Part shown: positions 1 through 64,000 of the stretch, one piece after another
Position numbering within the stretch: position 1 is the first letter of the stretch
How the letters are laid out: the number at the start of each line of letters is the position of its first letter
DNA from: Deroplatys truncata
Taxonomy: Eukaryota > Arthropoda > Insecta > Mantodea > Mantidae
Reading direction: 5' to 3'
NCBI GenBank assembly: GCA_030765065.1
Contig: CM060984.1
Location: 84,469,988 to 84,533,987, forward strand
DNA: 64,000 bases
Translations under genes and position numbers: made by a program
The notes under the pieces: generated by a model
What the model saw: only the letters and a program-made list of their open reading frames with translations
Told to the model about the DNA's origin: nothing
The model's database searches: none

Positions 1-157
1 CAAACACACACACACACCATGGACCTTTTTCTAAAAAATATTTCTTGGGTGTCAAGAGGATCTTAAAACGTATATTATCGGGATATTTCAGTGTCAAATT
101 TATGGATGGAATGCAATACTTCCTCTCTTACTAAAGGTAAATAGAAGAGAAAATAAA
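1..157 (+). mobile_element. AB repeat, 3' end of an old B module, cut by the window edge
   Basis: The stretch begins inside a CA microsatellite. It then follows the B-module order: a T-rich linker, a diverged form of the ATGTATTTCCGGTGAAATC block, GGATGGAATGCAATACTTCC, and a degenerate TTACTAAAGG...AGAGAAAATAAAA end. It is clearly more diverged than the young copies further on. No coding capacity is visible. Confidence 0.7.
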
Positions 158-751
158 ATGCACATAAAATAGTTATAAACAAAAATAGTTAATAAAATAT
201 TAAATTAATCAAGGTAGACTAAATGTTAACCTTACATTAACAAATCACCAATGTAACAATGTTGCTTAAGTTTGCCCCAAGCAGCCGTCCAAAATCCAGG
301 CAGCATGTTTAATGTGGTGCCAGAAACGTTTGGAAACCCCTGTCTTAGCCGAGCCTGTTGTCCGAGCAGTGACGAAGCATTCGCTATGTAGATTATGGCG
401 AACATTCTAGGGGAGGGATTCCAAATGACTCTAATGTTAGTTATCCTCGGGCCTCCATTCAGCGTGTTACAAATGAATGGCGCGAGTGCGCATGCGTCCT
501 GCAGATATAATTACAAAGGCAGGGAGAATGGCATATGTACCAATTTGTGTGAAAGTTCTTATATCTCTGCGTTTGCTAAACAAAAGACCTCACTTTACAA
601 CTAGAGAAAGTTGCATCATTGTAAGAATGTGCCAGGGGCATAAAATCATTGGGACTGAGTTGATAACTCATTTCGGGAGTAAAATAAGTGTATAAGCCAC
701 AGAAGTAACACAAGATTCGTTCCTATTTGGGTAACACATTTTTTAAAAAAG
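158..751. other. AT-rich stretch with no recognised feature
   Basis: Two overlapping open frames of about 70 codons lie at 395-695. They have no recognisable domain and look like chance ORFs. I see no repeat family or RNA gene here. Confidence 0.5.
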
Positions 752-984
752 TCTAATGTGTTATATTCACATGGCTTTCTCCACCCTCTATCGTTTATTA
801 GTGAGTATACAAATTATTCTTACGAAAGTTTTTTTTCTATTTTATCTACTTCATTTTAATGGAGAAACCTTTGCAGAAATAGCGCATTACATATTACGTT
901 ATAGATATAAAGGGAAAATGTTTAAGAAGTGGTCTATATGCTGGCCTTAAAATTCCACTCTCTTTCTAGGCAGTCGAGAGAAAC

Positions 985-1576
985 AAATAAATAAATAAAA
1001 TCTGAATATACTATCCCGGCACCTTGGTTACTACACCGGGACATACATTTAAACTTTTCACTTATTCTCACAAACACATTTACATTTTAGATTACATCAA
1101 ATTTTTTGCAGATAAAATAACTACAAATTACACAATGTCTACAAAATAATAACATAACAATAAATAAAGAAAACTAAATAAAAGAAAGATAGAAAAATAG
1201 AAATTATTGGATTAGAGTAAAGGCGTAAAAAATAATTACAATTCTAAATTTTATATTTATCTACACTTGCTGGAAACCAGCAAACTTAGCACTGGTAACC
1301 AGCTACTATCTACTCCTATGTAACTACATTCACTGGAAACCAGCGAAAATGTACTGGTAGCCAGCACAAGACCTTTTACTAATAAGTTGATTTTAATAAG
1401 CTTATTTATATTTTATTTAAAATGTTCCTTAATTAAAATGTTTTATAAAGTTAAAGTTATCAATTTATAACATTCCATTGTTCTCATGGTAATTATTTAA
1501 TTTGTAATAATTCAATATCTTATTTAATTCATTTATATCTCTATTTATACATTTGTGTTCATTTGTTTCAACAATT
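985..1576. mobile_element. Unclassified 592-bp insertion with four short palindromes, inside an AB repeat
   Basis: The insert splits the AB copy exactly between 984 and 1577-1583. GAGAAAC occurs on both sides (978-984 and 1577-1583), a plausible 7-bp target duplication. The insert starts with an AAAT-rich run and is AT-rich throughout. Near 1013-1042 TCCCGG and CCGGGA form an inverted pair. At about 1269-1365 there are four small hairpins of the form CTGG-NNN-CCAG. No protein is encoded. The class is unknown. Confidence 0.55.
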
Positions 1577-1985
1577 GAGAAACTATTCAAAATCGATAGG
1601 ACTTTAAAATAATGACAAAGTACTGAACAATTCGAACCATTAATAACTAATATCTTGGAAATGGGTTACGCCGTAAAAAAGTTGTTTGGAATAAATTGTG
1701 TTTTGCTTTTTTGTGTTGAACGCTTTCATCTATCGCCTAACGTTTACCCATTATACAAGATTAGGTATATAATATTCCTTCCAAATGAAGTGGGCTTTCC
1801 AAACTATTCCCATAAAATTCAAGATAAACATTTCGGTTAATTTGATATTTTAATTAAAATCGTTAGGACCATTTTTGAGAAAATGGCAAAGTTCTAAGTA
1901 AAGGATAGTTTGGGACGTATGTTTGAAAAATATTGTACTTAAATAACAAGTTTGGTATTTATCCAATATTTTTTTAGTTATACTG

Positions 1986-1987
<2 letters not shown>

Positions 1988-2020
<33 letters not shown>

Positions 2021-2083
2021 ACACACACACTCACTCACACACCCACACCTACACAGTTACAAAGACCCTTTTTTTAAAAATTA

Positions 2084-2121
<38 letters not shown>
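1988..2121. repeat. Compound microsatellite: (TC)n, (AC)n, then (ATT)n
   Basis: A TC run (about 1988-2017) passes into interrupted AC repeats (to about 2056). After a T-rich linker comes a run of ATT triplets (about 2081-2121). It sits at the point of the B module where all copies carry a CA-type microsatellite, so it is an overgrown version of that internal site. Confidence 0.9.
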
Positions 2122-2122
<1 letters not shown>

Positions 2123-2225
2123 GTTGTGCTCAAAACATGTATTTCCATTATGATCCCTGTATGACAGTTTTGAGCAGAATACTTCCCCTACCTGATAGGT
2201 AAATGGTAGAGAACGTAAGAATTAT

Positions 2226-3183
2226 TTCTTTCAATGTGAAAACGGCATTGAAATACGTGTTAACCAGCTTTTAGAACATTTTAGGTACTATAATATGTGC
2301 AGTGAGCTTGATTTTTCACGATTCGTTAACATCTACAATTACTTTCCACGTCGCCCTAAAGAAGCTAAATTGGCGAAGCGAATTAAAATTCGAGGTCTAG
2401 CTGACTTCAACTGTTACCCAAAATAAGGCTTGGATGATATTTTATTGGGTAGAGAAAGTCGTGCGAGCTTATATAATGGGGAATAGTTATATATTTGAAA
2501 AGCAGATGTAATGTCAAAATGGTAATCTAATATGCGCACGAGTCGTGAAACATGGTGCAAAATGTTATCGTAGAGCAGCCCCTCGGCGTGTGTCTGTTGT
2601 AGGTGAGGAGGGGGAACTGTCACACCTGCTCCAACTCTTCGTACAGGAATTCAACCGGACGTGACGTCAGGAACTGTCACTTCCTCCTGCTACCGCTTCA
2701 TATTTACCTTTGACATGAAAATGATAATGTAACATCGACTTAGACTTTAAGGGTACACAGTGCAGTCAAACATCGACGTAGATATATATTTCAAGAAAGT
2801 AATCAACTTCCGTACTCTATTGGGTGCTTTGGTTTGTCTGCTTCTTCCTTTCTAGTGCAAATGAGAATATATTTAAGAACTCCACAATTAAACTTTGGAA
2901 TCCACTAAGAGATATACTCAGGAGTAATTTGGTTCAGTAGGTTTATGGTTTGTTAGCTTATTGTTGCTTATTTACAGCTTAGGATGTCAGAACCCCAGCT
3001 CTGCTTGCATTATTGCTTTAACACTGCACATATTTAATCCCATCCCACTGTCCATTCTCCGCGCAGAAACTAATGGGAAGATTAGAGTGGTAAAAGTATT
3101 CGGTACTAAATTATAAAAGTCTACAAATATCAGCCAACTTATGTAAAATTTTATCAGATTTATTCCGCATAATTATAACAAAA

Positions 3184-3186
<3 letters not shown>
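2226..3186. other. No gene recognised
   Basis: Mostly unique AT-rich sequence. The consensus CRE palindrome TGACGTCA occurs at about 2662, but no promoter context is visible. Near 2992-3030 the text AGAACCCCAGCTCTGCTTGC resembles a short motif at 21298, possibly a shared old repeat end. Confidence 0.4.

Positions 3187-3234
<48 letters not shown>
3187..3234. repeat. (AT)n microsatellite at the 3' tail of a LINE
   Basis: About 24 AT units directly abut the 3' end of the minus-strand LINE. Microsatellite tails are common at LINE 3' ends, so this is probably the expanded tail of the retrotransposon. Confidence 0.9.
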
Positions 3235-3236
<2 letters not shown>

Positions 3237-4126
3237 ATTTATTGTCATTAAACAGTTATATAACTGCAATAGACATTGTCAGTATATACAATAATACAAA
3301 TTAATAATACAACATAAACCACACCTTGTGCAACTTTTACAGCAAAAAAGTAACAATTAAATATCAATATCAGATGCATTAAAATCAATAAATTAATTAA
3401 TAGAATAAAATGGATTATCCACAAGCCAAGAATGCAATCGCTTACAAAATATTTTATAAGGCAAATCTTTTACAGCTTGAGGTAGCTTGTTAAAAAGTTT
3501 AATGCCAATATAGGAGTAACTTTGAGAAGTTTTCTTAAGTCTATGCTGAGGAATATCGATCATTTGACCATTACGGATATTATAATTATGAATATTGGAT
3601 CTCGTGTTATACATATGTTGATTCTGTTTCATAAAACCCAATACAGTATAAATATACAAATTTATAACAGTCAAAATATTATATATTTTAAAATAGGGTT
3701 TACAGTGTGCTCTAGTAGTTATCTTAGCCATAATTCCTATAGCTTTCTTTTGCACAAGTAATACATCTTGGATATATGAGCTATTACCCCAAAGTAAAAT
3801 ACCATAATTAATAATACTGTGAAAGTATGCAAAATATGAGACACGTATATACTCAAAGGGTACACAATTGACTAAGTTTCTCATCAGGAATAAAACCCTT
3901 GACAACTTTCTGCATAAAAATGTAATATGTGACTCCCAGGTTAAAAATCTATCAATAAAAATGCCTAAAAACTTTACATCAGTACAACGCTTTGAGACAA
4001 AAACATTATTTAAAGTAAAAATTATATTTTTAGTTTTAGAATCATTAAGTAAAAACTTATTTGCTTGAAACCATTGTGATGTATACATTATATTATTTTG
4101 AACCTCAGTTTCAAGATACTATATAT
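3235..4126 (-). pseudogene. 5'-truncated non-LTR retrotransposon, C-terminal end of reverse transcriptase ORF2 plus 3' UTR
   Basis: The minus strand is open from about 4126 to 3393 (about 243 codons; the methionine at 4088 is internal, because the frame reads LETEVQNNI before it). In order it shows WFQANKFLLN, VKFLGIFIDRFLTW, INYGILLWGNSS, VQKKAIGIMA and HCKPYFKIYNILTV. These are the palm/thumb and C-terminal landmarks of jockey/CR1-like LINE polymerases. The catalytic core, endonuclease and ORF1 are absent, as expected from 5' truncation during target-primed reverse transcription. The 3' UTR (3392-3235) ends with AATAAA on the minus strand, followed by the AT tail. The intact frame over 240 codons suggests a fairly recent insertion. 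The exact clade is not resolved. Confidence 0.88.
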
Positions 4127-4667
4127 ACCCAACTTTCCAAGAAACTGATTTTCAAAAACAGAAAATCGAGTCCCACCTGATGAAAAGTTAAAAATTTTAA
4201 ACTTTTAAATACGTCATATTATTCCTCAGATATTCTCCTTTACAATCTAATATTACGTTTTTGTAAAACATTAAAATTGTTTATGAAAGAAAATAGGTAA
4301 TAAAGTATGTAACACTAAAAGTCAATGATGTCTTAAATAATTAAAACTCTAAATCCAAAAATACTTGACACTAAGATAAGGCTCTTTATATCTCTTCATC
4401 TAATTTCAAAGGCTGTGTGCTGAAAATTTGAAACAAATTGTACGAAAATTGGATCACGAGGAACATTCTAAAGTGGCGAAAATATAAGAACGCAAAATTA
4501 TAAGACATAAAATGTTAAAATTACAGGTGCTATTTGTACTGATCTGTACACGTTCATTTAAATGGCTAAAAAGATAAACCGCAATTGCATCCTGATTTTG
4601 CAATGTTTGAGGATTTTTTCCATTAATATTTAAAAACTCCTTTTTATTTGGTTTTTCCCCCCTTTTC
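4127..4667. other. No gene recognised
   Basis: AT-rich flank between the LINE truncation point and the next AB repeat. No ORF, RNA gene or known repeat was recognised. Confidence 0.4.
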
Positions 4668-5480
4668 CTTCTCTACTACGTGCTAGTAAGTAGAGGAAAC
4701 TTGATAAGAGAGAAGAAATATTTTACAGGAAATACATGTTTTAAGACTCCCAAAATAAAAAAGCACTTTTAGAGTTGTTGTTGTTGTGTGTGTGTGTGTG
4801 TGTGTGTTTCAACAGCATAACTCAAAAACGAAAAGTCTGATATACACCAACCTTGGTATTTAAGTTCAGGGTCTTCCAAGGATGTGACAAGAAGATTTGC
4901 AAGAAAACTCCCCCAACCCCAATCTACCCTTTACGAGAAAAATTTTTTCTTACGTTTTAATTTTCTAAAAAATTTGTTCTAACGACGTTGATTAACATAC
5001 TATATGTTTAAGATATTTGCATGGCAAAATGTATATCTCGAATTTTCGAGAACACATTACAAAGTATTCTCTATTCTAAGCGACTTTCGTATAATTGGTA
5101 AACTCTAATTGTAAGATATACACAAAATCTTACTACGCAAAAAATGTAGATCCTTTTAAAGCATACAATTTATGTCCAAAGAATTGTTTGTGGAGTTAAC
5201 CATGTCCGAGACATTCTTGTTATGGGTTTGAAATACTAATACTTTTGTCTAGTGGAAATTTTCTCGTGGTCATGCACAGAGCATGAAGCTTCAAAGCCAT
5301 CGCACAGTGACACGCGTTTTAAAAATCTGACTGTCGCTTTACCTACTGCATCCTCCTGGTACTACGAGTGTAAATCTGTAAGTAAGGTTTATCTTGATTA
5401 ACAAGAAGTCGATAGAAGCAGCAGCTTTGTTTGTAGAAGACTGAATAGAGGAAGTCATGTGAATGCAGCACATCAAGCTT
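4668..5480 (-). mobile_element. AB repeat, old full-length A1B1 copy, reverse orientation
   Basis: Read on the plus strand it starts with the reversed 3' end (CTTCTCTACTACGTGCTAGTAAG). It runs through the reversed B module with a GT microsatellite at 4786-4807 and ends with the reversed A terminus (GTCATGTGAATGCAGCACATC). All landmark blocks of the B module are present with many substitutions: AACAGCATAACTCAAAAACG, CTTGGTATTTAAGTTCAG and GTAGATCCTTTTAAAG. It is one of the most complete old copies. Confidence 0.85.
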
Positions 5481-5561
5481 TATTTTCTTTCTTTTTATCC
5501 ACATATTTTAGAAAATTTAGTATGAGTTCCCTTACTAACATTACAGCATAAGTATCAACAT

Positions 5562-5845
5562 TATCTCCGTGGACTAGAGGTACCGTGCTAGCCTCTGGTT
5601 CCCAAGGTCGCGTGTTCAAACCCGGCGGAGGGCGATAGATTTTTTCGGGCGTAAAAATCCTTAGCACGGCTTCCTTCGGAAGGGAAGTAAAGCCCCGTGT
5701 GTAGATTTTACGGCACGTAAAAGAACCTCAAGCCTGATAAAGAGGCCTCTGAGCAAAATTACCGATCTTTCACGCCCAATATAGAATGGGACGCTAAAAC
5801 CCATAGTAGTTAAAGAGCGTCCATAAATAAAACTCAATTTCATTT
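5562..5845 (+). mobile_element. SINE A, full-length copy with tRNA-like head
   Basis: The head resembles a pol III promoter, with a box-A-like GTGGACTAGAGG near 5569 and a box-B-like GTTCAAACC at 5614-5622. The body reads CTTCCTTCGGAAGGGAAGTAA ... GGCACGTAAAAGAACCTC ... TTTCACGCCCAATAT ... GAGCGTCCATAAATAAAAC. The body recurs at 13996 (plus) and 21557 (minus), which defines a family. No protein is encoded; such elements move using LINE machinery. The tail is AT-rich rather than pure poly(A). Confidence 0.82.
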
Positions 5846-6529
5846 CATTGACATCACTATGATCGAGCAGTCAGCATTTACGGCCAGTCAGCTTTACATC
5901 TCTGCGATCCAGGAATCGATTCTCCGCTTTCTACAACTAATATCACTGCCTATCCTGAAGGTCTGAATATGGGTTTGAACGGAATATTTCTTCCTAATTT
6001 TAAGTTCACGCATAACAGTTTGTATCTGTCATACTATTTATTTATTGTAAACAAATCAAGTTGTGTTATTTTTATAGTGTTTAACGCCCCTTAAGTGGGA
6101 AGGAAGTGTTTCAGGCCTAAGCTTAGGGTACCTCTCCGACATTTGCCAGATATGAGGACTGAGGACTCAAAAGCCTCAGTGGGAGGGCGGTTCTGGCGTG
6201 ATTTCAGCCGCGAATTTACCGTTCATGAGTCTAATAAGCCTTAACGACCACAATCATCGGTGTCAGCAAAGCTCTGCATGCGTAATCGGATAGCTAAAAT
6301 AAATATTGAAATTGAATAGCTTTTTCTCAAATTTGAAATTTTGATGCTGTAATTGTGTGTTTTCCAACAAAACCATTCATGCAATCACATTGCATTTTGC
6401 TCCATATCGATGATATTACACTCTTCCGCTTACCAATTGTAAATACAATATTAATTTATATCCGAAAACTATGTATTTGTGAATATTATAATCCAAAAAC
6501 TAAAATTCAGTAGAATTCCTCATACTTCA
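5846..6529. other. Mostly unrecognised; possible degraded SINE at about 6070-6310
   Basis: From about 6070 to 6310 the base composition is higher in GC, with TAGTGTTTAACGCCCCTTAAG near the start and an AAATAAATATTGAAATTGAAT tail. This has the look of a degraded SINE, but I found no second copy in the window. The rest is unremarkable. Confidence 0.3.
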
Positions 6530-6650
6530 TCAAGCATGTTTAAATAATGTGACAAGACGATTTTCAAGAAATGTGAAATTATCTTCATTCTGAACGAATT
6601 CTGTATAACTTGTAACCCATAAGAAATAAATGAAAACTTACAGCAGGAAA
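6530..6650 (-). mobile_element. AB repeat, short old B-module fragment, reverse orientation
   Basis: About 120 bp align to the reversed B module: ATGTTTAAATA, then a diverged middle, then TTCATTCTGAACGAATTCTG and CTTGTAACCCATAAGA. Flanking parts of the module are not recognisable. Confidence 0.5.
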
Positions 6651-7029
6651 AATACAGAGCTGTTTGAAAGATACAAATTATGTCAAACGACGTTGACATC
6701 AGTCGATTTCGAAGTATACTTCTCATCTCTAAGGTTTCCAGGTGAGGATGGCATGTGGCATCTATAAAACATGTACGCTGTTCTTTGTTTTCCCGCATGG
6801 ATTTATTAATAACAATAACAAAGTGACTTACGATATGCGAAAAGTTGCGTTTTGTTTTCCGTATCATGCATGCAACCAAGTTCATATTGACCGATTTTGG
6901 ATCATTTCTGTGAAAAAGATAGCGTACAAAGATTACCTTTTATAGGAGAAATGTTACGCAGCACAGATTCTAATGTGACTTATTTTAATTAAGCGTACCC
7001 TAATTTAAGTGATTAATCAGAAAAATAAA

Positions 7030-7425
7030 AATCTGACGTGTTGCATTCACTTGAGTTTATCTGCTCACAAAGTATTCTTACAAAAGCTCACACTTCTATC
7101 TACTTCTTGTTAATACGAAATAATCTAGGTTGCAAATTTTGAACTTTGCTAAGCGTTACGTAGCGGATATGTTTTATAGTTTGCGATTCCCCCACCCTTT
7201 CTTCTCATTCCATCGCAAGAGCTTGACACCACGAATAAACATTTGGATGTTGTTTCATTTTGAAAGCTTCTTGCTTAATTTTAAAAAATTCCAAAAGTAT
7301 ACGGTAATAACTTAGCGAGAATAAAATAATCACATTTTATATGGATAGTATAGGTAATATGCAATGAATATATGTGAATATCCCACTGGTAGAGTCGTAC
7401 GAATGCATCACATCAGACTTTTTTC
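7030..7425. mobile_element. Two diverged AB 5' termini facing each other
   Basis: A forward A terminus (AATCTGACGTGTTGCATTCAC) begins near 7030 and continues about 90 bp. A reversed terminus (GCATCACATCAGACTTTTTTC) ends near 7425. The middle is unrecognisable. This is either two old truncated copies or a derivative with A ends on both sides. A TTTC microsatellite follows at about 7418-7452. Confidence 0.45.
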
Positions 7426-10159
7426 TTTCTTTCTTTACTTCTTTCTTTCTTCTAGAAATTCTACTCTCTTTTAGCAAATAACATTCAATGGAAGCGTTCA
7501 ACAGTTTTCTTCAGACTGCGTTTTACTGTGTCCCAAATAGGTAATATTCAAGACAGATCCAGCCAAAGCAAGGCATTGAATCACAACGGAATACGTGCTG
7601 ATAGGTTGATACAATTTTGATATTGCATAAAATGTAGCAAAACTGAAAGGTTCCAGAAGCCCGACAGAAAATAAGAACCCAATGCGGTTAATTTAACAGA
7701 CTAAGCTCCGGAACGGGTTAATGAGTTTGGTCACGTGACTGCCTGTCCAGTGGGTGGCGCGCGCATCGCTTGAGCAATAAACCGTACACTTGTTACATAA
7801 GAGTGCATACTGCTAACTAAGACTGCCGCCTTCTTTTTATAAAGCTTATTAAACTCTGCTCCCCGTAAAAAGGAAATAGATTTTTCATTTGCTAGTTTCC
7901 CTAAAAACCCATTACGATTAGATGTTTTTGGACATAGTATAAATGCATATCATAGAAGTTGTTCTTAGAATTGATAAAGCAATATCAAAGTATCAAACAG
8001 AACATTCCACTGACGCTGAAGATGTCCGTCCACATTCCGGTCATCATTTTATTCATTCGTTTCATTGTAGTTAAGATGCCAAGCATTTGAGGAGAAATAA
8101 ATAAAACTGCGCAAATCATCCAAGGCTACAGGAGATTAGAATGGAACGAACATTCAGTTCTGGTTATTTATAACTTTGGAATATTGACCAAATAATATTT
8201 GCAATTTAAAAACAGCAGTTATAAACTAAATGAATTGCAAAACAGTATAACTTAAAAATATACACGGTCAAACTAAAGTCATGGGTTTTGAAGAAAAACT
8301 TCCAAAAAGAATAAAGATAGTAGTAGGCATTAAAATTATTGAGCAGTTCTTCAGTTTCAAAAACTGGGATGTATAATAGAGGTCTGCACTTCCATGAAAA
8401 CAACCGACTGTACCGACCGTCAATGATAGCTTGTTACGTTCGACCGTCGAAATGAATAATCAGAAGATTGCATACCTATCAGGCCCAACTTCTTTGTTCC
8501 TTTTTTCTCTACCCGAAGCACTTCTCTTGACCAAGAGCTCACGGTCGACTAGGATCCCGCGGTTAACCGCGGCTATTCGGAGTAATGGCGGTGCTTTGGA
8601 CTGTATAGGTGAATGAAACAACTGTTACGTTTAGGTACCTCTTTACTCACTCAGTAGCAAATGCGTAGCCTTATTTAGCCAGTTTCCATTACTTTTGACT
8701 TTTTTGGAGGTGGTCAATTTATATATTTCCTTATCCAGCCTGAGTGAGCCTGCACGCCGTAAAATGCGGCTATACGAGTACTGACAGATGACAACAGACC
8801 AGTTCCGTTCCCACTCTCAAACCGTATCTGCTTTTGTAAACAAAGCTGTCGGTCTTTTGTCTCTAGTATCTTGGAAATGTTATTGAAATAATGATAATTT
8901 ACGGTCATAAATGTAGTTTAATATAAGAATGGCATTAAAGTATTGCGGCGTCCATTTTATTCATAACTAACATAATAGACACATTCCACAAAAGAAGTAT
9001 TAATTTTTGTTCTGCAGAATCCTTCCATAGTAATTTCTATTACAACTAATACTACCCAAGTGAAGTTTGTGCCTCAGGTTTTTCTATTACATTTTCCTTG
9101 TTTGTTTCCATTTATACACATAGACAAATATTAATAAATATATAAGAATTTGCTATATTATGCTCATGGGCTTCATTTTTAAAATTATTCTAAAGTCGCA
9201 TACAATGTATTCTATCTTTATTTTTAGTACGTAATGCTGTAGTATTACCAGCACTCAGTAGTATCAAACGCTATAATCGTATAAATACTATATAATACGT
9301 TTATTTAAAATCTTGCAAATACATACTGTATTACTGGGAACAATAATATTTCATATAATTACGGCGTTTAACAACGAACATTTTTATTTTAAAACCAATC
9401 CTTTCCGCGTCTCCTAATTTAAAACTTTGTTCAAGCCTATTTATTTTTTTTACTTCAACGCAGTAAAATGATACGAAAAATTTGCTCAGATTTTGAATTC
9501 CCTAAGTATTTTTATTATAGATATGATTTCTGTAAATTTATTTTTTATAGAAACAACAATTTTTTAAAGCGTATTCAAAACTACAACCCGTCCGATATAA
9601 CCTAGCAATTAATAGGCTTAAAACTGCAAAAATAAATAAATAATTACACTGTAGAACGTCGGATTATCCAGATAATAGTTTACGTATGAGGGATAAATTG
9701 GGTATGTAATAAACAAGGTTATTGGGTGTATAATAATGATATAATTAAATGAATCGCTGCAGTTTACTAAAAGAATGCGACCGTTATATAATTCATCACT
9801 CCCAAATTTTGACATCTCCAATAAAATCTCTAGTTTTACTGCGCGTATCTGCTCTTGAATGCAGTTTTGTATTAGTGTCTGGTTCCACTGATATAGACTC
9901 GCCGGTATTACAACTGGGACGCACCAGAGAGCAGCAGCATCACGGTTGCATGTGAACGACCAAGACTTCGCCGTAACCGACTGGCTGACTGCTCGGCCGC
10001 CGTACTGGCAACCGAAGGTGGCCCGATAAGTCACCGTCGGTCTTTTTCTTGAGAACAAGACCTCTGATTTATAACCTCAAATTTAAGAAAAAGTAATATA
10101 GAAAATAAATAAAATAAATATATAAGGCGAAATGGGAGTATTAAATGGACATTATTAAA
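7426..10159. other. Long AT-rich stretch with no recognised gene
   Basis: No protein family, RNA gene or window-wide repeat was recognised. A GC-rich island at about 9895-10045 gives the start of a 146-codon minus-strand frame (9618-10058). Its composition changes abruptly and it shows no domain, so I do not call it a gene. The palindrome cluster at 8535-8572 is listed separately. Confidence 0.4.
8535..8572. other. Cluster of six-base palindromes with a perfect 16-bp palindrome
   Basis: Within 38 bp there are GAGCTC, GTCGAC, GGATCC, CCGCGG, GTTAAC and CCGCGG. The last three merge into the perfect palindrome CCGCGGTTAACCGCGG (8557-8572). The surrounding 100 bp are GC-richer than the neighbourhood. 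The function is unknown. Confidence 0.6.
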
Positions 10160-10545
10160 TAAAATCCTCAGAAAGACGATTTTAAAATTTTATAAAATGA
10201 TAGCCCATCCAATCATGTTTTAGGGAGCTGAAACTTGGAGGTTAACAAATAAATAAGGGATGTTGAAATAGCAGACATGAAATTACTAAGACCTCTGGCT
10301 GATATTCGCTTCTGGGCCATCAGAGAAACAATGACATTCGGGAAGAACTAAATGTAACCAACATTTCAGAAGTAATAGAACAATACAGAAAACAGTAGAA
10401 TGCACCATGGATACTCGTGATATTCCAGTCAGCATATACAAGTACAAGTCAAAGGAAGAAGAGAGGTCACAAAATGGAGAGAATCTTGGAAGGACTGACT
10501 TTGTGAAGTCGAAACGGGGCAAAAGGCCCAAACCGTGTAGTATTT
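10160..10545 (+). pseudogene. Degraded LINE fragment, C-terminal region of a reverse transcriptase ORF
   Basis: The plus strand, with shifts and stops, reads ILKFYKMIAHPIMF, then GAETWRLTNK, then VEIADMKLLRPLADIRF, then NNDIREELNVTNISEVIEQYRK. This order (FYK...P...GAETW...K, MK.LR, R.NDIREELN, EQYRK) is the familiar C-terminal pattern of insect RTE/R1-like LINEs. At least two stops and two frame changes show that it is dead. A GATGATGATG run follows, perhaps the 3' tail. Confidence 0.75.
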
Positions 10546-11884
10546 GATGATGGAGATGGTGATGATGATGAAGATGGAACGTGATTTTAATTCCAATTTA
10601 TGGTTGACAATAAAATTATTAGGTGCGTACGCTACTACGGACCACCTGCTAGATTGCCTCCATCCGCGCACATGAAACAACACACGAACCCGTAGGGGTT
10701 GAGGTTTTCTTTATAGGAGTTTGAAGAAAATTTGACAACACATTTCAGATTTGGCTGAAAAACTTGATCACAAAATGAAGGGCAGTTTAGAAGAAGAGCC
10801 TTTCACACATTTTCAAATTTTAGGTGAACCACTGCACGTACGAAATTGAAATTTTACACACAAGAGTTTAAAAAAATGTATCGACACATTTGAAATTTGG
10901 TTGAAATCGGTGCATAATTAAATGTAGTTAAACTAAAGAGCCGCCGCATTGAGGCTTCAGGTGAACATTTTCAAACCGAGGCTAAAAAAAAAGTGTACAT
11001 AAATATATACACAATTGACTGCAAACCGGCGGAGGACGTATATTTTTTTTCTATTTATTTGATTTGCATTGCCATTAGACATGAAATCCAAACCATAATG
11101 ATTCTGAGGTAGTGGCCAAGCCATGACTCCTATTGCAAAGTGTTCCTGTGAGGAATAATGGTTGTTGCTCTCGCTTGTCAGGTGTGAGACCGGGTTTCGG
11201 TTCAACACGGGATATCTTATTAAGCCTTAAATGGGTTAAACTTATTGTTAATTATCCACATTACAGCTGAAGGAGGAAAATACGCTTTTTATTTAAATTA
11301 ATCGGTATCTTTTTAAACAGCCATCAGCATGTGCTCGGAAATGCCAGTTTTACCTGTGCACCCTTAAGATATCTTCACAAATTAAAATAATACAAAAGTT
11401 ACTACTGAAATTGGGGAATCTCATAGATTTAAAACAATCCCGTAACACAATGCAACGGTGAGAAACCCTCATGTAGGTAGGCTTGCAAAATGCAAATTGC
11501 ACAATGAGCTAAGTAATAAAACCATATCGGTTATATTGGTATTGTTTAAACATTACAGAACAATCGAAGTTGTAAAATAAAGAATATTAACAAAAATCTA
11601 AGGGAATATTCATGAGAAATCGATAGACTTTTAACAGACGTTTATATAAGGAGTAGAGGAAGATTTTTAGAATTGTTTCCTATGTATGCTAAATACAGAA
11701 CGCAAGAGACAAAATGTTGCAAACGTACCTGAAATGTAACACTATGTATACATTTACGAGCTTGCTTGTTTTCAGTATCATTGAGTAGAAAAGTTATATT
11801 AATGTTAAAATATTTTTGCTGAAGTTTTATATACATTTAAGGCGGTATATCGAAGCTTAGGGAATGATTGTTATTGCCATGGTA
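10546..11884. other. No gene recognised
   Basis: AT-rich sequence between the LINE remnant and the next AB fragment. The open frames here are short and featureless. Confidence 0.4.
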
Positions 11885-13325
11885 ACAAAATCTGGTGAGA
11901 TGCATTCCCACAAATTTCTCTACCAATGACAAATTCGCATATATCCGTTACGGGGGATGTTTTTAAAATATGGTCCGTTATGCAATAAAACAGGAACTAC
12001 TGAATATTTTGGCCAACTAACTCTTTATTCCATATAGTTTAAGCTTTCTTTCCTCACAGTTTTCATAATCAATTCAATTTTCATTCTGGTGTATTTCTAT
12101 TAGAAGTTCGCCGCCATAAAACAGTCGTACCTACAGTTTCTAAGATGCATTTTTTCTGTATCTAAGAAAGAACAAATCGCGTTATTGGTATCCTTGGTCT
12201 CAGGGGATGGGGATGGAAACCAGTAGTCCGGAAGCCAGATCTTTATCACAGAAACAATTGTGAATCCGCAAGTTAACTGATGTTGACCAAAACAGACAAC
12301 TCATTATTTATACCTTTCAAGAAGGTTTACTCCATGTACTGCAAATGTCCCCTAAGAGATAATCACAACACATTTTCAATACAGAAATATTTAACTCCAG
12401 AAACAGCTACACGTTGCCTTGATGAACTGGCGGCGAAGTCTGTGACAATAAACTTTTATATAATTTCCCATAAAACTACAATTTTAACTTCAAATAAAAC
12501 TTTATTAAAAAACTTATCCTATACTAAGCCAAATGTTCGAAAAACATTGATAACTGGTAGTAAAGTAGTGTAAGATTTGAAGACTAAGGAAAAAAATAAA
12601 CTATCGGAAAATATTTAGCATTTCGTACTGTATTGCAAAACGGACCTTACTTTTAAAATACCTCTCGTATATTATTCATACGGATAGTGATTCTTCTATA
12701 TTCATGTTGTATTTTTATTTAGGAATTGTCTCGATACTAAGCAAGAAGGTTAAAACATACGGAAACAGCGTTCAAATATTTATTTATAGTAACAAGCACT
12801 TGCGATGGAAAGAAGAGAAAGGAATCGAAAACTTTAAACTTGTAACGTGGATTATTTCGAAAACAACAAACGCTACAAAAAAAAACTATTTGCAACAATT
12901 TGTGTATGAGCTCTTATTTTTTCTGTAGTTAGTTATTGCTTATCTGTTAAAATTTCCTTGGTATATAAAATTATACAACTAAAGTGAACTTCATAGGATA
13001 TCCATAGATAATCAAGACATACATTTTATTTCGCATTTAATGTATTAAAAATAACACTTTAATAGGGTTTTTTTTAAATAAAAAGTTACGGTACTTATTC
13101 CATGTAAAGGGTAGTTTTAGATGGTCGGAATCTTTTCAAAATCGTCATGTCGCATAATTGGAAATGCTAAACTTAAATACCAACTTTTTCTAAAAGTGCT
13201 TTTGGGGGTTTCAAAGATCCCAGAAGATGCATTTCCGGTGAAATCTCGATACAGAATATTTGGGTAAAATACAATCCTTCCGCTTACTTACAATAGGAAG
13301 TGGGTATAGAGAGAGTAATAAATTT
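11885..13325 (+). mobile_element. AB repeat, old subfamily (CTCTACCAATGACAAATTCGC), split by unrecognised sequence
   Basis: An A terminus lies at about 11885-11960 (GAGATGCATTCCCACAAATTTC TCTACCAATGACAAATTCGC, written here in two blocks). The same start occurs at 56510 and, more diverged, at 30555. The element resumes near 12640 and runs through the B module to a degenerate 3' end near 13325 (TTACAATAGGAAGTGGG...GAGAGAG). The stretch 11960-12640 has no match to the family and holds an ORF at 12280 without known domain; it is probably an insertion. Confidence 0.6.
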
Positions 13326-13995
13326 AAACATAGGTTAAGCAGATGCTAAGGTCTAGAGAAGGACAGTTTGTTTACATGTGAAAGAAGGTTGTTATGGAGT
13401 GCGTGCAAAGGAAGGGACGAGGCTACTGACCTTGCTATCTCAAGCCTAACACTAATTGTCTGCTCGCTACAACAGGGGATGCGTTATTAAAATATACACA
13501 CAAATTGGGAGCAGGTTTACGCGATTATAATTAGGACTGCGTAATACGCTTCAGAGCAAAAACGACTTATCATTCATTCCAAGAAAAAGCTGCCTTATAC
13601 ACGTCATCATGCAGCTTATATACTGAACGAGCAGTAAAAGAAAACTCATTATAACCAGCTCGCTGAAAATCATTGATTTACACTTTTGAGATTTAAATTC
13701 CGCGGGATTGTAATTTTGAAAATATAGTACACGACACAAATCATTATTCACATTTAGATGGCAAAACAAACTTTAGTGTTGGATTTACGATAAAATAGGA
13801 AATTTTACAGTCAAAGAGGTGGTTTGTAACATCGTGAATTGAGGTCTCTATTGGAGGGCACAGAAAAATGATTTTGCAGAAATATATCACTTATTTCTGG
13901 GTCTTATCACATATATATTCAATTGCATTAAACAAACAGATCAACCGTTTTACTGTTCACCAAAATTCCGGAAAATGTTCTGTTGTCAGCTTGAT
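13326..13995. other. No gene recognised
   Basis: AT-rich sequence. A 72-codon minus-strand frame at 13551-13769 has no recognisable features. Confidence 0.4.
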
Positions 13996-14184
13996 AACCT
14001 TCCATTCGGAAGGGAAGTAAAGCCGGTGGTCCCGTGACGTAGATTTACGGCACGTAAAACAACCTCAAGCCTGATAAAGAAGCCTCTGAGAAAAATTACC
14101 GGTCTTTCACGCCCAATATGGAATGGGACGCTAAGGACCACATCAGTTAAAGAGCGTCCATAAATAAAACTCGGTTTAATTTAA
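13996..14184 (+). mobile_element. SINE A, 5'-truncated copy
   Basis: Matches the body of the copy at 5562 from CCATTCGGAAGGGAAGTAAAG through GCACGTAAAACAACCTCAAGC and TTTCACGCCCAATATGG to GAGCGTCCATAAATAAAAC. The tRNA-like head is missing, as in a truncated retroposed copy. Confidence 0.85.
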
Positions 14185-15674
14185 TTATTTTCCTTCATAG
14201 ATGCTTTTTGAAAAGTTCACAATTTCTACAAATAATCCCTACGAAAGCTACTATTTACTTTATGTTTAAACATGGTTTCATTATACATTTCGTTGTAGGT
14301 ATAAGAGTGGTGGAGAGAGTTGAAGTGATAGTCAGGTGTCTAAAAAGAACGTCATTAATAGAGGTGTACACTTTTGCAATTTTTACTGCCTGCACCTACC
14401 TGCCTACCCATATGCAGGCAGTTTCCTCAATGTGGGCAGGTCAAGAAAAACCTGGCGTATACTAACTGCTGGCTGGAGTGAAGGTTTAGAGAGCGAGGCA
14501 GAATTAGGAATACTTTTGACTACTACCCACTGCTGGAAACCCGTAACCGTTACGATGTATGGCCTTGGGATACGGCAACTTAAAACTGTTACATTTAAAT
14601 TGTTTTCCATAATTATATGCTCAAAACTGCTAATGAAATAATAAACGTCACCACTTTTGAACTGTTAGGAAAATTGGAATAATTTCAACCATTACGTTGA
14701 ACAGCCTTTTCAACGTTTTTAAAATAGCTAGAGATATCTGTACAGTTTTCAGCCTTCAGGTTGATATATGCTTTTTAGTGTTTTTGTTATTATTATTAAC
14801 ATTGATACATCCTTTTGTTTACAACCACTAAAATTATGCTTTTAAAAAAAACGCAAAAATTATCTTAATTATATTTTGGCTATCTCATAATTATGTATTT
14901 GTCACAATGTTTTCCTCTTTTAATTGTCGCCCTGAAGACGCTATGCTACCGGTTTAATAATGCGCGCACTCCCCTAGAAGATAGTGTACTGTTTGAACTC
15001 GTCACAACCGACACATCATTTTAAACTGGATGTCCATAAATGTGTAAAGCTGTAAATATTTAAAAATCGAAACATTTCAAAGTAAACCAATGTCGAAAAC
15101 ATGTAAAAATGTGAAAATGCACAACAGTGTGGAAATCACGAACAAAATTTGAAGTGTAAACGACTAAACTTGTAAAATTTGCAAAGTTATTTAAAAGCTT
15201 TATTTCTTAATACTTTCAAAAACCATAATTCATTCTCACTATTAAAGAATTTCCACAAAATATCATGCCCTATGTTAAGTTACGTGAAAATATAAACGAA
15301 GATTTGTCATTTGTGGACGACAAACCTTAACTGCTACATGCGTCCAGCAAGGTTTCAGGTTGCAGGGATGTCACAGCAACTGATAAGTCCTGGCCGTAGT
15401 AGGCAGTATGAAGGGGAGGGGTTGGAGAAGATAAAATACTGCCTCTCCTCACGCCTAACCTCGTGTGTGTTGCCTAAACAAGCAGGCGTAGGCAGAAGTG
15501 GATTGAAAACTGTACACCTCTACTGGCTTAGAAATTGCACTCTTTACATGACAACGAAAAACAAATAATTGAAGATTAGCACTTCAGAAAAGTATAAAGT
15601 ATTTGAAAATCCAAACCGTAACAAAGAATATTTCGGAAATTATAAATGCGCTAAACATGAATTAGAAATTAATT
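14185..15674. other. No gene recognised
   Basis: Two short GC-richer islands (about 14380-14560 and 15320-15510) sit in AT-rich DNA. Open frames of 68-101 codons cover the first on both strands and an 85-codon frame covers the second. None shows a domain and the strands conflict. They may be old repeat fragments. Confidence 0.35.
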
Positions 15675-15884
15675 GTGTGCTTTAAGGAATGTGCATTTTT
15701 GTATAGTAAGTTTTTGTCTAATCGTTACTATTCACCAGTTATACAGAAATATACAAAATACATTCAGAATGAAGAGGACTTCACAATCAACCAGGAAAAT
15801 TCAAGATACACATTCTTTAGTCATGCAAATACGTTAAACTTCTTAATCAAAATCGTTAGCACCATTTTTGAGAAAATAAAAAGG
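15675..15884 (+). mobile_element. AB repeat, old B-module fragment interrupted by a younger AB copy
   Basis: Runs in the forward direction from TGCATTTTTGTATAGTAAG through CACCAGTTATACAGAAAT to GCACCATTTTTGAGAAAATA. There a younger copy in the opposite orientation begins. The break lies in the A-rich GAGAAAATAAAA block. The younger copy at 54128 interrupts its host at the same homologous place. Confidence 0.75.
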
Positions 15885-15890
15885 TTTTTA

Positions 15891-16757
15891 CTTTCTCTAC
15901 TACGTATAGTAAGTATAGGAAGTATTGTATTCCACCCAAAAATTCGATACCGAGATTTCACCGGAAATACATGTTTTGAGACCCCCTGAATCCAAAAAAG
16001 CATTTTTGGAAACATGTCCGTGTGTGTGTCTGTGTGTGTGTGTGTGTGTGTGTGTCTGTGTGTAGCATAACTCAGAAACGAACAGTCGGATAAACACCAA
16101 TCTTGGTATTTAGGTTCAGTATCTTCCAGAGATGCGACACGAAGGTTTTCAAGAAAATTTCCCCACCCCAGACTACCCTTTACATGGAACATTTTCGAAA
16201 ATTTTAATTTTCTCAAAAATGGCTCTAACGATTTTGATTAAAATATCATATGTTTAAGATATTGTCATGAGAAATGAAATGTATATCTCAAATTTTCTGG
16301 GACTGTCTCCAAAAGTATTCTTCATTGTGAACGACTTTTGTATAACTGGTAAACCATAAGAGATACACAAAATTTTACTACACAAAAAATGTAGATCGCG
16401 TTAAAATACACAATTTATGTCATATGCATTTCTTTTGTTGAGTGAACCGTTTTCGAGATATTGCTTGTTATTCCCTTAAATTTTCCAATACTTACACTTT
16501 TTGTCAAATTCGTTATTCATTTTTTTTATGTCCTGGACATGCAAAGAGAATGGAATGCGCCACATAGCAACCAGCGTTAAAATATTTGACTATCGCTTAA
16601 AACCTACCATATTCCCCTTGCATCTACAAGAAAATTACAAATAAGATTGACATCTCGATTTCTCGATTAACATGAAGCATATGCAGAATAAGCGTTTGTA
16701 AAACTAGTTTGTACAAGAGTAGAGAAAGTCATGTGAGTGTAACACATCAGATTTTTT
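15891..16757 (-). mobile_element. AB repeat, young A1B1 copy, reverse orientation
   Basis: Starts with the reversed 3' end (CTTTCTCTACTACGTATAG) and ends with the reversed 5' end (GTAACACATCAGA). The B part belongs to subtype beta1 (no CCCATT insertion at the junction) and the A part to alpha1 (GGAATGCGCCACATAGCAACC). The microsatellite is at 16017-16063. A frame of about 100 codons crosses the B module, but its reading frame after the microsatellite differs between copies. Confidence 0.93.
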
Positions 16758-16771
16758 CAAGAGTTTCCCTG

Positions 16772-17110
16772 GATTGCTAGACGAATGTTGGGAAGATGCG
16801 TTACATCCTCCGGATTTCCTGTCCCTCCATTTCACCTACATACTCAGTTCACTTCATATTTTATCTGCTGGGTCTGTTTCAGGGTTGACAGTGTCGGGGG
16901 GATTATTGGCGCCGCATGGCAGGGGAAAAGGATGCTCTATGTAAACCTTGTTTCCCGGAATGGGGGATGTGTAAGCCCCCACGGGGGAGGGGACCCGGTT
17001 GCACCAACTGCCATCCAGTCTCCCCTACCTCACTCCTCCCTCCCGTCAGGGGTTTCACGCACAAAAGATATTGTAGGTCGAGGTGTTCGGTCTCTCTCCG
17101 CTGTTAGTCC
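16772..17110 (+). mobile_element. SINE C, headless copy, GC-rich
   Basis: Shares ordered blocks with the copy at 53120: GACGAATGTTGGG, ATTTCCTGTCCCTCC, TCTGTTTCAGGGTTG and, near the end, CCTCCCTCCCGTCAGGGGT. The middle differs. The 146-codon frame across this block is a by-product of its GC content. The tRNA-like head seen at 53120 is absent. Confidence 0.6.
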
Positions 17111-17518
17111 TAGTCCTCGGTATCTATTTTGTTTTTTAGCTAAGCTGTTCGCAGGTACGGGCATTTGTCTAAAAAGTTCTTGTTTGAAGGTGTTCAAGCG
17201 ACCACAAAATATGCATTTTGGTTAAATCTCGATAACCAAATACCAATTTGATATAAACCTCTACCTACTACAGCTAATTGGTAGATAAAATGATATGATC
17301 AACGAGGATAGAAGAATTAGTTTGTATATGAACAGTATAATACATACTAATTATATGGGAATATCTCTTTGGTCTCAGCAAATATTTATATATTTACTGA
17401 GCACCAAATAAATACAAACATTAACTGTCCTGCTAATACCCTAGAAAAATGTTGTGTTTGAATTTGGTAAAACTCCCTTCAGAGTGCTTTACAAAACAGA
17501 AACAAAGGAAAATATGCA
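17111..17518. other. No gene recognised
   Basis: AT-rich sequence between SINE C and SINE D with no recognised feature. Confidence 0.4.
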
Positions 17519-17778
17519 TATGTGGTCGAGTATTCAGCGTTCTAGCTTCTCAATTCAGATGTCCCGGGTTCGATACCCGGTTGGGGTGGAGGAATTTTTC
17601 ATTAATTAGAATCTTTTCCTACCCTCCGCAGAAACTGCAAGTATGCATATGGAAGTGAATGTGAGTGTGTCTTAAGTTAGAAATGATTAAAACGCAATAT
17701 GCAAGAACCCAGTCAAAGTATTTCTCAAGTCAAAGCCATATGACCATAGATATTAAAGGGCACTATATAAATGAAAGG
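17519..17778 (+). mobile_element. SINE D, tRNA-Glu-like head
   Basis: The head contains GTGGTCGAGTATTCAGCG and a near-perfect B box GGGTTCGATACCC (about 17568-17580). The body CCTACCCTCCGCAGAAACTGC, the TTTCTCAAGTCAAAGCC block and the end CTATATAAATGAAAG recur at 29425 and, in part, at 29755. Family members resemble insect tRNA-Glu, most clearly at 60625. Confidence 0.8.
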
Positions 17779-17789
17779 CAGGGAAAAAA

Positions 17790-19532
17790 TCTGATGTGTT
17801 ACACTCACATGACTTTCTCTACTCATGTACAAACTATTTATACAAACGCTTATTCTCCATCTACTTCATGTTAATCGAGATAAACATTTGCAGACTCTAT
17901 CTTATTGCTAAGTTTCTTGTAGATGTAAGGGGAATATATATTTACAAGGGCAATATAGAAATGCAGTAGCCTTTAAGCACATACAAATCTCTTAATAGCT
18001 GGTTGCTAGGTGCAGCACCATTCCCTTTCCCACAGATTATAACTCCTTGCATATCCAAGACAAAAAAAATCTGATGTGTTACACTCGCATGACTTTCTCT
18101 ACTCTTGTAGAAACTATTTTACAAACGCTTATTCTCCATATGCTTCATGTCAATCTTATTGCTAATTTTCTTGTAGATGCAAGGGGAATATGGTAGGTTT
18201 TAAGCGATAGTCAAATATTTTAAGTGCTGGTTGCTATGTGGCGCATTTCATTCTCTTTGCATGTCTGGGACATAAAAAAAATGAATAACGCATTTGAGAA
18301 AAAGTATAAGTATTGGTAAATTTAAGGGAATAACAAGCCATATCTCAAAAACCGTTCACTCAACAAAAACAATGTATATGACATAAATTGTGTATTTTAA
18401 CGCGATCTACATTTTTTGTGTAGTAAAATTTTGTCTATCTCTTATGGTTCACCAGTTATGCAAAAGTCGTTCACAATGAAGAACACTTTTGGAGACATTC
18501 CCAGAAAATTCGAGATATACATTTCATTTCTCATGACAATATCTTAAACATATGATATTTTAATCAAAATCGTTAGCCATTTTTGAAAAAATTAAAATTT
18601 TCGAAAATGTTCCATGTAAAGGGTAATCTGGGGTGGGGGGATTTTCTTGTAAACCTTCGTGTCGCATCTCTGGAAGATACTGAACCTAAATACCAAGTTT
18701 GGTGTTTATCCGACTGTTCGTTTCTGAGTTATGCTGTTCACAGACACACACACAGACACAGACACACACGGACATGTTTCCAAAAAAAAATTTTTTTTGA
18801 TTCAGGGAGTCTCTCAACATGTATTTCCGGTGAAATCTCGGTATCGAATTTTTGGGTGGAATACAATACTTCCCCTACTTACTATACGAAGTAGAGAAAG
18901 TAAAAATGAATAACGAATTCCCATTTGAGAAAATAAGTATTGAAAAATTTAAGGGAATAACAAGCAATATCTCGAAAATGGTTCACTCAACAAAAAAAAT
19001 CTATATGACATAAATTGTGTATTTTAACGCGATCTACATTTTTTGTGTAGTAAACTTTTGTCTATCTCTTATGGTTTACCAGTTATGCAAAAGTCGTTTA
19101 CAATGAAGAATACTTTTGGAGACATTCCCAGAAAATTCGAGATATACATTTCATTGGTCATGACAATATCTTAAACATATGATATTTTAATCAAAATCGT
19201 TAGAGCCATTTTTGAGAAAATTAAAATTTTCGAAAAATCTTCCATGTAAAGGGTAGTCTGGGGTGGGGGATTTTCTTGAAAACCTTCGTGTCGCATCCTT
19301 GGAAGATACTGAACTTAAATACCAAGTTTGGTGTTTATCGAACTCTTCGTTTCTGAGTTATGCTGATCACAGACAGACACACAGACACACAGACACACAC
19401 ACGAACATGTTTCCAAAAATGCTTTTTTTGGATGCAGGGAGTCTCAAAACATGTATTTCCGGTGAAATCTCGGTATTGAATTTTTGGGTGGAATACAATA
19501 CTTCCCCTACTTACTATACGCAGTAGAGAAAG
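17790..19532 (+). mobile_element. AB repeat array, A-A-B-B (nested pair of young units)
   Basis: Four modules in order: A of subtype alpha2 (17790-18069, with GCTGGTTGCTAGGTGCAGC), A of subtype alpha1 (18070-18280, with GCTGGTTGCTATGTGGCGC), B of subtype beta1 (18281-18900, starting ATGAATAACGCATTTGAG) and B of subtype beta2 (18906-19532, starting ATGAATAACGAATTCCCATT). In single units alpha2 goes with beta2 (37282) and alpha1 with beta1 (49745). The order alpha2-alpha1-beta1-beta2 is therefore a whole alpha1-beta1 unit sitting in the A/B junction of an alpha2-beta2 unit. The inner unit is bounded by an A-run before TCTGATG and by TAAAAATG after GAGAAAG. Confidence 0.92.
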
Positions 19533-20281
19533 TAAACAATCACAGTTACGTGACAACGCGAGTGGAGCCACGTCCTGCTCTTCTTTGATAAAAATGTAAA
19601 CATTTGACTAGCGAAATACATGTTGGTAATTGCAAATGACGCTAACAACTGCGGACAGATGACAGTCGCACCCAGTCCCTGCGTTACGTAAAATGTTGTC
19701 ACATGAATGAGGGCGGTCACACACCTGAGCAAGTACCAGCACAATAACAAACCAACCCACGTGGAAAGCAATGTGTACTCCACATTCTTCGTATTCAGAG
19801 ACCCCTCCACCGCCCTTTTCCTGTCCCAAGGCTTTCTGTCCCTGCTCTTCATACCGCAATTATTGTCTTGGACGACATTCCTTCGAGCACTGGACTTTCC
19901 TAGAAGAAATAAAAAATTCTCCCTTGTGTATTTACGTCATAGGAGACTACCTAAAGGACGTTCCAACCTCAGAAGTGAGCTAAAAATATTAATTTGGAAT
20001 TTACACCTCAATGTACCACACAATTAACAGAATCACTTCATTGTTTTGTAATTTCAAGCATTGACCACACGTAGAGTGTTACTTACAGTGCGGTTACACA
20101 GTCTTAACGCATCTAAATACAGTATAACCCCGTTAATACTTTATTAGAACATTAACCTAAACGTAAAACAGGTGCGACAGTGCTGTATTCCGCAAATAAT
20201 GCAATATGAGGAAGACAATAATTGGTAGTGTATTCTATTGTTCAGTAGCTACAGGAGCATGTATACATTGTGAGTTTTACA
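19533..20281. other. No gene recognised; mixed-composition unique sequence
   Basis: Several overlapping frames of 70-112 codons on both strands cover 19514-20027. They conflict, have no domains and show no splice-bounded structure I would trust. No repeat family was recognised. Confidence 0.4.
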
Positions 20282-20885
20282 TTCTCTTTCACAAGGTAGA
20301 GAAAGTATTACGTTATAACCAAATATTCGATATCAAGATTTCACCGAAAATGCGTGTTTTGAGGTCCCTGAATAGAGTAACATGTTTTAGAGACATGTCT
20401 GTGTTATTGTGAGTGAATAGAATAATTTAAAAATAAAAAGTCAAATAAACATCAATTAGGTATTTTAAATTCGTCTTCCACAGATGCAACATGAAGCTTT
20501 CTATGAAAATTTCCCACCCTTAAACTACTCTTTATATGGAAAAACGTTGGTTATTTTTTATTTTCTCAAAATAGCTCTAACGATTTTGATTGCAATACCC
20601 ACCATATGTTGAAAATATTTTCACGATAATAAAATGTACATCTTCGATTTTTTGCGAATATCCTATGAAAACCTCTTTATTCTGAATGGATTTTGCATAG
20701 TTGTGTATTATTGGTAAACGATAAGAGATAGACAAAAGCTTACCACACAACCTTCTTGTGTAATAAAGCTATTTTACGTTTATCTCGATTAACACCAAGT
20801 ACATAATAAGCCTCTGTAAGAATATTTTGTAGAAAAGGTATAAAAACAAACGTTAGTAGCTAAAGTAAATGTAACACTTTCCTTC
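20282..20885 (-). mobile_element. AB repeat, old copy, reverse orientation
   Basis: Reversed B-module blocks are present in order: AAATATTCGATATCAAGATTTCACC, given here as AAATATTCGATATCAAG and ATTTCACC, then CTTCCACAGATGCAACATG and TCTAACGATTTTGATTGC. A shortened A end follows (TTATCTCGATTAACACC). The microsatellite site is reduced to a few GT units, so microsatellite length does not simply grow with age. Confidence 0.75.
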
Positions 20886-21341
20886 TCTTTCTTTTACTTA
20901 CTGCAGAAAGACATATCGCTTTACTAGTTTGCATTTTCACAACTAACTTTACATAACTTTCAAAGAAAGCCCAAGTTTACATAACACCACAAAAACGGCA
21001 GACATTTGAGTATTAGTTTACCTAATGCAAATAAAAAATAAATAAATAATATAACTGGTATAATTATGTAAAATATAAATTGCATTTATAAATTCCTTCA
21101 ACCCCCTATAAATTAAATAATTTGTTCATTAGCATTACTAAATGACGTTGAGGGGCTGTCATTAGCCTCATGTTTATGTTGAGGAGGGAGAGATTACGAT
21201 GCCCATAATTAATACCGAAAACACTTACTCGAAATAAGGTCTACAAGCGAATGTGGATGGTAAAATATATACCTACATAATTATATAATTACTAGCAGAA
21301 CCCGCAGCTCTGCTACCGTTATTGCGTTAAATGTTAAGATT

Positions 21342-21540
21342 CTCCTCCTCTATGCTCATCTCTTCCTCTCCTCCTGCTTCTCTCATTCCTTCAAACTCCT
21401 TTTCTATCTCCCCTCTCTTTCTCTTCCCCCTTTCCCTCTCTATCCCTTGTTTTTCTTCCTCCGTTTTTTTTCCTGTCAACCCGCTTTCTATTCTCTCACT
21501 TCCTCTCCCGCCATCTCTCGCACCTCTTCTCTCTTCTCCG
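21342..21540 (+). repeat. 200-bp pyrimidine-rich tract
   Basis: The plus strand here is nearly all C and T, in irregular CTCCTC, TTTCTC and CCCTTT runs, with only scattered purines. It lies just beside SINE A on the minus strand. It is not a simple tandem repeat. An 85-codon serine/leucine-rich frame (21331-21588) is a product of the composition and is not called. The unannotated DNA at 20886-21341 holds nothing recognised. Confidence 0.85.
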
Positions 21541-21556
21541 CAAATTAAAATTAAAT

Positions 21557-21815
21557 TGAATTTTATTTATGGACGTTCTGGTTCTTAGCGTCTCATTCTA
21601 TATTGGGCGTCAAAGCCAGGAAATTTTGCTCAGAGACCTCTTCATCAAGCTTGAAGTTCTTTTACGTGCCGTAAATCTACGACCAGCTTTTCTTCCCTTC
21701 CGAAGGAAGCCACGCTAAGGATCTTTACGTCCGAAAAAATTCATCGCCCTTCTCCGGTTTTGAACCCGCGACCTCCGGAACTAGAGGCTAATATGGTCGC
21801 ACTAGACCATGGAGA
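21557..21815 (-). mobile_element. SINE A, full-length copy, minus strand
   Basis: The reverse complement matches the copy at 5562 over its whole length: head with a box-B-like GGTTTTGAACCC region on the plus strand, the CTTCCTTCGGAAGG-type block, the TTACGTGCCGTAAATC block and the ATTTATGGACG end. With the copies at 5562 and 13996 it defines the family boundaries. Confidence 0.85.
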
Positions 21816-22568
21816 ACGACTCTCTTCTCCACTCTGTGCAACTCGGATATAATGCGATGTTTTAAAAACTGGTAATAAAATCCTTGTTAGTGGATTCTGC
21901 CTAAAACAATTGCTTGTTAATGAGCCTGGGTCGCACACTCGCCATGGCGACCTCTAGTTTTAAACAATAGCAAAAAAGTGCTGTTCTGATTCAGTGCTTC
22001 TGGCTCGGATTGAAATTTCCTTAGAAACCGGAATTTTCTAAAACCAACATTTCTCACGAAATAATTCTTATATACTTATGTTACATAATACGTTTTAATA
22101 ACTGAATTAGAATATATTAATGTTTTTTTTTACTTTTGCGCCCTATTAAAACAACCCCTACGCCCTTCGGGGAAAGTAATTAAGATATCATATAGCTGCA
22201 CTCATTACCCTATTTATATGCTGAAGTAGTAATAATGTTACAATGTGTTTAACATTATTATAGCACCAGGTTTGGAAGCCAATTTGATGCGGTATTAAGG
22301 TTGTGTGACTTCATGTGTTGCCATCTTGTGACGTCATTCGTTTGGTTCGTAGCTCCCTCTGGCGTAGCAATTTGTATCAATTAGTTTCCGAAAGAATTTA
22401 AAGTTTTGTATATTGTCCTCCGGCTAGCTATCATCTTATCTTGGTAGGACGTGTATCTCTATGTAAGGGTGTGAATCGGAAAGGAATCTTTTATCCAGAA
22501 ATGATACTGATGAAGAAATTGGTTTTATAACTTTTATTGTCGAACACGTTCACTAACACTTTTTACAT
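21816..22568. other. No gene recognised
   Basis: Downstream of the promoter-like block on the minus strand one would expect the coding region of a heat-shock gene, but no frame of that kind is visible. The sequence is AT-rich with short ORFs only. Confidence 0.45.
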
Positions 22569-22778
22569 ATTAATCTGGATACTCGCTAAACTGAAACTGT
22601 TTGCAATAACTTCTTACTTATCACTTTTAACTCGAGTACTTCAACTTTGTGTATTTTTTTTAACTGTATAATACTTTATAATAATTCTCGTAATTCTGCT
22701 GCGCGTAACTTGACGAACTGAAGGACTGACTGACGATGAACTGAGAGACCGACGTGTAGAGTATTGAGAATTCTGTTG

Positions 22779-22963
22779 AACTGGGGGGGGGGGCGATTTA
22801 CCTCGGACCTGGCTTATATACACCCACTCCTCGACATGCCTAAAGATTATAAATGAACAGCTATTGGCTAATAAAACGCGCCAACATTAGCGTCTATTTT
22901 AATATCCAATGAAAACCACTAATACATATTGCTTTAGGAAATGTTCTAGAAGCTTCTACCGAA
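22779..22963 (-). promoter_or_regulatory. Candidate heat-shock-type promoter reading toward lower coordinates
   Basis: A perfect heat-shock element core TTC-TA-GAA-GC-TTC lies at 22944-22956, with further GAA units at 22938 and 22961 slightly out of spacing. Two CCAAT-type boxes follow (22906-22910 and 22863-22867). A TATA box, TATATAAG on the minus strand, is at 22820-22813. About 38 bases further an initiator-like CAGTTC lies at 22783-22778. From there the minus strand has no ATG for roughly 200 bases, like the long leaders of insect hsp genes, and the first ATG (near 22575) is followed at once by a stop. The architecture is seen; the heat-shock function is inferred. It may drive a non-coding RNA, be an orphan promoter, or have lost its gene. 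Confidence 0.45.
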
Positions 22964-23289
22964 AAGGCGCGAAACATTACGTAACTTCCTTGTTCCCGGT
23001 AATGATAAACAACTCACCCCATCGCTGCATTATTGCGTTATTATTGACAGTTTCAGTAAAGCTGTATATTATTATTTACCAATAATAATTATAATTAATA
23101 AACATCGGAAATCAATGTCACATAAAATACATATTCATATTACAATCGTTATTTACATTTAGGTAATTTATGATACAAATTACCGTATCAATGCGAACCC
23201 TCAAATGCTTCATCGCTACATATAAAGAACTGTAACTGAAATGTGTGTATTCAGTTTAAGCTTTGAATCAATCACTCAATCCACGAAAA

Positions 23290-23955
23290 CAAAAGTCTCA
23301 CTTTTAAAATAAGAATGTGCATGTGTGAACAGCATAATTAAAAAACGAAATGCATAAGTTGGTATTTAAGCTCATTCCGCAAGGATGCGAGACGAAACCC
23401 CATCACAAACTTCACTTTACATGAAAAAAGAAATTCCTTACTTTTCATTTTCTCAAAAATTACTCTACCGATGTTTGATTAAAATGACAATGTATTTTAG
23501 ACATAAGTATACCAATTAAAATCTACATATATATTGAATTTTCTGAGAACAGCCTGGGAAGTCCCCTCCCAAACTCTGAATGAGTGTTGTATAATTTTGG
23601 GTGATAAACCATATGAGACAAGACTTAATACTTAAAGAATATTAAAACACACAATTTAGATGAAATAAGTTATTTATGACATTATTCATTTCTAAGATAT
23701 CCGTATCTTTAGTTTTGGATTTTCCAATACATCTACATTTTTTCAAATACTAAGACATCATTCATTTGTTTCTCTGGATGTCATGAAATGAGTATGGGAC
23801 TTCAAAGCCAGCATATAGCAACCCGCTTTTTAAAGATCTCGCAACGAATGTTTATCTCTATTAATTCTAAGTGGAGAGAACAATAAGCTTTTGTAAGAAT
23901 ATTACGTGGAAGAACGGACAGAGAGAGAGAGACAGTTACGTGAATGTATCAAATA
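23290..23955 (-). mobile_element. AB repeat, old copy, reverse orientation
   Basis: Reversed B blocks (AACAGCATAATTAAAAAACG, TTGGTATTTAAGCTC, TTCATTTTCTCAAAAATTACTC) lead into a reversed A module (CAAAGCCAGCATATAGCAACC, TTTATCTCTATTAATTC) ending TTACGTGAATGTATCAAAT. A GA microsatellite lies near its end (23921-23934). It directly abuts the LINE remnant that follows. Confidence 0.75.
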
Positions 23956-24775
23956 GTTTATTTTTTATTATTTACATCATCGCCAGTAAGCAACCTATTC
24001 CGGTGTAGCCACAAGTGGATTCCATCTTCTCTAGGTTCAACATCTCGTTTTTCTCTTGGGTTATATAGGAAAGTTCTCTTTGGTATTCTTTCGTTGTTCA
24101 TTCTCATTAAATGTTCTATCCATTTCTTGTTATATGTGTATTTTAATGTTTTCTTCACTCTTATGTATTTAATTCTTCATAATAGTTTCATTTCTTATCC
24201 CATCCGCTCTTGTAGATCCCTTTACATTACATGGGAATTGCATTTCTGCAGCTTGTATTTGTTTTTATCCTTTGATTTAATTATCCTATTTTCGCTTCCA
24301 TGGAACTACAATGGGACTGCCTTTATTTTATATAATTTCAGTTTTGTCTTTTTCCTTTTTTTCCAACCTAACATTCTTTTTACAGTTCCAATACAGCCTG
24401 GATTTTTAAATTTATTTTTTATGTCTTTATTCTCTCGATAAGTTATATCACATCCTAGATATTGAAAATGTGACATCTGTTCTATTATTTTATTATTTAA
24501 TTGGATTTTAGATGTAATTGCATATTTGCCTTATAAGTGTCATTACGTTGGACTTTATATTGAAATTCTGCAATTTTATCTGTTGCCTATTGTTTGGAAC
24601 TTAGATGCCAAATTTGGAGAACTTTTTCGGATTCAGCAAGGAGTACAACGTCTCTGCAAGTAATAGGATATCTATTTATACTTTTTTATCATCAATATTA
24701 ACATTCCCTCACTAGTTAATAACTTTTTCCATACGTTAGGATGTCGTCTATACAAACATCAAATAAAATAGGTGA
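23956..24775 (-). pseudogene. Degraded LINE reverse transcriptase fragment, minus strand
   Basis: From high to low coordinates the minus strand reads VYLLSPILFDVCIDDIL (about 24775-24725, the region just before the catalytic FADD motif), then FQYLGCDITYRENKD (about 24470), then KLKLYKIKAVPL, and finally WIEHLMRMNNERIPKR and NPREKRDV (24120-24040). This is the order found in insect LINEs of the type whose C-terminus reads WL.H..RM...R.PK. Several stops and shifts make it a pseudogene. The 3' end of the element abuts an AB copy. Confidence 0.78.
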
Positions 24776-25692
24776 AAGTAAATATACTTTTTTTCCCCTG
24801 AACTCCTAACTAGCACAGATGTCAACTGTTGTATGAGCCTTATCAATGCAACAGTTTTGCGGATTCTAAAACTAATGTGTTATTAAGCTTTCAAGGAGAT
24901 TTCTCAGCGAAGACTATCTTTCTGAGATATTTATGGTTATACGTATACTTTAACGCAATAGAAAGCATGCTGGCAGGTAGAGATTTATTCGGGCTTGCGC
25001 TGGAGCATTTGCCAAGAATAACAGTGAGCCGAAGGAGAAACGAGCTCTGTTACAATGAACATTTTATGTGTTTACAAAGGAAACACGTGGAGGCAATTTT
25101 ACGATCTTAACAATTTTGTGTCTGCATTTTCTTTGCTTTATAAATGGATGTCAAGCCTCGTTCTTGCATATTGGAAATCGAGCTTGAAGCCATTAAAGTT
25201 GGCCATGCATCAGAAATGTCCCTAGACTTCCTTCCACGTCGTCATTAAGGCAAAGGGGTAGTATTGTTTTTGTCCACCCCCGCTCTTCTTTTGAACGGAA
25301 ACCTCAACCCCTGCAACAAAGGGGGTAATGTCGAAGAATAGGAGCTTTGCTGTTTTCTTAAAGGCACAAGGAGCAGGAAGAGTGGGTGGAGGTTCTACAT
25401 CCAGTTTATTATGTTGGTAGCAATAACTTGTTCTCCAACAGGAAGCTCTTCCTTTGTTTCGTCCTCAGCTAGTACTACCGCCCGCTCTATGAATGAACCC
25501 ACGATTCAAAGGACAGAAGAAAAATGTTTGCATTTGCCCCTTCTTCCCACATCCATTCATGGGGACACTCAAGTATGAGCTTAGTACCGTGAGAGTTTAC
25601 CTTCGTCTCATCCACCTAGACCTAGAGTATCATTCATCTGCCGGGAGAGCTTTGGTGCTATTTGGAGAAATGACATCAAAATTGCAAATAAG
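24776..25692. other. No gene recognised; unique sequence
   Basis: A 93-codon plus-strand frame (24829-25110) has no recognisable domain, and its start and end show no clear splice or promoter context. The rest, up to the AB copy at 25693, holds nothing recognised. Confidence 0.4.
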
Positions 25693-26527
25693 TCTGATGT
25701 GTTACACTCACGTGCCTTTCTCTGCTCTTGTACAAACTATTTTTACAAACGCTTATTCTCCATCTACTTCATGTTAATCGAGATATCGAGATGTTAATCT
25801 TATTGTTAATATTCTTGTAGGCGCAAGGGGAATATGGTAGACTTTAAGCGATGGTCTAATCGTTTAAGAGCTGGTTGCTATGTGGAGCATTCCATTCTCT
25901 TTGTATGTCCAGGACATAAAAAGAAACTAGTAAGAAATTCCCATTTGAGAAAAAGTATAAGTATTGAAAAATTCAAACAAATAACAAAGAATATCTCGGA
26001 AATGGTTCACTCGACAAAAACAGTGTATATGACATAAATTATGTGTTTTGACGAGATCTACATTTTTTGTGTAGAAAAATGTATGTCTCTTACAGTTTAC
26101 TAGTTATGGAAAAGCCACTCAGAAAGAAGAGGAGCTTTGGGAAGATTCCCAGAAAATTCAAGATAAACATTTTATTTCTCATGAAAATATTTTAAATATA
26201 TGATACTTTAATCAAAATCGTTAGAGCTATTTTTTGAGAAATCAAAATTTTCCAAAAATTTTCCATGTAAAGGAAGTATGTGTGGGTAGATTTTCTTGAA
26301 AATCTTCCTGTCGCACCTTTGAGACATAGTGAACCTAAATACCAAGTTTAGTATTTATCCGAATTTTAGTTTTTGAGTTATGCTGTTCACACACACACAC
26401 AAACATTTTTCTAAAAATGCATTTTTTTATTCAAGAGACATGAAAACATGTATTTCCGGTGAAATCTCGTATCGAAGTTATGTTGGAATGCAATACTACC
26501 CTTACTTACTATACGTAACAGAGAAAG
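25693..26527 (+). mobile_element. AB repeat, A1B1 copy, fairly young
   Basis: Complete from TCTGATGTGTTACACTCACG to TACTATACGTAACAGAGAAAG. The A module is alpha1-like. The B start combines features of both beta subtypes (CCATTTGAGAAAAAGTATAAG), so it may be close to an ancestor of the two. The microsatellite is short (26388-26402). No target duplication was found. Confidence 0.88.
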
Positions 26528-26597
26528 TAAACATGTAACGTGTTTCTCTAGTCACTATTAGTTTCTGCACACTATTTTTAGAACGCTTATTTTTCTA

Positions 26598-27076
26598 CAG
26601 GGTTATTCAAAAAGAAGGAACAGATTTTAAATAGATAGCGACACATACGATACATCATTAAATAGACGAAAGTTCAAAGTTTTAAGCCCCACCTATTAGT
26701 TCCATCTAGTGCCTACAGCGGCACTGTGTTTGTTTACGAGAAAATGGCGACGCCACAGGAAAAGTCGTTTTGTGTGGTGCATTATGCAAAGAGTCAATCT
26801 ATTGTTTCATTGCAGCGTGCATTTGTTGTAAGTTCAACAACGAGCCACCTCGTCATAAAAAATTTACAATTGACACAATAAATTCCTAGAAGATGATGGT
26901 GTACGCAAACGGAAAAGCACTGGTCGTCCTCGCATAACAAATGGTGCTCATTTTGAACACACAAAACGAAATGTTTAACTTTTCTCTATTCAGTGATGTA
27001 TAACATGTGTGCCCATCTATTGTCGTTCATCAGAAATAAATATTTAAAGTCTGTTCCTTCTTTTTGAAAAACCCTA
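26598..27076 (+). mobile_element. Mariner-like element, internally deleted, with inverted ends and TA duplication
   Basis: Inverted ends of about 33 bp match: CAGGGTTATTCAAAAAGAAGG on the left and the reverse complement TAGGGTTTTTCAAAAAGAAGG on the right, followed by AACAGAYTTTAA. TA lies on both sides (26596-26597 and 27077-27078), the normal Tc1/mariner target duplication. Inside, ATG at 26744 opens a frame reading MATPQEKSFCVVHYAKSQS, the N-terminal DNA-binding region of insect mariner-type transposases. A frameshift follows after 27 codons. KRKSTGRPR appears further on in another frame. The catalytic domain is deleted, so this is a non-autonomous derivative. It splits an A module of an AB repeat. 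Confidence 0.88.
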
Positions 27077-28352
27077 TACTTTGCACACCAAATTAAACGA
27101 GATAAACGTTTGCAGAAATGGTTTCATTACACATTTCATGTAGGCACATGCAAGGAAATACAGGAGGCTGAAACGATAGTTAGATCCTTAAACAAAGGAG
27201 CACTATATGCTGACTTTACAATTCTATACTCTTTCATGAAAACGCCTTAATCAACTGAATGACGATAGCACTTCAAAACATATGATGTGATACAGTCACA
27301 TGACTTTCTCTATCCTCTATCTTTATTAGTGGGTGTACAAACAGTTCTTACTAAAACTTATTTTTCTATGTAGTACATTTAGTCCAAATAAACCTTTGCA
27401 AAAATATCTACATTACACATTTCATTATAAATATAAAGAGAACAGTGATAGTCAAATATTTAAGAACTGTACGGTATATGCTGGCCTTAAAATTGCATAC
27501 TGTTTCCTTGCAATCGCGAAAAACAACTGAAAATCGACGGTATTTTAAAAGAATTGGGCAATTCGAACATTTCATAATGGATATGTAAAAAAAAATCTAT
27601 TTTAAGTAAATTGTGTGTTTAAAGAGATCTACATTTTAGTGTGGTACGTTTTCATTTATCGCTTAATGTTTACAAGTTATACAAGATTATGAAAAATTCC
27701 TTCCGAATAAAGAGGGCTTCCTAGGATTTTCCCGGAAATTCAAGATATGCATTTTATTTGTCAAGTAAATATATTTAATATATGGTATTTTGTTCAAAAC
27801 CTTTAGAGCCATTTTTTAGAAAATCAAAATGTTCGAAAAATGTTCCATGTAAAGAGTAGTTAGGGGTGGGGAGATTTTTTTAAAATCTTCGTGTCGCATG
27901 CTTGGAAGATGTTAAGCTTAAATACCAAGTTCGGTATTTATCCGACCCCACATTTTTGAGTTATGCTGTTCACAGACACACGAAGACACAGGGATATGTT
28001 TCAAAAATGCTTTATTTGGATTCAGGGGGCCTCAAAACATGTATTTCCGATGAAATCCCCAGCTTACTAAAGTAGTAGACAAAGTAAAAATAAGTACTTA
28101 TTAGAACATTGAAATAATGACAACAAATATCCAGTTTACAAACTTATACAAAATTCCTTCCGAATGAAGTATACTTGATAGGCTATTCGCAGAAATAACA
28201 CTGTATTAGTCATATAAATATCTTAAACACGTGGATTTTAACAAAATATTCAAGCAGCTTTTGATATAATCCAAAATAATCGAATTTTTCCCGTGTCAAG
28301 AATAGTTTGGTGTGCTGGGAACTTTTTTCAAGCCTTCATGTCTATCCTGGAC

Positions 28353-29210
28353 CTTCTCTGCTACATATAGGTAGGGGAAGTATTGCATTCTACCCAAAAT
28401 AGCGATGCTGAGATTTCACCGGAAATACATGTTATGATGCTTCCTGAATCCAAAAAAAAAAAAAAAAAAAAAGCATTTTTGTAGAAAGGTCCGTGTGTGC
28501 GTGCGCGTGTCTGTGAACACCATAACTCAAAAATGGAAAGTCAGATAAATACCAAACTTGGTATTTAGATTCAATGCCTTTCAGAGATGCGACACGAAGA
28601 TATTCAAAAAAATCCTCACCGCGTACTACCCTTTACATGGAAGTCTTCGAAATTTTTTATTTTCCAAAAAGTGGCAATAAAGATTTTGATTAAATTACCA
28701 TGGGTTAAAGATATTTACATTAGCAATTAAATGTATATGTTGAATTTTCTAGGAATAACCTGCGAAGTCCACTTCATTTGTAATAAGTTTTGTATAATCT
28801 TGTGTAACTGGTAAACGTTAAGCGTTAGACGAAAACGTACTGCACAAAAAATTTAGATCTTTTTAAAGTACACAATTTATCAAATAAGTGTTTTGTGGCA
28901 TAACCGTTTCTGAGATATAGTTTATTAAAGGTTCGAATTGTTCATATCGTGGTCATTTTCTTAAAGTCCTGTTGTTTCTCGCGATTGCATGGAAACAGTA
29001 TGGAATTTTAAGGCCAGCATATAGCGTCCACTTCTTAAACATTTGACTATCATGTTCCCTTTGTATCTATAATGAAATATGTAATGCAGCTATTTCTGTA
29101 AATATTTATTTGGATTTAAATGTAATAGACAGAAAACTAAGCCTAGTTGGAATAGTCTGTATACTCACTAATAAACGATAGTGGGTAGAGAAAGTCGTAT
29201 CACACCAGAT
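28353..29210 (-). mobile_element. AB repeat, complete copy of the CTCACTAATAAACGATAG subfamily, reverse orientation
   Basis: Runs from the reversed 3' end (CTTCTCTGCTACATATAGG) to the reversed 5' end (AGTCGTATCACACCAGAT). It lies inside the outer B module of the older array, whose sequence resumes at 29216. It contains a 21-base A run (28449-28469) and a short GT/GC microsatellite. About 60 bases of the host B module are missing at the insertion point. Confidence 0.82.
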
Positions 29211-29424
29211 TGGTTTAATTATGCTCTGTACAAATACAGAAAGACTCGGAGACCTTTCTCCAAAATGGCTTTTTTGGGGATAGATTCATGGGACCACAAA
29301 ATCACGCATTTTCCGTGAAATCTGGATATCGAAATTTTGGGTGGAATATAATGCCTCCTCTACCAACCATAAGTAGGTGTTAGAAAAAGTAAAAAAACGT
29401 CTAATAAAACCTTTTTACTGTCTC

Positions 29425-29695
29425 TGTGATCCAAGAGGGTAGCGTTTTGGCTTGTCAACCCAGAAGTACTGGGTTCAATTTCCGGCAAGGACGGAGAATT
29501 TGTCTTTAATCAAATGATTCCCTACCCTCCGCAGAGACTGTGGTAGTGAGTGTGTTTAAGAATAAAAAGTAACCAAAACCACTTAACAAACCTAAAGGTT
29601 TAGCGGTAAAAACACCAAACATTGTTTGTTTCTCAAGTCACAGCCACGGATACGATCACACAGTTTTAAGGGGGGGCGATATACAAATGAAGATT
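29425..29695 (+). mobile_element. SINE D, diverged copy
   Basis: The head carries GATCCAAGAGGGTAGCG and a B-box-like GGGTTCAATTTCC. The body has CCCTACCCTCCGCAGAGACTG and TTTCTCAAGTCACAGCC, and the end is CGATATACAAATGAAG. These blocks are in the same order as at 17519. Confidence 0.78.
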
Positions 29696-29754
29696 GAAAA
29701 AGAAAGGGGGAAAAACTTTTATCTAAGGTTTTAGACGAAAGAAATTGTACAGCT

Positions 29755-30105
29755 GGCTACTTCCGTGGTCTGGTGGTTAGCATGCTAGCTTCCAAATCCA
29801 GAGGTCCCGGATTCAACCCCCAGTTGGAAGTGGCAATTTTTATTTAGCCAGGCTTACCTAATCCCCGTCCTCCATAGAGTCTGGAAGTAGGGGTGAGAGT
29901 GGAAGTATTAATTAAAAATATTAATGATGCAAAAATAACAAATTCTGATTGCGCGAATTTAATGTTTATAAAGGAAACCTAACTAAGTAAACCCAAAGAT
30001 TAACACAATAGTGAATAAACGAGTGAACATCATTGTCGATGAGCAATTGTTCCAAAGGCAAAGCCGCCGAAAGAAAGATGTTAAAGGTGAACATATAAAT
30101 GGAAA
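29755..30105 (+). mobile_element. SINE D, long copy with the clearest tRNA-like 5' part
   Basis: The head TCCGTGGTCTGGTGGTTAGC and the B box GTCCCGGATTCAACCCCC strongly resemble a tRNA-Glu gene. The body is longer than in other copies and has TAATCCCCGTCCTCCATAGAG in place of the CCTACCCTCCGCAG block. The end GAACATATAAATGGAAA corresponds to the family 3' end. It lacks the intact cloverleaf of a functional tRNA gene. Confidence 0.7.
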
Positions 30106-30551
30106 AATAACTGTGCATTTGATTTTAGAACTCCATTTAATAGTGGCTATCTTTTGTAGTTTTTAAATTGTTAATAAAAATAATAAACGGAATATAACAA
30201 AGAGCAGAATATATTCATATACCTTTATTTTAAACTTCACCGTTTTAATACAATTTTAGATTTAATATTGTATGAAGCTTTTAAAAGTGTGTCCATAAAT
30301 GTATTTCAAACAACGAATACACTTATTTCCTTCTTGTAATCAGAGATAAACAATGACACTAATGCACCTTCCACGCTGTATACGATATTAGGCTTAGTTA
30401 TTCAAGCCTTCTTTGGCCAAATTATCCTCTCCTCTTTTTGGAAAAATATTAAGATCCAAAGGCACTTATTAAACCGTGAGTATTTGTGTGTAATATTCAA
30501 TTCTTTTAACTAGCTTCATAAATATAAATACCATTTCTCTGCCTTTCAAGT
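30106..30551. other. No gene recognised
   Basis: AT-rich flank without a recognised repeat or ORF. Confidence 0.4.
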
Positions 30552-31972
30552 TGGAAAAAGCCTGATGGGATGCATTCACACCACTTTCTCTACCAACAAC
30601 ATTCTGACATAAGTACATTATCATATGTTATACTATTCATATAAAAAATTACTCTCCTAACCTACTAAGTTGTTCATGATATATTCTTAGGAATATATTC
30701 TAGGAATTGCTTCAATTGTTTTGACATGCGGTAACGCTATTCAAATATGTATTCGCGATAACAAGCTCTTGGGATGGAAAGAAAATAAAATGCAAGAAGC
30801 GCAAAGTTTCAAGCATGTATAAACTTGCAAGATGGAATATTTCGAAAAAATGCTAACCCTACAAAAAATGATTTAATAGAAACTCTGTACTTGAATGAGC
30901 TCTACATTTTTCCTGTAGCAAGTTTTTGTCTATGTTTTAAGATGTCCTTGTTATACAAAATTATACAAAGTTTAATCAGATAAAAGCAAGTTCAGGAGAT
31001 ATTCACAGAAAATTCAAGATATGCATTTCTCAAGTCAATATTTGCATTCCTTCTTCAAATGTGAAGCCATCTCGCGCTTCCGCGCTTTTTCCAAGAAGTG
31101 ACGCGATATAACCTCAACATTCTCTTGATCAAATCCGTAAATGTTTTATGTACATCCACTCAGCATTATCATTTAATTTGGTATACTTTTCTCTGCATAT
31201 TCAGATTCTGCCATTTTAGTAAACAAAAAATAGGTTTTAAGCGTTTACATCAGGAATTTAAGCCACTTATTACACAGCTTAAAAATTGGTAAGATTAATC
31301 CACAAATACTCAAGTGTCCTCTTTGTTTTATGCATTGGACTTAAGCTTACGTCAGGGAAGTTTTAAGGCAAACCTAGCCTCTAAGCAAAAGGCAAATCAA
31401 GGTCAAGTGTCCGTTTTTTAGACATATATACAGTATTACAATTAGAAATATGTCAGATAAAGCTAAGACTTTTTTTTATAAAATATCTATTTAAGGTCGT
31501 TTTGACTGCATGGGTTATCACGACCTGTTATCATAAAAGTACATAATGATATACATTAATTTACAATTGCACAAACATTGAATTAGGTAAAAATTTACAG
31601 TAAATCAGAGAGTAGCTAAGACTTGACTTCATGCACATGGCCCTTTATTTCTCAAATCAGTATATTAAACATGCGACATTTTAATCAAAATCCTTAGAGC
31701 CGTTTTTGAGAAAATAAAAATAAGGAAACATTTCATGTAAAGGTTATAAAGAAAGGATTTTTTTAAACAAATGTTTTAAAGATTCTACTTTTAAAACACC
31801 AACCGACTTTGCATTTTACATTTATGGTGTCCATAGAAGCTTTGTGGTTTTTTGGGGGGGGATTCAGAGAAATGCAAAGCGTGTACTTCCGGTGAAGTCT
31901 CGAAATCGAATTTTTGGATGGAATACAATACTTCCTCTTACCTACTATAGGTAGGTAGTAAAGAAAGCAAAG
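30552..31972 (+). mobile_element. AB repeat, old copy (CTCTACCAACAACATTCTG type), split by a 606-bp insert
   Basis: The A start is at 30552 (CCTGATGGGATGCATTCACACC). B blocks run to 31041, and the match resumes at 31648 through TTTTAATCAAAATCCTTAGAGCC to CTTACCTACTATAGGTAGG and AAGAAAG at about 31972. TTTCTCAAGTCAATAT (31026-31041) and TTTCTCAAATCAGTAT (31648-31663) flank the break and represent the same piece of the B module. Confidence 0.7.
31042..31647. mobile_element. Unclassified 606-bp insert flanked by a 16-base direct repeat (14 of 16 matching)
   Basis: The flanking repeat of 14/16 identity is of a length typical for target-primed retroposition. The insert begins with CTCGCGCTTCCGCGC-like sequence near 31074 and encodes nothing recognisable (a 64-codon frame at 31098 has no domain). 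It shows no similarity to the other insert at 985. Confidence 0.45.
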
Positions 31973-32483
31973 AAGGTACAGAAAAACTAGAATAAAAAAT
32001 ATATTTTTTCTCCTAAGACCCACATTAAAAGCCATATGTTAGGTGGAATTTTTCCTTTATAGCAAGATTTTTTGCGAGGAGTATAAACGTATGACTATGC
32101 CTTAAGAGTCGCACCAGTTGAAAGATTTTTGCGTACACTAATATACATAAAGCATGTTTGTCAGCACACGTGTTGAGCACTTCCGCTAGAGAGTGAGTTC
32201 CGCCCCAATACCCGATACAACAATGCACACACACTTCCCCTCTTGCATCAGGGTATCCGAACCACTTCCTTTCCGAAGAATCTTATAAAGGCACCCATAA
32301 AATTCAGTTGTCGGATATATATGCAAAAGAGCAACACATGTAATAAAAAGACTTGTTTTTTATGTTATCAAAAGGTTATAAAGAAAAATTAAGTTACCTA
32401 CTCATAAATGAACTCTTAATCCCTTTTTTTCATTGTTTCCGCTTTCCTTTCTACATCATAAAATCATAATAGTTTATTGAAAA
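31973..32483. other. No gene recognised
   Basis: Overlapping minus-strand frames at 31763-32234 partly cover the end of the AB copy and show no domain. The remainder is featureless AT-rich DNA. Confidence 0.4.
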
Positions 32484-32981
32484 TTATCAGTGTTACATTT
32501 ACATTATTTTCTCTTGCCAATCTTCTATAAACCATTCTTACAAAAGCATACTTTTCTATCTACTTCACGTTAATCGTGATAAAAAAATTACAGAAATAGT
32601 TTCATTACACGTTTCGTTGGAGGTACAACAAGAATAGAGGAGGTTGAGGTGATAGTCAACTCTCTAAAAAGTGGGTCGTTATAAGCTGGCTTTGAAGTTC
32701 CCTGCTCTTTCCATAACACCGAGAAAAATAAAAGACTGTACAACTAGCACTTCAAAGTGTAAAACCATTGGTAAATTAAAACGAAATAGTAACGTGTAAC
32801 TCGGAAATGCTTAGCGCTATAAAACGTTTTGACTTGACATAAATTCTGTATTTTAATGAGGTCTGCATTCTTATGTAGTCATTTTTTGTTTAACTGTTAA
32901 TAACCACCAAATTAAAATTATACAAAATTAATTAGGAATGAAGAGAACTTCACAGGTTATTCAAGATATATGCACTATATT

Positions 32982-33024
<43 letters not shown>

Positions 33025-33155
33025 TCACTTTAATACAATAATTAGAGGGATTTTGATAAAATAAAAAATAACGAGACATGTCCATATAAAGGGTAGATTT
33101 TCTTGAAAACATTTGTGTCACATTCTTTGAATATGTTGAACCTGAATACAAATAC

Positions 33156-33219
<64 letters not shown>

Positions 33220-33222
33220 CTG
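32484..33222 (+). mobile_element. AB repeat, old A1B1 copy with large AT and CA microsatellites, 3' end lost
   Basis: A blocks (CTACTTCACGTTAATCGTGAT, given here in one 21-base region at 32559, and TTCATTACACGTTTCGTTGG) lead into the B module. An AT run lies at about 32984-33020. A CA run of about 57 bp is at 33159-33215, at the standard B-module microsatellite position. The element stops there: the next sequence is a reverse A module. Confidence 0.72.
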
Positions 33223-33400
33223 TAGCCCTCTTGTACCTACAAACAAGTGTATAATGAAAGCATTTCTGCAAACGTTCATCTCGACTGACAAGAAGTGGAT
33301 AGAAAAATGAGCTCTTTTAAGATTAATACTAGAAGAGATAAAAAAATAAAGGACACTGGGTAAGAAAGTCATGCGAGTGTAACGCATCCAATTTTTAAAA
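33223..33400 (-). mobile_element. AB repeat, A module only, reverse orientation
   Basis: TTGTACCTACAAACAAGTG, CATTTCTGCAAACGTTCATCTC and the end AAAGTCATGCGAGTGTAACGC match reversed A modules. It starts directly at the CA microsatellite of the preceding forward copy, suggesting a recombination joint at the microsatellite. Confidence 0.7.
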
Positions 33401-33994
33401 CACATATTGCACAATACACATTTGTGAATTCTATAAAAAGTCTTGTAAATAGGAAGACTCGCCTCGTTTCTATTTATAAATTTATCTAGGTTCTACAAAC
33501 CTTACTTTCTAATCTATACTGTCAGATATTTACTCGCAGTGCGCTTATGCTATCCGTGCAGTCATCAATAATCACGATTATTCTGTCTTTTGCGAAGTAC
33601 AATTTCTTGCAAGCGATGTACAAGTTTCATTGATTAAAGAAGCCCATGCTGGCTTGAAAGGCTGTTGGTTAAGAAGAATGTCTATTTTTGATGAGAGAAA
33701 TATCAAATGATGAAACTCGTTACATACAACACGGGTTAAGTGCAATGCTATGGCTGAAAATATCCCTGGCCTAAAGATCACTTGGTGTTGACATCTCTAG
33801 GAAAGATTAGGAAAGAAGGCTTCTTTCGTATCGTTGTGAAAAACAGTTCTATTATTTACATTAATTATCTTCTTTCTCCTTTCCCTTTCCTTTTCAAGAT
33901 ATCGCCATTGATAAATATCCGTGCATTCTTTCTTTAATTCTATCCATTAGTGTATAAAGGTATCTCAAAAGTTATAACGTAGCCTAATGAAAAA
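33401..33994. other. No gene recognised
   Basis: Unique AT-rich sequence with one 67-codon minus-strand frame and no domain. Confidence 0.4.
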
Positions 33995-34185
33995 TCTTAT
34001 GCATAACTTGCACATGACTTTCCGCCTGCACTACCGTTTATTTCATACAGCTTTTACAAGTTATTTCCTTATCTCCCTCATGTCAATCGAGATAAACATT
34101 TGCAGAAACAGCTTTCATACACATTTCATTGTAGGTAAAAGAATAATATAGGAGGCTGAAGTAATAGTAAAATCTTCGAAAAGTG

Positions 34186-34227
<42 letters not shown>

Positions 34228-35082
34228 CAGTGAAATTTTATACTCTTTCCATGACAGCGCGGAAAACAACTGGTAACAGCTCTACAAAAAATGATAGTTC
34301 GAGCCAATAACAGTTAATATATCGAAAATGGATGTGCCACAAAACGTTTGAAATAAATTGTGTATTTTAAAGATACTTGCATTTTTGTGCACTACTTTTT
34401 GTCTATCTCTAATGGTTTATCAGTTATACAAAATCATGCAAACCCGCCGTGGTGTGTGTGGATGTGGCGTGTGTGCCTCACATTCAACAGATCCGGAGTC
34501 CGAATTTCGGTTAGGATGAGTTACACGTATAAGGTTTTTTCCGGGTTTTCTCTTATCCTCAAAAGACGATGTCAGGCAACTTTTAAGCTCTATGGACCCC
34601 GGGCTCATTTGAGCATCATTTCATCCATTTCATTCATCGTCCGATATGACCTAACCGGTTCAAGGACGCTAAACTAAAAAAAATTGCAAAAGTCGTGCTG
34701 AATCAAGAGGATTTAGCAGGCTCTTCGCAGAAAATTCAAGAAATACATTTTATTAGTAATGCAACTATCTCATACATGTGATATTTTAAACAAAATGGTT
34801 AGAGCCGTTTTGGAAAAAGTAAAAAGTAGCCAACACTTTGCAAGTAAAGAGGTAGTTAAGGTTTGAGGATTTTTTGAAGTCTTGATGCTGAACTTAAATT
34901 TCAAGTTAGATATTTATTAAGTTTTCATTCTTGAGTTATGCTACCATATACACAGAGAGAGAGAGAGATCTTTTCTAAAAAAATGTATTTATTCCGGGAA
35001 CATGAAAACGCATACTTCCAGTGAAATGTAAATTTGGGTAAAATACAATACTTCTTCTATCTACTATAAGACTAGAGAAAGT
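33995..35082 (+). mobile_element. AB repeat, old A1B1 copy split by a SINE
   Basis: The start TCTTATGCATAACTTGCACATG is a diverged A terminus. TCAATCGAGATAAACATTTGC follows, then a TC microsatellite (34186-34225) in the A part, then B blocks to 34442. The match resumes at 34685 and ends CTACTATAAGACTAGAGAAAG near 35080. The standard microsatellite site holds a short GA run (34955-34968). Confidence 0.75.
34443..34684 (+). mobile_element. SINE B inserted in an AB repeat, with 6-bp flanking duplication
   Basis: TGCAAA occurs at 34437-34442 and 34685-34690. Removing the insert restores the B-module text ...ATGCAAAAGTCGT. The element begins CCGCCGTGGTGTGTGTGG and has a weak B-box-like GAGTCCGAATTTCGG. 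Its 3' end TTCATCGTCCGATATGACC...GGACGCTAAA plus an A tail is shared with 37188. Confidence 0.8.
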
Positions 35083-36037
35083 GAAACTTTAATTAAATTT
35101 ATGAAAAGATAAATTTATTTGAAAAAAAGCATACCACTACGGAGCAAAGAAGTTTGCATTAGAGAGAATTATATGTATCAGAATGTCATAAACACGTCAT
35201 TAACACGCATATTCAACATAAGCCACTAGCGCAAACGCAGGACAAAAACAAGGTCATTTATAATTTGCAAAGTAAACTGCTTGCACGTCAGGCCTTGTTG
35301 ACCAAATCCTACCCTGCCGCCGCTGTGTTCTCTGCCTCCATCCACACACGCATCATGGGCAGGATGCAGTAAGGGGGATGGCGATTTCGCAAACTAAGGC
35401 GTTACTTTTTCATCAAATGCTCCCCAAGTACCTCATGTGGCTGAATGAGCTTCGTACCGGCAGAGGAATGAATCTCCACGATCGACCTATAGTCTTTACG
35501 GCCCGAGAATGGATCCTCACATAAACAATGCACATCTCGTAGTATCGCTCCTGCGCTCGACATCTCGTGAACGCATGGAAGAGTCTTCTTTCTTCGCCCA
35601 GTTGTTTACTTTCGGGAGCTCAAGAAACTGTCATCATTACCTTCCAATTCACATGTTAACTTTCACTGCATCAGCATTGAGTGTTCAGAAGTACGTGCCC
35701 CTTTACATGATAAAGAAACTACACTAATTCAAGAATTGTTATGAAATATATTTTATTCATGTTTACTGCAGAAAGCACATTATCTGTGGTAGAGGGCTCA
35801 CTGCTGAAGAAAAAGCTATGCACTTTGGAGCGTATGACACTTTTCACAAAGTCGTCCAAGACATTGCACGTCGATTACTTATATTTTTCACCTCCTTCAC
35901 TTCCTTGCATTACAAAAAGCAATCACAGACACGCCAGTTGCTCCCGATGTTAATTTAATGACATCCTTAACAATAACGCTCATGCAAGAAAGTTTAATGC
36001 ATTTAAAAACTATTGCTTTTTCACCATTTTGACGCAG
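35083..36037. other. Least repetitive stretch of the window; no confident gene
   Basis: Mixed-composition sequence with frames of 72 and 70 codons (35509-35727 and 35741-35953). They have no recognised domain. No AB, SINE or transposon remnant is visible, which fits a host gene neighbourhood. It ends at the candidate exon. Confidence 0.45.
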
Positions 36038-36057
36038 CCACGCTACGTCCTCCAACA

Positions 36058-36164
36058 ATGAAGCAATACCTTTGCCTCACGATTGCTGCGTTTCTCCTCC
36101 TAGTTGTGCTTTTTTATACTTTGCCACGGCTGCTCGAGCATGAGATCTTAATCACTCGGTATGC
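36058..36164 (+). CDS. Candidate first coding exon of a type II membrane or secreted protein
   Basis: ATG at 36058 opens a frame starting MKQYLCLTIAAFLLLVVLFY: a short charged N-terminus, then about 17 hydrophobic residues, then a polar RLLEHEILITR stretch. This fits a signal anchor or signal peptide. A pyrimidine-rich run ending in GACGCAG (to 36037) makes a good splice acceptor, and C|GTGAGT at 36165-36170 is a strong donor. Read through, the frame stops at 36168, so without splicing it would give only 36 residues. Golgi glycosyl- and sulfotransferases often start this way, but nothing here identifies the family. No second exon was found in the window. It could be chance. Confidence 0.35.
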
Positions 36165-36170
36165 GTGAGT

Positions 36171-37187
36171 GTATGTACATAGAAACACGAACGCTTTCTT
36201 GGAACACTTTTATTTTCACCATTTAAAATAAAACTTAAGGTTTGCCGATCACTTTTAAATGCATACAATGCTACTGTGTCTTTACCAAGACCGAAGATTA
36301 TTAACTACCGCTAAGCGTTCTACCCTCTAGCATGTTCGCCACCCTTCTTCTCCACACGACGAGAATGTCATCCTGCTCTCTCCAAGCATTCAGGACAGAC
36401 AGACGTTCACCACGTTGCACAAGGAAAAACAAGCTACTACTTCCCGTACTCTCCCCTCAAACGCTCGTCACAACTCGGCGTCCTGAAGCCTAGAATGACC
36501 TTCACCAAGCTAAGTGCAGCTGTACTCGGCTGTTACCAGGAAAAACTTGCTTCAATGGTATTTACCCTTTCTACCTGAGGCTGGTCCCTAATTAACAAAA
36601 CTTTGCCTGTCTGGTGTTTCTGTCGCTTTTACAGTCAACAATTTTCACAATGCTTCTCCTTTTTATACATACACCGATTTTAAATATATTATTACTTATT
36701 TTATATCGCTATCCTTCTCAAAATATTATGATAATTATTGCCTTTATAATTCCGGCTTCAACTTTTAAGGGATTTTACCACTTCCACTGTGTTTAATTAC
36801 ACTGCTCTGATCTGCTGCGCTCAGATACAAACAATACTGGCTAGTACGACCGTTGGTTAACTCCAGTAAACAACTGGAATGCCGATAGCTTCATGGCCAG
36901 GATAATAAATGGAAGGTAATTATTTAAGTCATGTTTAAGTGAAACTATTATCAAAATACTATTCTCGTTCATCGTCTTTATTGTTTGAAGTACAAAAAGG
37001 GGTGACAATACATCTACTACAGTAAAGAACTAGTTTTATTCGCTTGAAAAGTGTGCTGCGGCGAAGGCACGCGTGTTGTTTACACCAGTACCGTTTCTTG
37101 AGCTGTATTGAGTATATCACCCATCCGGTTCCCCCCACAAGGTAAGCAGCAACGCTACCACAGTGCTACGGAGCATTTGTAGCTTAC
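36171..37187. other. No gene recognised
   Basis: Continues the low-repeat stretch. A 60-codon hydrophobic frame at 36614 is AT-driven. A GC-richer part at about 36330-36600 has no ORF with a domain. Confidence 0.4.
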
Positions 37188-37281
37188 AGGGCTCGTTTTA
37201 GTATAATATTTTCACCTATTTCATTCTTCATCGTCCGATATGACTTACCAGGTTAAAGGACGCTAAAAGTTAAAAAAAATA
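37188..37281 (+). mobile_element. SINE B, 3' end only
   Basis: GGGCTCGTTTTAG...TTCATCGTCCGATATGAC...GGACGCTAAAAG plus an A tail matches the end of the copy at 34443. The young AB copy starts directly in its A-rich tail. Confidence 0.72.
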
Positions 37282-38187
37282 TCTGATGTGTTACACGCAC
37301 ATGACTTTCTCTACTCTTGTACAAACTATTTTTACAAACGCTTATTCTCCATCTACTTCATGTTAATCGAGATAAACATTTGCAGACTCTATCTTATTGC
37401 TAATTTTCTTGTAGATGTAAGGGGAAAATATATTTACAAGGGCAATATAGAAAAACAGTAGCCTTTGAGCACATACATATCTCTTAATAGCTGGTTGCTA
37501 GGTGCAGCACCATTCCCTTTGCCACAGATTATAACTCTTTGCATATCCAAGACAAAAAAATGAATAACGAATTCCCATTTAAGAAAATAAGTATTGAAAA
37601 ATTTAAGGTAATAACAAGCAATATCTCGAAAATGGTTCACTCAACAACAAAAATGTATATGACATAAAATGTGTATTTTAACGCGATCTACATCTTTTGT
37701 ATAATAAAATTTTGTCTATCTCTTATGGTTTACCAGTTATGCAAAAGTCCTTCACAATGAAGAATACTTCTGGAGACATTCCCAGAAAATTCAAGATATA
37801 CATTTTATTTGTCATGAAAATATCTTAAACATATAATATTTTAATCAAAATCGTTAGCCATTTTTGAGAAAATTAAAATTTTCGAAAAATGTTCCATGTA
37901 AAGAGTAGTCTGGGATGGGGGGATTTTCTTGAAAACCTTCGTGTCGCATCTCTGGAAGATACTGAACCTAAATACCAAGTTTGGTGTTTATCCGACTGTT
38001 CGTTTCTGAGTTATGCTGTTCACAGACAGACAGACAGGCAGGCACACAGACACACATGGACATGTTTCCAAAAATGCTTTTTTTGGATTCAGGGGATCTC
38101 AAAACATGTATTTCCGGTGAAATCTCGATATCGAATTTTTGGGTGGAATACAATACTTCCCCTACTTACTATACGTAGTAGAGAAAG
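37282..38187 (+). mobile_element. AB repeat, young A1B1 copy, alpha2-beta2 type; good reference copy
   Basis: A module 37282-37557, B module from 37560. It shows all hallmarks: a 5' hairpin ATGTG-N7-CACGC-like near the start, ACTTTCTCTACT at 37304-37315, the matching AGTAGAGAAAGT at 38177-38188, and a 3' hairpin TACTA-TACG-TAGTA (38167-38180) seven bases before the end. The junction GACAAAAAAATGAATAACG is the site that carries whole inserted units in the arrays. The microsatellite is CAGA/CA/GGCA type (38022-38058). Confidence 0.93.
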
Positions 38188-38344
38188 TAAAAATACAAAA
38201 GAATTTCAAAACTGAAATGTTGGTGTATGCTAATGATACCTACAGCGTTTATTTGAAAATGCTTCATAGTTTAAGAGAAGTCCATGAAAGCATCAGTGTA
38301 TCAACGCTGTTCTGGTCGAATTACTTGTTAAATCAAGATTCAAT

Positions 38345-38768
38345 TTTTCTCAATATTTGCTTTTTCTGGCACCCACCTACATATAGATAGCAGGTACAAA
38401 ACGTGTTGCATTCCACCCACAATTTCATATAGAGATTTCACTCTAAATATATATTTTAAGGTCCCCTGAATAAAAAACTCATTGTACGTGTACAGCATAA
38501 CCCAAAATTGATGGATACTACACTTGATGTTTAGGTCCAGCATCTTTCAAGGATGCGACACGAACGTTTCAAGAAAATTCCACACCCCATACTACCCTTA
38601 TGTATTTTATTTTTAATTTTTAAAGTGGCTCTAGTGATTTTTATTAAAGTACTATATTTTTAATATATTTAAGTAACTAATAAAGCACACATCTTGAATT
38701 TTCTGATAACCTAAGAAGTCCTCTTCATTTGGAATGAATTTTGTATACTTCTGTAACTGGTACGAATA
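38345..38768 (-). mobile_element. AB repeat, old B-module fragment, reverse orientation
   Basis: Reversed B blocks in order: GTTGCATTCCACCCACAATTTC, AACAGCATAACCCAAAATTG, CAAGGATGCGACACGAACG, then CTGTAACTGGTA, where the match ends. The microsatellite is almost absent. The A module is missing. Confidence 0.72.
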
Positions 38769-39034
38769 TGGATTCGTTTGTAAACAAAGACACATACGGT
38801 GCACTTTATTCATAGTTTTGTGAAAATATGAGTGATAATAACGAGGAAATTTCAATCCGAGCCAGAAACACCGAATCGAAAAGGCAGTGTGTTGATTTTA
38901 TTTAAACGCAGCTAAAAGGTTGTTAGGACGACTTGTAACCGCAATTAGTCCGACAATATTTTACAGGGCATCTACTAAAAGGACACTTATAAACCTCCAA
39001 AATCTTGGGATTGTGGGGAAGGTGTTGATATCAA

Positions 39035-39156
39035 TATCAACCAACTGCCAGTCAATTCAGGAATTTAATGAGCCGGCGTGTTGCCGGTTGGTTAGAGTAA
39101 CCGGACGAAAACCGGAATATCCGTGGTTCAAATCCTGACTATGGCATGGCATTTTT
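39035..39156 (+). mobile_element. SINE E, tRNA-like 3' part
   Basis: GGTTGGTTAGAGTAACCGGACG, with a B box GTGGTTCAAATCC (about 39122-39134) and CTATGGCATGGCA, aligns with the copy at 41847-42133 from GAATTTAATG onwards. Upstream of about 39035 no similarity is seen. The AB array begins directly after it. The D and T arms are too broken for a working tRNA. Confidence 0.65.
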
Positions 39157-39924
39157 ACTTTCTCTACTACGTATAGTAAGTAGGGGAAGTATTGTATTCC
39201 ACCCAAAAATTCGATACCGAGATTTAACCGGAAATACATGTTTTGAGACCCCCTGAATCCAAAAAAAAGCATTTTTGGATACATGTCCGTGTGTGTGTGT
39301 CTGTGTGTCTTCTGTCTGTGAACAGCATAACTCAGAAACGAACAGTCAGATAAACACCAAACTTGGTATTTAGGTTCAGTATCCTCCAGGGATGCAACAC
39401 GAAGGTATTCAAGAAAATCCCCCACCCCAGATTACCCATTACATGGAACATTTTTCGTAAATTTTAATTTTCTCAAAAATGGCTCTAACAATTTTGATTA
39501 AAATATCATATGTTTAAGATATTTTTATGGCAAATAAAATGTATATCCTGAATTTCCTGGGAATGTCTACAAAAGTATTCTTCATTGTGAACGACTTCTG
39601 CATAACTGGTAAACCATAAGAGATAGACAAAATTGTACTACACAAAAAATGTAGATCGCGTTGAAATACACAATTTATGTCATATACATTTTTTTGGTTG
39701 AGTGAACCATTTTCGAGATATTGCTTGTTATTCCCTTAAATTTTTCAATACTTATTTTCTCAAATGGGAAATCGTTTATAATTTTTTACTTTCTCTACTA
39801 CGTATAGTAAGTAGGGGAAGTATTGCATTCCACCCAAAAATTCGATACCGAGATTTCAGCGGAAATACATGTTTTGAGACCTCCTGAATCCAAAAAAAGC
39901 ATTTTTGGAAACATGTCCGTGTGT

Positions 39925-39958
<34 letters not shown>

Positions 39959-41828
39959 CTGTGTGTCTGTGTGTCTGTGAACAGCATAACTCAGAAACGA
40001 ACAGTCGGATAAACACCAAACTTGGTATTTAGGTTCAGTATCTTCCAGGGATGCGACACGAAGGTGTTCAGGAAAATCCCCCCACCCAAGACTACCCTTT
40101 ACATGGAACATTTTTCGCAAATTTTAATTTTCTCAAAAATGGCTCTAACGATTTTGATGAAAATATCATATGTTTAAGATAATGTCATGAGAAATGAAAT
40201 GTATATCTCGAATTTTCTGGGAATGTCTCCAAAAGTATTCTTCACTGTGAACGACTTTTGCATAACTGGTAAACCGTAAGAGATAGACAGAATTTTACTA
40301 CACAAAAAATGTAGATCGCGTTAAAATATACAACTTATGTCATATACATTTCTTTTGTTGAGTGAACCGTTTTCGAGATATTGCTTGTTATTTCCTTAAA
40401 TATTTCAATACTTATACTTTTTCTCAAATTCGTTATTCATTTTTACTTTCTCTACTATGTATAGTAAGTAGGGGAAGTATTGCATTCCACCCAAAAATTC
40501 GATACCGAGATTTCACCGGAAATACATGTTTTGAGAATCACTGAATCTAAAAAAAGCATTTTTGGAAACATGTCCGTGTGTGTGTCTGTGTGTCTGTCTG
40601 TCTGTGTGTCTGTGTGTCTGTGAACAGCATAACTCAAAAACGAACAGTCGGATAAACACCAAACTTGGTATTTAGGTTCAGTATCTTCCAGAGATGCGAC
40701 ACGAAGGTTTTCAAGAAAATCCCCCCACCCCAGACTACCCTTTACATGGAACATTTTTCGAAAATTTTAATTTTCTCAAAAACGGCTCTAACGATTTTGA
40801 TTAAAATATCATATGTTTAAGATATTGTCATGACAAATAAAATGTATATCTCGAATTTTCTGGGAATGTCTCCAAAAATATTCTTAATTGTGAACGACTT
40901 TTGCATAACTGGTAAACCATAAGAGATAGACAAAATTTTACTACACAAAAAATGTAGATCGCGTTAAAATACACAACTTATGTCATATACGTTTCTTTTG
41001 TTGAGTGAACCGTTTTCGAGATATTGCTTGTTATTTCCTTAAATTTTCCAATACTTATACTTTTTCTCAAATTCGTTATTCATTTTTTTTGTCCTGAACA
41101 TGCAAAGAGAATGGAATTCGCCACATAGCAACCAGCGTTAAAATATTTGACTATCGCTTAAAAGCTACCATATTCCCCTTGCATCTACAAGAAAATTACC
41201 AATAAGATTGACATCTCGATATCTCGATTAACATGAAGCATATGGAGAATAGGCGTTTGTAAAATTAGATTGTACAAGAGTAGAGAAAGTTATGTGAGTG
41301 TATCACATCAGATTTTTTATGTCCTGGACATGCAAAGAGAATGGAATGCGCCACATAGCAACCAGCGTTAAAATATTTGACTTTCGCTTAAAACCTACCA
41401 TATTCCCCTTGCATCTACATGAAAATTACCAATAAGATTGACATCTCGATATCTCGATTAACATGAAGCATATGGAGAATAGGCGTTTGTAAAAATAGAT
41501 TGTACAAGAGTAGAGAAAGTCATGTGAGTGTAACACATCAGATTTTTTTTGTCTTGGATATGCAAAGAGTATTAATCTATGGGAAAGAGAATGGTGCTGC
41601 ACCTAGCAACCAGCTATTAAGAGATATGTATGTGCTTAAAGGCTACTGTTTTTCTATATTGCCCTTGTAAATATATATTCCCCTTACATCTACAAGAAAA
41701 TTAGCAATAAGACAGACTCTGCAAATGTTTATCTCGATTAACATGAAGTACATGGAGAATAAGCGTTTGTATAAATAGTTTGTACAAGAGTAGAGAAAGT
41801 CATGTGAGTGTAACACATCAGATTTTTT
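39157..41828 (-). mobile_element. AB repeat array, reversed B-B-B-A-A-A (triple nested unit)
   Basis: Plus-strand order: B of beta2 type (39157-39787), B beta1 (39788-40444), B beta1 (40445-41083), A alpha1 (41091-41318), A alpha1 (41321-41550), A alpha2 (41551-41828). Reversed, this is alpha2-alpha1-alpha1-beta1-beta1-beta2, perfectly symmetrical by subtype. beta2 is told from beta1 by the CCCATT insertion at its start; alpha2 has GGTGCAGCACC and a CATATCCAAGAC end. Three units inserted one inside the other at the same A/B junction explain this. Simple unequal crossing-over would give A-B-A-B. Confidence 0.92.
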
Positions 41829-42151
41829 AGTCTAATTCTACCTTTCATGCCGTGTCCCATACACGGCTTGTGTGAAAGAGCAATTAATTACCACTGATTG
41901 ACCAATGGTTGGTTAAACTATGACGCCCAGACATTATACTTACAACATTGGGGTAGGTATATCATCTTAAAATGAATTTGAGATCTCCTTGTGGTTTACA
42001 GGAAAAAATGCGAGTCAGTTGGAGAATTTAATGTGGTGCCGCCATGTTGCCATGGTAGCCCAGTTGGTTAGAACAACCGGACGGAAACCGGAAGATCCGT
42101 GGTTCAAATCCCGGCTATGGCATTAAATATTTCAGTCTAATTCTACCTTTC
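41829..42151 (+). mobile_element. SINE E, complete copy with 18-bp direct repeats
   Basis: AGTCTAATTCTACCTTTC occurs at 41829-41846 and 42134-42151, and the 287-bp element lies between. At its right end GCCATGGTAGCCCAGTTGG (about 42048) to CTATGGC shows a tRNA-like acceptor pairing of seven bases with one G-T pair, an A box and a B box GTGGTTCAAATCC. D and T arms do not pair well. The long exact direct repeat is typical for retroposition. It is unusual that the tRNA-like part is at the right end although its sense is plus. Confidence 0.72.
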
Positions 42152-44632
42152 CAGTATCAACTTTCTTACATTTGCATTTCCTTGAGTATTGATACTTGGA
42201 TCTTTGGTCCATTATTATAACACAGGGATTTTATAAAATTATAGTTTGTGGCGATACTACGCTAGTCGCCACTTGGCTCGCATGTATTACTGCAGTTGGA
42301 TGTGGGGCCAATTATTTGGATGTACGCCACAAGTTCTAGAGCATAAAAGTGGAAATTAGTATATATGTAGATACGTGTGTAAAAGTAGGACAAGGGGTTA
42401 CATGAAATAAATGAAAACAATGTAAAGCCACGGGACCAAAGTCAAGAAAGACCGCCAGTGGCAGTAAGCACTTACGTAATAAAAACATGGATCCAATTAA
42501 GACAAAACATATAGGCACTCCCGATTTTATAAAACGTATCACAGACAGTAGAGTGTGCTACCTTATTGAGGCCTATATCTCTGCTATTACATGCACGTGT
42601 AGCATGATATGAGGATTTCTGAAAGCTTAAATAAATGAGAAATTGCTGTGATCCATTAGCAGCTGTAAACGTGCCGTAATCTGTGACAGGACAAGAAAGG
42701 CAAGTACTTGACGACTGAATGCGCTACCAGCTGTGATGGTGGCGGTGGTGGCAACAGTGATAAAGTTGCTAGTTGCCTAACGTCCATCTGCTTCTTTCTA
42801 ACATCTGCCGCTTAGATATCCTGTATATTGGTGCCAGCAAAAAGGCAAAGGATTGAACAAATCGATGGACGATAGCATAGAATGGGGAGGTACATTTAAA
42901 TGCCTTAAATGGAGGGATGCAAGGTGGTGACGATCAAAACTCTCCCCTTCCTGGTCGCTCAACAAGTTTCTGTTGGGGTGGATAACGAGGGGAACAAGTA
43001 CTTCATGCACTTGTTTCGGTATGACGTATGTATTTCCGATTTCTTTTTACCATACCAGTATAATGAGGAAATTTCATAATTAAACTTTCTCGAAAACTAT
43101 AACTTCAATTTGAACAACTCTTAATATGGATATCTTTAACACCTGTGGCATAGGCTTATAGCCTTGTAAAAGGGTCTTATTATTTAAAAATACTGTTAAT
43201 TAGTAAAGTGTTATTGTTATTAGATTTTTGGCATAAGCCGTAGCTTTGTAAAAATATATTATTTAAAAAGATTGTTAAATACTAAAATGTTATTTTAGTA
43301 GATTTTCTTTAAAAGAGTTGCATGTAGGTTCGAAAAATAGTAGACCGTTGAAGTCGTCATGGCAACCTTTAGCAGCGTTTTAAGCAAAATCAACGCAAGG
43401 CCGTCGGAATCCGTATTCATATGAACATGAACATAATTACACCTAATGCGAAAATCACAGCTTTAAGTTGTAAATAGCTCTTTTTAATTATTATTTTCTT
43501 TTGTTAGTAACTTATTACCATGAACATAACATGAGTAACAAATGAACATACTATGGCTGATACAGTCAATTGTTTAATTTAGAATAAACTTAATTTAGAA
43601 TATCTAAAATAAAAATTTAAATTGATCATATAATTTAGAGAGATTTCACTAAAAACTATTGTGTGCACCACCTTCGCATAAGTAAGGTTCGCCTTTAAAA
43701 CGCAGCTTTTTATTCTTTATCCCCAAAATAGCACTGTTATGCGCATGGTTGATACACATGATCTATAATGTTTTTATAAAGGCAATATTATATTAAATAC
43801 TTTAAACAATTGAAAATCTGCATATTAATTCTAAGCTCTCATATTTCAAGGACCTTGATCTCATTGAACTATTCGTGAAATTCTACGCACCCCACATGAA
43901 GTGACTAATTGTTATCTAGCGTTTGTAAAATGCCTAGCACAAGAGCAAAATCACAACTCACTCGACATCCTTAACAACAAGGACAGATTCTGTACTTCAT
44001 ATTAGATATAGTGTATTAGATTACTTAATGAAACTAATTTAACGTAAAACCCGTACGCAAACTAATATCTATGCGAAGTCGCGGGTGAAAGCTAGTCAAC
44101 AAATGTTTAAAATGTTTAAGCAGTTTAATTTGTAGCGTGCTTCCCACTAATGTACACCTTATTCCGTGCAGTACATTACGCCTATATCGGATTTGTACGT
44201 TACTACAACGTATAGACTCGACCCCGGGCAAGTGAAGAGAATACACCGTGGAAAAAAATATATTTTATATATATACATTATAAATATTAACAATCGCTTT
44301 CATATGCGATTTGTAAATAATGACTAGAAAAGTGATTCCTTAATTCAATTTCGAAACTTCTGATGGACCACAATGAGTTTGAGGCCCAAAATACAACAAT
44401 ATTTGTAGCAGTGGCGTAGCCTGATTATCAGACTTGGGTATGTATTCAACGTATATTATAAAATTCGTTAAAATGTGAACCAAACTAAACAGAATTGTCC
44501 ATATCAGTATATTGAATCTCAGCTAGACAATATGTAGTGTAAACCAGATTTTCATAATACAATTTAGAATTATTATCTAGTAAATTCATTAACACATGCT
44601 TGGTACACTGGAAGGTGGTTTAATAACATAAT
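42152..44632. other. Mostly unique AT-rich sequence, no gene
   Basis: Short frames at 42336, 42798 and 44034 (minus) have no domains. At 44074-44096 GAAGTCGCGGGTGAAAGCTAGT resembles a common arthropod repeat end (ACTAGC...ACCCGCG...CTTCGC on the minus strand). The tandem duplication at 43147 is listed separately. Confidence 0.4.
43147..43307. repeat. Tandem duplication, period about 83 bp, two units
   Basis: GGCATAGGCTTATAGCCTTG (43147) and GGCATAAGCCGTAGCTTTG (43230) start two units that stay alignable through TTATTTAAAAA...GTTATT...TAGATTTT. The units have diverged by several substitutions and small gaps, so the duplication is old. Confidence 0.7.
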
Positions 44633-45700
44633 TTAGGAGCATGATGTTATCATTATGTTATTATGTTTATTTGAACAATAAAAGTTAATAATACAGACAG
44701 CATGATTCAAGAGAAAATCTCTTTTTCTGTCAGAGCTTACATCTGTAAAGCAAATAACCTCTCCAACATTTCCGTCAATAGTTATGTATCGTAAAACGGC
44801 AGAGAGTTGCTGTTTATTACTTATGTCAGGAGTTTCATCTAATATCAGTGAAACAAACAAGGTAACAGAAATTTCCTTAATTTCATACGTCATGACGGCA
44901 CTCACACTTGAAATTAAGTCATTCTCAATATCAGGTGAAGTTGCACGAAAAACAGTCGATTTTCCAATGTTCATTCAGAGAGGTATCATATACTGGTAAT
45001 CCATTTAAATACTCAATATAGTTACCACTGTTTAAAGATCCTTCTTTCTGATTGTGACCACGAAGAGCAAGTGCTTGTTTTCCTAAAAAGCATGCGGCCT
45101 GTACAAAGTGAGAAAGTAAAGCTCTTTTCTATTTCACTTCACTGTTACGCTGTTCAACTGAGAGCTTATACTGACTATTCAATGAAAATTCTATTCTAAG
45201 AGTTTTCCCGAAGATTTTTAGTTGTTTTTTACATATTACATGATTACAAGAATAGTTGTGTTTTTTTTTTTTGGTTGCCTTATAAATGTTATTTAAATAT
45301 TCATAAACACTGGAATTCCAGATGCACCTTTCATTTGAAAAAAAAGACATGACCAACAAAACAGTTTGTTTAAGGTTTTACAACCGCACAGCCATGACTC
45401 ACTATCATAAACTTTGATGTTGAAATGCCTTACACATTTTTTTAATGTTAATTGTAATATTGAGTGCGGGCTTTGAAGGACCTGTTTTAATTACATCTTC
45501 CTTTTCAGGGAAATTTAATGACTGAAAGTTTCTTAGCTAGAGTTTGCCGATCACATAACAGTTTGTTTCCATTTTCGCTGCCACAACCGCACTGAAACAA
45601 TGTATTGTTTGCTATTGTAGCTGTTATCCGTCTCGTGACCTCTCGGATGTACACTACCTGTGTACATACCTTTCTCCAGAACCCGCGCAAATCTTAACCT
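44633..45700 (-). pseudogene. hAT-superfamily transposase (TTF zinc finger plus DUF4371-type domain), broken
   Basis: From high to low coordinates the minus strand reads LAKKLSVIKFP (near 45540), then EKEDVIKTGPSKPALN, then WLCGCKTLNKLFCWSC (a TTF-type zinc-finger signature, about 45390-45350). ALALRGHNQKEGS follows (about 45060), then TSPDIENDLISS and LILDETPDISNKQQLS (about 44940-44810). This order is that of ZMYM1-like hAT transposases, in which DE(T)TD.S..EQLS marks the catalytic domain start. Several frameshifts and stops break it. The rest of the catalytic domain and the dimerisation region are missing below 44633. Confidence 0.8.
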
Positions 45701-47419
45701 ACATTTGCTTTGTTAGTGAGTAGCCAAATGTCCAAAGCAAGCTCAAATTTTCACAATTGAAGAAACACGCATACAAGAAACAAAAATGTCGCGATTTACT
45801 CTCTATTCACGTTTATAAGCGCAATAGTATGAGCATGATTTTTTAACACGAGATGTACTCCAACTCGGTACATACAATGGGTCAAGCACACAACACCAGT
45901 TTCCTCCAGCTGACGGCAGGTGTCGTTGACCAGAGCTTTGTTTCAATGCAGACTGCGTTGTATCGCAGTATGGCGCGAATTCAAATCATAATATTTAATA
46001 AACCTCGATTTTTAATGGCATTAGAACGATTGTGTACCACAAAATTATAATGAACGCCAATTTTGCCCCAGTTTGGAGAAAACTATAGGGTATGTAAATA
46101 CATCTCTCATCCTTTGACGCTACGCCCCTGATTTGAAGGAATCATGTGCACAGTGTTAATAAGTTCTCAGTTTGAAAAGCTCAACAAATGAGATGAACTG
46201 AGCTAACCTGTAGCTACCCTTTCAGAATATCTTTGCCTAAAAGGGATTAATGTAACTAGTGTTATTATTCATATATAAAAATAATCATTATTTTTCAAAA
46301 AAATTTAACTGCGTAACATCCCAAGCGACATATCGCATTTAAAAATTACTTCGTAAATTCTTGAATTTCGATTGCGTATGCTTTATACAAGAAACGCAGT
46401 CACAGAGCTTTAAAAGCTTTACATAAATTTTGGGATTTCCTATTCCTTGAAAGTCTCAATGCAAAATATACATTATGCTTTACCTTCATGTGGTTCCTAA
46501 GACAAAATATTATTCCATCTCTGGATTTCCAGAGATATTAAAACTTAAATTACATACCGTTAATAGGAATTTACCTAATTTAATAAAAAGGCTAAAAAAA
46601 CTATAGTATTTTTCTTGAGTTAATGTATAAACGAAGAGAGCTTAAATATATGTCAACAGTAACCGTGACTATGTTACACATTTTCAGGAGATGAGTATGA
46701 ACTATTTTCATAAGGAATCCCTAACGTAAAATGTTAAGTTACTTAGTGGGTTTTATACCAATGCTTCCTACAATACATAATTATTGCTTACGACAGTTAG
46801 AAGCACTCCAGATACATTCGGCAGTCCAAAGGTGGCAATTGTCAGCTTTTATTCAGGATAGTGAAAGAAATATAGATTATGCCGATATTTGAATACTATA
46901 ATGTTAATTCAAAGCTTATGAGTCAATAATTAAAACTTTATAATGAATAATAAAATATAAAAATCGTTTGGTGACATAAACACAAATACGTATTTGTAAA
47001 TTAATAACATTTACGATCATACCTGGTGATTTCTTGTACATCAGGAAAGGATGAAGTCTTTTTATTCGTGTTTTCATATTCAGATTTTCCGTGCAGAAAC
47101 TAGGAATCACTTTTTTCCAGGAATTGACTACAACATACCTGCAAAATAAAGAAAACGGCAGATTAATATACAACAGAATTTAAGAAGGAAATGTAGCTGT
47201 AATTTTAACAAAAAGTATAATGATTTATGAATTTAGCCAAATACAAGGTGGAATATTTACACGTGTTCTGCTTAATGTAAAAATCACGTTTACTTATTGA
47301 AATATGCATACAATTTCCTCTGTATCCACAGAACTGAAATATTGTTTGGATTATTTTATTTTAGCAATTTTAAATAGTTTAATTCAAATGTTAACTACAG
47401 AGTATTGTTGCTTTAAAAA
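45701..47419. other. No gene recognised
   Basis: AT-rich sequence. Frames at 45853 (plus) and 46916 (minus) are short and without domains. The 5' end of the hAT element may extend into the first part, but no inverted terminal repeat was found. Confidence 0.4.
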
Positions 47420-47645
47420 AATCAAAGCTGTTACACTCACATGACTTTCTCTGTCCATGCTTCAACAAACTATTATTAAAAAGTTTATTCTATCTACTTC
47501 ATGTTAATCGAGATAAACATTGCTAGAAATTGCTTTATTACATATTTCGTTATAGGTACAATGGAAACAGGCAATAAAGTAGGCGTAAGCAATATTTAAT
47601 CTTTTAAAGCTGGTCCCTATGTTCATCTTGTTAAAACACAGAATT
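47420..47645 (+). mobile_element. AB repeat, forward A module without B
   Basis: GCTGTTACACTCACATGACTTTC opens it. CTACTTCATGTTAATCGAG and TTACATATTTCGTTATAGG follow. No B module comes after it; instead a reversed A module starts near 47690. Confidence 0.75.
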
Positions 47646-47689
47646 TATGCCTAATAAATTTTATGCCATTGACCACTTGTTTTGAATTT

Positions 47690-47995
47690 TCCTATTTAAC
47701 ATTTTTTAAATGATAAGTCACCATCCATTTCCTTCTCACGATGTAATGCAAGGAAAATGGAATTTCAAATTCAGGATAAAGCCACCAGGTTTTTAAGGAT
47801 TTGACTGTCGCTTCAGTCTCCTGTATACCTCTTGTAGCACAACAAAATGGGTAGTACAATTATTGCTGCAACCGTTTATCTCCATTAACATTAAGTAGAC
47901 AGAAAAATAAGTTTTTTTAAGAATAGTTTATAAAAGGGAGATATAAACAAGAGTTGTTAGACAGTCATGTAAAGACAACTTTGGTGAGGTACATT
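47690..47995 (-). mobile_element. AB repeat, reversed A module of an old copy
   Basis: TTTGACTGTCGCTTCAGTC, TTATCTCCATTAACATTAAG and the end GACAGTCATGTAAAGACAAC match reversed A modules. With the forward A at 47420 it makes an inverted pair. A complete young copy follows immediately. Confidence 0.65.
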
Positions 47996-48000
47996 AATTA

Positions 48001-48840
48001 CTTTCTCCACTACGTAGAGTAAGTAGGGGAAGTTTGTATTCCACCCAAAAATTCGATACCAAGATTTCACCGGAAATACATGTTTTGAGACCCCCTGAAT
48101 CCAAAAAAAGCATTTTTAGAAACATGTCCGTGTGTGTATCTGTGTGTCTGTGAACAGCATAACTCAGAAACAAACAGTCGGATAAACACCAAACTTGGTA
48201 TTTAGGTTCAGTATCTTCCACAGATGCGACACGAAGGCTTTCAAGAAAATCCCCCCGCCCCAGATTACCCTTTACATGGAACATTTTTCGAAAATTTTAA
48301 TTTTCTCAGAAATTGCTCTAACCATTTTGATTAAAATATCATATATTTAAGATACTTTCATGACAAATAAAATGCATATCTAGAATTTTCTGGAAATGTC
48401 TCCAAAAGTATTCTTCATTGTGAACGACTTTTCATAACTGGTAAACCATAAGAGATAGACAAAATTTTACTACACAAAAAATGTAGATCGCGTTAATATA
48501 CACAACTTATGTCATATACATTTTTTGTTGAGTGAACCATTTTCGAGATATTGGTTGTTATTCCCCTTAATTTTCCAATGCTTATACTTTTCTCAAATTC
48601 GTTGTTCAGTTTTTTGTCATGGACATGCAAAGAGAATGGAATGCGCCACATAGCAACCAACGCTTAAAAGATTTGACTATCGCTAAAAGCCTACCATATT
48701 CCCCTTGCATCTACAAGAAAATTACCAATAAGATTGACATCTCGATATCTCGATTAACATGAAACATATGGAGAATAAGTCTTTGTAAAAATATTTGTAC
48801 AAGAGTAGAGAAAGTCATGTGAGTGTAACACATCAGATTT
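48001..48840 (-). mobile_element. AB repeat, young A1B1 copy, reverse orientation
   Basis: Complete from CTTTCTCCACTACGTAGAG to GTAACACATCAGA, alpha1-beta1 type. The microsatellite is short (48130-48152). The 3' hairpin is changed to a TACTCTACGTAGTG form. A 96-codon frame crosses the B module. Confidence 0.92.
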
Positions 48841-48842
48841 TT

Positions 48843-49611
48843 TTTAAAGTCCTGCTCTGAGTACAAGCCCTCCCCTGATTTTAGATCCTGTAGAATTTTC
48901 GAAACTGAACTATGTAAGTAATATTTTCTACTGGTCCTTATAGCTCACAAATCATGAAAGTGATTGCTCATGAAGCCCTTTCTTCCAAGTATTCTCGACC
49001 TTAAGAACACAAGAATAATATCGACTATTACTCTCGCTGAACAAGGAAACGGATGATGCTGAAAGGAGTACGCCAATCCAGGACAATAGTAGAAACCGAC
49101 CACTTAGTTATAAAGTCAGTATAGTGACACTGTCCCAAAAGACATGTGTGTCATGCGCTGTCCTTAACCCTTTGCAGCTGTCTATAGCACCATTTCGTCT
49201 TTGGCAGTAATCTTGTGCACCTTTCCAAGGTAGCAGCACGTGTGCCCCCTGTTTGCAAAAAAATGTTTCACCGGGCTTCAAGGTGCACATATGGCGAATT
49301 TTTATCGCAGCTGCTACTGCCGATGCTTCATATCTTGAAAGAAATGAGGGGTGCAAAACACTCCAGTCCAGCACAAACACCTTCAGAATAACCGTGTCAC
49401 AACAAGCCATGTGGAAACAATTGAAAGAAAAGGAGATACCTGACATCTGCTCGGCGGATTTAAAATGACTGCGCACGATTATTAATGAGCATGGTGTCTG
49501 ACTTTACAGTCAGCACATTGATTAGGCTGGTAAATAAAAAGTTATTAAAATTCTGAAGCACGATAAATCTATTGATATTCTAGTTACGATGAACATGCAT
49601 TTCCATTTCAT
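48843..49611. other. No gene called; one 122-codon frame
   Basis: A minus-strand frame (49108-49476, starting MRSHFKSAEQMSG) is longer than most chance frames here and cysteine-containing. I recognise no domain and an overlapping 71-codon frame runs on the other strand. It may be a transposon fragment or chance. Confidence 0.4.
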
Positions 49612-50670
49612 TTTTACTTTCTCTCCCACTTACATAGTACATAGAGAAGATATTGCAATCCACTCAAAAATTCGATAGAGATTTCAGCGGAAATACATGC
49701 TTTGAGGCATCTGAATACAAAAAAACACACATTTTTAAAAAAAATCTGATACATTACACTCACATGACATTCTCTACTCTTCTACAAACTATTTTTACAA
49801 ACGCTTATTCTCCATATGCTTCATGTTAATCGAGATATCGAGATGTCAATCTTATTGCTTATTTTCTTGTAGATGCAAGGGGAATATGGTAGGTTTTAAG
49901 CGATAGTCAAATTTTTAAGCGCTGGTTGCTATGTGGCGCATTGCAATCTCTTTGCATGTCCAGGACATAAAAAAAATGAATAACGAATTTGAGAAAAAGT
50001 ATAATTATTGGAAAATTTAAGGGAATAACAAGCAATATCTCGAAAACGGTTCACTCAACAACAAAAAATGTATATCACAGAAAATGTGTATTTTAACGCG
50101 ATCTACATTTTTTGTGTAGTACAATTTTGTCTATCTCTTATGGTTTACCAGTTATGCAAAAGTCGTTCACAATGAAGAATACTTTTGGAGACATTCCCAG
50201 AAAATTCAAGATATACATTTCATTTCTCCTGAGAATATCTTAAACATATGATATTTTAATCAAAATCGTTAGAGCCATTTTTGAGAAAATTAAAATTTTC
50301 GAAAAATGTTCCATGTAAAGGGTAGTCTGGGATGGGGGATTTTCTTGAAAACCTTCGTGTCGCATCTCTGGAAGATACTGAACCTAAATACCAAGTTTGG
50401 TGTTTATCCGACTGTTCGTTTCTGAGTTATGCTGTTCACAGACAGACAGACACACACACCGACATGTTTCCAAAATGCTTTTTTTGGATTCAGGGGGTCT
50501 CAAAACATGTATTTTCGGTGAAATCTCGGTATCGAATTTTTGGGTGGAATGCAATACTTCCCCTACTTACTATACGTAGTAGAGAAAGTAATAAGTTTTA
50601 GTAAAATAGTTTGTATACCCACTAATAATCGATAGAAGATAGAGAAAGTATTGTGAACTTATCACATCAC
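49612..50670 (-). mobile_element. AB repeat, old reverse copy interrupted by a young forward copy
   Basis: The left part (49612-49738) is a reversed B end: CTTTCTCTCCCACTTACATAG to GAATACAAAAAAACACAC. The right part (50589-50670) is a reversed A end: AATAGTTTGTATACCCACTAA to AACTTATCACATCACG. Most of the host between these parts is missing, so the host was already deleted or the insertion removed it. Confidence 0.65.
49745..50588 (+). mobile_element. AB repeat, young A1B1 copy, alpha1-beta1 type, inside an older copy
   Basis: The A start is TCTGATACATTACACTCAC; the B module begins ATGAATAACGAATTTGAG and ends TACTATACGTAGTAGAGAAAG. This is the reference for the alpha1-beta1 pairing. The 5' flank is an A-run. 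No exact target duplication was found, perhaps because the host is rearranged. Confidence 0.93.
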
Positions 50671-51440
50671 GTTTTTAGGAAAAGATCGTGTATGTATATG
50701 CGTCTGTGAACAACGTAACTCAAAAACGAAAAGTCATAAAGGTACCAAACTTAGTATTTATGTTCAGTACCTTCCAAAGATGTATCACAAAAATTATTAA
50801 GAAAATCTCTCTACTGCAAACTACCCTTTACATGGATTTTTGTCATATTACCATTTCCTTGGCAAAGTTTTTCGAAATGTTTGATTTTATAACAAATGGC
50901 TCTAACGATTTTCTTTAAATTACCATATATTAAAAATATTTACATTACAAATGAAATATTTATCTTGAATCTTGTGGGGAATAGACGTGAAGACCGTTTC
51001 ATTCGGAAGGAGTTTTCTATAATCTCGTATAACAGGTTAACGCTAAGCGATAGACGAAAACGTACTTCTCAAAACATGTAGATCTCTTTAAAACACACAA
51101 TTTATGTCAAATAACTTTGTTGTGGTATCAACCATTTCCGAGAAATCTGTATGAATGGTTCAATACTTACTCATTGTTTTAAAGTCCTATCAACATTCAT
51201 AAGGTTGTTTCTCGCGATTAAATGCAAATAGTATAGCGTATAGCGTCCAGTTCTAAAACATTTTATTACTGCTCTTCCCTTTGTATCTATAACGAAGTGT
51301 GTGACACAGTTATTTCCGGAAAGGTTTATCTCGATTAAAATGAAGTAGATAGAAAAATAAGATTTCGTAAGAATAATGTTTATACCCACTAATAAGTGAT
51401 TGAGGATAGAGGAAGTCATGTGAATGTAACACATCCTATT
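50671..51440 (-). mobile_element. AB repeat, old copy of the CCCACTAATAAGTGATTG subfamily, reverse orientation
   Basis: Begins in the microsatellite zone of B (GTGTATGTATATGCGTCTG), runs through AACAACGTAACTCAAAAACG and GTAGATCTCTTTAAAACAC, and ends with a full reversed A module and CATGTGAATGTAACACATCC. It resembles the copy at 28353 closely enough to define a subfamily. Confidence 0.8.
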
Positions 51441-51499
51441 TTATATAGTGCAGTCACCATTTTAATTCAAATATATTTTGTTAGTACTGAAACTCACTA

Positions 51500-51690
51500 A
51501 ATAGTAACCCATTTTTTAAACACTCACTATCGTTTCCGCCTCCTGTATCCCTTGTACCTACAACGAAAATGAAACCATTTCTGCAAACCTTTGTCTCAAT
51601 TTAGATGAAGTATAAAGAAGAAAAAGCCTTTGTAAGAATAATTTATAGAAGATAGAGTAGAGCAAGTCACGAGAAAAAGAAGACACCATA
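51500..51690 (-). mobile_element. AB repeat, reversed A module fragment
   Basis: CCCTTGTACCTACAACGAAAATG, ACCATTTCTGCAAACC and ATAGAGTAGAGCAAGTCACG match a reversed A module of an old subfamily. No B module is attached. Confidence 0.65.
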
Positions 51691-52654
51691 TGTTTTCTTC
51701 TTCTTTTTTTAATTTTCCTTCATAGCATTTATAATACACGATTCCAGAAAATGCTCTTTGGTATTTTTACGACTTGGAATATTTTCAGGATTTTGGTGCT
51801 CCCTGGATATCTAGAATTTCAAACATTTTTAAAATATCCACTGTTATATATTTATGTTTGCCTCAGTTTCAGTAAGGCCATGTAAACTTATTTCCTAACA
51901 ATGCTTATGGCTAACAAACATCTAAAATCCTGTACATACAATAATATTAATTTACACTACAATTATTCTGGCATCCACAGCATGTTATGATATAAAATAC
52001 CACATGGATACAATAATACAAACATATACAATGACTGTTACATACATTTTTACAAATTATTACATACACATATTGCTTCAAGGCGGGCTGTTATTGAATT
52101 TATATATTATATAATTAGACTGAAATCATTTTAGTGTTAAAAATGGTGCCTCAAAGTGTAGTTAAAGTTTTAAGTTAACGGCCTTATTTTGCCAGGGATT
52201 AAGTTGGAATTTATTTAGCTTAAGTGATGCAACAAATGATTTTAAAATTACCAATAAATTCACGAGGCAATTTTTTCAGCGAGCTTCATAAACATTTATT
52301 AAGTGTATCCTATAACTAACATGCAATACATTATACAGGTGTTTCATAACCAAAACACACCAACGAAACTAAAGTTAACTTTTTAAAAATGTTCGGACAC
52401 ATCAAACATAGTGTTTGAGAGGATTACAGGAAAAAAATTAGCATTATTCTGCAGGATGTGACGTTATATGTTAATCTATTCGTTTTTACTTATTTTTACT
52501 TTTATTTGGCTAGTTATTCATTTTCTTTAGTTACATGCAAATTTCATTTGTTTATTTTAGAAGCTTTGTTTGCTAGGGTAATACTTTAGTCCTTGACTTT
52601 GTATCACATTGTGTGTGCATAAACATGTTTTATTCCTGCTGTCTTAAACGAAAT
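51691..52654. other. No gene recognised; possible left end of a mariner relic near 52338
   Basis: At about 52338 ACAGGTGTTTCATAACC resembles a Tc1/mariner-type end preceded by TA. No matching right end was found. The remainder is AT-rich and featureless. Confidence 0.35.
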
Positions 52655-52765
52655 TTTTTAACAGAAGCTGAAAGGATATGTAGGCTTTTCAATGAAACCC
52701 GTAAAAATCGACAGCCTATTTCAAAGGCAACCGTGAGTAGAGCCAAAAAATCCCAAAGAATATGA
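52655..52765 (+). pseudogene. Short mariner-type transposase N-terminal remnant
   Basis: The plus strand reads FLTEAERICRLFNETRKNRQ and then PISKATVSRAKKSQR before a stop. The pattern LFNE....R.PIS.ATVSR resembles the N-terminal helix-turn-helix of insect mariner-like transposases. Nothing of the catalytic domain follows. This is a short match and only suggestive. Confidence 0.4.
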
Positions 52766-53119
52766 GCATGTCAGACTTGGAAGTCCTCTAAATGATAGAT
52801 TTACTGGAAGAATGCGTTACTTATGAAAAATCTTGTACACATACGTATTACAGTCGAACAGAGTAATATAATACTCTTAAATATCACTCAGTTTAAAATT
52901 TGAGGAGATACAAATAAAAATCGAACAGCTATCAAAGGCAGAGTGTTAATGCCAACAGAAAAATGCGATCATGCCTAACCACATAAATAACAGAAGTTAG
53001 GAATCTGATATGATACAGTCACGTAACTTCTTTTACCCATTACGAATTCGCGCCCATATCTTAGGTATACTACAGCATTTGTCAAAAAGGTTTTACACAC
53101 ATTACTTTATTCACGATTA
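52766..53119. other. No gene recognised; a stray AB 5' terminus near 53006
   Basis: AATCTGATATGATACAGTCACG near 53004 looks like an AB 5' end, but the similarity fades after about 60 bases. Otherwise nothing is recognised. Confidence 0.35.
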
Positions 53120-53665
53120 CCGAGCGAGGTGGCGCCGCGTTAATGTGTGCGACTCGCATTCGGGAGGTGCCGGGGTCGATTTCCGGCGACCGCGCACTCT
53201 GACCCATGGGTTTTTCGTGGTTACCCCGGGTCGCCAGGCGAATGCTGGGGCTTTCTACCACAGCTTTCCTGTACCTATCATTTCTTTCACTGTCATCTGT
53301 TTCAGGGTTGTAACAAGCGACGGTCTTCGACGGAATGCCGCTGTGCTATGAATCTGGGCTTTGCAGAGGTTTCTTCCGTAGCGTTGGTCGGGAATGCCCA
53401 GCCAGGACCCGCCTCTGAAGTGGGGCCCAACATGGGGAGATCACCGAGGATTAGAAGCTTGTGAGTGGGGTTGGGCGGCGCCGATTGCGTTCTATCTGGA
53501 AACGTTAGGGACCCCGACTGTGCTTGCGGCCTCCGTCCGATCGATTCGGGTCTCTCTCCACATCCCTCCCGCCCAGGGGTCACGTTAAAAGCGAAAAGAG
53601 CCGTTGTGGCCTACTTACGGTGCCCCAATTTCGGGAACCCCTACCGTAATTTGTACACTTTCGTA
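53120..53665 (+). mobile_element. SINE C, full-length copy with tRNA-like head, GC-rich
   Basis: The head CCGAGCGAGGTGGCGCCGCG (box A region) and GGTCGATTTCC (box B, about 53174-53184) begin the element. A GGTTTTTCGTGGTTACCCC-type block and GCCAGGCGAATGCTGGGGC follow, a layout well known from arthropod SINEs. A long GC-rich 3' part reaches about 53665, with the CCTCCCGCCCAGGGGTCAC block shared with 16772. Open frames on both strands are due to the GC content. Confidence 0.72.
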
Positions 53666-53839
53666 TAGAAATAATTTAAATTGAAAAATAAACACTTAGC
53701 GACCATGGAGATACAACGTTCAAATGTTTATTGGAACACGGCGAATAAATTCGGAAGAAATTGTTCCCTTGTGAAGGAGGAGAAAAAGCAATAATTGTAA
53801 ACTTTAAGCATCTTCCGTGAAATGAGGTAGTTCTATTTA

Positions 53840-54946
53840 GAAAAATATATAATCATACATCAGGAATGTTTCGAAAACAGCTAACGCAACACAAAAGTAT
53901 TTGATGCAAATTGTACAATACTTTAATGAGCTCTAATTTTATTCTACAACAAGTTTTTTCTTTGTATGTTATGGTTGTACAAAATAATACAACATTCAAT
54001 TAAAATGAAGGCGACTTCACTGGCTATTCACAGAAAATTCAAGATCTATACATTTTATTTCTTGCGTCAATATGCGAAAGATGTTATATTTTAACTGAAC
54101 TCATAAGAACCGTTTTTGATAAAATAAAAAATCTGATGTATTACACTCTCATGACTTTCTTTACTCTTTTACAATCTAGTTTTACAAACTCTTATTCTCC
54201 ATCTATTTCACATTAATCGAGATAAACATTTGCAGAAACGATCTTTTGACATGCAAAGAGAATTACATTTTACACATAGCGACCAGTTCTAAAAATATTT
54301 GACTTTCGCTTAAGGCGTACTATGTTCCCTTTGTTTTGTATTTGCAAGGGCAATATAGAAATACAGTAGCCTTTAAGCATCGACATATCTCTTAATAGCT
54401 GGTTGCTAGGTGCAGCACCATTATCTTTGCCACAGATTAATGCTCTTTGCATATCCAAGACAAAAAAATGAATAACGAATTCCCATTTGAGAAAATAAGT
54501 ATTGAAAAATTTAAGCGAATAACAAGTAATATCTCGAAAATGGTTCACTCAACAAAAACAATGTATATGACATAAATTGTGTATTTTAACGCGATCTACA
54601 TTTTTTGTGTAGTAAAATTTTGTCTATCTCTTATGGTTTACCAGTTATGCAAAAGTCGTTCACAATAAAGAATACTTTTGGAGACATTCCCAGAAAATTC
54701 AAGATATACATTTTATTTGTCATAAAAATATCTTAAACATATGATATTTTAATCAAAATCGTTAGAGCCATTTTTGAGAAAATTAAAATTTTCGAAAAAT
54801 CTTCCATGTAAAGGGTACTCTGGGGTGGGGGGATTTTCTTGAAAACCTTCGTGTCGCATCCTTGGAAGATACTAAACCTAAATACCAAGTTTGGTGTTTA
54901 TCCGACTGTTCGTTTCTGAGTTATGCTGTTCACAGACAGACAGACA

Positions 54947-54991
<45 letters not shown>

Positions 54992-55190
54992 AGACAGACA
55001 TGTTTCCAAAAATGCTTTTTTTGGATTCATGGGGGTCTCAAAACATGTATTTCCGGTGAAATCTCGGTATCTACTACTATACGTAGTAGAGAAAGTAAAA
55101 TAATGAACATCTACTCACGCGAAGTGTTTCGTGAAAATCTTCGCGTCGCAACCTCAAAACATATTTTCCGGTGAAATATCGATACCGGAT
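53840..55190 (+). mobile_element. AB repeat, old forward copy interrupted by a young one
   Basis: Host sequence is at 53840-54127 (GAGCTCTAATTTTATTCTAC, ACAGAAAATTCAAGATC, GAACCGTTTTTGATAAAATAA) and continues at 55104 (TGAACATCTACTCACG, GAAAATCTTCGCGTCGCAACC, TTTTCCGGTGAAATATCG). TAAAATAA is present on both sides of the young insert (54120-54127 and 55096-55103). The host is of the old subfamily seen at 12640. Confidence 0.75.
54128..55095 (+). mobile_element. AB repeat, young A1B1 copy with an 8-bp target duplication and a partly inverted A module
   Basis: TAAAATAA flanks the element on both sides, the best target duplication for this family. The B part is beta2 (CCCATT present) and the second half of A is alpha2. 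The middle of A (about 54244-54350) instead contains a reversed alpha-type piece (CATGCAAAGAGAATTAC ... ACATAGCGACCAG). The CA microsatellite is long (about 54949-54985). The last part of B is shortened just before the terminal hairpin. Confidence 0.9.
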
Positions 55191-56499
55191 TTGTAATGCA
55201 ACAATACACAAAGAATTCAGCTGCCTCACTACTCAGAGCTATGATAGTTCAATAACATCAAGGGGTCATTTTATTTTAAGCTTTGTATTTGATTCTGTAA
55301 ACTCGTGCATTAATTGCTTATATGAAACACAAGAGGCAGCTTGGTGTTGTACGATTTAATTAATTTCCTTTACCTGTCCCCGTGCTTTATGAAATTGAAT
55401 GTTGAAGATTCTTATTGTGAATTCTCCCCTTCACCCGGGTATTTTTAATAACGGATGAAAAAATCCTGTGATATTCATGCAAAAGAATGTGAAGCACTGG
55501 CAGAACGGCTGACTTCCTTAACCTCGCCGGCAGTCTTCCAGGTTCTGGAAATGCTACACAGCCTATAAGTAGCCTTTTGTGGTGAACAATCATCGGTCGA
55601 AATGGTCGAGTATGATTTTTTATAGATAATCACAGTATAGAATCACTTTAAACCTCTTTACCTTCTCTTTGGTCCCACAGTTATTCAATAACATAGACAC
55701 TACATAGTTTTCACATATCTGCATAGATCCTTCACACATACAACAAAATAGAAGTGAAGCTGGTGAATATGAAGATCCCCACTCTCAAGTTATCAAGTTA
55801 ACCGCTTTGGAAAATACACATCGTCTGTGACCAACGAGAAAAATAGTTAAATTGATTAACTTTTCTTTGCCTCAATATATTAGTATTAAAAGTCACAAGA
55901 TTATATTCAACTGAAAGAAACGTTAAATCCTAAAATATAATGTTTACACTTAATATTTATGATATTTCAAAGTTATAAGTGCCGAATAACACGTATTCCA
56001 TTGTTTCTCTTAGTTGTTCTTTAGAAATAAAGCGCAGAACATTTGGGGCGTTTGCTTCAGGTTTCCACTAATTGTGTAATGAAATCGTTAGGTAACCGCA
56101 GGGTGAGCTCGTCCCATGTGACGTGTGCCAGGTAAGAGTTAGTAAGCAGCTGGTAAATCACAAGGTGGGTCAGTAGGTACGTAGAATTGGGTCAGCATGG
56201 GCGGGTGGGTGGCTGGATGCTTCTGTTTGAAAAACCACCAAAATAGCACTGCTTCACGTAATAATGGCTTTCTGTTTGTTATTACAATGGATGACTCATA
56301 ATGCCCGAGCAGCTGGCTATCCTTTCCAGAATGTGGCGTATACGGGTCTGGTTTTTAATTTCAGAGATTTGTACCTTTTACTGAGCACTGCATAGTCTCT
56401 ACAGCTGTGTCTAAGTTGTTCGTCTAGGGGAGAGCCTTGCAAAGGTTGCTAGTAATAATATATGGCACTAATATTACAGAATTATGACACCAATAACAC
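55191..56499. other. No gene recognised; unique sequence
   Basis: Frames at 55171 (plus) and 55387 (minus) have no domains. No repeat family was recognised. Confidence 0.4.
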
Positions 56500-57236
56500 A
56501 AAAATCTGACGTAAACATTCACACGACTTTCTCCACCAATGACAAATTCGCATATATGCAACTATACCATTCGTATGTGTGATTCTTCCACCCTCGCTAT
56601 GTTACTCAGATATGTTTTTATCGTAATTAATTTAAATTGAGCATGCGGAAACAGCATTCAAATCTTTATTCGTGGTAACAAGCTCTTAAGATGGAAAGAA
56701 AAATGTGTGTTACATCCATATGACTTCCTCTACCCACTATAGCTTCTACAAACTATTCTTACGAAAGCTTATTTTTCTATCTCCTACATGTTAATCAAAA
56801 TAGTTTAATTCCATATTTCGTTGTAGGCACAGGGTATACAGGAAACCGATAGATAGTCACATGTTTAAAAGCGTATCGCCATATGCTGGTCCTCAAATTC
56901 TTTCTGTGACGCTGTAAGACAAATCTGAATAGAGAGTACTAAAAACATAACGTGAAATAGGAGTTGAAGCTTTCCTGATGACGAATATGCTCTAGACGTT
57001 CTCGGGCTTCAAGCCAGGAGAAGTGATGTGGAGACATCGACATTTCGGGAGCGTACATCTCTCCCATCTTCAGGATGCTGAATGAATGGATCGGTATTTT
57101 GGGCCCGTTTATATACTCCGATCTCAGCGTGAGGAGATTTTCTTGAAAATCTTCGTGTTGCATTTTTTGGAGGATACCAAAGTAAATACCAAGTTTGGTA
57201 TTTATAGGACCTTTCGTTTTTGGGTTATGCTGTTCA

Positions 57237-57282
<46 letters not shown>

Positions 57283-57342
57283 TTTCCTTGTTATAAAAAA
57301 TTCAACTAAATAAAGGGAACTTCATTAGACATTCACAGAAAG

Positions 57343-57377
<35 letters not shown>

Positions 57378-57529
57378 CTCATATCAATATATTAAGCATA
57401 TGACACTTTAATCCTTTTTATCAGAAAATAAAAAGCAACGAAACACTTTCCATGTAAAGGTTAGTTTGGGGTAGGAGGATGTTCCTGAAAATCTTCGTGT
57501 CGTATCGCATCCGTGTTCAAATGTTTGCT
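56500..57529 (+). mobile_element. Series of old forward AB fragments (A, A, partial B, partial B)
   Basis: A of the CTCCACCAATGACAAATTCGC subfamily (56510-56700) is followed by A of the CTACCCACTATAGC subfamily (56702-56930). After an insert, a B piece with a 46-bp CA microsatellite follows (about 57119-57280), then a second B piece with an AT run (57282-57529). Again two A parts precede two B parts, but truncation makes nesting uncertain. Confidence 0.6.
56935..57118. mobile_element. Unclassified insert between AB fragments
   Basis: About 180 bp of higher GC that does not match AB modules, including CTCGGGCTTCAAGCCAGGAG and CATCTCTCCCATCTTCAGG. The sequence type resembles 3' parts of arthropod retroelements, but I could not confirm any family. 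No second copy is in the window. Confidence 0.35.
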
Positions 57530-57666
57530 TTCTCTACTACGTATAGTAAGTAGGGGAAGTATTGTATTCCACCCAAAAATTCGATACCGAGATTTCACCG
57601 GAAATACATGTTTTGAGACCCCCTGAATCCAAAAAGAAGCATTTTTGGAAACATGTCCATGTGTGT

Positions 57667-57711
<45 letters not shown>

Positions 57712-58394
57712 CAGCATAACTTAGAAACGAACAGTCGGATAAACACCAAACTTGATATTTAGGTTCAGTATCTTCCAGAGATGCGACACGAAGGTTTTCA
57801 AGAAAATCCCCCCACCCCAGACTACTCTTTACATGGAACATTTTTCGAAAATTTTAATTTTCTCAAAAATGGTCTAACGATTTTGATTAAAATATCATAT
57901 GTTTAAGATATTGTCATGACAAATGAAATGTATACCTCGAATTTTCTGGGAATGTCTCCAAAAGTGTTCATTGGAACGACTTTTGCATAACTGGTAAACC
58001 ATAAGAGATAGACAAAAGTTTACTGCACAAAAAATGTAGATCGCGTTAAAATACACAATTTATGTCATATAGATTCTTTTTGTAGAGTGGACCATTTTCG
58101 AGATATTGCTTGTTATTCCTTTAAATTTTCCAATACTTAATACTTTTTCTCAAATTCGTTATTCATTTTTTTATGTCCTGGACATGCAAAGAGAATGGAA
58201 TGCGCCACATAGCAACCAACGCTTAAAAGATTTGACTATTGCTTATAACCTACCGTATTCCCCTTGCATCTACAAGAAAATTAGCAATAAGATTGACATC
58301 TCGATTAACATGTAGCATATGGAGAATAAACGTTTGTAAAAATAGGTTGTACAAGAGTAGAGCAAGTCATGTGAGTGTAGCACATCAGATTTTT
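57530..58394 (-). mobile_element. AB repeat, young A1B1 copy, reverse orientation, inside an older forward copy
   Basis: Complete from CTTTCTCTACTACGTATAG to GTAGCACATCAGA, alpha1-beta1 type. The GT microsatellite at 57659-57710 is the longest among the young copies. The host B module breaks off at 57529 and resumes at about 58398. Confidence 0.92.
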
Positions 58395-58592
58395 AACCTG
58401 CTTTTCCTTTTTGAGTTCTGCTGATACAGACAGACAGACACACACACACACAACGAGACACAGATTTCGGTATTTTGGATTTAGGTGATTCCAAAACGTT
58501 TATCTCCGGTAAAGTACCGATAATGAATTTTTGGGAGGAGTACAGTGCTTCCTCTTACCTACTATAGGTAGGTGGTGGAGAGAATAAATTTA
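58395..58592 (+). mobile_element. AB repeat, end of the interrupted old B module
   Basis: TTTTTGAGTTCTGCTGATACAGACAG continues the host module after the young insert. The ATTTTTGGGAGGAGTACAGTGC block and the CTTACCTACTATAGGTAGG end follow. A 40-bp CAGA/CA microsatellite lies at about 58427-58453. Confidence 0.7.
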
Positions 58593-60322
58593 TTCTTTAT
58601 ATTAATCAAGATAGTCTTTGTCGAGAAATGTTCTCAAAAGCAGGTAATACAAACTTGGCTGCTTGCGTAATATGAAAATAAAACATAGCTGTTTATATCA
58701 CAATCCAGATTTTATCAATGAGTCTATGTGGGGAAAAAATAACAACTATACCTTTTCAAACATATCTCATAGAAGTAATTCAATCTGGGAACATTTAAAA
58801 GGTGTAATACGAGTATTTCGATAAGGGCTAATGCTAGAGAAAGTTATTTAAAACTAACTTCATATTTAATGAACTTTTCGTTTTTCTTTTGTCTTATCTC
58901 TTTTGGTTTGTAATTTATGTAAAATTCATTAAGAATGAAGAATCTTCTAGGCCCTTGACAGAAAATTTATGTTATACAATTTGCCTTTTGAAATTTTACT
59001 GCTGCTGTTACTGTGTTACTTCACAGGAATGGACGGAAAGCGATAGCCGAGTATATTTTATTCAAATAATCATTACCTACTCGAAACAGAGGAAATCAGC
59101 TTAATGCATTTCTGACGTATTTAAGGTTTATGGTTTTCCGTATTCTAAAGTTGATTATTGTTTAAGAGACATTGGAACTGAACTTTCACCTAAAATCGCT
59201 TAAAAATTAAAATTGACCTCTTTTCGCAAAATTTGATACCTTGGACCTTCGCACAATTGTAAAAGTTTTCCTTAGAGTCACTGTGAGCCATTTTAAACTA
59301 GCAGGAATTTTTCTCAAAACATCATTTTTACACATTCAAAATATTTTACACGCCTTAGATATTCACCAAATTCAATGAAATTTGACACATATAACCAAAA
59401 ATATACTGGCTACAAACTAACAGACAAAACTTAAATTTTATTATAGTTTAAATGAATAGAAATTTAATAATTTTAAAAATATTTAAACGTTTAATATATA
59501 TGGTTTAATAAACGTTTAATAATTCCAATCTAGAAAAAATATTGTAACTAAACTAATTATTTCTTTACTGACTCTCTGTAAAAGTGTTTATAACGTCCTA
59601 AAGCAAGTCCGAAAAAGTTATGAATGCCCTAATCTTACCTCTAATGCGCAAGTAACAAATTAAATTTGCAGTTATTTTACGTATGGATGTTTATTAAAAA
59701 CAAGTAATAACTTCAAAACGATTCATCTGATGTCATTCAGATTTAGTAGCTTTCTAATGAGTAACACACTTAAGCAACAGTTTAAATATTAAAAAAAATT
59801 CCATAACAGTGTGGAAGCTTGAAAGTCTAATCCCAATATTCCTTAAAATCCTTATATTTATAGGGAAAAATCTGATGTGGAAGGTACACTCGCACAACTT
59901 TCTGTACCCTTACAACTTTACGCATTAACAATGCAGTACAATTGCAAGGCGGCTAAACACTTCAATCTTTTTCAGGTTAAAAGGAAAGACTTATAATATC
60001 TCCTTCTATTCATATTTTAAAACTGTTATGTCGAAATTTATAGTTATGGAAAATCTGGGAGTTAAATCATTTAGCTTCTAACTGAACGAGCTCTAACATC
60101 TTAAAGCACGGTTTGGGAAGTTGGCAGTCTGTGGTGGTTCCAGGATTTTCAGATAAGATACATGCACGTTGTGCTAAGAGGTTTCTTCAAAATTGTGGTT
60201 TAATGCGTGGTTTAAACATTGTATGCAGCTGAAGTTATATTTAATTGTGGAAAATTTGTGTTTGAAGGAATCTTATTGGTAATCGATGGATTACAAGTAA
60301 ACTGTTTAAAGAATAAAACGAG

Positions 60323-60366
<44 letters not shown>

Positions 60367-60624
60367 CCTAGTAATAAGATAAAGAAACAACCTATAAAAC
60401 TGAACGAGTTAAAATATTGTAATATAAATGGTCGTTACAAAAGTTAGAAAAGAAGACGAATTCAGCGAAAATCGGGTTTCTAAGGTAGTTTAAGGGATCT
60501 TCTAGAGGATACTGAATTATAAATGAAAATATTACAGAATAATTGTTTAACTTCAATGAAAATATGAATAACATTACAATATATTAAACGTAACTGGGTT
60601 TCACAGGTATGGAAGAATAGAAAC
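58593..60624. other. AT-rich DNA with faint old AB traces and an AT microsatellite
   Basis: Weak B-module similarity at about 58790-58985 (TCTTATCTCTTTTGGTTTG, AGAATGAAGAATCTTC). A weak A terminus at 59874 (AAAAATCTGATGTGGAAGG) is followed by traces to about 60115. An AT run lies at 60328-60363. No gene was recognised. Confidence 0.45.
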
Positions 60625-60860
60625 AGACTGCCTCTTTGGGGAGCAGTCAATATCCTGACTTCTCAACCCAGAGGCCCGGGGTTGGATTCCCGGCATGGGC
60701 AGGGGAACTTTTCTCTAATTAGAATCATTGCGTACGAACTACCAGAACCTGGAAGTGTGAATGTGTATTTCATGTTAAAATGTTAAAACCTAACATCATC
60801 GATTGTTTAACTCAAATCTCCCATAGAAGGTAAAGGGGTTTACACACCAAGCAACTTAAA
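60625..60860 (+). mobile_element. SINE D, copy with tRNA-Glu-like T arm
   Basis: CTTCTCAACCCAGAGGCCCG and GGGTTGGATTCCCGGCATGGG closely follow the anticodon-loop to acceptor part of animal tRNA-Glu genes. The 5' half is degraded and an AGTGTGAATGTGTATTTC-type body follows. It is a SINE head, not a working tRNA. Confidence 0.7.
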
Positions 60861-61617
60861 AAATAGAGGTAGGGAGGGATAGAGAGAGAGAAAAGGGGAG
60901 GCGATTCCATAAAGTCGTATGTAGTCGCTCCAGAGGAAGAAAGACCTGATCAGTTTTTTTGGTGGTGGTGGTGGGGGTGGTGGTGGCGGTGGCGGCGGCG
61001 GCGGCTGTATTTGTCATACCCCCTCTTTGATCATGTGGCTCCTCGTCTGAATATAAACTCAATTCCCCCAAGTCTGGATACGGTATTAGACCGAGTACTC
61101 TGTAATAATACGCGAATACCATCTAATTATAATCACTGGAGTTGCTCAAGACGACGGTTCAGAATTTTGGAGAAACGTTAAGCAATCTCTAAATTTGCCT
61201 TTCAGCCGTTCTCTGGTAGGTATTACGGTGAAATGAATAACATTTACAGTCTACTTACTTCGTTGAATGCAGGAAATCTCCTTGTGACGCCTAGGCATGC
61301 AAATGGCGGATGTAGGTTAATTTCTCTATCAGCGCTCACCCATTCCATTCCTTCTGTGCGGAACCAAGTTTGTGGGCCTTATCCTTCCTAATGGCGTCTT
61401 AATTAACATCAGATTAATTCTTTAGTTTCCTTCGGTAACCATCTGTAGCATCCATTTTATTTCCACGCCGACTGAATAAGCTTTCCTTAGAAGGACCATG
61501 ATGGATTAAAGAACAAGAATGATTGAGAAATATTCGCTTGTATCACAAAAGAGACAAATGGTAGTTTTAATTAGCTGTTCGCTATTAAACAGTTTCAGCC
61601 GACCTGAAACAATACAA
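60861..61617. other. No gene recognised; GGT/GGC triplet run at 60958-61006
   Basis: A GGT-rich run turning into GGC (60958-61006) gives a threonine/alanine-rich minus-strand frame, which is a product of the repeat. The rest is unrecognised. Confidence 0.5.
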
Positions 61618-61966
61618 TTTTTTCTTTTTCTACTATTTATAGTAGCTATTGTATCCGATCCAAAAATTCGATATCGAGAATTCACCGGAAAATGTTTTGA
61701 GCTTCCTGAACCCAAAAACGTATTTTTAGAAAAAGGTTCGTGTGTGTGTGTGTGTGTGAACACCATAACTCAAAAACTAAAAGTCGGTAAAAAAAACATC
61801 TTCCAAGAATAGGATACGAAAATTTTCAAGAAAATTCTCCCACCCCAAACTTTCCTTTAAATTGAACATTTTTCGAAAATTTTCATTTTCTTAAAAATAG
61901 CTCTAAAAATTTCTATTATAACACCACATGTTTAATATACTTTCATACAAATGAAATATATATACA
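61618..61966 (-). mobile_element. AB repeat, reversed B module, first part of a split copy
   Basis: TTTTTCTACTATTTATAGTAGC is the diverged 3' hairpin end. AAAAATTCGATATCGAG, the GT microsatellite (61740-61758), CACCATAACTCAAAAACTAAAAG and TTTCCTTTAAATTGAAC follow in order. The copy stops at GAAATATATATACA and resumes at 63748. Confidence 0.75.
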
Positions 61967-63580
61967 TACACACAGAATGTAACAAAAATGTACGACACAA
62001 ATTGCAGAACACATTCCTCACTCATAGACGAAGAAATTATGTTATATGAACATGGGCCCCGAAACGCTTTGTTTCCATGTTACAGCCCATTTTCTCCAAC
62101 TCATTAATCATGGGAAACACACACGAACAGAACGTTAGAATCATGGGGAGCATGCACTCTTGGTTATGTCTGGTTACGTTGTCATTATCGTAGGTGCACC
62201 GCCAGTGTTTTGTTTTACATGTCCCTGTTGCCATACGACTTACGTCATTGCTTGTTTACAGGTAACATCAACTGTTCCAGTGAGTAGTACGGCCTTGGCA
62301 AGCACAAGGTTACTACCTACTAGTAGAGTTGATCACAGACTTGGCTCATGCAATAGCAGCGTGCACAAATGTACAGATGGCAGCTGCCCATTTAATGTAT
62401 GGATTAGCAGACGGCAATGGCGCTTACGCTCAACGTTTGTACCGGGAGAGATTTCCAGGACGAAGGTGCCCCGACAAGAAAACCTTTGAAGCTATTGATC
62501 GTCGTCTTAGGGAACATGAGGCATTACAGCCTGATACTCGCGACCGGAGGAGGCCTAGAAGGACGAGGACACCGCAACGGAAGGCGGCAATTCTTCAAAC
62601 AATTGACGACGACCCTAGCGTCAGTACAAGACAAATAGCTGCAACAATGAATGTTACCCACACGACTGTCTGGCGAGTATTACACGCTGCATCCATACCA
62701 TTTACAGCGTGTGCAGGCACTATCAGCAGCTGATTTTCCTGCACGGGTACGCTACTGCGAATGGTTTATGCAACAAAGTGTCAATCCTAATTTTAGTGCT
62801 GTGAACGGTGCTGTTAACAAATGAGGCGTCGTTTCAACGAGAACAGATTGTAAATTATCACATTGGGATGTATGGGCTGACGTCAATCCTCACGCAACTG
62901 TTGAAGCAAGTCATCAACAAAGATTTCCTGTCAATGTTTAGGCCGGCATTGTTGGTGACTGTTTGGTAGAGCCTCACGTTCTTCCACCCAGGCTCAACGG
63001 ACAAAGTTACCATAATTTCGTTGAGAATGTTCTATCTGATCTGTTAGCAGATGTGCCTTTAGCTGTGCGACAAAACATGTGCTTTATGCATGACGGAGAT
63101 CTCCTCATTTTAGTGTTAATATTTTATTAACAGATTCGGTGACAGATGGATAGATAGAGGTGTACGAATTGTCTGGCCTCCACGCTCCCCGGACCTAAAC
63201 CCGCTGGAAGTTTATTTGTGAGGGATTTTAAAGCTCTTGTATATCGAACCCCAGCACCAGATGTTCAAAGCTCCGTGCCCGTATTATGGAAGGCTGCGAA
63301 ACCATACGCAATACTCCAGGGATACACCAGCGCATCCAGGATTCACTACGACGGCAGATTGATGCATGTATCAATGCTCAAGGAGGGCATATTGAACATC
63401 TCCTATGAGAAAGAGTTGCATGTAGTATGCTGATACGTTCTATTCTTATATGTTTCCCATGATTAATGAGTTGGAGAAAATGAGTTCTAACATGGAAACA
63501 AAGCGTTTACATACCCATGTTCATATGACATGTGTCCTGCAATTTGTGTTGTGCATTTTTGTTCCATTCTGTATATGTTT
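61967..63580 (+). mobile_element. Mariner-like DNA transposon with long inverted ends, inactive, inside an AB copy
   Basis: An inner arm of 55 bp (62065-62119, starting CGCTTTGTTTCCATGTTA) is matched in reverse at 63451-63505. An outer arm (61973-62014, CAGAATGTAACAAAAATGTACG...) is matched at 63530-63571. The left side has about 24 extra bases between arms. Between the arms lies the transposase remnant. The split AB copy shows the element inserted within the TATATAC stretch of a B module. The right end merges with a minisatellite, so the exact boundary is uncertain. Confidence 0.85.
62374..63430 (+). pseudogene. Tc1/mariner-superfamily transposase, broken
   Basis: The first frame (ATG at 62374) reads MAAAHLMYGLADGNGAYAQR and continues to a helix-turn-helix (VSTRQIAATMNVTHTTVWR), typical for the N-terminal domain of this insect transposase type. 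A frameshift near 62697 moves the coding to another frame (YHLQRVQAL, FPARVRYCEW). The catalytic region follows in pieces: LLTNEASF, where the first catalytic Asp appears as Asn; VWADVNPHAT; a stop replacing a conserved Trp; FMHDGD near 63085; and VWPPRSPDLNPLE near 63170-63207. At least one stop, two frameshifts and a changed catalytic residue make it inactive. Confidence 0.88.
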
Positions 63581-63583
63581 GCA

Positions 63584-63682
63584 CCCTGTATATATAGCCT
63601 GTATAAATACCCTATATATATTTTTTTTACACCCTGTATGAATATATATTTACACCCTGTATATATATGTATTTACACTCTG

Positions 63683-63724
<42 letters not shown>

Positions 63725-63747
63725 CATCATCTACTATATATATATAT
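63584..63747. repeat. Minisatellite of ACACCCTGTATATATAT units running into (TA)n
   Basis: GCACCCTGTATATATA, TACACCCTGTATGAATATA, TACACCCTGTATATATATG and TACACTCTGTATGTATATA follow each other with degenerate units between (63584-63690). A TA run of about 35 bp comes next. The unit core, reversed, is TACAGGGTGT, the usual outer end of many Tc1/mariner elements, so the array may be an amplified transposon end. Confidence 0.75.
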
Positions 63748-64000
63748 TATGAATTTTCTGGGAGTAGTCTCTGAACTTCCCTTCATTCTGAATAGATTTT
63801 ACGTTACTGGTAAATGTAAGAGATAAACAAAAATGTAGTTATCGTTAAAGCACACAAAATTAATGTCAAATAATTTGTTGTTGTGGACTTAACTATTTTC
63901 AAGATATTTCTTGTTACTGGTTTGAACTTTCAAATATGTAGATATAATTTTAGCAAATGGGAGGTCATTATTCGTTTTATATTTTCTCTTGGCCATGCAA
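63748..64000 (-). mobile_element. AB repeat, second part of the split reversed B module, cut by the window edge
   Basis: Resumes with TATGAATTTTCTGGGAGTAG, then CTTCATTCTGAATAGATTTTACG, GTTACTGGTAAATGTAAGAG and TTTTCAAGATATTTCTTG. This continues the B module exactly where 61966 stopped. The A module would follow beyond the window. Confidence 0.75.

Follow-up and report, generated by a model that had tools for sequence, protein, structure and literature searches.

How could three copies of one repeat module come to be followed by three copies of another, with the subtypes of the two series in mirrored order? The question is raised by a locus of Deroplatys truncata within the window, that is, the whole 64-kb stretch of DNA that was analysed (G000:C10:84469988-84533987, in a eukaryote assembly of 4.29 Gb). 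There, positions 39157-41822 are occupied by the array B-B-B-A-A-A, whose subtypes, assigned by diagnostic letters and best match, read beta2-beta1-beta1-alpha1-alpha1-alpha2. The array modules appear as repeats of 197-300 bp with an identity of 90-96% for most copies, which is beyond chance. The order, the coordinates and the subtypes are those given in a preliminary description of the locus, which had also placed the A modules in reverse orientation. The latter does not hold: B and A lie on the same strand and are parts of one element, and an A inverted relative to B is ruled out. The features of the array and its borders, all on the forward strand (+), are the following.

39084-39156, +: tRNA-like (SINE-like) repeat, left piece, split by the array
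39157-39190, +: 5' palindromic subterminal repeat ACTTTCTCTAC...GTAGGGGAAGT, which recurs at the start of every B of the array
39157-39785, +: B module beta2, 5' part of the outermost (oldest) element; nearest B at a distance of 0.054
39788-40442, +: B module beta1, belonging to the middle element (5' part), whose insertion site is the T run at the centre of the outer element
40445-41085, +: B module beta1, 5' part of the innermost element; six nearest B at 0.005-0.008
41090-41311, +: A module alpha1, 3' part of the innermost element, with the centre T run immediately before it
41320-41541, +: A module alpha1, 3' part of the middle element
41549-41822, +: A module alpha2, 3' part of the outermost element
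41790-41822, +: 3' end, with the inverted copy of the subterminal repeat (GTAGAGAAAGT), a weak hairpin ATGTG/CACAT and then CAGA
41823-41828, +: T run at the 3' boundary of the array, the left counterpart being T5 at 39152-39156
41829-41846, +: right piece of the SINE-like repeat split by the array (AGTCTAATTCTACCTTTC)

A second copy of the SINE-like repeat is found at 42049-42151, and its tRNA-like unit (42049-42122) matches Rfam tRNA with 40.6 bits.

What, then, are the two modules? B forms the 5' part and A the 3' part of a single non-autonomous Helentron (HINE) of about 870 bp, and a central run of about seven T separates the two. The 5' end of the element (ACTTTCTCTACTACGTATAGTAAGTAGGGGAAGT, with variants) is preceded by a T run, while its 3' end (GTAGAGAAAGTCATGTGAGTGTAACACATCAGA, with variants) is followed by a T-rich stretch. 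The features of Helentrons and HINEs are present, such as the subterminal inverted repeats (ACTTTCTCTAC / GTAGAGAAAGT), where the first 11 letters of the element and GTAGAGAAAGT are inverted copies of each other and the 5' repeat is palindromic itself, the GT/GTCT microsatellite within B, and the T-rich insertion site with T runs at the boundaries. As DNA, the 5' repeat folds into a hairpin with a z of -2.67 (5 of 200 shuffles fold equally well); the ATGTG/CACAT stem at the 3' end forms a weak hairpin that folds no better than shuffles (z -0.36). Among 48 distinct 5' flanks outside the element itself, 27 end in exactly T5, and T occupies each of the last two positions in 98%. No longer motif upstream of the T run was found in the 27 exact-T5 flanks, where the base before T5 is A in 15, C in 7 and G in 5, against a background of A 190, C 83 and G 81. 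As for a target site duplication, the left T5 may belong to the element or to the target, on the right the T run of the host centre is commonly retained in full, and the flanks of the element show T runs only, in which a duplicated T is indistinguishable. Two other classes were considered and ruled out. A canonical Helitron would have 5' TC, 3' CTRR and insertion between A and T, whereas the ends here are (T5)ACTTTC and CATCAGA(Tn); in a terminal-inverted-repeat MITE both repeats would be terminal and flanked by a target site duplication of fixed length, whereas here the 5' repeat starts at the end and the 3' repeat stops 22 bp before the CAGA end.

A possible mover of such an element is present in the same genome. 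The search of the genome with the Pfam profile Helitron_like_N gave at least 152 matches (150 of 291 candidates were scored), and open frames of at least 2,000 aa hold at least 18 of them among the matches listed. One autonomous copy of 10.4 kb (L081/L082) was read end to end: the exact 20-mer of the 5' end lies at position 128, a frame of 2,324 aa spans 2630-9601, and the element's 3' end is found, with two mismatches, at 10509. The frame matches Herpes_teg_N (an OTU-like protease region), DUF6570, Helitron_like_N, PIF1 and, at its C end, Exo_endo_phos_2, so that in this copy matching ends are combined with Rep, a PIF1 helicase and an AP-like endonuclease. Moreover, the first 124 bp of the alpha2 A are kept behind its B with 87% identity. 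Given this remnant and the matching ends, B-A can be read as a Helentron of this kind that has undergone deletion, and it would be this Helentron, encoding Rep, the helicase and the C-terminal endonuclease, that moves B-A.

The array was probably built as follows. Insertions go to T runs in one orientation, most often leaving five T before the element. A copy landing in the centre of another splits the host into its B and its A and places its own B and A between them, and repeated central insertion yields BBAA and then BBBAAA, with the subtypes matched like brackets. Nested self-insertion as the origin of the BB..AA order is well supported. In balanced arrays, the subtypes of the bracket-matched enclosing pairs match in all 19 cases (11 of type 1 and 8 of type 2; Fisher p 1.3e-5), where the chains were those called balanced by script and the loci ascertained by AB junctions as well as the window were included, locus L001 being omitted as a repeat of the window. 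By contrast, matching B and A by rank (k-th with k-th) leaves 14 of 42 typed pairs discordant. Within arrays, adjacent B and A have concordant subtypes in 82 of 85 typed pairs and disagree in the other three, and the two-module chains comprise 14 of type 1-1, six of type 2-2 and one that is discordant. The two successive self-insertions at the B/A junction that had been proposed for the locus are supported.

The letters at the junctions are in line with this account. In the commonest junction of the fetched loci, the host centre GTTATTCATTTTTTTATGTCC is split into a left side, GTTATTCATTTTT followed by ACTTTC, and a right side, CACATCAGA followed by TTTTTTTATGTCC; that is, T5 stands before the insert, while the whole T run of the host centre and the first letters of A are retained behind CAGA. 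Exactly T5 precedes ACTTTC in 84 of the 100 BB places listed with the gapped pattern, and the BB loci used for the junction letters were mostly selected by a T5 pattern.

Nesting also predicts an order of ages. The enclosing copy is more diverged from its subtype consensus in 20 of 27 comparisons (Wilcoxon p=0.0016), which come from 21 arrays, nine of them from unbalanced chains, and which share arrays; among comparisons of equal subtype the share is 16 of 22 (p 0.006). For the triple array itself, the distances of B and A to their nearest relatives are 0.054/0.018 in the outer, 0.027/0.014 in the middle and 0.005/0.005 in the inner layer. The earlier claim that inner layers are the youngest therefore stands as a trend and in the order of the nearest relatives of the triple, and it fails as a rule: seven of the 27 comparisons are reversed, and divergence from the consensus (0.036 outer, 0.021 middle, 0.022 inner) leaves the two inner layers inseparable. 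As to the mirror pairing of the modules, subtype labels by themselves prove just the outermost pair, since layers 2 and 3 carry identical labels. The pairing of the third B with the first A is shown by their close relatives, 0.5-0.7% different, which for both modules lie at the same loci elsewhere, for example C1:253529518-253530403 and C10:85189692-85190537.

Does this happen throughout the genome? With exact anchors and no more than eight free letters between them, 76,452 BA, 17,846 BB, 13,656 AA and 7,319 AB junctions were counted, and the controls with reversed patterns gave 0 each; the exact 20-mer of the 5' end occurs 173,596 times. BB and AA together make 31,502 junctions by exact anchors. 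Where a B end with intact anchors has a module next to it, this is another B in about 19% (17,846/94,298), and where an A start has a module before it, this is another A in about 15% (13,656/90,108). BB outnumbers AA (17,846 vs 13,656), the global balance of B to A being derived from junction counts only. It should be noted that a pattern with a fixed T8 for AA (2,741 hits) did not fit the actual T length, and the gapped pattern was used in its place. Pairing BB with AA from the exact-match position lists was also given up as too lossy in favour of annotation by alignment: in the lists of contig C1, AA lies within 4 kb downstream for 40 of 100 BB, and BB lies upstream for 37 of 76 AA, in part since anchors with mutations escape an exact match.

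The T run at the centre of the element is used far more than expected. The one control site, a T7 run on the opposite strand of B, was counted with the same right anchor as BB and a left anchor of equal length and gave 2,965 insertions, one sixth of the number at the centre; the idea that the element carries its own favoured target is upheld to this extent. Rough extrapolation from the 49 kb of the window that are free of modules gives about 31 million T/A runs of at least five and 3.7 million of at least seven in the genome, and therefore the centre also exceeds the average T run by a wide margin. Self-insertions are present at other T runs of the element, too. The centre may be favoured by the transposition machinery, rather than by survival or the copying of composites. 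Taken as a whole, the account in which B-A is a HINE moved by a Helentron that targets T runs, with repeated self-insertion at the centre, is in our judgement highly probable. A wider reading can be formulated, in which the B/A centre would be a built-in landing pad, the Helentron machinery would recognise more than the T run, the family would home to its own copies, spare the rest of the genome and renew itself via composite elements, and the present autonomous lineage with a double 5' end would descend from such nesting. We put this forward tentatively, as a conjecture that has perhaps somewhat more against it than for it.

Alternatively, a few ready-made composites (BBA, BBAA) may have been copied as units, so that the BB junctions would reflect amplification and not repeated self-targeting. 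Composite units do move, and consequently the junction counts are not all independent events. Seven autonomous copies were fetched, six of which are readable at the 5' end (L083 begins inside the B that borders the coding part), and five of these six (L081, L084, L086, L087 and L088) carry a double 5' end of two consecutive B, while L085 has a single B. Outside L081, the four double-ended copies are 95-98% identical to it over the aligned 5' region, across the double end, and have different flanks. A further B precedes L084 and L086; L087 sits in the T7 run of a B in reversed orientation, and an old reversed B adjoins L088. Similarly, the arrays at C1:17410286 and C1:17424793 have a 5' flank in common. 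However, the junction of the autonomous double end has T4, which falls outside the exact pattern used for counting BB, and outer copies differ between arrays by a median of 0.084 compared with 0.040 for inner copies. In addition, a triple array on C13 is only 91% identical to that of the window over 2.2 kb, microsatellites included, while the innermost B and A of the two differ by 0.008 and 0.005. On this evidence, the copying of composites is an unlikely origin for the BB junctions.

Less credible is a separate multiplication of B and of A through unequal crossing-over or local tandem duplication. To score the balance of the arrays, from C1 (9.2-21.7 Mb), 23 BB arrays were taken (loci L009-L038 and L069-L078), and five were dropped, namely 13.833 and 13.842 Mb (fragments of an inverted duplicate), 17.240 Mb (nothing but B pieces), 18.178 Mb (truncated at the end of the locus) and 20.088 Mb (complex). 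Among the 18 scored, 12 have as many B as A and six do not (BABBA, BBBAA, BBA, BBBA, BBBA and BBAAA), which refutes the preliminary expectation that the two numbers are always equal. Two of the balanced arrays were counted by hand, one at 9.268 Mb, where the outer B is interrupted by about 1 kb, and one at 19.717 Mb, where alpha2 is in two pieces; that at 21.688 Mb extends to 26 nt of the locus edge. Equality is more frequent than by permutation (mean 7.2, p 0.006), and the Spearman correlation of the two counts is weak (0.30, p 0.23), the totals over the 18 arrays being 46 B vs 40 A. Some balanced arrays are mixed words, e.g., BBABAA, and not simple nests, as is expected if the T runs of A-A or B-B junctions also take inserts.

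Tandem duplication is favoured by the very existence of BBBA arrays (C1:17319694 and C1:17410286) and of BBAAA (C1:17424793), and by the neighbouring B within C1:17319694, which differ by just 0.032 and 0.023. Nevertheless, among 129 B, the inner B is nearest to its own outer neighbour in only two of 32 adjacent full-length B-B pairs, on which ground local duplication is rejected as the main cause; the scored junctions connect an element end to a T run, and the subtypes are mirrored in the 19 enclosing pairs of balanced arrays. We therefore regard it as very improbable for the arrays at large, and it may explain the unbalanced minority. Under nested self-insertion, the imbalance (BBA, BBBA, BBAAA) could have arisen from recombination between direct copies of A or B, or from transposition initiated at an outer 5' end and terminated as soon as a 3' end is reached. 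The latter route is supported by the double 5' ends of the autonomous copies.

Tandem (BA)n and (BAA)n forms are also present (L049, L050, L058 and L059). In four units at C1:19.82-19.83 Mb (L045-L048), beta2alpha2-beta1alpha1 is repeated with a period of 2,481 bp and an identical layout of modules. Near the start of the contig, G000:C1:20306-122593 holds 31 BA centres, known by position only, at a regular spacing of about 3,409 bp, where the element was probably incorporated into a long satellite. Even so, that the arrays were made by rolling-circle concatemers or missed termination, as proposed for the clustering of Helitrons through bypassed termination in the part of PMC4067079 consulted, is the least probable of all, for concatemers predict A-B-A-B and not B..BA..A, and BB and AA exceed AB more than four to one, notwithstanding the 7,319 AB junctions and the 2,481-bp repeats. 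The preliminary description had reserved the order A-B-A-B for such processes; tandem A-B arrays do exist, and they leave the nested origin of the BB..AA order unrefuted.

Other arrangements were encountered on C1. BB pairs mirrored on opposite strands, about 4-9 kb apart, occur at 13.833/13.842, 22.028/22.033 and 26.124/26.132 Mb, with 443-451 bp between neighbours; the first pair is an inverted duplication with a partly deleted B, and the other two are known by position only. At C1:17240166-17242341 (L023), several consecutive B with 119-nt partial B pieces between them form a different kind of B array.

The element class, the T-rich targeting, self-insertion and multiple termini are already known. 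The non-autonomous Helentrons HINE/DINE-1, as far as the consulted part of PMC4067079 describes them, have in common with the present element the palindromic subterminal repeats, the 3' palindrome, the internal microsatellite, the T-rich target with a variable end T, the very high copy number and the Helentron partner with an endonuclease; ordered nesting at a central T run is not described in that part, in contrast to the 31,502 junctions here. For self-inserted Helitrons of Fusarium oxysporum, it has been proposed that transposition begins at the outer 5' end and terminates at the first 3' end, resulting in multiple 5' termini (PMC5148889, consulted in part). Self-insertion and multiple 5' termini resemble the BBA arrays and the autonomous double 5' end; however, these cases are fungal and few, the duplicated 5' parts are typically under 200 bp, and neither a fixed landing site nor a bracket-like series is named in the part consulted. 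In maize, where 17.6% of helAs are reported to have multiple 5' termini, it has been proposed that transposition starts at an inner 5' end and runs through several 3' ends (PMC3288121, likewise in part). Nested insertion followed by transposition across several ends is the likeness here, but the maize elements are CTAG-ended and differently named ones nested mutually, and a common self-target is not described in that part. Ordered self-nesting at one central site on a comparable scale was not found in the portion of the open-access full-text literature consulted.

Consequently, it is the scale of the nesting and the favoured landing spot that are of interest, the class of the element being known. 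The target choice of Helentrons is usually hidden by T-rich flanks, and thousands of junctions at one known sequence constitute a natural experiment on target choice, end use and insertion order. The bracket-matched subtypes give a relative date for each layer, and the double-ended autonomous copies connect nesting to the birth of new element forms.

Further copies of the element are found in the window as follows.

15890-16751, +: single beta1-alpha1 element
17790-19533, -: nested array BBAA, outer beta2/alpha2 and inner beta1/alpha1
25693-26528, -: single element, whose B is just 79% identical to the innermost B of the triple array
37282-38188, -: single beta2-alpha2 element
48000-48837, +: single element
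49745-50589, -: single element
54132-55096, -: beta2-alpha2 element, internally rearranged
57527-58389, +: single element

Over nine loci of the window (the triple array, BBAA, six single elements and the rearranged one, which was scored as one B and one A), the number of B equals that of A, with older or shorter fragments excluded. Two open frames were also noted. The 241-aa frame at 3393-4118 has no Pfam match at E 0.01, and resembles the C end of a non-LTR reverse transcriptase. The 149-aa frame at 62284-62733, with matches to DUF4817 and a Tc3-like HTH, is probably the remnant of a DNA transposase.
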